Shown: positions 1-35,415 of the stretch, piece by piece | How the letters are laid out: every line of letters begins with the position of its first letter | Numbering within the stretch: the first letter of the stretch is position 1 | Source of the DNA: Acidimicrobiia bacterium | Lineage (GTDB): Bacteria; Actinomycetota; Acidimicrobiia; IMCC26256; JAENVU01 | DNA: 35,415 nt | Assembly: GCA_025361725.1 (NCBI GenBank) | Contig: JANYJV010000030.1 | Span: forward strand, 1-35,415 | Direction of reading: 5' to 3' | Notes under the pieces: model-generated | Seen by the model: the letters and a program-made list of their open reading frames with translations, nothing else | What the model was told of the DNA's origin: nothing | Database searches by the model: none | Position numbers and translations under genes: made by a program

Positions 1-789
1 GGGGACGAGTGGGGTGACCACAAGTCCCGCGAGCAACGCGACGGCACCGAGTCCGGCCGCGCTCCGCAACACGGCGGCGTCCGATGCGAGCCGCCGGCCG
101 GTGAACCAGGTCCGGCGGTGAGTGAGACGGGATGCGTTCGCGATCACCATGGCGGTCAACGCCGACGCGACGTATCCGATCGTCGTCGGGACGCGGAGGT
201 CTCCGGATCCGAGGGTGCCGGTCAGAACGAAGAGCACCAGCGTGGGGCCGAGTGCGCCGACGGTCGTGTCGTCCCGGCGTCCGATCGCGTCGGCGACTGC
301 GGCGCACACCGCAACCGCGATCGCACACAGGAGTACGACGCCGCGATGAGCGGCCACCGGCGCGACCCCGGTCCGGAACACAGACCAACCCCCGTCCAGG
401 AGGTGCCCGAACCGGCGGGCAGTCGTGGCCGTCGGAAGGCCGTACGCCGTAGTTTCCCCGGCGACGATCTCGACGAGTGCAAGCGCGACCACCGCTGCCG
501 TGATCGCCACGGTCAGCGCGCTGGACCATCGGCGCATGCGGGCGAAGCCGCCGACGAGGTGGGGAATCACGGCGGCGACGACCAGGGTGCCGACGAACCC
601 GGCACCCGAGAAGATTCGCCCAAATCCGAGCGCCGTCGCCACACTCACCAGTCCGAGCGCACCCGCGAGTGTGAAGGCGTCCTGAGCACTGGTGCGGGGC
701 TCTCGGGTGGCAGTGATGTCATCCGGCGGGCTGGGCGGCTCGGGGCGGCTCCTGACCACTTCGACCTGGTCGTGACGCGCCGACGTCAT
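1..789 (-). CDS. Transglutaminase-like TgpA family membrane protein, N-terminal part (runs off window)
   Basis: Reading leftward from ATG at 789 the frame stays open to the window edge (263 codons seen). After about 33 polar residues the protein is a series of hydrophobic helices broken by short Arg-rich loops, as in the membrane N-terminus (DUF3488 region) of TgpA-type proteins. Those proteins carry a periplasmic transglutaminase-like domain further on, which would lie outside this window. The ATG overlaps the stop of the DUF58 gene in an ATGA, so the two are probably translationally coupled. The moxR / DUF58 / TgpA order is a well-known conserved cassette, and that order carries most of the family call. 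The substrate of the cassette is not known. The gene is incomplete, so the catalytic Cys-His-Asp residues cannot be checked here. Confidence 0.75.
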   Translation of the reverse strand, partial: MTSARHDQVEVVRSRPEPPSPPDDITATREPRTSAQDAFTLAGALGLVSVATALGFGRIFSGAGFVGTLVVAAVIPHLVGGFARMRRWSSALTVAITAAVVALALVEIVAGETTAYGLPTATTARRFGHLLDGGWSVFRTGVAPVAAHRGVVLLCAIAVAVCAAVADAIGRRDDTTVGALGPTLVLFVLTGTLGSGDLRVPTTIGYVASALTAMVIANASRLTHRRTWFTGRRLASDAAVLRSAAGLGAVALLAGLVVTPLVP

Positions 790-1979
790 GAGGATGGCGC
801 GCCGCGTCGGGGGCGGCGCACCACCTGCAGCGCGGCACGGTTCCAGTCGGTGACGAAACTGGCGGGCCGCCCGTCGACGACCGTGACGTCCCCGATGCCC
901 GACGGCGGTGACGCGCACGCAACGAGGATGACGGGTGCACCCGGCCCCGCCATTGCCGTGAAGGTCGCCAAGTCCGACGGTTCCCCGGTGACGACAACCA
1001 GAAGCCCACGACGGCCGGGCGCCCGGAGCGCTCGGATCTCGGGCGCGATGGACGTCGCCGCGTCGGGGGTGATCGTCGCGAGTTCGTCGAGGAGTCGGGC
1101 TTCGGTGCTCGGGCCGCCGGCCTGACCGGCCCCGAGTACTCGGCCGCGGATCGTCAGGATCTCGCAAGCCCGGCCGGATCGCAACAGCCGAACGCCGATC
1201 GACGCCACCGCCTCGACGGCTGCTTCGTAGCTCGGGCCGGCATGTGACGCGCGCCGATTGTCGAACACGAGCACGGTACGTGGTTCCCACGCCGATTCGT
1301 CTTCGCGCACCATGAGGTCGCCGATGCGCGCGCTCGACCGCCAATGCACCCGTCGTAGGTCGTCGCCGACGGTGTACTCGCGCAGAGCCAGGAACTCGTC
1401 GTGAGCAGGAGCGGCGACGGGAACAACGGTGCGACGGTTGGCGCGCGCTCGCCGATGTCCCGGGGCCCCCGTGATCGGACGGAGTTCGTGCAGCCGGGGA
1501 CGAACGATGACTTCGTTCGGCTCACCGATCTGCAGCGCACGAGTGGTGAGTCCGAACGGATCCGCGATCCCGAGGATGGCCGGCCCGATCGCGAATCGAC
1601 CGCGACGGTCGGTTGGGATTCGGTACGCCGCTCGACCCCGCTGGCCGCGCTCGAGTGCCGGAGTGAGGAACCGAGCGGCACGACGGCCGTCGTCGAAGGT
1701 GTCGGTGACGGTCAGTTGCGGTGCCGAGTCGTACGCCTCGATCTCCAGATCGACGCGTGCATCACCGCCGACCGGTACCGGCGAGGGACGAACCGTCCGT
1801 ACGAGGGTCACGGGCGCGGACCGGCTGGCAGTCCACGCGAGCGCGCCCAGGAGCAGCGCAACGGCCGTGAGCCCGAGGGTGGTGAGCTCCGCGGTGCCGA
1901 GGAGGCGGCTGGCGACGAGCAGACCCGCAGCCGCGCCGAGGAGCGACCACCCGCGCCGGGTCAGCATCGTGCCGTTCAC
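786..1979 (-). CDS. DUF58 domain protein of the MoxR cassette
   Basis: About 397 aa from GTG 1979, or 393 aa from ATG 1967. Two adjacent hydrophobic helices lie at the N-terminus (LLGAAAGLLVASRLLG, then LTAVALLLGALAWTA). An extracytoplasmic-type beta region follows, then the DUF58 core with the signature GDDLRRVHWRSSARIGDLMVRE and a von Willebrand A-like half containing VLVFDNRRASH. DUF58 proteins are thought to act with MoxR AAA+ ATPases in assembling or maturing envelope proteins; the substrate is unknown. I prefer the GTG because it overlaps the moxR stop as GTGA, the same coupling used elsewhere in this window. ATG 1967 remains possible because neither start has a strong ribosome binding site. 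The downstream gene starts in an ATGA overlap. Confidence 0.85.
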   Translation of the reverse strand: MNGTMLTRRGWSLLGAAAGLLVASRLLGTAELTTLGLTAVALLLGALAWTASRSAPVTLVRTVRPSPVPVGGDARVDLEIEAYDSAPQLTVTDTFDDGRRAARFLTPALERGQRGRAAYRIPTDRRGRFAIGPAILGIADPFGLTTRALQIGEPNEVIVRPRLHELRPITGAPGHRRARANRRTVVPVAAPAHDEFLALREYTVGDDLRRVHWRSSARIGDLMVREDESAWEPRTVLVFDNRRASHAGPSYEAAVEAVASIGVRLLRSGRACEILTIRGRVLGAGQAGGPSTEARLLDELATITPDAATSIAPEIRALRAPGRRGLLVVVTGEPSDLATFTAMAGPGAPVILVACASPPSGIGDVTVVDGRPASFVTDWNRAALQVVRRPRRGAPSS

Positions 1980-2926
1980 GGTTGCGGTGGTGCTCCGGTG
2001 GCGCCGGGGACCGGGACCGCGCCGAGCAGCTCGGCGATCACCGTCGCGCCGTCGACGCCGCGCAGTTCCGCGTCGGCGGTGGGGATGAGGCGGTGGGCCA
2101 ACACGGGCGCGGCCAACCGTTTGACGTCGTCGGGCAGCACGAACTCCCGACCGCACGCGCCGGCCCAAGCGCGCGCGGCGCGTTGGAGTCCGAGCGCACC
2201 TCGGGTACTCGCCCCGAGTGCGAGCCCGGGATGTCGACGAGTCGCGTCGACGAGGGTGACGATGTACTCGCGCAACGCCGGTGCGATGTGGATGTGGGCG
2301 ATGTCGCCGGCCAGCGTCATGAGTTCGTCGCTCGTGATGACCGCACCCAGGTTTGCAGCGGCTGCGTGATTCCGGTCCGCTTCCAGGATGTCGATCTCGG
2401 CCTCACGGTCCGGATAGCCCATCTCGATCCGCATCAGGAATCGGTCGAGTTGGGCCTCGGGGAGGGGATAGGTGCCCTCGAGCTCGATGGGGTTTTGAGT
2501 GGCGATCACCATGAACGGTGGGCCGAGTGCGTGAGTTCGGCCGTCGACCGTGACCTGGCCCTCCTCCATCGCCTCCAGGAGTGCCGACTGGGTCTTGGGC
2601 GATGCACGATTGATCTCGTCGGCCAACAGGACCGTGGCGAAAACACCGCCGGGGCGGAACTCGAACTCGTTGGTTCCTCGATTCCAGATCGACACACCCG
2701 TGACGTCCGAGGGGAGGAGGTCCGGGGTGAACTGGATGCGCTGCCACGTGCCACCGACGGAGCGGGCAATCGCCTTGGCGAGTGACGTCTTGCCGACGCC
2801 CGGGACGTCCTCGATGAGGAGATGGCCCTGGGCGAAGAGGCAGACGAGGGCGAGTTGGATGGCGTCGCGCTTTCCTTGGATCACCTGCTCGATGTGATCC
2901 ACCAACTTGGCAAACGCTTGTTCCAC
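1976..2926 (-). CDS. MoxR family AAA+ ATPase
   Basis: 316 aa from a GTG with a strong AGGAGG a few bases upstream (about 2932-2937), which decides the start over the longer frame. The Walker A motif GVGKTSLAKA is at about residues 42-51, Walker B LLADEINRAS near 100-109, sensor 1 ATQNPIE follows, and EAQLDRFLM lies beyond it. The C-terminal lid domain is complete. MoxR proteins are ATP-dependent chaperone-like enzymes that work with DUF58/VWA partners. This is the first gene of the minus-strand cassette. A TACACT -10-like hexamer lies at 2956-2951, and the divergent plus-strand gene starts only about 100 bases away. Confidence 0.93.
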   Translation of the reverse strand: MEQAFAKLVDHIEQVIQGKRDAIQLALVCLFAQGHLLIEDVPGVGKTSLAKAIARSVGGTWQRIQFTPDLLPSDVTGVSIWNRGTNEFEFRPGGVFATVLLADEINRASPKTQSALLEAMEEGQVTVDGRTHALGPPFMVIATQNPIELEGTYPLPEAQLDRFLMRIEMGYPDREAEIDILEADRNHAAAANLGAVITSDELMTLAGDIAHIHIAPALREYIVTLVDATRRHPGLALGASTRGALGLQRAARAWAGACGREFVLPDDVKRLAAPVLAHRLIPTADAELRGVDGATVIAELLGAVPVPGATGAPPQP

Positions 2927-2950
2927 GCGACCTCCTCGGACGACCGCCGC

Positions 2951-2956
2951 AGTGTA
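2951..2956 (-). promoter_or_regulatory. Possible -10 box for moxR operon
   Basis: TACACT on the minus strand, about 25 bases upstream of the moxR GTG and just ahead of its AGGAGG. It fits the actinobacterial TAnnnT -10 pattern. No clear -35 is visible 17-18 bases further up, so the call is tentative. Confidence 0.3.
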
Positions 2957-3013
2957 GGGAGCCGTAGCCATGCCCACTCGCGCGCCGGCTGACCCGTCAC
3001 GGGTTCGGGGCCG

Positions 3014-3019
3014 TAGTGT
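3014..3019 (+). promoter_or_regulatory. -10 box placing transcription start at the ATG of the 94-aa gene
   Basis: TAGTGT ends 7 bases before ATG 3027. With the usual 6-7 base distance from -10 to +1, transcription would start on or next to the start codon, giving a leaderless mRNA. A CTGACC element lies 19 bases upstream (2989-2994) as a weak -35. No ribosome binding site is seen before the ATG, which supports this reading. Confidence 0.4.
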
Positions 3020-3026
3020 CTCGGCC

Positions 3027-3311
3027 ATGGCTTCGACTCGGTCGACGGCGCACATCACGCCGGTGTTCGCCAGGGGAGTGGTGCGCGCGGTGGCTTCGCA
3101 CCCGTCGCTCTGGCCGACCGCGATTCGACAACTGGCGCGGATGACCCCGCCGCGCTGGTGGACCCGCCGACCGTTTCTGCCGGTGCCAGACGCCGACTAC
3201 CTCCGATTCCGATTGGAGACCCAGTACGGGTTCCAGCCCGAGTCGAGCGACGTGATGGCGCCCGATGACGTCGTTGTGTATCTGCGGTGGTGTCAGGGCG
3301 CCGGTCGGTAA
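3027..3311 (+). CDS. Conserved small protein of unknown function
   Basis: 94 aa from ATG 3027; a longer in-frame start at 2970 is less likely because the -10 box at 3014 would lie inside it. The N-terminal half is basic and the middle is rich in Trp and Pro (PPRWWTRRPFLPVPD). The C-terminal half has DYLRFRLETQYG and ends DDVVVYLRWCQ. There are no membrane segments, signal peptide or metal motif. I have seen similar short proteins beside HNH genes in actinobacterial genomes, but I know of no function and assign none. It is followed 45 bases later by the HNH gene on the same strand. Confidence 0.7.
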   Translation: MASTRSTAHITPVFARGVVRAVASHPSLWPTAIRQLARMTPPRWWTRRPFLPVPDADYLRFRLETQYGFQPESSDVMAPDDVVVYLRWCQGAGR

Positions 3312-3356
3312 CATCTCCGGGTCCCGACGTGGCGGTCAGGATCCCAGGAGGTGCGG

Positions 3357-3875
3357 ATGAGTCGCACGTTGCTGCTCAACGCCACATTCGAGCCACTCTG
3401 CATCGTGTCGTTCCGACGCGCCGTGGTGCTGGTCTTGAAGGAGAAGGCCGAGATCGTGGCGCGTGACCACGCCGAGTTCCACGCCGAGCGGGTGAGTGTT
3501 CCCTGCCCGTCGGTCATCCGTCTCATGCACTTCGTGCGCGTTCCCTATCGGAGCCGGGCGCCGCTCTCGCGTCGAGGCGTGTTCGCGCGCGACGACCATC
3601 GTTGTCAGTACTGCAACCGACCCGCCGAGAACCTCGATCACGTGATTCCTCGCTCTCGCGGGGGAGAGCACTCGTGGGAGAACGTCGTTGCCGCGTGTCG
3701 GCCGTGCAACGCGCGTAAGGAGAACCGCTACCTCCACGAGACGGATCTCCGCCTCCACCGCCGCCCGGTCGCACCCGCGCCCGGCTGGGTGGTCACAAGC
3801 GGAGCGCCCATCGACCCCGCCTGGGAGCCCTACCTAATTACTGCTCCTTTGGTCGCCATTCAAGGGACCGTGTGA
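3357..3875 (+). CDS. HNH endonuclease family protein
   Basis: 172 aa. The start is ATG 3357 because AGGAGG at 3346-3351 sits five bases upstream; the in-frame GTG at 3351 overlaps that site. The N-terminus, SRTLLLNATFEPLCIVSFRRAV with VLVLKEKAE following, is typical of a widespread actinobacterial and cyanobacterial HNH family. The HNH core is about residues 82-125: CQYCNRPAENLDHVIPRSRG, then the Asn of WENVVAACRPCN. The two CxxC pairs are the expected zinc knuckle, and DHVIPRS carries the catalytic His. The role in the cell is unknown; it may be a nuclease. The stop codon lies inside an inverted copy of the repeat element (3864-3915), so the last few residues may come from that element. Confidence 0.85.
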   Translation: MSRTLLLNATFEPLCIVSFRRAVVLVLKEKAEIVARDHAEFHAERVSVPCPSVIRLMHFVRVPYRSRAPLSRRGVFARDDHRCQYCNRPAENLDHVIPRSRGGEHSWENVVAACRPCNARKENRYLHETDLRLHRRPVAPAPGWVVTSGAPIDPAWEPYLITAPLVAIQGTV

Positions 3876-3915
3876 TTTCGTGGGCTCTCTTCGGAGCTGC
3901 TCGCTCCGCTCGGTG
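3864..3915 (-). repeat. Short inverted copy of the ~145 bp repeat, overlapping the HNH stop codon
   Basis: On the minus strand this reads GAGCGGAGCGAGCAGCTCC and then, about 15 bases on, GAAATCACACGGTCC. Both parts match the start (GCGGAGGCGAGCAGCTC) and middle (GTGAAGTCACACGTCC) of the direct units at 3955-4360, with the stretch between shortened. It faces the first direct unit about 60 bases away, so transcripts of this stretch could form a stem of roughly 16 bp. That stem may act as a terminator for the HNH gene. Confidence 0.6.
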
Positions 3916-3954
3916 ATCCCCAACCCTGAGAGTGCCTTCGGGCCCCTGACCAGT

Positions 3955-4360
3955 CCCGAGCCGTAGCGCAGCGGAGGCGAGCAGCTCGGGAGGCGTCCTA
4001 CCGAGCTGCGCCCTGAAGTCGCACGTCCACCTGGTGCGGGAGCCGGACGAGCAGATGTGACGGTCGGGCCTGAGCTACCGGTATTCGCTGGCGCAATCCT
4101 GAGCCGCAGCGCAGCGGAGGCGAGCAGCTCGGGAGGCGTCCCTCTGGGAAGCGGCGTGAAGTCACACGTCCTCCTCGTGCGGGAGCCGGACGAGCAGAAG
4201 TGACGTCCAGGCCTGAGCCACCGGTGGGGCGCTGGCCCATTCCCGAGCCGTAGCGAGGGACGAGTGGAGGCGAGCAGCTCGGGAGGCGACCCGCTGAGAA
4301 ACGCCGTGAAGTCACGTGTTTTCCCTGTTCCGAAGCCGGACGAGCAAAAAGCACGAGCAG
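3955..4360 (+). repeat. Three tandem imperfect copies of a ~145 bp intergenic repeat
   Basis: Cores GCGAGCAGCTCGGGAGGCG occur at 3977-3995, 4120-4138 and 4270-4288, spaced 143 and 150 bases. A second element, GCCGGACGAGCA, recurs at 4042-4053, 4185-4196 and 4335-4346 with the same spacing. Between them GTGAAGTCACACG-like and GGCCTGAGC-like blocks also recur. The third unit has a short insertion after CCGTAGCG. The region has no credible gene. Long minus-strand frames exist here, but they translate the repeats into low-complexity Arg/Pro/Ser sequence. The array stops right before the mraZ operator at 4366. Confidence 0.85.
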
Positions 4361-4365
4361 ATAAG

Positions 4366-4420
4366 TGGGGGAAAGTGGCGCAGAGTGGGTTGACATGGGG
4401 GGTAGTGGTGTCATATGGTG
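4366..4420 (+). promoter_or_regulatory. MraZ operator array: six TGG boxes at 10 bp spacing
   Basis: TGG begins at 4366, 4376, 4386, 4396, 4406 and 4416, each exactly one helical turn apart. The boxes read TGGGG, TGGCG, TGGGT, TGGGG, TGGTG and TGGTG. MraZ is known to bind direct TGGGN repeats separated by 5 bases upstream of its own gene, and this array has that form with more boxes than the three of E. coli. It overlaps the probable mraZ promoter, as expected for autorepression of the dcw operon. Confidence 0.8.
4390..4419 (+). promoter_or_regulatory. Probable mraZ / dcw promoter
   Basis: A perfect TTGACA -35 at 4390-4395 and TATGGT -10 at 4414-4419 are separated by 18 bases. The start would be near 4426, giving a 5' leader of about 65 bases before mraZ. 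The promoter lies within the TGG array, so MraZ bound to the boxes would block RNA polymerase. Confidence 0.65.
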
Positions 4421-4490
4421 GCGTCTGACACACCGGGGAGTGCATCCGAGGCGATTGGGGCGCGATCGGGTCGACAGGAGTGAGGGTTCG

Positions 4491-4931
4491 ATGTCCTTGG
4501 GGTTCTTGGGCGAGTTTCAACACTCGCTGGACGCCAAGGGTCGGGTGATTCTCCCGGTCGAGTTCCGAGAGCCATTTGCAACGGGGGCAGTTCTCACCAA
4601 GGTCTTGGACGGCTGTTTGGCCGTCTATAGCGAGGAAGAGTTCGAGATGCTGGCGGAAAAAGTGCGAGAGCGAGCACGGGCGGGGGCGCGACAGCGTCAG
4701 GCGGCTCGTGCGTGGTTCGCTTCGGCCCGTCCGTTCGTCCCGGACAAGCAGGGGAGATTCGCTATCCCGCAAGCGTTGCGCGAGTTCGCGCACCTCGAGC
4801 GTGACGTGATGATCCTCGGTCAGGACCAGCGCGTCGAGTTGTGGAACCCGCCGCAATGGCGCGTCGTGGAAGCCGCGGCTCAGGCCGACATCGAAGGCGG
4901 CGGCCCCGGACTGGAAGACATGTTCATCTAG
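4491..4931 (+). CDS. mraZ: Transcriptional regulator MraZ
   Basis: 146 aa, normal length. ATG 4491 is chosen because the protein then begins at the family start, MSLGFLGEFQHSLDAKGR; the in-frame extension upstream would run through the operator. AGGAG lies at 4476-4480. Two SpoVT/AbrB-like half-domains are visible: DAKGRVILPVEFRE near residues 14-27 and DKQGRFAIPQALREF near 86-100. Both carry the DxxGR signature. MraZ forms a ring, binds DNA repeats upstream of dcw genes and represses its own operon. The TGG array upstream supports this here. A 176-base leader with a large inverted repeat separates it from rsmH. Confidence 0.95.
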   Translation: MSLGFLGEFQHSLDAKGRVILPVEFREPFATGAVLTKVLDGCLAVYSEEEFEMLAEKVRERARAGARQRQAARAWFASARPFVPDKQGRFAIPQALREFAHLERDVMILGQDQRVELWNPPQWRVVEAAAQADIEGGGPGLEDMFI

Positions 4932-4958
4932 TTGACAGGTACAGGACCCGGTTCTCGG

Positions 4959-5078
4959 GTCCGCTCGCAGTCCCCCGGTTGGCACGGTCGAAGGCCCCTA
5001 CTCCGCCCGCTTTTGACCGAGCCGATCCCGGGGAGAAATCCGGACGGCACTTGCCCGATCGGGGGACTGCGAGCGGAC
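4959..5078. repeat. Perfect 19 bp inverted repeat in the mraZ-rsmH intergenic region
   Basis: The left arm at 4959-4977 (GTCCGCTCGCAGTCCCCCG) is the exact reverse complement of the right arm at 5060-5078, with 82 bases between. The right arm ends 17 bases before the rsmH ribosome binding site. A competing small hairpin, ACCCG-GTTCT-CGGGT (4946-4960), overlaps the left arm. There is no gene in 4932-5107. A long RNA stem here could control read-through or translation of rsmH. Confidence 0.8.
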
Positions 5079-5107
5079 TCGAACCGAGTTCTCGTGAGGA
5101 GTGGTTG

Positions 5108-6040
5108 GTGAGTGAGGCGTTCGTCCATCGCCCGGTCTTGGGCCGGGAGGTGGTCAAGTTCCTCAGTTCCGTCCCGGAGGGCACGGTCATCGACGCCACC
5201 GTCGGTGGCGGTGGCCACGCCGGGCTGCTCCTCGAAGCTCGATCCGACCTCCGGCTCATCGGGATCGATCGGGACGACGCTGCCATCGCGGCTTCGCGCG
5301 TCGCGCTCGCTCGCTTCGGCGACCGGGTCCAGTTGGTCCGAGCCGGATTTTCTGACATTGCCGACATTGCCGAATCACAGGGGGACATCGTGGGAGTGCT
5401 GTTCGATCTCGGGGTCAGTAGCCCACAGCTCGACCGCGCCGAGCGCGGGTTCTCGTATTGGTCGGATGCGCCGCTCGACATGAGGATGGATGCGCGTCAG
5501 GAACTCACGGCGGCCGAGGTGGTCAACACCTACACCGAGGCAGAACTTGCGCACGTGATCGACGAGTTTGGTGAGGAGCGATTCGCTCGCCGCATCGCGG
5601 CCGAAATCGTGAAAGCGCGACCGCTTACCACCACGGGACACCTCGTCGACGCGATCAAGCTGGCGATTCCGGCGCCGGCGCGCCGCAAGGGCGGTCACCC
5701 CGCCAAGCGGACGTTCCAGGCGATTCGCATGGAGGTCAACCGAGAACTTCCGAACTTGCGCGAGGGGCTCGACGATTCGGTGCACCTCCTGTCCCCGGGT
5801 GGTCGGGTCCTCGTGCTCGCGTATCACTCGCTCGAGGATCGGATTGTGAAGCGACGCTTCGCGGACTGGTCAGGAACCGCACCGGTCCCGGGCACCGCAC
5901 GGCGACTTCCGCCCGCGCCGACCCCGGCACCGCTCGTCCGCCTGCTGAGTCGCAAGCCGGTCCGTCCGACCGAGGCCGAACTCGACGCGAATCCCCGGTC
6001 CGCGAGCGTTCGCCTCCGCGCGGCGGAACGTCTCGCGTGA
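5108..6040 (+). CDS. rsmH: 16S rRNA (cytosine(1402)-N4)-methyltransferase RsmH
   Basis: 310 aa from GTG 5108, with GAGGAG at 5096-5101 six bases upstream; the open frame continues further up but has no comparable site. RsmH (MraW) methylates N4 of C1402 in the ribosomal P site using S-adenosylmethionine. The SAM-binding motif DATVGGGGHAG lies at residues 29-39. GIDRDDAAI, FDLGVSSPQLD, ERGFSY and APLDMRMD follow, then AIRMEVNREL and YHSLEDRIVKRRF near the C-terminus. All are family signatures. The stop overlaps the ftsL start as GTGA. Confidence 0.96.
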   Translation: MSEAFVHRPVLGREVVKFLSSVPEGTVIDATVGGGGHAGLLLEARSDLRLIGIDRDDAAIAASRVALARFGDRVQLVRAGFSDIADIAESQGDIVGVLFDLGVSSPQLDRAERGFSYWSDAPLDMRMDARQELTAAEVVNTYTEAELAHVIDEFGEERFARRIAAEIVKARPLTTTGHLVDAIKLAIPAPARRKGGHPAKRTFQAIRMEVNRELPNLREGLDDSVHLLSPGGRVLVLAYHSLEDRIVKRRFADWSGTAPVPGTARRLPPAPTPAPLVRLLSRKPVRPTEAELDANPRSASVRLRAAERLA

Positions 6041-6543
6041 GTCCAGAAGTCGTGGCGCGCGCGCCGCAACGCATCCCGCGTCGAACCGCTCCCACCGCCG
6101 GCCTGCCCGCATCGGACCGGCTGGAGCCACGCGCGCCTGACGGGCTGACGCCGCGCCCAACGCGCCCGCACCTTGAGCTGGTCGACCCCGATGCTCGTCG
6201 TCGCGTCCGGCGCCGCCGCTGGGTGGTGCGACTCTGGGCGGTCGGCATCGTCCTCGCCGCGCTGAGCGGTGTCATGGTGCACGCGTTCATGGCGCAAGCG
6301 CAGATGCGCGTCGATCAGGTCGAGCAGGCTACGGCCGTCGAGCAGACCCGGTACCAGGAATCTCGGTTGCGTCTGGCTCGGTTGGAGTCACCGGACGCGC
6401 TCGTTGCGCGTGCGCGCGAGCTTGGCCTGATCCCGGCCCTCACCACTCGGTTGATACCGGTTCCCGGGGGCGGCAATGGGACGCGCCCGGTGGATCCGAC
6501 GCACGATTGGCAGATCACGAAGCCGGCTCTGGGGACTCGATGA
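6037..6543 (+). CDS. ftsL: FtsL-like cell division protein
   Basis: 168 aa from GTG 6037, overlapping the rsmH stop. It has a long Pro/Arg-rich cytoplasmic tail (about 60 residues) and one transmembrane helix, WVVRLWAVGIVLAALSGVMV, near 62-81. A periplasmic heptad-type coiled coil follows (MRVDQVEQATAVEQTRYQES, then LRLARLE) and ends in PDALVARARELGLI. That architecture and its place between rsmH and ftsI identify FtsL, a bitopic divisome protein that binds FtsQ/FtsB-type partners and activates FtsWI. Sequence identity in this family is low, so position and topology carry the call. The stop forms ATGA with the next small ORF. Confidence 0.85.
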   Translation: MSPEVVARAPQRIPRRTAPTAGLPASDRLEPRAPDGLTPRPTRPHLELVDPDARRRVRRRRWVVRLWAVGIVLAALSGVMVHAFMAQAQMRVDQVEQATAVEQTRYQESRLRLARLESPDALVARARELGLIPALTTRLIPVPGGGNGTRPVDPTHDWQITKPALGTR

Positions 6544-6677
6544 GTTCCAGCGCTCGTCCCGGTCGGCCGCGCCGCCGTCGTTTGGGTGCGGGCACCCGAC
6601 CACACGGTCGGTTGCCGCATCCGCCGCCGCCCGAGGCCGACGCCTTCCCCGAAGTCCCTGCTCGCCGGACGCAATGA
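6540..6677 (+). CDS. Putative 45-codon mini-ORF between ftsL and ftsI
   Basis: ATG 6540 overlaps the ftsL stop as ATGA, and its own TGA at 6675-6677 overlaps ATG 6674 of ftsI as ATGA, so it exactly bridges the two genes. The product would be MSSSARPGRPRRRR, then a Gly/Pro/His stretch and an acidic patch PEADAFPEV before the C-terminal ARRTQ. It has no membrane segment or known domain. About two thirds of its codons end in G or C, lower than I would expect of the neighbouring genes by eye, so codon use does not prove it is real. It may be a true small protein or merely a coupling ORF that lets ribosomes reach the ftsI start. Alternatively ftsI may start further upstream and this frame is chance. 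Confidence 0.45.
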   Translation: MSSSARPGRPRRRRLGAGTRPHGRLPHPPPPEADAFPEVPARRTQ

Positions 6678-8695
6678 GCGCCGACGACCGCTCGGGATCG
6701 AGCAGATCTGATCGGGTTCGACCGAGAGCGTCCGGATCGACGACGCGCGTGACGGCACCGCCCCCGCGTCGAATCCGTTCCGGTCAGCGCGTGGCCGGTC
6801 ACACTGCCGTCCGTCAGCCCCCGGGCCACCTCGGGACGCCCGTGCGGAAACCGCCTGCCGCTCGGACCATCTCGAAACCACCGGCGCCGCGCCGAGCGCC
6901 CGCTCGGAAACTCGGTGTCGTTTCTGCGCCGACGAATCCGGCGCGCCGGCTGACCGTGATGCTCGTCGTGATGGTGGTTGCCCTCACCGCCATCACCGCA
7001 AAGTTGGTGGACATCCAGGTCGTCAGCCGGGACCGCTTCGAGGCGCTGGCGCGTCAGCAGACCATCCGGCGCGTGGTACTGCCGGCGACCCGAGGATCCA
7101 TCTTCGACCGGTCCGGTCGCGATCTGGCGATCTCGGTTCCCCGACCGACCATCTACGCCGACCCATCGCGGTTGCAGTCGCCGAAAGTTCGGCAACGGGT
7201 CGCCGAGAAGCTCGCGCCGGTCCTGAACCTTCCGGTGCCCGAACTCATCGCAACGTTGACGAAGCCGAAGAAGACGCAGTTCGTCTACCTCGCCCAGCAG
7301 GTGTCGGCTCGGTTGGCGCGCCAGGTTGCCCGCTTGGGGCTGCCGGGTGTCGGCCAGGTCGCCGACTCGAAGCGCATCATGCCGGCCGGGTCGCTTGCAG
7401 CACCGGTCATCGGGACAGCGGGGAAATACGACAACGGCGTGTCCGGGGTCGAGATCCAGTACGACGATATTCTGAAGGGGTCGGCGGGTTCGCTGGCGTA
7501 CGAACGTGATCCGAGCGGTCGCGAAATCCCTGCGACCAACCGCCGCGAGGTTGCGGCCAAGCGCGGGAGCGATCTCGTCCTCACGGTGGACCAGTCGCTG
7601 CAGTATCTCGTGGAGCAACAACTGACCGCGAAGGTACAAGAAGTCAATGCGCGCGGCGGGATGGCCGCCATCGTCGAGGTGAAGACCGGCAACGTCCTGG
7701 CCATGGCCAACGTCGACGGCCCCGTGGGCACTGTGCCCGCCCGCCCGGCGCGACCGGGCGCACCGAACCGGTTGGTCACCGACGCCTACGAACCCGGCTC
7801 GACCGCCAAGGTCGCCACCATTGCGAGCGCCCTCGAAGCGGGAAAGATCACCCTCGACACCCGGTTCTCGGTACCGGCGTCGATCACGATCGCCGGGAAA
7901 GAGTTTCCCGACGACGAAGCGCACAGCACGGGCGACTGGACCGTGCGCGAGATCTTGGCCAAGTCGTCCAACGTCGGAACGATCAAGATCGCCGCACTTG
8001 TCGGTCGGATTGGGCTGGATCGAATGATGCGCCAGTTCGGGTTCGGTGCCCGGACCGCGCTGTCGTTCCCCAACGAACAGTTCGGTGCGATGCAGCCGCC
8101 GACCACCGCCGACCCGTCGATCATGGGCAGCATGCCGATCGGCTACGGCATCTCGACCACGGCGATGCAGACGCTCGGCGTATTCACGACCGTTGCCAAC
8201 GGCGGAATGAGACGACCCGCGCGCCTGGTCGCGGCGACCATCGACTCGAACGGCGTGCGCCACGCGGCTCCGCCGTCGCGCACCTCGCCGCCGCGCCGGG
8301 TGATCTCGGCCAAGACGGCCGCCGAACTCAACGAGCTGTTGCGCGGCGTGGTTGCCACCGGCACCGGGGTCAAGGCCGCGATCCCGGGCTACACGGTGGC
8401 AGGGAAGACGGGCACCGCTCGGAAGCCGCCGTACTTGTTCCCGTACCGCTATGTCGCGAGCTTCGGCGGGTTCGCGCCGGCCGAGGCGCCTCGCCTCGCT
8501 GCGGTCGTGGTGCTCGACGAGCCGACCGGCCAAATCTACGGTGGTGCGGTCGCCGCCCCCGTGTTCTCGACGATCATGCAGGCCGCGTTGCGGTTGCTTC
8601 ACGTCGCCCCGACGAACCCGGTCGGCGATGACGCCGGCCGATCGAACCAGGTCACGCTCCCGCAAGCCGGTAGCGTGGCGAATCCCGTCCGATAA
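6674..8695 (+). CDS. ftsI: Class B penicillin-binding protein, septal transpeptidase FtsI/PBP3
   Basis: 673 aa from ATG 6674. It has an unusually long basic, Pro/Arg-rich cytoplasmic tail of about 95 residues, then a transmembrane helix (LTVMLVVMVVALTAITAKLV). The dimerisation domain follows, with RRVVLPATRGSIFDRSGRDL. The transpeptidase domain has all three catalytic motifs: STAK with nucleophile Ser376 and Lys379, SSN at 431-433, and KTG at 578-580. No PASTA repeats are present at the C-terminus. FtsI crosslinks septal peptidoglycan with FtsW and is the beta-lactam target. An earlier in-frame ATG exists at 6476, but it lies inside ftsL and has no better support. Confidence 0.94.
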   Translation: MSADDRSGSSRSDRVRPRASGSTTRVTAPPPRRIRSGQRVAGHTAVRQPPGHLGTPVRKPPAARTISKPPAPRRAPARKLGVVSAPTNPARRLTVMLVVMVVALTAITAKLVDIQVVSRDRFEALARQQTIRRVVLPATRGSIFDRSGRDLAISVPRPTIYADPSRLQSPKVRQRVAEKLAPVLNLPVPELIATLTKPKKTQFVYLAQQVSARLARQVARLGLPGVGQVADSKRIMPAGSLAAPVIGTAGKYDNGVSGVEIQYDDILKGSAGSLAYERDPSGREIPATNRREVAAKRGSDLVLTVDQSLQYLVEQQLTAKVQEVNARGGMAAIVEVKTGNVLAMANVDGPVGTVPARPARPGAPNRLVTDAYEPGSTAKVATIASALEAGKITLDTRFSVPASITIAGKEFPDDEAHSTGDWTVREILAKSSNVGTIKIAALVGRIGLDRMMRQFGFGARTALSFPNEQFGAMQPPTTADPSIMGSMPIGYGISTTAMQTLGVFTTVANGGMRRPARLVAATIDSNGVRHAAPPSRTSPPRRVISAKTAAELNELLRGVVATGTGVKAAIPGYTVAGKTGTARKPPYLFPYRYVASFGGFAPAEAPRLAAVVVLDEPTGQIYGGAVAAPVFSTIMQAALRLLHVAPTNPVGDDAGRSNQVTLPQAGSVANPVR

Positions 8696-8709
8696 GGGAG
8701 AGTGGAACC

Positions 8710-10188
8710 GTGCGTTTGCACGATCTCCTGGGCGCGATCGATGTGCTCGAAGTGTTTCATGACTCGCCCGTCGACGTGTCCGATGTGACCCACGACAGCC
8801 GTACCGTTCGTCCCGGCGCGCTTTTTTGCTGCATCCCGGGCGTGTACCGCGACGGGCATGACTTTGCCGCGCAGGCCGTCGACGACGGTGCCGTGGCGCT
8901 GCTCGTCGAACGCAAACTCGCGGTCGCAACGCCGCAGGCCCGCGTGCAGTCGGTGCGGGCGGCGGCGGGGCCGATTGCCGCGCGCGTCCACGGGGATCCG
9001 TCGCACCAACGACCGGTGCTCGGCGTCACGGGGACGAACGGCAAGACCACCACGACGTTCTTGCTCGAAGCGATCTTCACCGAGGCCGGTCGCCACCCCG
9101 CGCTCGTCGGCACTGCGGGAGTGCGTTGCGACGGTGCGTCCATCGGCGCCGCACGGTTCACGACCCCGGAGGCTCCGGACCTGCAACGGACGCTCGCCGA
9201 ACTTCTCGCCCGTGGCGCGGACGTCGTTGCAATGGAAGTGAGTTCGCACGCGCTCGCCGAACGACGGGTTGACGGCACGCGGTTCGCGGCGGTCGGGTAC
9301 ACGAACCTCGCGCACGAGCACCTCGACTATCACGGCACCATCGAGGAGTACTTCGAGGCCAAGGCTCGCTTGTTCACCGCACAGTTTGCTTCGACCGCGG
9401 TGATCAACATCGACGACGAACGAGGCAGCACGCTGGTCGCTCGGGCCGAGTCCGACGGACTCGACGTGGTGTCGTACGGAATCGATGCGGGCGTCCGAGG
9501 CGCGGGCGCGCGAGTGACGGGTGCGGACCTGCAACCGGATACGACGGGTACGCGCTTTCGATTGGAAGTTGACGGTGCGACGGCCGAACTCCGACTCCCG
9601 ATCGCCGGACGCTTCAACGTTGCCAACGCGCTGGCCGCTTCCGGGCTCGCCCATGCGATCGGCGTCGGCCTCGACGTCATCGCCGCCGGACTCTCCAACG
9701 CACCTGGTGTGCCCGGACGGTTTGAATCCGTGGGTTCGGGCGCTCCCGTGAGGGTCGTGGTCGACTACGCCCATACGCCCGCCGGTATCACCACCGTGCT
9801 CGCCGCGGCGCGGTCGTTGAGCAACGGCCGCATCATCGCGGTGTTTGGTTGCGGTGGCGATCGCGACACGGGAAAGCGTGCGGGGATGGGTGCGGCTGCG
9901 GGTCAGGGGGCCGACGCCGTGGTGCTGACCAACGACAATCCCCGGTCCGAAGATCCGGCGACGATCGCGGCCGAGGCTGAAGTGGGACTGCAGTCAGTGG
10001 GTGCGGACTACACGATTGAGTTGGATCGCCGCCGAGCGATCCGCGCGGCAGTCGCGAGCGCGCGACCAGGCGACACGGTCGTCATCCTGGGGAAGGGCGC
10101 CGAGACGACGCAACACGTCGGCGAGACCCTGAAACCGTTCGACGACCGCCTGGTCGCAACCGAGGAACTGGCGGCGAGATGGAACTGA
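8710..10188 (+). CDS. murE: UDP-N-acetylmuramoyl-tripeptide synthetase MurE (meso-DAP type)
   Basis: 492 aa from GTG 8710, preceded by a GGGAGA-type site. Adds the third amino acid to UDP-MurNAc-L-Ala-D-Glu in the cytoplasm, using ATP. The ATP loop GVTGTNGKTTTT has Lys112. TTPEAPDLQ and the EVSSHAL stretch are substrate-binding signatures. The motif DNPR at 409-412 is the one found in enzymes that add meso-diaminopimelate; lysine-adding enzymes differ there. The organism therefore probably has a DAP-type wall. The carbamylated-lysine region (HGTIEEYFEAKARLF) is present. The last 10 bases overlap murF. Confidence 0.96.
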   Translation: MRLHDLLGAIDVLEVFHDSPVDVSDVTHDSRTVRPGALFCCIPGVYRDGHDFAAQAVDDGAVALLVERKLAVATPQARVQSVRAAAGPIAARVHGDPSHQRPVLGVTGTNGKTTTTFLLEAIFTEAGRHPALVGTAGVRCDGASIGAARFTTPEAPDLQRTLAELLARGADVVAMEVSSHALAERRVDGTRFAAVGYTNLAHEHLDYHGTIEEYFEAKARLFTAQFASTAVINIDDERGSTLVARAESDGLDVVSYGIDAGVRGAGARVTGADLQPDTTGTRFRLEVDGATAELRLPIAGRFNVANALAASGLAHAIGVGLDVIAAGLSNAPGVPGRFESVGSGAPVRVVVDYAHTPAGITTVLAAARSLSNGRIIAVFGCGGDRDTGKRAGMGAAAGQGADAVVLTNDNPRSEDPATIAAEAEVGLQSVGADYTIELDRRRAIRAAVASARPGDTVVILGKGAETTQHVGETLKPFDDRLVATEELAARWN

Positions 10189-11570
10189 CTCCCGCGTGGG
10201 TGGCCGCGCAGACCGGCGGCCGAGTTGGTCCGGGTGTGGTTGGAGTGGTGCGCGGCGACGGCGTTGCGTTCGATTCGCGCACGGTCGAACCCGGCCAGGT
10301 CTTCGTGGCGTTGCGAGACGCGCGGGATGGCCACGAGTTCGTCGCCGACGCGCTCGAGCGTGGTGCCGCGTTCGCCATCGTGGAGCGTCCGGTTCGCGCG
10401 GCGAACGGTACGGATCTGCCGTGCGTGGAGGTCGCCGATACCCACGTCGCCCTGAGCACGCTGGGCCGCGCCGCCCGTGCCCGCCTGCGTGCCCAGGTGG
10501 TGGGCATCACGGGGTCGGTGGGCAAGACGTCGACCAAGGATCTCGCGGCCGCCGCGCTGGCGTCCCGTTGGCGCACGCATGCGGCACCCGCTTCGTTCAA
10601 CAACGAGATCGGTGTGCCGTTCACGCTGCTCGGTGCGCCCGAAGCCGCCGAGACCGTGGTCATCGAGATGGGAGCCCGGTTCGCGGGCAACATCGCCGCG
10701 TTGTGCCGGATCGCCGAACCGACGATCGGGGTCATCACGAATATCGGGTTGGCCCACGCTGAGCATCTCGGCGGGCCGGACGGCGTCGCGAGAGTGAAAG
10801 GCGAGCTGCTCGAAGCGCTCCCCACTGACGGCCTGGCCGTGGTTTCCTCCTCGTGTGCGGCGACGGCCGGAGAGCTCGCGCGGAGTCGCGCCGCGATCGT
10901 CACGGTCGGGATCGATCGTCACGCGTTGGTGCGAGTGAGCGACGTGCAGGTCGGCCCGGACCTGCGGGCGAGCTTTCGCCTGGACTCCCCGTGGGGGGCG
11001 GGCACCGTGACGCTCGCGATCCGCGGCGCGCATCAGGTCGTCAACGCGGCTCAGGCGGCATCGGTCGCCATGCATCTCGGGGCCGAGAGAGAAGCGGTGT
11101 TCGCGGCGTTGGCATCGGCGACGTCGACCGGTTGGCGCATGCAACTGCGCGAGAGCCCGGCGGGGATCGTCGTGCTGAATGACTCCTACAACGCCTCCCC
11201 GGCGGCGATGATCGCGGCGATCGAATCGTTGGTGCAGCTGCGGGCGGCGGGTCGGCGCGTCGCCGTACTCGGTGAAATGCGCGAACTCGGCGACTGGAGC
11301 GAATCCGAACACGCGCGCGTCGGCCGTGCGCTGAGTCGCGCCGGGATCGACGCGCTGATCGCCGTCGGTGCGGCGACCAACGCTCTGGTCGATGCGGCTC
11401 GCGAACTCGCGCCCACGATGGAGATCCAGTCCGTCGTCGACGCGGACGCTGCGCGCGACGCGGCACGCGAGATGGTGCGGCCGGGCGACGCGGTCTTGGT
11501 CAAGGCCAGTCGGGCGGTCGGTCTGGAGATCGTGGCCGAAGGCCTGTTGCGCGCGGAGCCCGTCGCATGA
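10179..11570 (+). CDS. murF: UDP-N-acetylmuramoyl-tripeptide-D-alanyl-D-alanine ligase MurF
   Basis: 463 aa from ATG 10179, inside the 3' end of murE. Completes the cytoplasmic pentapeptide by adding D-Ala-D-Ala with ATP. The N-terminal domain has FDSRTVEPGQVFVALRD, the ATP loop is GITGSVGKTSTKD with Lys116, and FNNEIGVPFTLL and NIGLAHAEHLGG follow. The C-terminal domain has LNDSYNASPAAM and AVLGEMRELGDWSE. All are typical MurF blocks at normal length. The stop overlaps mraY as ATGA. No D-Ala-D-Ala ligase gene is present in the window. Confidence 0.96.
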   Translation: MELTPAWVAAQTGGRVGPGVVGVVRGDGVAFDSRTVEPGQVFVALRDARDGHEFVADALERGAAFAIVERPVRAANGTDLPCVEVADTHVALSTLGRAARARLRAQVVGITGSVGKTSTKDLAAAALASRWRTHAAPASFNNEIGVPFTLLGAPEAAETVVIEMGARFAGNIAALCRIAEPTIGVITNIGLAHAEHLGGPDGVARVKGELLEALPTDGLAVVSSSCAATAGELARSRAAIVTVGIDRHALVRVSDVQVGPDLRASFRLDSPWGAGTVTLAIRGAHQVVNAAQAASVAMHLGAEREAVFAALASATSTGWRMQLRESPAGIVVLNDSYNASPAAMIAAIESLVQLRAAGRRVAVLGEMRELGDWSESEHARVGRALSRAGIDALIAVGAATNALVDAARELAPTMEIQSVVDADAARDAAREMVRPGDAVLVKASRAVGLEIVAEGLLRAEPVA

Positions 11571-12637
11571 TCGCCGTCCTCATCGCCGTGGCCATGGCCT
11601 TCGTGGTTGCGGTGCTCGGCACTCCATTCCTGATCCGCTACCTCGAACGTCACGGCATTGGGGCCCAGATTCGCGACGACGGCCCGGTGACCCACCCGCA
11701 CGTCGCCAAGGCGGGCACGCCCACCATGGGTGGGGTGGCGATCGTGGGTGCGGCCTTCGTCGGATATCTCGTCGCGCACATCAACTCGGAAGCGATCAAG
11801 TTCGCCGATACCGCAATTGCCTTATGGGTCCTGATTCTTGGGCTGTTCGCCGTCGGGTTCGTCGACGACTACCTCGGGGTTCGGAAGGCTCGCAATCTGG
11901 GGTTGCGCAAACGAGGGAAGACCGTCGGGCTCGTGCTTGTCGCGGGGGTGTTTGCCGGGATCAGTCTTCAGGTCGTCCAAGTGTCCACCAACTTGTCCTT
12001 CACGCGCGCGATCGGAGGCTCGGACCTCGGCACCATCGGGTGGGTGCTCTGGTCCGTTGCGGTCGTCTACGCGATGACCAATGCGGTGAACATCACCGAT
12101 GGGCTCGACGGCCTCGTGGCCGGCTCCAGCGCGCTCGTGTTCGCGGCGTTCGTCGTCATCTCGTTCACCCAGTTCCGCCATCCCTCGGCCTATCACTTGC
12201 GTGACGCGATCACACCCGCGCTCAGGGCCGGTTCGATCGACGTGACCGTCGTCGCCGCGGCGCTCATGGGCGCGTGTGTGGGCTTCCTCTGGTGGAGCGC
12301 GCCGCCGGCGCGAGTGTTCATGGGCGACACCGGTGCGCTCGCGCTCGGTGGAGCGATGGCCGGCATGGGACTGCTCACCAACACTGCGTTGCTCCTGCCG
12401 ATCATCGGCGGGCTGTACGTGCTCGAGACGGCCAGCGTGATCGCGCAGGTCATCTCGTTCCGAGGGTTCGGACGCCGGATCTTGCGCATGTCACCGATCC
12501 ACCATCACTTCGAGCTGCTGGGCTGGCCCGAGTCCACCATCATCGTGCGGTTCTGGATCCTCGCCGGGTTGGCGATGGCCCTCGGGCTCGGTCTCTTCTA
12601 CGCGGACTTCCTGAGCATCCCCGGGGTCGGCGGATAG
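11567..12637 (+). CDS. mraY: Phospho-N-acetylmuramoyl-pentapeptide transferase MraY
   Basis: 356 aa, polytopic membrane protein (about ten hydrophobic helices by eye). Transfers phospho-MurNAc-pentapeptide to undecaprenyl phosphate to make lipid I at the inner face of the membrane. Family signatures visible are THPHVAKAGTPTMGG near the N-terminus, VGFVDDYLG with the catalytic/Mg Asp pair, NAVNITDGLDGLVAG, FMGDTGALALGG, and the HHHFELLGWPE loop near the C-terminus. The start is ATG 11567 in an ATGA overlap with murF. The stop TAG shares its last base with the GTG of murD. Confidence 0.97.
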   Translation: MIAVLIAVAMAFVVAVLGTPFLIRYLERHGIGAQIRDDGPVTHPHVAKAGTPTMGGVAIVGAAFVGYLVAHINSEAIKFADTAIALWVLILGLFAVGFVDDYLGVRKARNLGLRKRGKTVGLVLVAGVFAGISLQVVQVSTNLSFTRAIGGSDLGTIGWVLWSVAVVYAMTNAVNITDGLDGLVAGSSALVFAAFVVISFTQFRHPSAYHLRDAITPALRAGSIDVTVVAAALMGACVGFLWWSAPPARVFMGDTGALALGGAMAGMGLLTNTALLLPIIGGLYVLETASVIAQVISFRGFGRRILRMSPIHHHFELLGWPESTIIVRFWILAGLAMALGLGLFYADFLSIPGVGG

Positions 12638-13977
12638 TGCGGGCGCTGGTCATCGGTCTGCGCGCGACGGGTGCGGTCGTCGCGTCCTGGTGTCGCGCGC
12701 GCGGCGACGACGTGACCGTCGTCGAAGAGCGGCCCGGTCAGCCCGAGTACGTGACCCGCAAGGCCGCGTGTGAAGCGCGCGGTATTCGCGTCGTCGAAGG
12801 GCAGCCGGATTGGTTCGCGCTCGTCGCCGATGCGGACCTGGTGGTGCCGAGTCCCGGTGTCCGACCTGACCATCCGGTAATGGTCGCGGCAGTTGCGGCG
12901 GGGGTGCCGATTCGGGGTGACCTCGATCTCGCAGTCGAGGCGGCGCGGGTACCGGTTGTCGTCGTCACCGGCACCAACGGGAAGTCGACGGTCACCACGC
13001 TGATCAGCGCCATGCTCGAAGCGTCGGGCCGGCGCGCGCCGGCCGTCGGCAACATCGGCCGGGTCGCGCTCGAGGTGGTGGCCGACGATGTCGACGCGCT
13101 GGTGATCGAAGCCTCGTCGTTCCAACTTCACACGGTGACCGAGACGTTCTCGCCTGCGGTTGCGGTCGTCTTGAACGTGGCCGAAGACCATCTCGACTGG
13201 CATGGGTCGTTCACCGCGTACGCCGCCGCGAAGGCGAACGCCTTCCGCTTTCAGGGCCCGCACGGTGCCGTGGTCTGGAACCAAGATGATCCCGCTGTTG
13301 CCGAGCTCATCCTCACCGCAACCGGTTCCAAGATCGGCTTCACCGTTGCTGATCCGGGTGTCGGCGCCGTGGGGTGGCGGGACGACGCGCTCATCGACGC
13401 GGCCGGACGCGTCCTCGGCACCTGGGAGGGGCGCGGGTTCGCACCGCACGAGCGCGCGAACATCGCGGCCGCGACAGCCGCGGCTGCGATCATGGGCGCG
13501 ACGGAGCGCGGAATCGTGAGCGCGGTCACCGGCTTTCAGAGGCTCCACCATCGCACCGAGCTGGTCGGTAAGGCTGGAGAGGTGGAGTACGTCGACGATT
13601 CGAAAGCCACGAACCCCCACGCCACCGTCGCTGCGGTCCGCGGGTATCCCAGTGTGGTGCTGCTCGCCGGCGGCGACAGCAAAGGCGCGGATCTCGGCGC
13701 GCTCGGCGCGGTGACGGACCGACTCCGCCGGGTGATTGCGATCGGCGACACGCCGGAGGAGATCGAGGAAGTCTTCGCCGGGAAAGTCGGCGTGACGCGG
13801 GCGGCGTCGATGTGTGACGCAGTCCGTTCGGCGGCAGAGGCTGCCAAGCCGGGGGATGTCGTCTTGCTCTCGCCGGCGTGCGCGTCGTTCGACTGGTACT
13901 CGAGTTACGCCGAGCGGGGCGACGACTTTCGCACCGAAGTCGAGGCGCTCATCGGAACCAACGAGGCCACCGGATGA
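12637..13977 (+). CDS. murD: UDP-N-acetylmuramoylalanine-D-glutamate ligase MurD
   Basis: 446 aa from GTG 12637, overlapping the mraY stop by one base (TAGTG); the frame runs further upstream but only inside mraY. Adds D-Glu to UDP-MurNAc-L-Ala. The N-terminus has a Rossmann-like GLRATGAVVASW, in place of the usual GxGxSG pattern. The ATP loop VVVTGTNGKSTVTT has Lys116. EASSFQLHTV, NVAEDHLDWHGSF and the C-terminal DDSKATNPHA are MurD signatures. Neighbouring genes for MurF, MraY and FtsW support the call. Confidence 0.95.
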   Translation: MRALVIGLRATGAVVASWCRARGDDVTVVEERPGQPEYVTRKAACEARGIRVVEGQPDWFALVADADLVVPSPGVRPDHPVMVAAVAAGVPIRGDLDLAVEAARVPVVVVTGTNGKSTVTTLISAMLEASGRRAPAVGNIGRVALEVVADDVDALVIEASSFQLHTVTETFSPAVAVVLNVAEDHLDWHGSFTAYAAAKANAFRFQGPHGAVVWNQDDPAVAELILTATGSKIGFTVADPGVGAVGWRDDALIDAAGRVLGTWEGRGFAPHERANIAAATAAAAIMGATERGIVSAVTGFQRLHHRTELVGKAGEVEYVDDSKATNPHATVAAVRGYPSVVLLAGGDSKGADLGALGAVTDRLRRVIAIGDTPEEIEEVFAGKVGVTRAASMCDAVRSAAEAAKPGDVVLLSPACASFDWYSSYAERGDDFRTEVEALIGTNEATG

Positions 13978-15143
13978 CCTCGACGACCGCGGTGCCGTCC
14001 GCGCCCCGATGGGTCTCGCGACTGCGATCCTGGTGGGCGCAATCGGAGAGCACGCGCACCCCGAACTCGGTGTTGCTGGTCCTCGGCATCGTGATCCTGA
14101 ACATCGTCGGCCTCGTGATGGTCCTCTCCGCCTCGTCGGTCCGGTCCATCGACGACAAGGGGAGCCCCTGGTGGTTCTTCGAGCGGCAGCTGATGTGGAC
14201 AGCCGTGGCATCGGTGGGGTTCCTTGTCGCGTCACGCATCGACTACCGGATGTGGCGACGCTGGGTGCTGCCCCTGTTGATCGGCTCGTTCGGCTTGTTG
14301 TTCGTCGTCCTGATACCCGGTGTGGGCATCAAGGTCGACGGTGCGCGCCGGTGGCTCGGGTTCGGGCAGTTCCGACTCCAGCCGTCCGAAATCGCCAAAC
14401 TCGCATTGTTGATGTTCACCGCCGACGTGTTGACTCGCCGGGAAAACGTGGTCGCGGACTGGAGACAGTCGTTGCGACCCATCGTGCTGGTACTGGCGTG
14501 TGTCGCGATACTGATGATGGCCGAACCGGACCTGGCTTCGCTCATGGTGATCGCGGTGATGGTCGTGGCCACGCTGGTCGTCGGGGGCATACGCGGGCGT
14601 CATCTGGGTGTGCTCGGCGCGACCGGGGCCGCACTGGTGACGGTGGCGGCCACTGCGGTCTCGTGGCGCCGGGCCCGCATGCTCTCCTTCCTCGACCCCT
14701 TTGCCGACCGTGCGAACACCGGCTATCAGGTCGTGCAATCGCTGATCGCGACGGGCAGTGGCGGCTGGACCGGGGTGGGGCTCGGTGCCGGGCGGGCCAA
14801 GTGGCAGTTCTTACCCGCCGCGCACACCGACTTCATCTTCGCGGTGATCGGCGAAGAACTGGGACTCCTCGGGTGCGCGCTCGTCGTCGGCTTGTTCGCA
14901 CTGATCGCGGTGATCGGCATCCGCACCGCGGCGCGCGCCCCCGATCGATTCGGCACCCTCCTGGCCGCCGGCGCAACCGCTTGGATTGTCGGCCAGGCGG
15001 TGCTCAACCTCGGCGCGGTCGTTGGTCTGTTGCCGGTGACGGGGGTTCCGTTGCCGTTCGTGTCGTTCGGCGGCACCGCGCTGATCTCGACGATGGTGGG
15101 CGCGGGAATTCTCGTGAATGTTGCGCGCCAAGGACGGTCGTGA
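13974..15143 (+). CDS. ftsW: SEDS family lipid II polymerase FtsW
   Basis: 389 aa from ATG 13974, in an ATGA overlap with murD; roughly ten transmembrane helices follow a 35-residue cytoplasmic N-terminus. FtsW is the glycosyltransferase that polymerises lipid II at the septum with FtsI. SEDS signatures are visible: RWLGFGQFRLQPSEIAKLAL, MAEPDLASLMVI, LPAAHTDFIFAVIGEELGLLG, and VTGVPLPFVSFGGTALIST near the end. Context (murD before, murG after, ftsI in the same operon) favours FtsW over RodA. The stop overlaps the murG start as GTGA. Confidence 0.95.
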   Translation: MTSTTAVPSAPRWVSRLRSWWAQSESTRTPNSVLLVLGIVILNIVGLVMVLSASSVRSIDDKGSPWWFFERQLMWTAVASVGFLVASRIDYRMWRRWVLPLLIGSFGLLFVVLIPGVGIKVDGARRWLGFGQFRLQPSEIAKLALLMFTADVLTRRENVVADWRQSLRPIVLVLACVAILMMAEPDLASLMVIAVMVVATLVVGGIRGRHLGVLGATGAALVTVAATAVSWRRARMLSFLDPFADRANTGYQVVQSLIATGSGGWTGVGLGAGRAKWQFLPAAHTDFIFAVIGEELGLLGCALVVGLFALIAVIGIRTAARAPDRFGTLLAAGATAWIVGQAVLNLGAVVGLLPVTGVPLPFVSFGGTALISTMVGAGILVNVARQGRS

Positions 15144-16246
15144 CGACCGGCGACGTCTACGCCATCATCACCGGCGGCGGCACCGGTGGGCACGTGACTC
15201 CCGCCCTGGCGATCGCCGACGAACTCGTTGCGCTCGGCCACGCGCGGTCCTCGATCCGGTTCGTCGGTGCCGCCCGCGGCCTGGAGGCGACCGCAGTTCC
15301 GGCCGCAGGGTACGAGATCGAGTTGCTCGCCCTCGACGGCATTCAACGATCGCTCGCGCCGCGTGACATCGTGCGCTCGGTGCGCGCCGTCCTGAAATTT
15401 ACCGGCGCGTTCATCGCGTGTCTGCGTACGTTGGGGCAGTTGCGGCCGGCCGTGGTTGTGGGCGTCGGCGGGTACGCCTCGGCACCCGCAGTGCTCGCGG
15501 CGCGCGTGCGGCGAATTCCGACCCTGATCCACGAGCAGAATGCAGTGCCCGGACTGGTGAACCGCATCGCCGTACGGTTCGGCGCGCAACCGTTGGTGGC
15601 GTTCCCCGTCCCGCGTTGGCCGCACGCCACGGTGACGGGAAATCCCGTTCGGCGAGAGATTGCGGAGGTGGTGCGCCGACCGGTGTCACCGCCGCGCGTC
15701 TCAGTGGTGGGCGGGAGTCAAGGCGCCGGCCGCCTGAACGACGTCGCGTTGGGGCTTTACGACCGTTGGCGAGCGCGTGAAGATGTGTCTGTGCGCCACG
15801 TCGCCGGACCCAAGCACGTGGACGCGTGCCGGGATCGGCTCACGACGTTGCGCCGCGCCGAGGATCGCCTCGTCTATGAACTCGTCGACTTCGAACCCGA
15901 CATGGCCGCGCTGTACGCGTCGAGTTCGTTGCTGCTCGCTCGGGCCGGCGCCACGACCATTGCCGAGGCGGGTGCCGTCGGCATCGCCGCCGTCTTCGTG
16001 CCCTGGTCGGGCGCGGCGCAGGATCAACAAACCGCCAATGTGCGCACCGTCGTCGAACTCGGGGGTGCGCTCGCCGTCTCTGACGCGGACTGTGATGTTG
16101 CGCACGTCGAGCCGATCCTGTCGGAGCTGCTCGCGGACCCGGATCGGCTCGCCGTCATGGGTGCCGCGGCCCGGACTGGCGGCCACCCCGACGCAGCATC
16201 GGCGCTCGGCCGGATCATCGAAGGTGCGGCTCGTGTCGCGGCCTGA
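15140..16246 (+). CDS. murG: UDP-GlcNAc lipid I transferase MurG
   Basis: 368 aa from GTG 15140, overlapping the ftsW stop. Adds GlcNAc to lipid I to form lipid II at the inner face of the membrane (GT28 fold). The glycine-rich loop TGGGTGGHVTPALA is at residues 11-24. VGVGGYASAP, IHEQNAVPGLVNR and the second glycine loop VVGGSQGAGRLND follow, and ATTIAEAGAVG with PWSGAAQDQQT binds the donor sugar nucleotide. Length is normal. murC starts 14 bases before its stop. Confidence 0.96.
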   Translation: MTTGDVYAIITGGGTGGHVTPALAIADELVALGHARSSIRFVGAARGLEATAVPAAGYEIELLALDGIQRSLAPRDIVRSVRAVLKFTGAFIACLRTLGQLRPAVVVGVGGYASAPAVLAARVRRIPTLIHEQNAVPGLVNRIAVRFGAQPLVAFPVPRWPHATVTGNPVRREIAEVVRRPVSPPRVSVVGGSQGAGRLNDVALGLYDRWRAREDVSVRHVAGPKHVDACRDRLTTLRRAEDRLVYELVDFEPDMAALYASSSLLLARAGATTIAEAGAVGIAAVFVPWSGAAQDQQTANVRTVVELGGALAVSDADCDVAHVEPILSELLADPDRLAVMGAAARTGGHPDAASALGRIIEGAARVAA

Positions 16247-17642
16247 ACCGGCGCACGCCCAGCGGCTCGATCTCACGGCACCGAGGCGGCTGCACATCGT
16301 CGGCGCCGGAGGTGCCGGCATGAGCGCGTACACCGCCATCCTCGCCGAGATGGGCCACATCGTCAGCGGGTCCGACGTGCGCGAGAACTCCCGACTCGAC
16401 CGGTTACGACTGTTGGGCGTCGACTGTGCCGTGCCCCAACGCGCCGAAAATCTCGCAACGGATCTCGATGCGGTCATCATCAGCTCGGCCGTGCCGCTCA
16501 CCAACGTCGAGGTGCAGGCGGCGGTCGAACGAGGCATCCCGGTGCTGAGCCGCGCGGACGCGCTCGCGTCGATCGTGGCCACGCGTCGGGGAATCGGAGT
16601 CGCAGGCACCCACGGCAAGACGACGACCTCGTCGATGATCACGCTGATCCTGCGAGCCGCGGGAATGCATCCCAGTTTCCTCATCGGCAGCGAACTGAAC
16701 GAGGTCGGTGCCAATGCCGGGCTCGACCGCGGCGACTGGCTGGTCGTGGAGGCCGACGAGAGTGACGGCACCTTTCTCGAACTCCCACTCGAAGCTGCTC
16801 TCGTCACCAATGTCGACAACGATCACCTGTGGTTCTGGGGATCGATGGACGCTCTGCGCGACGGGTTCGCCACGTTCATTGCGTCGATCGAACGCCTCCC
16901 GGTCGTGTGCGCCGATGACGAGTTCCTCGCGGCACTCGCAGCGCAGCGAACCGATGTCGTCACCTACGGCCTCGCGGAAGGGGCGCGCTATCGCGCCCTG
17001 GATTACCGCGGTGGGCCGCACGGTTCGCACTTCGTGTTGGAGGTCGACGGCGAAGCGCGCGGGGAGATCCAGCTTCCGATCATCGGCCGCCACCACGCGC
17101 AGAACGCGGCCGGTGCCGCGGCCATCACGATGGAACTGGGGTGCGACTTCGAATCGGTCCGCCAGGCATTGGCCGGCTTCGGCGGGGTCGCGCGTCGGTT
17201 TCAACACCGGGGGACCTTCGACGGCATCGACATCATCGACGACTATGCGCTGCTACCCCCAGAGGTGCACGGGACGATCGGTGCGGCACGCGAGGCCGGG
17301 TACCGGCGCGTCATCGCAGTTTTCCAACCGTTTCGATACGCGCGTACTGCGGTGATGTGGGCCGAGTTCGCCGACGCCTTCGTTGGTGCGGACCAAGTGG
17401 TGCTCACGGACGTGTGTGGATTCCACGAGTCGCCGATCCCCGGGATCACCGGCGAACTGCTCGTGCGGGCGGTGCTCGATGCCCACCCTGATCAGCGGGT
17501 GGCGTACTTCCCGCATCGCGCCGAGCTCGCCGACCTGGTTCCGGGGTACGCCCGTCCGGGCGATGTGATCCTCACCCTCGGCGGTGGGGACATCACCACC
17601 CTCGGCGACGAGTTACTCGGACGCGCCGAGCGTCGTCGGTGA
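16233..17642 (+). CDS. murC: UDP-N-acetylmuramate-L-alanine ligase MurC
   Basis: 469 aa from GTG 16233, chosen over GTG 16224 on spacing to a GAAGG site. Adds L-Ala to UDP-MurNAc, the first peptide step. The N-terminal UDP-binding loop HIVGAGGAGMSAY, ATP loop GVAGTHGKTTTS (Lys129), EADESDGTFLEL and GRHHAQNAAGAA are all present. FGGVARRFQHRG is the expected block before the C-terminal domain. Residues 336-344 read DDYALLPPE, whereas typical MurC enzymes have DDYxHHPTE; both His are Leu here. The rest is canonical and the frame is intact, so I still call it functional MurC. murB follows after 7 bases. Confidence 0.95.
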   Translation: MSRPEPAHAQRLDLTAPRRLHIVGAGGAGMSAYTAILAEMGHIVSGSDVRENSRLDRLRLLGVDCAVPQRAENLATDLDAVIISSAVPLTNVEVQAAVERGIPVLSRADALASIVATRRGIGVAGTHGKTTTSSMITLILRAAGMHPSFLIGSELNEVGANAGLDRGDWLVVEADESDGTFLELPLEAALVTNVDNDHLWFWGSMDALRDGFATFIASIERLPVVCADDEFLAALAAQRTDVVTYGLAEGARYRALDYRGGPHGSHFVLEVDGEARGEIQLPIIGRHHAQNAAGAAAITMELGCDFESVRQALAGFGGVARRFQHRGTFDGIDIIDDYALLPPEVHGTIGAAREAGYRRVIAVFQPFRYARTAVMWAEFADAFVGADQVVLTDVCGFHESPIPGITGELLVRAVLDAHPDQRVAYFPHRAELADLVPGYARPGDVILTLGGGDITTLGDELLGRAERRR

Positions 17643-17649
17643 GTGGGCC

Positions 17650-18573
17650 GTGACGGTGGACCTCGATCGGTTGGCGGACACGCTCGGCGCAGCACTCCCC
17701 GGCCAGGTGGAGCGCAACGTGGCACTGGGAGCGCTCACGACCTGGCGCGTGGGCGGCCCGGCCGCGATTCGCGTCCGCATGGAGACCGTCGGCGACGGTG
17801 TGGGCATCGCGCGTTCGCTTCCTCCCGATGTCCCGGTGGCCGTGTTGGGGCGCGGATCGAATCTGCTCGTTGCCGACGCCGGATTCGCCGGCGTCGTCCT
17901 CACCCTCGGCCCAGGGTTCGACCACGTCGAGATCGCATCGGATCACGTCGTGGCCGGTGCCGCCACGGCGCTCCCCGTCCTCGCGCGCCGGAGCGCGGCC
18001 GCGGGACGGTCCGGTCTCGGGTTCTTCGTCGGAATTCCGGGTTCGGTCGGCGGGGCCGTGCGAATGAACGCCGGCGGTCACGGACGGGAGACCCGCGAAG
18101 TCCTTCGGGCCGCGACGGTGGTCGATCTGACTGCGGATGGTCGCGTCGAACGACGCGAGCCCGCCAGCCTCGAGTTGGGCTACCGGCACTCCGCCCTCGG
18201 CCCGCTGGAGATCGTGATGGGTGCCGAGTTCGCGGTGACGCCGGGTTCGTCGGATGCCCTGCGAGAGGAACTCGCCGACGTCGTTCGCTGGCGAACGGAG
18301 CACCAGCCGGGCGGCGCGAACGCCGGCTCGGTCTTTCGCAATCCGCCGGGAGATTCCGCGGCACGTCTCATCGATCAAGTCTGTGGGCTCCGGGGCTCCC
18401 GATACGGCGGCGCCGCCGTTTCCGAAAAGCACGCCAACTTCATCCAAGCCGATCCGGGCGCGACCGCGGCCGATGTCCACCACTTGATCGCTGCGGTGCG
18501 CGACCGTGTTGCGCACGACACCGGCGTCGAGCTCGAGGTCGAGGTCCATCTCCTCGGCTTCGGACCCGGCTGA
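17650..18573 (+). CDS. murB: UDP-N-acetylenolpyruvoylglucosamine reductase MurB
   Basis: 307 aa from GTG 17650; GTG 17656 is also possible, and no strong ribosome binding site decides between them. Reduces UDP-GlcNAc-enolpyruvate to UDP-MurNAc with NADPH and FAD. FAD-binding signatures are VAVLGRGSNLLVADAGF and GFFVGIPGSVGGAVRMNAGG. The catalytic serine is in GSVFRNPPGD, and the C-terminal block is GLRGSRYGGAAVSEKHANFI. MurB follows MurC in many actinobacterial and firmicute dcw clusters. A 19-base gap separates it from ftsQ. Confidence 0.95.
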   Translation: MTVDLDRLADTLGAALPGQVERNVALGALTTWRVGGPAAIRVRMETVGDGVGIARSLPPDVPVAVLGRGSNLLVADAGFAGVVLTLGPGFDHVEIASDHVVAGAATALPVLARRSAAAGRSGLGFFVGIPGSVGGAVRMNAGGHGRETREVLRAATVVDLTADGRVERREPASLELGYRHSALGPLEIVMGAEFAVTPGSSDALREELADVVRWRTEHQPGGANAGSVFRNPPGDSAARLIDQVCGLRGSRYGGAAVSEKHANFIQADPGATAADVHHLIAAVRDRVAHDTGVELEVEVHLLGFGPG

Positions 18574-18592
18574 CTGCCGCCCGCCCTCGACC

Positions 18593-19435
18593 ATGGACGA
18601 ACCTCCGATGACGACCACGGACCTCCCCCCGAAGTCAGTGAGCAGCGATGCCGAGCCACCGGGTGTCGGGCCGGGCGGTGTCGATCCGCGGATGCGCGAG
18701 CGCTGGATCGAAGTCCGACGCGCCGAGGGCCGTCGCCGGTTGTGGATCCTGGGTTGTGCGATGGCGGTCGTTGCGCTGCTGGGGATCGGCTTCGTGGTGG
18801 CGCGCTCGCCCCTGTTCGGTGCGGGCACGGTGACGATCCGAGGTGCCGGCAGCATCTCGGCCGGCGCGGTGCGGTCCGCAGCGCGGATCGGAGACGGAGA
18901 ACCGTTGCTGTTCCTCGATACCGTCGCCGTTGCGCGGCGTGTCGAGGCCCTCCCGGCGGTGGACCACGCGATGGTGACGACGGAGTTGCCGAACACGGTC
19001 ATCATCACGGTCCGGGAGCGACGCCCCGTCGGAGTGGTGCGGGGGACCGGCGTTGCACCCGTTGCCGTGGTGGACCACGACGGCCGGGTCATCACGCGCG
19101 TGGCGACGGCGCCTCCGGGGCTCCCGGTGATTGTTGGCGCAGGCCCGGCCCCCGGGCTCGGTCAGCGGCTGGCCCTCGCCGTCGCACCCCGTGGAATTTC
19201 CGCGATGAGCCCGCAACTGCGAGTTGCCGTCACCCGGTTCATAGTGATCAAAGGCGTCGCCACCGCCCGTCTCGCCACGGGTTCGCAGCCGGTCACGGTG
19301 ATCCGTTTCGGGCGGGTCGAGGACATGCGCGCCAAGAGCGAAGTTGCGCTGGCAGTGATGGACGACCTGGCCCGCCGGGCCCAGCGCGTACGACTGCTCG
19401 ACGTCTCGGTTCCGTCGGCGCCCGCCACCCGATGA
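18593..19435 (+). CDS. ftsQ: Cell division protein FtsQ
   Basis: 280 aa from ATG 18593; ATG 18608 would give 275 aa, and neither has a clear ribosome binding site. A 55-residue polar cytoplasmic tail precedes one transmembrane helix (LWILGCAMAVVALLGIGFVV). A POTRA domain follows (VTIRGAGSISAGAVRSAARI), then PNTVIITVRERRPVGVV and the beta domain ending VRLLDVSVPSAP. Bitopic topology, POTRA fold and position just before ftsZ identify FtsQ, which links FtsL/FtsB-type proteins to the ring. No ftsA lies between it and ftsZ, as is normal for actinobacteria. Confidence 0.92.
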   Translation: MDEPPMTTTDLPPKSVSSDAEPPGVGPGGVDPRMRERWIEVRRAEGRRRLWILGCAMAVVALLGIGFVVARSPLFGAGTVTIRGAGSISAGAVRSAARIGDGEPLLFLDTVAVARRVEALPAVDHAMVTTELPNTVIITVRERRPVGVVRGTGVAPVAVVDHDGRVITRVATAPPGLPVIVGAGPAPGLGQRLALAVAPRGISAMSPQLRVAVTRFIVIKGVATARLATGSQPVTVIRFGRVEDMRAKSEVALAVMDDLARRAQRVRLLDVSVPSAPATR

Positions 19436-19541
19436 ACCCCGCCACCTGATGAGTTCGGCCACGCGATGGATTCGGCCCGTTCAATCGAAGTCGTTCTTTC
19501 AGCCGGTGGCGCCGCCGCGCGCAGGTGGCCATGCCCAGTGA

Positions 19542-19571
19542 TTGCTGGTGGGGGAGGCGGTCGAGTAGGGT
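19542..19571 (+). promoter_or_regulatory. Putative ftsZ promoter
   Basis: TTGCTG (19542-19547) and TAGGGT (19566-19571) are separated by 18 bases in the ftsQ-ftsZ gap. Transcription would start near 19578, about 90 bases before ftsZ. The 234-base gap holds no convincing gene; a 62-codon frame at 19466-19654 runs through the promoter and dyad. Confidence 0.4.
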
Positions 19572-19596
19572 CTCAACCATCACCAGAGGTTTACAT

Positions 19597-19627
19597 AACT
19601 CTTGACCTTCAGTCGAGGTCCAGAGTT
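19597..19627. promoter_or_regulatory. Dyad (12 bp arms) in the ftsZ leader
   Basis: AACTCTTGACCT (19597-19608) and AGGTCCAGAGTT (19616-19627) are inverted with one mismatch around a 7-base centre. The preceding GGTTTACATAACTCTTGACC resembles the AT-richer block that I recall upstream of ftsZ in mycobacteria and streptomycetes. It lies downstream of the putative promoter, so it could be an operator or an RNA hairpin. It could also carry a second promoter through TTTACA or TTGACC. Confidence 0.6.
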
Positions 19628-19669
19628 GGGGCCCCGGCCGCGGGCCGACCGTAGGGAGATTCGCCGAAG

Positions 19670-20737
19670 ATGTTGGGTGCACCGCAGAACTATCTCGCCG
19701 TGATCAAAGTGGTCGGCGTCGGAGGCGGTGGCGGCAACGCCGTGAACCGCATGATCGATGCCGGGCTCAAGGGCGTCGAGTTCATCGCAGTGAACACGGA
19801 CGCGCAGGCGCTGTTGATGAGCGACGCGGACGTGAAGCTGGACCTCGGTCGAGAACTGACGCGCGGGCTCGGTGCTGGGTCCGATCCGGATGTCGGTCGG
19901 CAGGCCGCGGAAGAGCACCGGACCGAGATCGAAGAAGTCCTCCGCGGCGCGGACATGGTCTTCATCACTGCGGGCAAGGGCGGTGGCACCGGAACTGGCG
20001 GTGCACCGATCATCGCGGAGGTCGCCAAGTCCATCGGCGCGCTCACGATCGGCGTCGTCACCCGGCCGTTCAGCTTCGAGGGACGTCGTCGGTCGGTACA
20101 GGCCGAACAGGGCATCCAGACCCTGAAGGAAAAAGTCGACACCCTGATCATCATCCCGAACGACCGACTGCTCCAGGTCTCGGACGACAAGACCTCGATG
20201 CTCAACGCGTTCAAGATGGCCGACGAAGTGCTGCTCCAAGGGGTGCAGGGAATCACGGACCTCATCACCACACCCGGCCTCATCAACACGGACTTCGCGG
20301 ACGTGAAGATGATCATGACCAATGCCGGTTCCGCGCTGATGGGCATTGGGTACTCATCCGGTGACGGTCGTGCGGTCGCCGCGGCGCGGTCCGCGATCTC
20401 GAGTCCGCTGCTCGAAGCGAGCATCGAAGGCGCACGCGGGATCCTGCTCAACATCTCCGGTCCGTCGGACCTCGGTCTGTTCGAGGTCAATGAAGCGGCG
20501 GAGATCATCAGCGAGGCCGCGCACCCGGACGCAAACATCATCTTCGGTGCGGTGATCGACGACGCGCTCGGGGATGAAGTGCGAATTACCGTTATCGCCG
20601 CCGGATTCGATCGATTCGAAGGTGAACGCCAACCTGCGTCGCTCGGCCTCCGTGAGGAAGAGCGCGCACTCGGCGGCGACGAAGCAGCCGACGATCTCGG
20701 CGACGACGACTTCGACGTCCCAGACTTCTTGCGCTGA
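19670..20737 (+). CDS. ftsZ: Cell division GTPase FtsZ
   Basis: 355 aa from ATG 19670, with AGGGAG at 19653-19658. FtsZ polymerises into the Z ring with GTP. The N-terminal GTP-binding region has [15 protein letters not shown], and the tubulin signature GGGTGTG is at 104-110. [10 protein letters not shown] and the T7 catalytic loop NTDFADVK follow. The linker is short (about 35 residues) and acidic. The C-terminal peptide [10 protein letters not shown] is the conserved tail that binds SepF and other partners. Length is slightly short for actinobacteria because of the short linker. Confidence 0.97.
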
Positions 20738-20763
20738 GTCGCAAGGACTCGGTCTGATCGGCG

Positions 20764-21498
20764 GTGCCCATCGAGCGCCGGCTCGGCGGTGCCCGGGCAC
20801 TCTTCACGGACCGCTTTGGTGGTGTTTCCGCCGCTCCGTTCGACTCGCTGAACCTGGCCCGCCACGTGGGTGATGATCCGGACGCCGTCAGCACGAACCG
20901 TGCGCGCGTGGCGACCATGATCGAGGCACCTGACGCCGCGTGGGTCATCCCCCGCCATGTCCACGGTTCCACCGTGCTCAGGATCGACGAAACGATCGAA
21001 CTCGGCGTCGGCGCCTCTCACCACCCCGAAGGTGACGGCGCCGCGACCAATCGATTCGGGGTCCTGCTGAGCGCGCTCGGAGCCGACTGTGCCCCGATCG
21101 TCATCGCAAACGACACCGCGTGCGCCGCGGTGCACGCGGGCTGGCGAGGAGCCGTTGGGGGAGTGGTCGAGGCGGGGGTCGCCGCGGTGCGCGCCCTCGG
21201 AACCGGCCGAGTCGGAGCGGTGGTCGGTCCGTGCATCTGTGTCCGCCACTACGAGTTCGGCGCAGCCGCACTCACCGACATCGTGGCGCGAGCCGGACCG
21301 AGCGTTGCGGGCCGCACACAGACCGGTGATCCGGCGTTTGACCTGCGCGGCGCGATCCGGCTGGCGTTCGCGCACGCCGAGGTGGACGACGCGGACGTCG
21401 AGGTGCTGGACGTCTGCACGGTAGAATCGACCGATCACTATTCGTACCGGAGAGACGGGGTGACCGGACGCCACGGTGTCGTAGTGATCAAGGTCTGA
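20764..21498 (+). CDS. pgeF: Peptidoglycan editing factor PgeF (YfiH/YlmD family)
   Basis: 244 aa from GTG 20764. The family is a zinc-dependent Cu-oxidase_4 fold described as multicopper polyphenol oxidase or purine nucleoside phosphorylase-like, and in E. coli as an editor that removes wrong first amino acids (L-Ser) from wall precursors. Zinc ligands are visible in the order HVHGSTV, SALGADCAPIV and HAGWRGAVGG, with GPCIC and DVCTV further on. It usually sits right after ftsZ in actinobacteria, as here. The exact activity in this organism is inferred from the family only. Confidence 0.9.
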   Translation: MPIERRLGGARALFTDRFGGVSAAPFDSLNLARHVGDDPDAVSTNRARVATMIEAPDAAWVIPRHVHGSTVLRIDETIELGVGASHHPEGDGAATNRFGVLLSALGADCAPIVIANDTACAAVHAGWRGAVGGVVEAGVAAVRALGTGRVGAVVGPCICVRHYEFGAAALTDIVARAGPSVAGRTQTGDPAFDLRGAIRLAFAHAEVDDADVEVLDVCTVESTDHYSYRRDGVTGRHGVVVIKV

Positions 21499-21505
21499 TG
21501 GGGTT

Positions 21506-22219
21506 ATGACCGAGCCAGCACATGACGACGACATCGAGGCGACGGCCGAGACCATCCGCGAGCGGGTTGCGGAGGTGCAGGAGCGCATTGCCGGGGCGCA
21601 GCGGCGAGCCGGACGCGCCCCCGATTCGGTGCGGCTGGTCGCGGCGACGAAGGTGCAGCCGGTGACGAGCGTCCAGGCCGTGATCGAGGCCGGCGTACGC
21701 GACCTCGGTGAGAACCGGGCGCAGGAGTTGGTGGCGAAGGCAGCCGACCTCGCCCGGTTCGATCCCGTCTGGCACTTCATCGGGCGATTGCAGCGAAACA
21801 AGATCAATCAGCTCAAGGACTGGGTCACGTGGTGGGAGTCGATCGACAGCGTGGACCTGGCCGATGCGCTGACCGCTCGCGTGCCGTCGGCCAGGGTCCT
21901 CGTCGAGGTGAACGTCGACGACGCGCCCCAGAAAGGCGGGTGTGCACCGGACGAGGTCCGCCATCTGGTGCACCGGCTTCGGAGCCGGGGTGCGCAGGTG
22001 GCGGGGCTGATGACGGTGGCACCTGCGGGCGTGGACCCACGGCCCACCTTCGCGCTCGTGCGTGAACTCGGTGAGGGGCTCGGGCTCGAAGAACTCTCGA
22101 TGGGGATGAGCGGAGATTTCGAAGCGGCCGTCGAGGAAGGGGCCACCATCGTGCGGGTCGGGACCGGACTGTTCGGACTTCGCCCGACATTCCCCCAATC
22201 TCGGGACCAGGGGCGGTAA
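21506..22219 (+). CDS. YggS/PLPBP family pyridoxal phosphate homeostasis protein
   Basis: 237 aa from ATG 21506, 7 bases after pgeF. A single TIM-barrel domain that holds PLP on the lysine of VRLVAATKVQP (about residue 51). DLGENRAQEL, WHFIGRLQRNK, VLVEVNVDD and LSMGMSGDFEAAVEEGATIV are diagnostic blocks. The family has no proven catalytic reaction and is thought to buffer PLP. Linkage to sepF is conserved in Gram-positive bacteria and cyanobacteria, but the reason is not settled. In the usual KVNI/KP block the equivalent here is DDAPQKGGC. Confidence 0.93.
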   Translation: MTEPAHDDDIEATAETIRERVAEVQERIAGAQRRAGRAPDSVRLVAATKVQPVTSVQAVIEAGVRDLGENRAQELVAKAADLARFDPVWHFIGRLQRNKINQLKDWVTWWESIDSVDLADALTARVPSARVLVEVNVDDAPQKGGCAPDEVRHLVHRLRSRGAQVAGLMTVAPAGVDPRPTFALVRELGEGLGLEELSMGMSGDFEAAVEEGATIVRVGTGLFGLRPTFPQSRDQGR

Positions 22220-22247
22220 CCTGATTTTCCGTCCGGAGGGAGAGGCG

Positions 22248-22796
22248 ATGCCGGGTATGTGGCAAAAAACAATGGTGTACCTCGGTCTCAAAGACGATGA
22301 CGAGGGCTACGAGTACGACTACGACGAGTTGGACCTGCCTGAGGAGGAGCTCGTCGAGGCGCAACCGATCATGGCCACCGAGCGTCCGACCCGACCAACC
22401 CGACCCGTGCGCCGCGAACCAGCGTCGCCGGCGGTCAGGGTGCAACAGCCGCGGGTCCGGGCCGTGCCGGTCGAGGAAGAGCCGGCCATGATCCCGACGA
22501 TTCGCCCGATGCCGGCGTCCGGAGCCCGGGTCCACGTGGTGGAACCCGCTGGGTTCAACGACGCCCAGGAGGTCGGCGACCGGCTCAAGAGCGACCAGCC
22601 CGTCATCATCAACCTGCAGGGCCTGACCCGTGATCTCCAACGTCGCCTCATCGATTTCTCGAGCGGTCTCACCTACGCGATCGGTGGCTCGATGTCACGA
22701 GTGGCCGATCAGGTCTTCTTGCTGACTCCGAGCAACGTCGAAGTCTCCCAGGAAGAAAAGGACCGCCTCCAGGCCCGCGGCTTGTTCGGCGTCTGA
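22248..22796 (+). CDS. sepF: Cell division protein SepF
   Basis: 182 aa from ATG 22248, with a strong GGAGGGAG (about 22235-22242) upstream. The short N-terminal segment MPGMWQKTMVYLGL is an amphipathic membrane-binding helix. An acidic Asp/Tyr-rich stretch and a Pro/Arg-rich linker follow to about residue 95. The C-terminal SepF domain has PAGFNDAQEVGDRLKSDQPV, then INLQGLTRDLQRRLIDFSSG and FLLTPSNVEVS. SepF ties FtsZ to the membrane and stands in for FtsA in actinobacteria. A TAACCT hexamer at 22217-22222 overlaps the previous stop and may be a weak -10. Confidence 0.95.
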   Translation: MPGMWQKTMVYLGLKDDDEGYEYDYDELDLPEEELVEAQPIMATERPTRPTRPVRREPASPAVRVQQPRVRAVPVEEEPAMIPTIRPMPASGARVHVVEPAGFNDAQEVGDRLKSDQPVIINLQGLTRDLQRRLIDFSSGLTYAIGGSMSRVADQVFLLTPSNVEVSQEEKDRLQARGLFGV

Positions 22797-22808
22797 GACC
22801 CCACCGCC

Positions 22809-23045
22809 TTGCAAGTTCTCTGCGCACTCGTCACCACGTATCTGCTGATCCTTTTCGCTCGCGCGATCCTTTCGTGGCTGCCGCCCTCGGGTGGCACACT
22901 CGCCACCGTGAATCGGGTGCTCCTCGATCTCACGGAGCCGGTGCTCGCTCCGATTCGCCGGGTGATACCCCCCACAGGCGTGTTCGATCTCTCGTTCTTC
23001 GTCCTCATGATCCTGCTGTACATCGCGCGCGGCCTGGTGTGCTGA
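22809..23045 (+). CDS. YggT family membrane protein
   Basis: 78 aa from TTG 22809, the only sensible start after the sepF stop. Two hydrophobic helices (VLCALVTTYLLILFARAILS and FDLSFFVLMILLYIARGLV) flank a loop with LLDLTEPVLAPIRRVIPP, the YggT signature. The family is linked with sepF and divIVA in actinobacteria and cyanobacteria and is thought to help division or envelope organisation, but its biochemical role is unknown. It lies 12 bases after sepF in the same operon. Confidence 0.9.
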   Translation: MQVLCALVTTYLLILFARAILSWLPPSGGTLATVNRVLLDLTEPVLAPIRRVIPPTGVFDLSFFVLMILLYIARGLVC

Positions 23046-23101
23046 GCGCGAAGAGTTGTCCGATTTGTCAATGAGTCTCGATTCAGAAGTGGTTCGGTCA
23101 C

Positions 23102-23107
23102 TACGAT
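23102..23107 (+). promoter_or_regulatory. -10 box placing transcription start at the divIVA ATG
   Basis: TACGAT ends 7 bases before ATG 23115. The transcript would start at or next to the start codon and be leaderless. No ribosome binding site precedes either candidate ATG. A TTGTCA at 23065-23070 is too far away to be its -35. Confidence 0.4.
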
Positions 23108-23114
23108 GTCCAGC

Positions 23115-24164
23115 ATGGATGTAACGCCTCGGGAACTCCGCGACATCGATATTCGTGAACGCCTCGGCGGGTACAACAAGGACGACGTCGACGATCTGCT
23201 CGAGCGCGCTGCGGCGCGTATCGAAGGCTTGGAAGGTCAGCTGCGCACGGCGCAGAGCCAGGTCGAGGCCTCGAGCGCGGACACCGGCAAGACGCGCGAG
23301 ACCGAGGAGATGCTGCACCGGACGTTGCTGCTCGCCCAACGGGCGGCCGACGAAGCCGTCGCCGAAGCGCAGACCAAGGCCCGGCAGATTCTCGACGACG
23401 CCGAGAGCAAGTCGCGCTCGATGCTCAACGAAGCCGAGAGCAACGCCCGGCGCCAGGCCGACACCGAACGGCGGCGCCTCGAAGGCGAAGTCCTGGACTT
23501 CGGTGCGAAACGGGACGCGCTCGTCGCGGATGTCGACGCGCTCGAACGCTTCGAGAGTGACTACCGCGCGCGCTTGCGTCGGGCGGTCGAGGCAGATCTG
23601 GAGATGCTGTCGAGCAAGGGCTCGGTGGCGCCGTCGCCGCGTCCCACGACCCACGACGTCGAGATGCCGGCGACGCCCAACGCCACGACCGAGCACACCG
23701 TTGCTCCGCCGGCCGCCGCGCCGTCCCTGCCGCCGATCGCCTCGTCACCGCCTGCGTCCTCGGTGACGCCACCAGCCGCCACTCCCGCTCCGGCTCCGGT
23801 GCAGGCCGAGAGCCCGGCCGCGCCTCCGACGCCTCCGACCCCACCTCCGGCTGCTGAGTCCGCTCCGGTCACACCACCGCCGGCATTCGCGGCGGACACG
23901 GCCGCGTCGGCGCCATCCGTATATGCGGCGCCGGCCGCGGCGGCACCGCCTTGGGAAGAGGCGTCGACGCCGCCGGTCACCCGTCCGCCGCTGTTCGATG
24001 CCGATCCCGAACCGGAGCACCTCGACGACGACGCGTTCTTCGCGAGCTTGCGGGAAGCAGTGACCGACGAAACTCCGCTCGGCCCGCGTGACACACCGAG
24101 CGGCGCGAACGTCTTCGATCAGGACGATCGCGGCGGCGGCCTCTTCCGGCGTCGCGGCCGCTGA
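23115..24164 (+). CDS. DivIVA domain protein (Wag31-like)
   Basis: 349 aa from ATG 23115, chosen because it begins at the domain and sits on a -10 box; ATG 23106 would add three residues and overlaps that box. The N-terminal DivIVA domain is MDVTPRELRDIDIRERLGGY, then NKDDVDDLLERAAARIEGLE. A long coiled coil follows to about residue 165 (AEAQTKARQILDDAES and similar heptads). A Pro/Ala-rich disordered region runs from about 170 to 290. The acidic tail contains EHLDDDAFFASLREAV and ends FRRRGR. Such proteins sense curved membrane and organise polar growth or division in actinobacteria. The 59-base gap from yggT and its own promoter suggest separate expression. Confidence 0.9.
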   Translation: MDVTPRELRDIDIRERLGGYNKDDVDDLLERAAARIEGLEGQLRTAQSQVEASSADTGKTRETEEMLHRTLLLAQRAADEAVAEAQTKARQILDDAESKSRSMLNEAESNARRQADTERRRLEGEVLDFGAKRDALVADVDALERFESDYRARLRRAVEADLEMLSSKGSVAPSPRPTTHDVEMPATPNATTEHTVAPPAAAPSLPPIASSPPASSVTPPAATPAPAPVQAESPAAPPTPPTPPPAAESAPVTPPPAFAADTAASAPSVYAAPAAAAPPWEEASTPPVTRPPLFDADPEPEHLDDDAFFASLREAVTDETPLGPRDTPSGANVFDQDDRGGGLFRRRGR

Positions 24165-24184
24165 CTTCCAAACTCTGAGGGGGG

Positions 24185-27100
24185 TCAGTCGCCCTCGACC
24201 TTTCGGAGGGTGACTCGCAGGGGCTGACCGTCGACGGTCAGGGTGTCGGCATCGTGTTCCATCGCTCCCAGCGTCACCAAGGTGGCGAGGACTTCGCCGG
24301 CGATCCAATCCTGGTACTCGGTGAGCGCGTCGAGGAGATCGTCGGACGCGTTCATCCGCAGTTCGATGCGGTCCGCGATCTCGAGTCCGATCGCCTTTCG
24401 ATGGTCGTTGAGCGCGCGGACGATCTCGCGTGCCAGTCCCTCCCGGCGCAGTGCCGGCGTCAGGGTGGTATCGATCGCCACCGCGAACGGGCCGGCTTGG
24501 GCGAGGGCAAGTGATTCGTGTGATGCCGCCCGGATTTCGAGATCGTCGGCAGTGAGCGCAACCACGGTGCCGTCGACGTCGAGCGAATAGGCGCCGGCCG
24601 TGGCGAGTGCTGTCCGGACCGACGCACCGTCGACGTCGGCCAGCAACTGCTTGACCCTCGGCAAGAGCTTGCCGACCTTGGGACCGAGGGCGGCGAAGTT
24701 GGGCACCACGGTGTAGTCGAGCAGGCCTTCGAGACTGGCTACCGGTTCGAGCGTCTTCACGTTCAGTGCGTCGGCGATCTCGGCGACGATCTCCGGACGT
24801 AGCGCAGTGGCTGCGGGCACCATGACGATGGCGCGAGGGAGGGGTTGGCGCACCTTGAGCTTCGACTCGGCCCGAGCCGCGAGCCCGAGTGAGACCAGCT
24901 CCCGCGCCAGGCTCATCTCGGCTTCGAGTTCGGGATCGATGGCGCTCGCATCGGGATCGGGCCAGTCCGACAGATGAACCGAACGCGCCGACCCGGTCAG
25001 GTTCTGGAAAAGTTCGTCGGCGGTGAACGGACACACCGGCGCCAACATCTGGCTGAGCAGGACGAGACACTCGTGCAACACGGCGTGCGCGGATCCGTCC
25101 GATGCTTTCCAGAACCGGGGGCGGCTCCTGCGTACGTACCAGTTCGAGACGTCGTCGACGAGGGCATCGATGGCCTGCGTGGCCCGGAACGCATCGAAGT
25201 TCTCGAGCGCATCGGTGGCGTCACGCAGCGTCGAATGCAACCGAGACCGTACCCAGCGGTCCATGACGTGAGGTTGGTCGCGCGCACTGGTCCGCGCTTG
25301 CGCCGCCGCAGCCGGATGCCAGCCGTCGAGATTCGCGTACGTCACGAAGAAGGAGTAGGTGTTCCAGAGCGTGACGAGGAACCGGTTCGTGGTCTCGTCG
25401 ATGTTCTCGAGGTACACCCGCTTCGGAGTCCACGGTGAACTCGCGTACGCAAAGTTCCAGCGAAGCGCATCAGCGCCACGGGTCGTGAGCACGGACCACG
25501 GGTCGACCACGTTCCCTTTGCTCTTGGACATCTTCTGCCCGTCCTGGTCCAGCAACAAGGCGAGGCACACCACATCCCGATAGGGCGCGTGTCCGAAGAC
25601 GAGGGTGTTGACCGCGAGGAGCGAGTAGAACCAGCCGCGCGTCTGGTCGATCGCCTCGCAGATGAAGTCGGCGGGGAATCGTCGCTCGAAGATCTCTTTG
25701 TTCTCGAACGGGTAGTGCCACTGCGCAGCCGGCATCGATCCGGAGTCGAACCACGCATCGAGGACCGATTCCACTCGCAGTGCCCGCGCACCGCACGCTT
25801 CACACGCGATCTCGACGTCGTCGACGAACGGGCGGTGGAGATCGAGATCGCTCAGGTTCACCGACGCGCGTTCGGAGAGTTCGGCGACGGACCCGACGCA
25901 CGTGTCGTGGTCACAGCTCGTGCATCGCCACACCGGGATGGGTGTGCCCCAGAACCGGTCTCGCGACAACGCCCAGTCCACGTTGTTGGCCAACCAGTCG
26001 CCGAACCGCCCGTGACGGATGTGTTCGGGATGCCAGCCGATCTTCTCGTTCTCGGCGAGCAACGTGTCCTTCAACTGCGAGGTGCGGGCGAACCACGTGG
26101 GCTTGGCCCAATAGATGAGAGGAGTGCTGCACCGCCAGCAGTGTGGATACGAGTGTTCGTACGGCGTGACCGAGACGAGCCGACCCCGTGCTCGCAACTC
26201 TTCGATGAGTGTCGGGTCGGCGTCTTTGACGAACGAACCGGCGACGACGGGCACCGTGTCGTCGAAACGGGCCTGGGCGTTCACCGGGTTGAGCATCGGC
26301 AGCCCCTCGGCTTCGGCGACTTCGCGGTCGACCTCACCGAATGCCGGGGCGAGGTGCACGATGCCGGAGCCGTCGTCGACGGTCACGAAATCAGCGGTCA
26401 CGACGCGCCAGCCGTCGCCGTCGGCGGGCAACCAGTCGAACGGTCGCTCGTAGCGGAGGCCGTCGAGGTCGGCGGCACGCAGTTCGGCGACGACCGTGGC
26501 CCGATCGCCCAAGACCGCCTCGACGCGTGTGGCCGCGAGCACGAGATCGCGTCCACCGTCGACGGCGACGCGCACGTAGGGCACGTCCGGACCGACTGCG
26601 GCGGCCACGTTGCTCACCAGGGTCCACGGAGTGGTGGTCCAGACGAGCAGATCGAAATCCGCGTCGACGACCGGGAACCGCACGTAGACCGAGTCTTCGG
26701 TGACGTCTTGATACGCGCCGGGCTGGCCCAACTCATGGCTGGAGAGCGCCGTTCCACACCGACCGCAGTAGGGGACGACCTTGGAACCTTCGTAAATCAG
26801 CTCCTTGGTCCACATCTCGTGGAACTGCCACCAGACACTCTCGATGAACGGATTGCTCATCGTGGTGTACGCATCGGAGAGATCGAGCCACATCCCGATG
26901 CGGCTCGTCATCGCCGACCAGTCCTCGACGTAACGCTGGACCGAATCCCGACATCGACGGTTGAACGCTTCGATCCCGTAATCCTCGATCTGGGGCTTGC
27001 CCGAGAACCCGAGTTCCTTCTCCACCTCGACCTCAACGGGAAGGCCGTGGCAGTCCCAGCCGGCCTTCCGGGCGACGTACTTGCCGCGCATCGTGTGGAA

Positions 27101-27313
27101 GCGGGGGTAAATGTCTTTGAACAATCGGGCCCAGACATGATGAATGCCGGGACGACCGTTTGCCGTCGGGGGTCCTTCGTAGAACACCCACTCGGGAGAA
27201 TCAGCCCGTTGGCGCAGCGACTGGGCGAAAACGTCGTTCTGCCGCCACTGCTCGAGCACTCGGTTCTCGAGCGCGATGAGATCCAAGCGGGTGTCGACGG
27301 GGGAGAACGGCAC
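24185..27313 (-). CDS. ileS: Isoleucyl-tRNA synthetase, IleRS2 type with GxHH motif
   Basis: 1042 aa from GTG 27313, convergent with divIVA (20 bases apart). Charges tRNA-Ile; a class I enzyme with a Rossmann core, an editing domain and a C-terminal anticodon region. The HIGH-equivalent motif is PTANGRPGIHHVWAR, with GIHH at residues 56-59. KMSKSKGNVVDPW lies near residue 593. Zinc-type Cys clusters CGRCG, CTSCDHDTC and CEACG are visible. Length and the GxHH form mark the eukaryote-like IleRS2 group, which is known for mupirocin resistance. TAGGGT six bases before the GTG suggests a leaderless mRNA. Confidence 0.95.
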   Translation of the reverse strand: MPFSPVDTRLDLIALENRVLEQWRQNDVFAQSLRQRADSPEWVFYEGPPTANGRPGIHHVWARLFKDIYPRFHTMRGKYVARKAGWDCHGLPVEVEVEKELGFSGKPQIEDYGIEAFNRRCRDSVQRYVEDWSAMTSRIGMWLDLSDAYTTMSNPFIESVWWQFHEMWTKELIYEGSKVVPYCGRCGTALSSHELGQPGAYQDVTEDSVYVRFPVVDADFDLLVWTTTPWTLVSNVAAAVGPDVPYVRVAVDGGRDLVLAATRVEAVLGDRATVVAELRAADLDGLRYERPFDWLPADGDGWRVVTADFVTVDDGSGIVHLAPAFGEVDREVAEAEGLPMLNPVNAQARFDDTVPVVAGSFVKDADPTLIEELRARGRLVSVTPYEHSYPHCWRCSTPLIYWAKPTWFARTSQLKDTLLAENEKIGWHPEHIRHGRFGDWLANNVDWALSRDRFWGTPIPVWRCTSCDHDTCVGSVAELSERASVNLSDLDLHRPFVDDVEIACEACGARALRVESVLDAWFDSGSMPAAQWHYPFENKEIFERRFPADFICEAIDQTRGWFYSLLAVNTLVFGHAPYRDVVCLALLLDQDGQKMSKSKGNVVDPWSVLTTRGADALRWNFAYASSPWTPKRVYLENIDETTNRFLVTLWNTYSFFVTYANLDGWHPAAAAQARTSARDQPHVMDRWVRSRLHSTLRDATDALENFDAFRATQAIDALVDDVSNWYVRRSRPRFWKASDGSAHAVLHECLVLLSQMLAPVCPFTADELFQNLTGSARSVHLSDWPDPDASAIDPELEAEMSLARELVSLGLAARAESKLKVRQPLPRAIVMVPAATALRPEIVAEIADALNVKTLEPVASLEGLLDYTVVPNFAALGPKVGKLLPRVKQLLADVDGASVRTALATAGAYSLDVDGTVVALTADDLEIRAASHESLALAQAGPFAVAIDTTLTPALRREGLAREIVRALNDHRKAIGLEIADRIELRMNASDDLLDALTEYQDWIAGEVLATLVTLGAMEHDADTLTVDGQPLRVTLRKVEGD

Positions 27314-27319
27314 CGTCGT

Positions 27320-27325
27320 ACCCTA
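27320..27325 (-). promoter_or_regulatory. -10 box placing transcription start at the ileS GTG
   Basis: TAGGGT on the minus strand, six bases (ACGACG) before GTG 27313. This is the spacing expected if transcription starts on the start codon. No Shine-Dalgarno sequence lies in front of the GTG. The 94-base gap to the divergent dksA-like gene also holds TATCAT at 27368-27373 on the plus strand, a possible -10 for that gene. Confidence 0.45.
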
Positions 27326-27407
27326 TTCGGCGGCCTTCGGTACCCCCGTTGTTTGTGTCATCTGCACTATCATCCCCCGCTTCCCGTCACGAACCAGAGG
27401 ATTCCCG

Positions 27408-28250
27408 ATGGCTCAGGCCACCGGCCGCAAGGCCCCCAACGCTGCCAAGGCAGCTGCGACCAAGAAAGCCACTCCGGCGAAGAAGGCTGCGCCGGCGAAG
27501 TCGGCGGTCAAGAAAGCCGTACCCGCGAAAGCGAGCAAGAAGTCGCCGGCCACGGCTGCGCCGAAACCCCCGGCCTCGAAGGCGGTAGCGAAGAAGCGCG
27601 CAGCAGCGAAGCCACCAGTCAAGAAAGCGGGCGCAAAGTCAGTGCCGACGAAGGCCGCGGCGAAGAGGTCGGCGCCCGCCAGAGCGGTGGCGAAGAAGTC
27701 GGCTCCGGCGAAAGTTGCAGCCTCGAAGACGGGCGCATCGAAGACGGCGGTAGCACCAGCGCCCGCAGTGAAAGTGCCGGCGAAGAAGGCCCCTGAGCCG
27801 AAGGTGCCGGTGAAGAAGCAGCCACCGGGCGCCACGTGCCCGCTGTCGGGGATCTTCGTCCCGAAGCAGTCGCCGAACATCACCCCGAAGACGCTCGAGA
27901 AACTGCGCGAGCAGCTGATCGAAGAGCGCCTGCGGCACGTCCGGCAGGCCGATGACCTCCAGGCGGACGCGGATGCGCTCGTGGACCAACGCGAGCAGGG
28001 CGACACGCAGTTCGATGAAGAGTCCGGCGAGGGTGACACGATCAGCGTCGAACGTGAGCGCGACCTCATGCTCTCGGCCACGGCCCGGCTTTCGGTCGAC
28101 GAGATCGACCTCGCGCTGGCCCGGATCGTGGACGGCACCTACGGACTCTGCACGCCGGCCGGTCGCCGGATTCCGGTCGCCCGATTGGAAGCCATTCCGT
28201 GGGCGGACACGTGCGTTGACTGCAAGCAGCGTGTCGAGCGACGCCGTTAA
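27408..28250 (+). CDS. DksA/TraR family protein with long histone H1-like basic tail
   Basis: 280 aa from ATG 27408, with AGAGGA about ten bases before it. Residues 1 to about 140 are almost only Lys, Ala, Pro, Ser and Val, in KKAAPAK-type repeats like bacterial histone H1-like proteins. The rest is a DksA/TraR domain: coiled-coil hairpin (TLEKLREQLIEERLRHVRQA, then an acidic QFDEESGEGD turn) and a zinc-finger block GTYGLC ... GRRIPVARLEAIP ... CVDC. Cys248, Cys269 and Cys272 remain, but the fourth position (251) is Ala. The domain may bind RNA polymerase and the tail DNA; both are inferred from family and composition. lspA starts 20 bases before its stop. Confidence 0.88.
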   Translation: MAQATGRKAPNAAKAAATKKATPAKKAAPAKSAVKKAVPAKASKKSPATAAPKPPASKAVAKKRAAAKPPVKKAGAKSVPTKAAAKRSAPARAVAKKSAPAKVAASKTGASKTAVAPAPAVKVPAKKAPEPKVPVKKQPPGATCPLSGIFVPKQSPNITPKTLEKLREQLIEERLRHVRQADDLQADADALVDQREQGDTQFDEESGEGDTISVERERDLMLSATARLSVDEIDLALARIVDGTYGLCTPAGRRIPVARLEAIPWADTCVDCKQRVERRR

Positions 28251-28743
28251 GCAATCTCGCGCGTTGGTGCGGCTGGCGCGCTGGACGTCACCAGCCATCG
28301 TCGCCACGGTCGTCGTGCTCGACCAGGTCACGAAATCCTGGATTGTGGCCACCCACTCGTTGGTGCCACTCGAAATCATCGGGCACGACATCGAGTTTCG
28401 GGTCGCACGCAACTCGGGCGGCGCGTTCAGCACGTTTACGAACGCAACGTTCGTGCTTGCCGTCCTGGCCATCGGCTTGAGCATCTGGCTGGTCCGTACC
28501 CTGCGCCGATCAACCGATCGCGCCACCATCATTACCCTGTCGCTCGTGCTCGGCGGTGCACTCGGCAACCTTGCCGATCGGGTGTTTCGATCTCCGGGTG
28601 TCCTGCGCGGCCACGTGGTGGACTTCATCAAGGTGGGATCCTTCCCGTCGTTCAACGTGGCTGACTCCGCGATCACCGTCGGTGCCCTCCTCCTGGTGCT
28701 CATGAGTTTCCGCTCGTCCGGCGATGTCGCGGAGCCCGCGTGA
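28231..28743 (+). CDS. lspA: Lipoprotein signal peptidase LspA
   Basis: 170 aa from GTG 28231, overlapping the dksA-like gene by 20 bases. Cuts signal peptides from prolipoproteins after lipidation. Four membrane helices are visible. Signatures are DQVTKSW (31-37), ARNSGGAFS (59-67), GNLADRVFR (112-120), and the two catalytic Asp: Asp131 in GHVVDFI and Asp145 in FNVADSAIT. Length matches the family. A later GTG at 28267 is a less likely start because it shortens the N-terminal region. The stop overlaps the next start as GTGA. Confidence 0.94.
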   Translation: MSSDAVKQSRALVRLARWTSPAIVATVVVLDQVTKSWIVATHSLVPLEIIGHDIEFRVARNSGGAFSTFTNATFVLAVLAIGLSIWLVRTLRRSTDRATIITLSLVLGGALGNLADRVFRSPGVLRGHVVDFIKVGSFPSFNVADSAITVGALLLVLMSFRSSGDVAEPA

Positions 28744-29657
28744 CTGTCTCCACCATTCCGGAGACGTTGGCGGGGGAGCGGGTGGATCGCGCGGTCGCGC
28801 TCCTCACCGGCTGGTCCCGTGCCGAAGTGCGCGAGATGGTCGAACGCGGCGATGTCCTCATCGACGGACACCCAGTCGCCCGCAGCGCCCGTCTCGTCGC
28901 CGGCACCACGCTCGAATGGAGGGGCGAACCGTTGGTCGCGCCCCCTCCGGGTCCGGACGCGTCGATCGAGTTCGGTGTCGTCTACGAAGACGAGGACATC
29001 GCGGTCGTCGACAAGCCGGCGGGACTCGTGGTGCATCCCGGCGCCGGTAACCAGCACGGCACCCTCGTGAGCGGGCTCCTCGCGCGGTATGACCTCGCGT
29101 CGGTCGGCGATCCGATGCGGCCCGGAATTGTGCACCGATTGGATCGCGAGACGAGTGGGTTGCTCATCGTTGCGCGAACCCAACGCGCGTACGAGAGCTT
29201 GGTCGAGGCTCTCTCCACGCACGCGGTGGAACGGCACTACATCGCGGTCGTGCGGGGTGTGCCCTCGGCTTCGCGGGGCACGATCGACGCGCCGATCGGT
29301 CGGTCGCCACGATCACCGACACGGATGGCGGTTCGGACCGGTGGGCGAGAGTCCCGTACCCACTACGAAGTGGTGGAGACGTTCGGCGATGCGGCGCGGC
29401 TCGCGGTGGACCTCGAGACTGGACGTACCCACCAGATCCGCGTCCACCTCGCGGCGATCGATCATCCGGTACTCGGCGACTACGTCTACGGCCGCGCCGA
29501 CGATCGTGTCGGCCGACCGTTCCTCCACGCGGCCGCGCTCGAGTTCACGCACCCGGTGACCGGCGCGGCGATGGCCTTCTCGTCGCCGCTGCCCGGTGAT
29601 CTCCAACGCGCGCTCGAACAACTCGCCGTCGGACCACTGGCCCCACCCTCGGATTGA
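28740..29657 (+). CDS. rluD: RluA/RluD family 23S rRNA pseudouridine synthase
   Basis: 305 aa from GTG 28740, in a GTGA overlap with lspA. An N-terminal S4 RNA-binding domain (ERVDRAVALLTGWSRAEVRE, then VERGDVLIDGHPV) is followed by the synthase domain. Catalytic Asp135 lies in HRLDRETSGLLIVAR. GRSPRSPTRMAV, TGRTHQIRVHLA and HPVLGDYVYG are further RluA-class motifs. lspA-rluD pairing is common in Gram-positive genomes. The symbol follows that pairing; the exact uridines modified cannot be read from sequence. It is convergent with the Rrf2 gene, 28 bases away. Confidence 0.9.
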   Translation: MTVSTIPETLAGERVDRAVALLTGWSRAEVREMVERGDVLIDGHPVARSARLVAGTTLEWRGEPLVAPPPGPDASIEFGVVYEDEDIAVVDKPAGLVVHPGAGNQHGTLVSGLLARYDLASVGDPMRPGIVHRLDRETSGLLIVARTQRAYESLVEALSTHAVERHYIAVVRGVPSASRGTIDAPIGRSPRSPTRMAVRTGGRESRTHYEVVETFGDAARLAVDLETGRTHQIRVHLAAIDHPVLGDYVYGRADDRVGRPFLHAAALEFTHPVTGAAMAFSSPLPGDLQRALEQLAVGPLAPPSD

Positions 29658-29685
29658 ACGTCCCGGCTGGCTGCTCGCTCGTGAG

Positions 29686-30135
29686 TTAGTGGCGCGTCCC
29701 TTGGGCCGAATCGGCCTGGCCGCCGACCTCGGCGTGCCCCACGCGAGTTCGAGCGGCCAGATCGGCGAGCGAGTGACCCTCGAGGTACCGACCCATCTCG
29801 TCGGACACGCCGACCCAGACCTCCTGCAGCACGCAGTGACCTTCGCAATGGTCGTGTTCGTCGGGCAGCGTGGTCAGCGGACCGTCGACGGCGGCAAGGA
29901 TCTCGGCCAACGAGATCTCCGCGGCCGGACGGGCGAGCACGTACCCGCCACCCACGCCGCGCTTCGACCGTACGAGGCCCGCGCCCTTGACTGCGAGCAA
30001 GATCTGTTCGAGGTAGGGCTGGGGGAGTGTGGTGCGCTCCGCGATTTCTTTCACCGACGTTGGACAGTTCGACTCGTGGAGCGCGAGCGACAGCAACGCG
30101 CGGGCGGCGTAGTCACCGCGAGTCGAGACCTTCAC
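29686..30135 (-). CDS. Rrf2 family transcriptional regulator
   Basis: 149 aa from GTG 30135 (KVSTRGDYAARALLSLAL is the family start); GTG 30153 would add six residues. GGGAG lies about nine bases before GTG 30135. The winged helix-turn-helix has SVKEIAERTTLPQPYLEQIL and LVRSKRGVGGGYVLARP. IscR- and NsrR-type members hold an iron-sulfur cluster with three Cys in this domain. Here only a CEGHC pair at 97-101 and an isolated Cys24 are seen, with nearby His. It may use a different ligand set or no cluster. Target genes are unknown; there are no isc/suf genes in the window. Confidence 0.88.
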   Translation of the reverse strand: MKVSTRGDYAARALLSLALHESNCPTSVKEIAERTTLPQPYLEQILLAVKGAGLVRSKRGVGGGYVLARPAAEISLAEILAAVDGPLTTLPDEHDHCEGHCVLQEVWVGVSDEMGRYLEGHSLADLAARTRVGHAEVGGQADSAQGTRH

Positions 30136-30178
30136 CGGCCCATGCTCCCACACCCCGCGACGCGGAGGGGCGTTCGCC

Positions 30179-30184
30179 TACGGT
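30179..30184 (+). promoter_or_regulatory. -10 box placing transcription start at the phosphodiesterase GTG
   Basis: TACGGT ends six bases (GCCGCC) before GTG 30191, the spacing of a leaderless transcript. There is no Shine-Dalgarno sequence before the GTG. It lies in the 55-base gap shared with the divergent Rrf2 gene. Confidence 0.4.
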
Positions 30185-30190
30185 GCCGCC

Positions 30191-31294
30191 GTGGACGCGA
30201 ACGAACCAGTACGGCCTGACTACGGCGGTGCTTCCCTCGAACAGGTCGTGCCGGCGCTGGTCGGCCGGGTGGACAACGCGTGGTTGCCGGAGGCGGCGCG
30301 TGCGGCAGAGACGGTGGTGCTGCTCGTCCTCGACGGTCTTGGCTGGGAACTCCTCCAAGCCCACGCCGACGCGCTGCCGGAACTGTGCGCCATGGAAGGG
30401 GGTCCGATCACCACCGTGGCGCCGTCGACGACGGCCTGTGCCCTCACCTCGATCACCACCGGACTCGCTCCGATCCAGCACGGCGTTCTCGGCTATCGGA
30501 TGCGGCTCGACGGCTCGGTGCTGAACGTGCTGCGCTGGACCCTCGACGGTGGCGCTCGGCCTCCGGACGCCTTCCGGGTGCAGCGCCACCAACCGTTTCT
30601 CGGGCGCACGGTCCCGGTCGTGACTCGGAACGAGTTTCGTACCTCCGGGTTCTCCGCTGCGCACCTCCGCGATGCCCCGTTCTTCGGGTGGAGTACTCCG
30701 GCGATGCTCGTCGAACGGGTGCGGTCCTTGGCGCGTGAAGGGCACCCGCTGGTCTACTCCTACTACCCGGGCGTCGACACCGTCGCGCACGAGTTCGGTG
30801 TGGCCCCGCCTCATCTCCCGGCGGAGCTGCGGTTCGTCGACGACCTGGTCGGCCGGCTGCGGGACGCGCTGCCCGCCGATGCCGCGTTGCTCGTCACCGC
30901 CGATCACGGCGAGATGGAGATCGCGGATCGATGGATGTCACTGACCGCCGTGGAGAACATGGTGGTGGGATACAGCGGAGAGGGCCGCTTCCGCTGGCTC
31001 AACGCCCGCAAGGGTGGGGTCGATGACCTTGCCGCGGCCGCGCGCGGTTCCTACGGCAGTGACGCATGGGTGATGACTCGGGACGAAGTGATCGATGGGG
31101 GATGGTTGGGTCCGAACCCACCCCCGGTTGCGAACCTCCGCCGGTTGGGAGATGTGCTGCTCGCCGCTCGCACCGATGTCGGTTTCCTCGATCCGGCCCT
31201 GCCTCGAGAAGGCCAACTCGTGGGTGCGCACGGCTCTCTGACGCGCGCGGAGATGCTCGTGCCGCTGATCGCGGCGCCGGGCCGCGGTGCGTGA
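30191..31294 (+). CDS. Alkaline phosphatase superfamily phosphodiesterase / nucleotide pyrophosphatase
   Basis: 367 aa from GTG 30191. The metal and nucleophile motifs of type I phosphodiesterases (NPP-like) are present in order. VVLLVLDGLGWELL has the first metal Asp, and VAPSTTACALTSITTG has the nucleophile Thr. YYPGVDTVAHEFG, LVTADHGEM and VGAHGSLTRAEMLVPLI complete the set, with the last giving the final metal His. No signal peptide or membrane segment is seen, so it is probably cytoplasmic. The substrate is not known; nucleotides, phosphodiesters or phosphonates are all possible. dnaE follows 88 bases later with its own promoter-like element. Confidence 0.88.
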   Translation: MDANEPVRPDYGGASLEQVVPALVGRVDNAWLPEAARAAETVVLLVLDGLGWELLQAHADALPELCAMEGGPITTVAPSTTACALTSITTGLAPIQHGVLGYRMRLDGSVLNVLRWTLDGGARPPDAFRVQRHQPFLGRTVPVVTRNEFRTSGFSAAHLRDAPFFGWSTPAMLVERVRSLAREGHPLVYSYYPGVDTVAHEFGVAPPHLPAELRFVDDLVGRLRDALPADAALLVTADHGEMEIADRWMSLTAVENMVVGYSGEGRFRWLNARKGGVDDLAAAARGSYGSDAWVMTRDEVIDGGWLGPNPPPVANLRRLGDVLLAARTDVGFLDPALPREGQLVGAHGSLTRAEMLVPLIAAPGRGA

Positions 31295-31306
31295 GCGCGG
31301 CGCGGG

Positions 31307-31312
31307 TAGGGT
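31307..31312 (+). promoter_or_regulatory. Possible -10 box for dnaE
   Basis: TAGGGT, the same hexamer seen before ileS and ftsZ. The start would be near 31319, leaving a leader of about 64 bases. A GGCGGAG (about 31370-31376) sits before GTG 31383 as ribosome binding site. The -35 is not clear. Confidence 0.35.
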
Positions 31313-31382
31313 CGACGTCTCGAGTTTCACGCGTGCGATTCGCGCCGGCGTGAGGCGAACGGATCTCTTGGCGGAGTAGTTC

Positions 31383-34300
31383 GTGGCGAAATCGTTCACC
31401 CATCTGCATGTGCACACCGAGTACTCGATGCTCGACGGTGCGTCGCGGATCGGCGAGGTCGTCGGGGCCGCGGCCGCGGACGGCCAACCCGCCATCGGCA
31501 TCACGGACCACGGGAACATGTACGGCGTCCTTCCGATGTACCAGGCGGCCCGGGACGCCGGCATCGTGCCGATCATCGGTACCGAGTTCTACCAAGCGTT
31601 CGAGGCGCGCACCGAGCGTCCCGTTCGGCGCGGGAGCAAGGTCGACGACTCCGGTGGTGAAGTGGAAGGCGGTCGCAAGGCCTACTACCACCTCACCGCG
31701 CTGGCCGAGAATCAGACCGGGTACCGCAACCTGATCCAGCTGTCGAGCCGAGCCTTTCTCGAGGGCTATTACCAAAAGCCCAAGGTGGACTGGGAGCTCC
31801 TTGAGACCCACCACGAAGGCATCATCGCCACCACCGGCTGCCTCGGTGGCCACGTGCTCCAACGGCTGCTCAACGGCGACGAGCCGGGCGCGTTGGCCGC
31901 CGCGGCTCGCCTCCAGGACATCTTCGGGAAGGACAACCTCTTCGTCGAGGTCCAGGACCACGGGATCCCCGAGCAGCTCGCCACGAACCCGAAGTTGGTG
32001 GAGATCGCCCGCGCCATCGGTGCTCCACTCCTCGCGACGAACGACAGCCACTACACCGAGCAGGGCGATGCCGTCGCGCACGACGCCCTGCTCTGCGTGC
32101 AGACCAACGCCAAGATCCACGAGACGAACCGCTTCAAGTTCCACGGTGACCAGCACTATCTGAAGACCGCGGCCGAGATGCGGGACCTCTTCTCCGAGAT
32201 CCCCGAGGCGTGTGACAACACGCTCTGGGTCGCTGAGCGCGCCAACGTCGAGATCGACTTCGGCCAGCCGGTGTTGCCGAGCTTCCCGGTCCCCGAGGGA
32301 ATGAACGAAGAGCGCTACCTCCGTCAGCTCACCTACGAAGGCGCGGCGAAGCTCTACGGCGAGCAGCTGGCCCCGCACGTGCGCGAACGCATCGAGCACG
32401 AGCTGGATGTCATCGAGTCGATGGGCTTCTCGGCGTACTTCCTCGTGGTGTGGGACCTGGTGCGCTACGCCCGGTCGCAGAAGATTCGCGTCGGTCCGGG
32501 GCGCGGCAGCGCGGCGGGATCGTGTGTGGCGTACTGCCTGCGCATCGTGGACATCGACCCGATCAAATACGACCTGCTCTTCGAGCGGTTCCTCAACCCG
32601 GGCCGCAAGCAGATGCCCGACATCGACATGGACTTCGACTCTCGGTATCGCGGCGACATGATCAAGTACGCCGCGGCCACGTACGGCTCGGACCACGTCG
32701 CGCAGATCATCACGTTCTCCACGATCAAGGCGCGTGCCGCGGTGCGAGACGCGGCGCGGGTGTTGGACTACCCGTACATCGTCGGCGACAAGATCGCCAA
32801 GCTGATGCCTCCGCTCATCATGGGTCGGGACACGCCGTTGTATGCGTGCCTGGAACCGCATCCGAAGTTCGGCGACGGCTACAAGATGGCCTCCGAACTC
32901 CGGGAGCTGTACTCCACGGACAAAGAGGCCAAGGACGTCATCGACGTCGCGCGCGGCCTCGAAGGGTTGCGGCGCGGCGACGGTATCCACGCCGCCGCAG
33001 TGGTGATCACGCGCGAGCCGCTCACCGAGTATCTGCCGATTCAGCGCAAGCCCGAGCCCGGGACGCCGATCGAGGACGCGCCGGTCGTCACTCAGTACGA
33101 GATGCACGGGGTCGAAGACCTCGGGCTCCTCAAGATGGACTTCCTCGGCCTGCGCAACTTGGATGTCATGGAGATCACCCTCGATCTCGTCGAGCACGGC
33201 ACCGGCGTCCGGCCCGATATCGACGCGGTGGACATCGACGACGGCCCCACGTTCGAGCTCTTACGCAAGGGCGACACGATCGGGGTCTTCCAGCTGGAGG
33301 GCGGCCCGATGCGTGCGCTCATCCGATCCTTAGAACCGAGCTCGTTCGAAGACGTGGCCGCGTTGGTCGCCCTGTACCGGCCTGGCCCGATGGCCGCGAA
33401 CATGCACACGGACTACGCCGACCGCAAGAACGGCCGGAAGCCGGTGGTCTATGACCACGCCGACCTCGAGGAGATTCTCGGACCTACCTTCGGCCTGATG
33501 ATCTACCAAGAGCAGCTGATGCGCGTGAGCCAGAAGCTCGCCGGTTACTCGCTCGAAGAAGCAGACAACCTGCGGAAGGCCACCGGGAAGAAGGACCGCG
33601 TCCTGATCGCGAAGGAACGCGCGAAGTTCGTCGACGGGTGTGAGACGCAAGGGTACGGACGCGAGTTCGGCGAGAAGATGTTCGACATCATCGAGCCCTT
33701 TGCGGACTACTCGTTCAACAAGAGTCACTCCGTCGGCTACGGCTTCGTCGCCTACCAAACGGCGTACCTCAAGGCGAACTACCCGCGCGAATATCTGGCC
33801 GCGTTGCTCACGAGCGTCAAGGGCGACAAGGACAAGTCCGCGATCTACCTGAACGAGTGTCGACAGCTCGAGATTCCGGTGCTGGTCCCGGACGTCAACG
33901 AATCCGAGATGGACTTCGCGGTCGTGCATCCCCTCGGTGACGATGGCGAACCGACTCCCGGATCGGTGCGCTTCGGACTCTCCGCCGTCCGCAACGTGGG
34001 CGAGGGTGTGGTCGCCAAGATCATCGAGGCGCGCCGCGAGACCGGTCCGTTCACGGACTTCTACGACTTCTGCGAGCGGGTCGAGACGACGGCACTGAAC
34101 AAGCGGACCATCGAGTCGCTGGTGAAGTCCGGCGCGTTCGATTCGCTCGGCCATCCGCGCCAAGGTCTCGGTCTCGTGTTCGAGTCCATCATCGAAGAGG
34201 TGTTGCGGCGGCGCAGCAAAGAGGCCGAAGGGCAGTTCGACCTCTTCTCCACGAGCGCCGTCGTCTCGGAGTCCGAGCGCGAGCACAGTCGTACCGCGAT

Positions 34301-34940
34301 CCCGGAACAAGAGTTCGCGAAGACCCAGCGACTCGCGTTCGAGAAGGAGATGCTCGGCCTCTACGTGTCCGACCACCCGTTGATGGGTGCCGAGCGTGCG
34401 CTGCGGCGCCACACCGACGCCACACTCTCGGACCTCAAGGAGATGCGCGAGGGTGAACTGCGGACCGTCGGCGGTGTCGTCACCGCACTGACGAAGAAGT
34501 ACACCAAGCGCGGTGACCTCATGGCCACGTTCGTGCTCGAAGATCTGAGCGCGGCCGTGGAGGTCATGGTGTTCCCGAAGACCATGGCCGCGTTCGGCGA
34601 GATGCTGAGCGAGGACGCCATCGTCTGCGTCAAGGGCCGCCTCGACGTGCGGGAGGACTCGCCGAAGATCATCGCCATGGAGATCACCCAGCCGGAACTG
34701 GTCCTCGACGGCGCGCCGCCGGTGCGGCTCCGAGTGAGGCCCGGCGCCCTCACTGACGCCAAGACCACCCGGCTCAAGGAGATCCTGAGCGAACACCCGG
34801 GTGAGTCGCAGGTGTTCGTGCACCTCGAGAGTCAGGCCAAGACCACGGTGCTCCAACTCGGCGACGAGTTCTGCGTCTCGGATCGCACCGGCCTCTTCGC
34901 CGAGCTGCGCGTCCTCCTCGGCCCCGACTGCATCCTGTAA
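31383..34940 (+). CDS. dnaE: DNA polymerase III subunit alpha DnaE
   Basis: 1185 aa from GTG 31383, full length for a DnaE1-type replicative polymerase. The N-terminal PHP domain starts FTHLHVHTEYSMLDG and has GITDHGNMYG, typical of members with proofreading-type metal sites. The polymerase core shows VGPGRGSAAGSCVAYCL and the catalytic PDIDMDFDSRYRG. FVDGCETQGYG, YSFNKSHSVGYGFVAYQTAY, and a helix-hairpin-helix region with NVGEGVVAKIIEARRETGPF follow. An OB-fold is present near residues 1030-1105 (GGVVTALTKKYTKRGDLMA). No exonuclease insertion or intein is visible. The stop is followed by a short CGGG-TTTT-CCCG hairpin (34941-34952) with no U-tract. Confidence 0.97.
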   Translation: MAKSFTHLHVHTEYSMLDGASRIGEVVGAAAADGQPAIGITDHGNMYGVLPMYQAARDAGIVPIIGTEFYQAFEARTERPVRRGSKVDDSGGEVEGGRKAYYHLTALAENQTGYRNLIQLSSRAFLEGYYQKPKVDWELLETHHEGIIATTGCLGGHVLQRLLNGDEPGALAAAARLQDIFGKDNLFVEVQDHGIPEQLATNPKLVEIARAIGAPLLATNDSHYTEQGDAVAHDALLCVQTNAKIHETNRFKFHGDQHYLKTAAEMRDLFSEIPEACDNTLWVAERANVEIDFGQPVLPSFPVPEGMNEERYLRQLTYEGAAKLYGEQLAPHVRERIEHELDVIESMGFSAYFLVVWDLVRYARSQKIRVGPGRGSAAGSCVAYCLRIVDIDPIKYDLLFERFLNPGRKQMPDIDMDFDSRYRGDMIKYAAATYGSDHVAQIITFSTIKARAAVRDAARVLDYPYIVGDKIAKLMPPLIMGRDTPLYACLEPHPKFGDGYKMASELRELYSTDKEAKDVIDVARGLEGLRRGDGIHAAAVVITREPLTEYLPIQRKPEPGTPIEDAPVVTQYEMHGVEDLGLLKMDFLGLRNLDVMEITLDLVEHGTGVRPDIDAVDIDDGPTFELLRKGDTIGVFQLEGGPMRALIRSLEPSSFEDVAALVALYRPGPMAANMHTDYADRKNGRKPVVYDHADLEEILGPTFGLMIYQEQLMRVSQKLAGYSLEEADNLRKATGKKDRVLIAKERAKFVDGCETQGYGREFGEKMFDIIEPFADYSFNKSHSVGYGFVAYQTAYLKANYPREYLAALLTSVKGDKDKSAIYLNECRQLEIPVLVPDVNESEMDFAVVHPLGDDGEPTPGSVRFGLSAVRNVGEGVVAKIIEARRETGPFTDFYDFCERVETTALNKRTIESLVKSGAFDSLGHPRQGLGLVFESIIEEVLRRRSKEAEGQFDLFSTSAVVSESEREHSRTAIPEQEFAKTQRLAFEKEMLGLYVSDHPLMGAERALRRHTDATLSDLKEMREGELRTVGGVVTALTKKYTKRGDLMATFVLEDLSAAVEVMVFPKTMAAFGEMLSEDAIVCVKGRLDVREDSPKIIAMEITQPELVLDGAPPVRLRVRPGALTDAKTTRLKEILSEHPGESQVFVHLESQAKTTVLQLGDEFCVSDRTGLFAELRVLLGPDCIL

Positions 34941-35003
34941 CGGGTTTTCCCGGGGCGGCACGAACACTGGATCGGCTCAATGGCCCGGGTCGCGCGCCGC
35001 GGT

Positions 35004-35288
35004 TTATGGGCCGGCGAGGTCCATGTCGGGGGGTTCGACATGTCGGTGTTCGAGGTCGGGGTGGTGGTGTTCGAGGGTGGGACACACTTCGGTGCCGTCG
35101 GGCCGGAAGACTCGGAACGTGATCTGGTCCCAGACGACCGGCCAGTCGGGATGTCGATGCAAGAAATGGTGATGTCGACTACACAACAACACGCCATTCG
35201 CGATGCTGGTCTCCCCACCATGTTCCCAATACTCCACGTGGTGGGTTTCACACCATCCTGGCGGGATCTCACATCCCGGCGCCTTGTC
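35004..35288 (-). pseudogene. C-terminal remnant of a DUF222/HNH (13E12-type) protein
   Basis: The frame reads APGCEIPPGWCETHHVEYW, then EHGGETSIANGVLLCSRHHH, then a typical C-terminal tail ending DMDLAGP. This is the HNH half of the DUF222-HNH proteins common in actinobacteria; the whole family is usually about 400 aa. Upstream of 35288 the frame loses all similarity and reads through repeat sequence to a TGA at 35387-35385. The DUF222 domain and the first Cys of the zinc knuckle are missing. The nearest usable start, GTG 35237, would cut into the HNH core. I therefore call it a 5'-truncated fragment. A full copy split by an insertion beyond the window cannot be excluded. Confidence 0.65.
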
Positions 35289-35346
35289 GGCTCGTCCGCT
35301 CGTGCTCCGACTGTCGACCGCGAGTGGGTCTCGCTCCCTCGCGGCT

Positions 35347-35371
35347 CGGCTCCGCTGCGCTACGCCTCGGG
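35347..35371 (-). repeat. Distant inverted copy of the repeat core
   Basis: On the minus strand these 25 bases match 3955-3979 at 23 of 25 positions (CCCGAG, then CGTAGCGCAGCGGAG). It lies 31 kb away in the opposite orientation, just upstream of the HNH remnant. The bases from 35289 to the window end hold no other gene that I can recognise. Confidence 0.6.
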
Positions 35372-35415
35372 TCTGCGTACGTCGTCATTGAGCCTGACTG
35401 ATCGTGCAATCACAC

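Follow-up and report, generated by a model that had tools for sequence, protein, structure and literature searches.

A candidate MraZ operator of four full and two degenerate boxes at the putative mraZ/dcw promoter of an Acidimicrobiia bacterium

MraZ is among the most widespread of bacterial regulators, yet descriptions of how many boxes it has and of where they lie with respect to the promoter cover few species. In Escherichia coli K-12, the sequence upstream of mraZ (AGTGGGAAATTGTGGGGCAAAGTGGGAATAAGGGG) contains three TGG and one AGG at a spacing of 10 bp. MraZ of Burkholderia cenocepacia binds a fragment with four 7-nt repeats separated by 3-nt spacers, the site lies downstream of the −10 element "as in E. 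coli", and MraZ has been suggested to sit on the repeats as an octameric ring (PMC7761207). In the Mollicutes, AAAGTG[T/G] direct repeats constitute the MraZ box, and MraZ represses its own cluster in M. genitalium as well as in E. coli (PMC8475190). A G-quadruplex has been reported in the region upstream of mraZ in S. aureus (PMC11796246).

We analyzed an array of TGG repeats upstream of mraZ in a draft Acidimicrobiia genome (83.5% complete, 3.53 Mb). The window (the whole stretch of DNA that was analyzed, a contig of this draft with 35,415 nucleotides) carries mraZ at 4491–4931 on the forward strand, preceded on that strand by a ribosome-binding site (AGGAG, 4476–4480) 10 nt before the ATG, and this is the one mraZ that was found in the draft. 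Its 146-residue product matches PF02381 in two stretches (E 2.4e-27) and has two MraZ (AbrB-like) domains, each with a DxxxR motif (DAKGR at residues 14–18, D14xxxR18; DKQGR at residues 85–89, D85xxxR89). It also matches the solved structures 1n0e, 9qlr, 9qlg and 9sx6 (no paper on the newer of these structures, such as 9qlr, was found in a literature search), and its nearest named relatives come from Acidimicrobiia metagenome genomes. mraZ is the first gene of a standard dcw cluster: the first gene after it is rsmH (mraW; 5112–6040, forward strand, start approximate; PF01795, E 8.7e-105 on the open frame 4841–6040), and the rest of the cluster (6476–20737, forward strand, assigned with Pfam) encodes an FtsI-type transpeptidase, Mur ligases, MraY, a MurD-like ligase, FtsW, another Mur ligase, FtsQ and FtsZ.

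As the original prediction had it, TGG starts without spacing error at positions 4366, 4376, 4386, 4396, 4406 and 4416 of the forward strand, a step of exactly 10 bp, and the pentamers of slots 1 to 6 (TGGGG, TGGCG, TGGGT, TGGGG, TGGTG and TGGTG) agree with its description of TGGCG in the second box and TGGTG in the last two. The claim that the phase is perfect holds for the 10.0 bp step but not for the DNA helix: the helical repeat of B-DNA is 10.5 bp, and over 50 bp a strict 10.0 bp step therefore drifts by about 2.5 bp. No other place in the window has three in-phase TGG on either strand (shuffle mean 0.19). When the 300 bp preceding mraZ were shuffled 20,000 times with dinucleotide content preserved, 10 bp runs of TGG reached four at most, in two cases, and a run of five never arose. 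Four in-phase TGG occurred in the 3.53 Mb draft at the mraZ array and at one site on contig C40; because the reversed control pattern gave two matches genome-wide, we regard the C40 match as chance level, and the mraZ array is the only four-in-phase TGG array in the draft genome above the control level. The possibility of a wider regulon was considered and rejected: searches for four in-phase TGG and three in-phase GTGG returned mraZ plus one and two other matches, respectively, and as these extra matches are within the reversed-control level (2 and 1), no regulon is proposed. The array was also considered as coding sequence, in an open frame from the GTG at 4365, and this was rejected, because the distance from the −35 hexamer to the ATG varies and the ATG at 4491 has a ribosome-binding site. 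An additional, out-of-register GTGG at 4418–4421 (TGG at 4419) overlaps slot 6.

The array contains a putative promoter, recognized by its match to the consensus, 71 bp before mraZ. TTGACA (4390–4395) and TATGGT (4414–4419), both on the forward strand and separated by an 18 bp spacer, form the sole promoter-like match in 3900–5150 (10 of 12 positions; shuffle mean 0.1), and both hexamers were located inside the array as predicted. We compared the slots with the box consensus of relatives, A(A)GTGGNG (G at −1 in 83% of boxes and at +4 in 70%), by means of a matrix built from relatives outside the JAENVU01 family, whose training boxes have a median score of 8.9 bits and a 5th percentile of 3.1 bits. 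Slots 1 (GTGGGG, 4365–4370, 10.3 bits), 2 (GTGGCG, 4375–4380, 12.4 bits) and 3 (GTGGGT, 4385–4390, 8.4 bits), all on the forward strand like the rest, scored as strong, with slot 2 the strongest and slot 3 abutting TTGACA. Slot 5 (GTGGTG, 4405–4410, 8.7 bits), in the spacer between the hexamers, was strong as well. Slot 4 (ATGGGG, 4395–4400, 5.5 bits), which abuts the −35 hexamer, and slot 6 (ATGGTG, 4415–4420, 4.7 bits), which overlaps the −10 hexamer, have no G preceding TGG and gave the lowest scores of the six.

We aligned the region from six JAENVU01-family genomes without gaps, anchored on TTGACA, which is invariant among them. TGG was invariant only at −24, −14, −4 and +16 from the start of the −35 hexamer, the positions of slots 1, 2, 3 and 5, so that these boxes are conserved together with the promoter and at a fixed distance from it; loss of the boxes from relatives that keep the promoter, which would have spoken against the original prediction, was not seen in the six genomes. 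Within 130 bp, NGG was present in all six genomes only at these four positions, at +6 (slot 4), at +26 (slot 6) and at −3, which overlaps slot 3. At slot 4, two genomes have TGG and four have AGG or GGG; at slot 6, the three genomes of the genus have TGG (TATGGT) and the three other family relatives have GGG (TAGGGT), in each case forming the −10 hexamer. Mean column identity was 86% from −25 to +30 and 51–54% on either side. The fixed distances and the high identity indicate that operator and promoter form a rigid unit, while the interval between the −35 hexamer and the ATG ranges between 99 and 136 bp.

A reading as six equivalent boxes is not supported by this comparison, given the missing G, the low scores and the variable TGG of slots 4 and 6. 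Nor is the suggestion that TGGTG and TGGCG mark weak sites: slots 2 and 5 are ordinary or strong, because the local consensus is AGTGGNG, and the matrix from relatives thus rules out a ranking of strong and weak sites by TGGGN and assigns weakness to slots 4 and 6 instead. The best reading is a set of four probable strong boxes, in slots 1, 2, 3 and 5, with slots 4 and 6 weak; across the family, four boxes are invariant and two slots degenerate, and in the source genome all six are exact TGG. It is quite conceivable, at somewhat less than an even chance, that only boxes 1, 2, 3 and 5 bind MraZ and that slots 4 and 6 have TGG by coincidence, slot 4 being simply the sequence after TTGACA and slot 6 a part of TATGGT. 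The scores, the lack of a G that most boxes carry, the absence of TGG from slot 4 in four and from slot 6 in three of the six genomes, the fact that the GG of slot 6 belongs to the −10 hexamer and the published precedent for four boxes all fit coincidence, which does not account for the retention of GG at both slots in all six genomes, with the overlapping −3 as the only out-of-register case. Degenerate in-phase GG is, moreover, enriched just 3′ of the arrays of relatives (36–43%, versus 3–26% at other offsets) and is also found in E. coli.

We extended the comparison to 178 mraZ upstream regions (the source locus, 5 from the same family, 45 from the same order, 64 from the same class and 63 from the rest of the phylum), and phased TGG/GTGG arrays with a 10 bp period precede most of these genes. 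An exact 10 bp run of at least three TGG was present at 116 of 172 loci outside the family, versus 8 of 1,720 shuffles. The longest exact runs in the order were two (16 loci), three (8), four (16), five (4) and six (1); in the class, one (9), two (16), three (16), four (18), five (3), six (1) and seven (1); and in the phylum, one (1), two (14), three (35), four (12) and five (1). Runs of at least six exact TGG occurred at 5 of the 178 loci: the source locus, L008 from the same genus, L026, L065 and L068, which has seven. Counting degenerate NGG slots as well, in runs that include three TGG or more, brings 30 of the 178 loci to six or more, including all six of the JAENVU01 family. The array is long, as the original prediction stated, in that it has more in-phase slots than the three or four boxes described elsewhere, but six exact boxes are the upper end of a continuous distribution, rare and not unique. 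The spacing of GTGG pairs has a sharp peak, with 180 pairs at 10 bp in the order and class, versus 11 at 9 bp and 20 at 11 bp. Pair spacings in relatives peak at 10 bp and then at 20/21, 30/31 and 40/41 bp, which indicates that long arrays often hold an 11 bp step. Some Acidimicrobiia mraZ genes (L065, L117, L055 and L068) are preceded by in-phase runs longer than the source array, with 7 to 10 NGG slots. Much as the out-of-register GTGG overlaps slot 6 in the source genome, the −10 hexamer of other families of the order, TANGGT, leads into an in-register GTGG box that lies about +28 from the start of the −35 hexamer.

The array has features in common with each of the described sites and differs from each. 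It shares with E. coli K-12 direct GTGG repeats at exactly 10 bp before mraZ, followed by a degenerate in-phase AGG in E. coli; that site has three full boxes directly before the ATG, whereas the source-genome array has four full boxes and two weak slots about 70–125 bp before the ATG, lying across the −35 hexamer and for the most part upstream of it. It shares with B. cenocepacia a 10 bp period at the dcw promoter, but there the site consists of four repeats downstream of the −10 hexamer and over the transcription start. In the Mollicutes, too, direct repeats built on a GTG core precede mraZ (PMC8475190); there the box is A-rich, its last G is not invariant and the promoter context is different.

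From the sequence of the array, its phase and conservation, the promoter match and the gene order, we infer binding, repression and ring contact as follows. The MraZ encoded immediately downstream would bind the array in its 10 bp register, at full AGTGGNG boxes in slots 1, 2, 3 and 5 and at degenerate NGG in slots 4 and 6, where the register crosses the edge of the −35 hexamer and the −10 hexamer. A ring oligomer would contact successive GG steps on one face of the DNA. Bound MraZ would cover the −35 hexamer and the spacer and exclude RNA polymerase, so that the dcw cluster would be autoregulated negatively, and the weak slots would be placed where polymerase contacts are needed. We consider it probable that the array is such an operator at the mraZ/dcw promoter, with four full and two degenerate slots and acting in negative autoregulation. 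The candidate's identity as an MraZ operator overlapping the dcw promoter, the core of the original prediction, is well supported by the in-phase array, its conservation in relatives, the promoter match and the dcw gene order.

The position of the boxes is a point against this explanation. They span about −60 to −10, most of this upstream of the −35 hexamer (slots at −24 to +26 from its predicted start), and this upstream position sets the operator apart from the sites studied in E. coli and B. cenocepacia. We scored the layout at the 99 loci that match a simple promoter pattern; the pattern missed 79 of the 178 loci, and the resulting counts are therefore approximate. Arrays were upstream in all six JAENVU01-family genomes. 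Among the 42 scored loci of the order IMCC26256, 11 were downstream, 15 both, 11 upstream and 5 other, and among the 36 of other classes of the phylum, 20 were downstream, 2 both, 14 other and none purely upstream. The usual layout in Actinomycetota resembles that of the source genome in its AGTGGNG-type boxes at 10 bp, TTGAC −35 and TANNNT −10, but places the boxes at +8, +18, +28 and +38 from the start of the −35 hexamer (20 of 36). The JAENVU01-family arrays are thus set apart by position, the boxes of other classes usually being downstream of the −35 hexamer. The source-genome operator does not have the location downstream of the −10 hexamer and over the start that characterizes the E. coli and B. 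cenocepacia layout, and MraZ operators as a group need not lie there.

An activator could also work from boxes at about −60 to −40. It is a real though unlikely alternative that MraZ acts from the upstream boxes to activate the promoter, or that its effect changes between activation and repression depending on occupancy, because boxes 1–3 are near −60, −50 and −40 from the expected start; their distance from the −35 hexamer is invariant in the six genomes, and more than half of the scored loci of the order (26 of 42) have an "upstream" or "both" layout. Box 5, between the two hexamers, and box 3, abutting the −35, occupy positions at which polymerase would be expected to be blocked, and the precedent in E. 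coli and M. genitalium is repression (PMC8475190). There is likewise a small chance that MraZ assembles over all six slots (about 55 bp, from upstream of the −35 hexamer into the −10), as one oligomer or two side by side, straddling the whole core promoter; the promoter hexamers would then be kept as weak boxes, and the promoter might be activated while the slots are partly occupied and repressed once all are filled. The original prediction also held that occupancy of six sites of unequal strength could set dcw output in graded steps. The matrix scores do differ between slots, but ring oligomers that contact several boxes would be more likely to bind cooperatively, and the earlier ranking of strong and weak sites contradicts the local consensus; we consider graded output quite improbable. 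That the G-rich stretch acts mainly as a G-quadruplex, for which the S. aureus mraZ promoter region provides a precedent (PMC11796246), is very improbable indeed, because a quadruplex needs G tracts rather than GG preceded by T at an exact 10 bp period, 4366–4421 has only three runs of at least three G, and in conserved boxes like GTGGCG and GTGGTG the G run is no longer than GG.

We regard the array as a longer, upstream-shifted variant of the known MraZ control site. The comparison yields a class-level box consensus, AGTGGNG; it reveals promoter hexamers and operator slots that share bases in a fixed register, and operators that lie upstream or downstream of the −35 hexamer within a single order. 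Such natural variants bear on how many boxes are needed per MraZ oligomer and on whether position decides the sign of regulation.

mraZ had no match in the seven sampled genomes of one family with 7–10 Mb genomes (G190, G265, G282, G309, G317, G326 and G335), which suggests that the gene was lost or has strongly diverged there. In the source genome, three direct repeats of about 98–132 nt (79–86% identical, 143 and 150 bp apart) occupy 3951–4360, a stretch that ends 4 bp short of slot 1. The genome contains 29 copies of their core, GGAGGCGAGCAGCTCGGGAGG, at up to two mismatches, versus none for the reversed control, so this is a dispersed repeat; at L003, the mraZ upstream region has a similar sequence.

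Between mraZ and rsmH, we observed an unannotated, hairpin-rich and very stable structured RNA at 4946–5087 on the forward strand (minimum free energy −104.7 kcal/mol for 4930–5111, z −6.2). No Rfam family was found in the window at E values up to 1. With a covariance model built from six family genomes, the RNA was found downstream of mraZ at nearly all order-level loci tested (L007–L045) and at some class-level loci. In 37 aligned copies, 92% of pair cells were standard pairs, a figure favoured by the fitting of the alignment to the model, and 39 of 47 pairs had changed on both sides, which none of 500 shuffles and no slid control reached. The Rfam mraW RNA (RF01746) occurs at the same place, below threshold, in one other sampled actinobacterium (L141); its loop is CUUCCCC, compared with an almost invariant terminal loop taCTCCGCCCgCT here, and the RNA between mraZ and rsmH may be a divergent, undescribed relative of it. 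The taCTCCGCCCgCT loop may also resemble the CACCGCCCGTC stretch of 16S rRNA that RsmH modifies, a likeness that raises the idea of a substrate-mimic leader.
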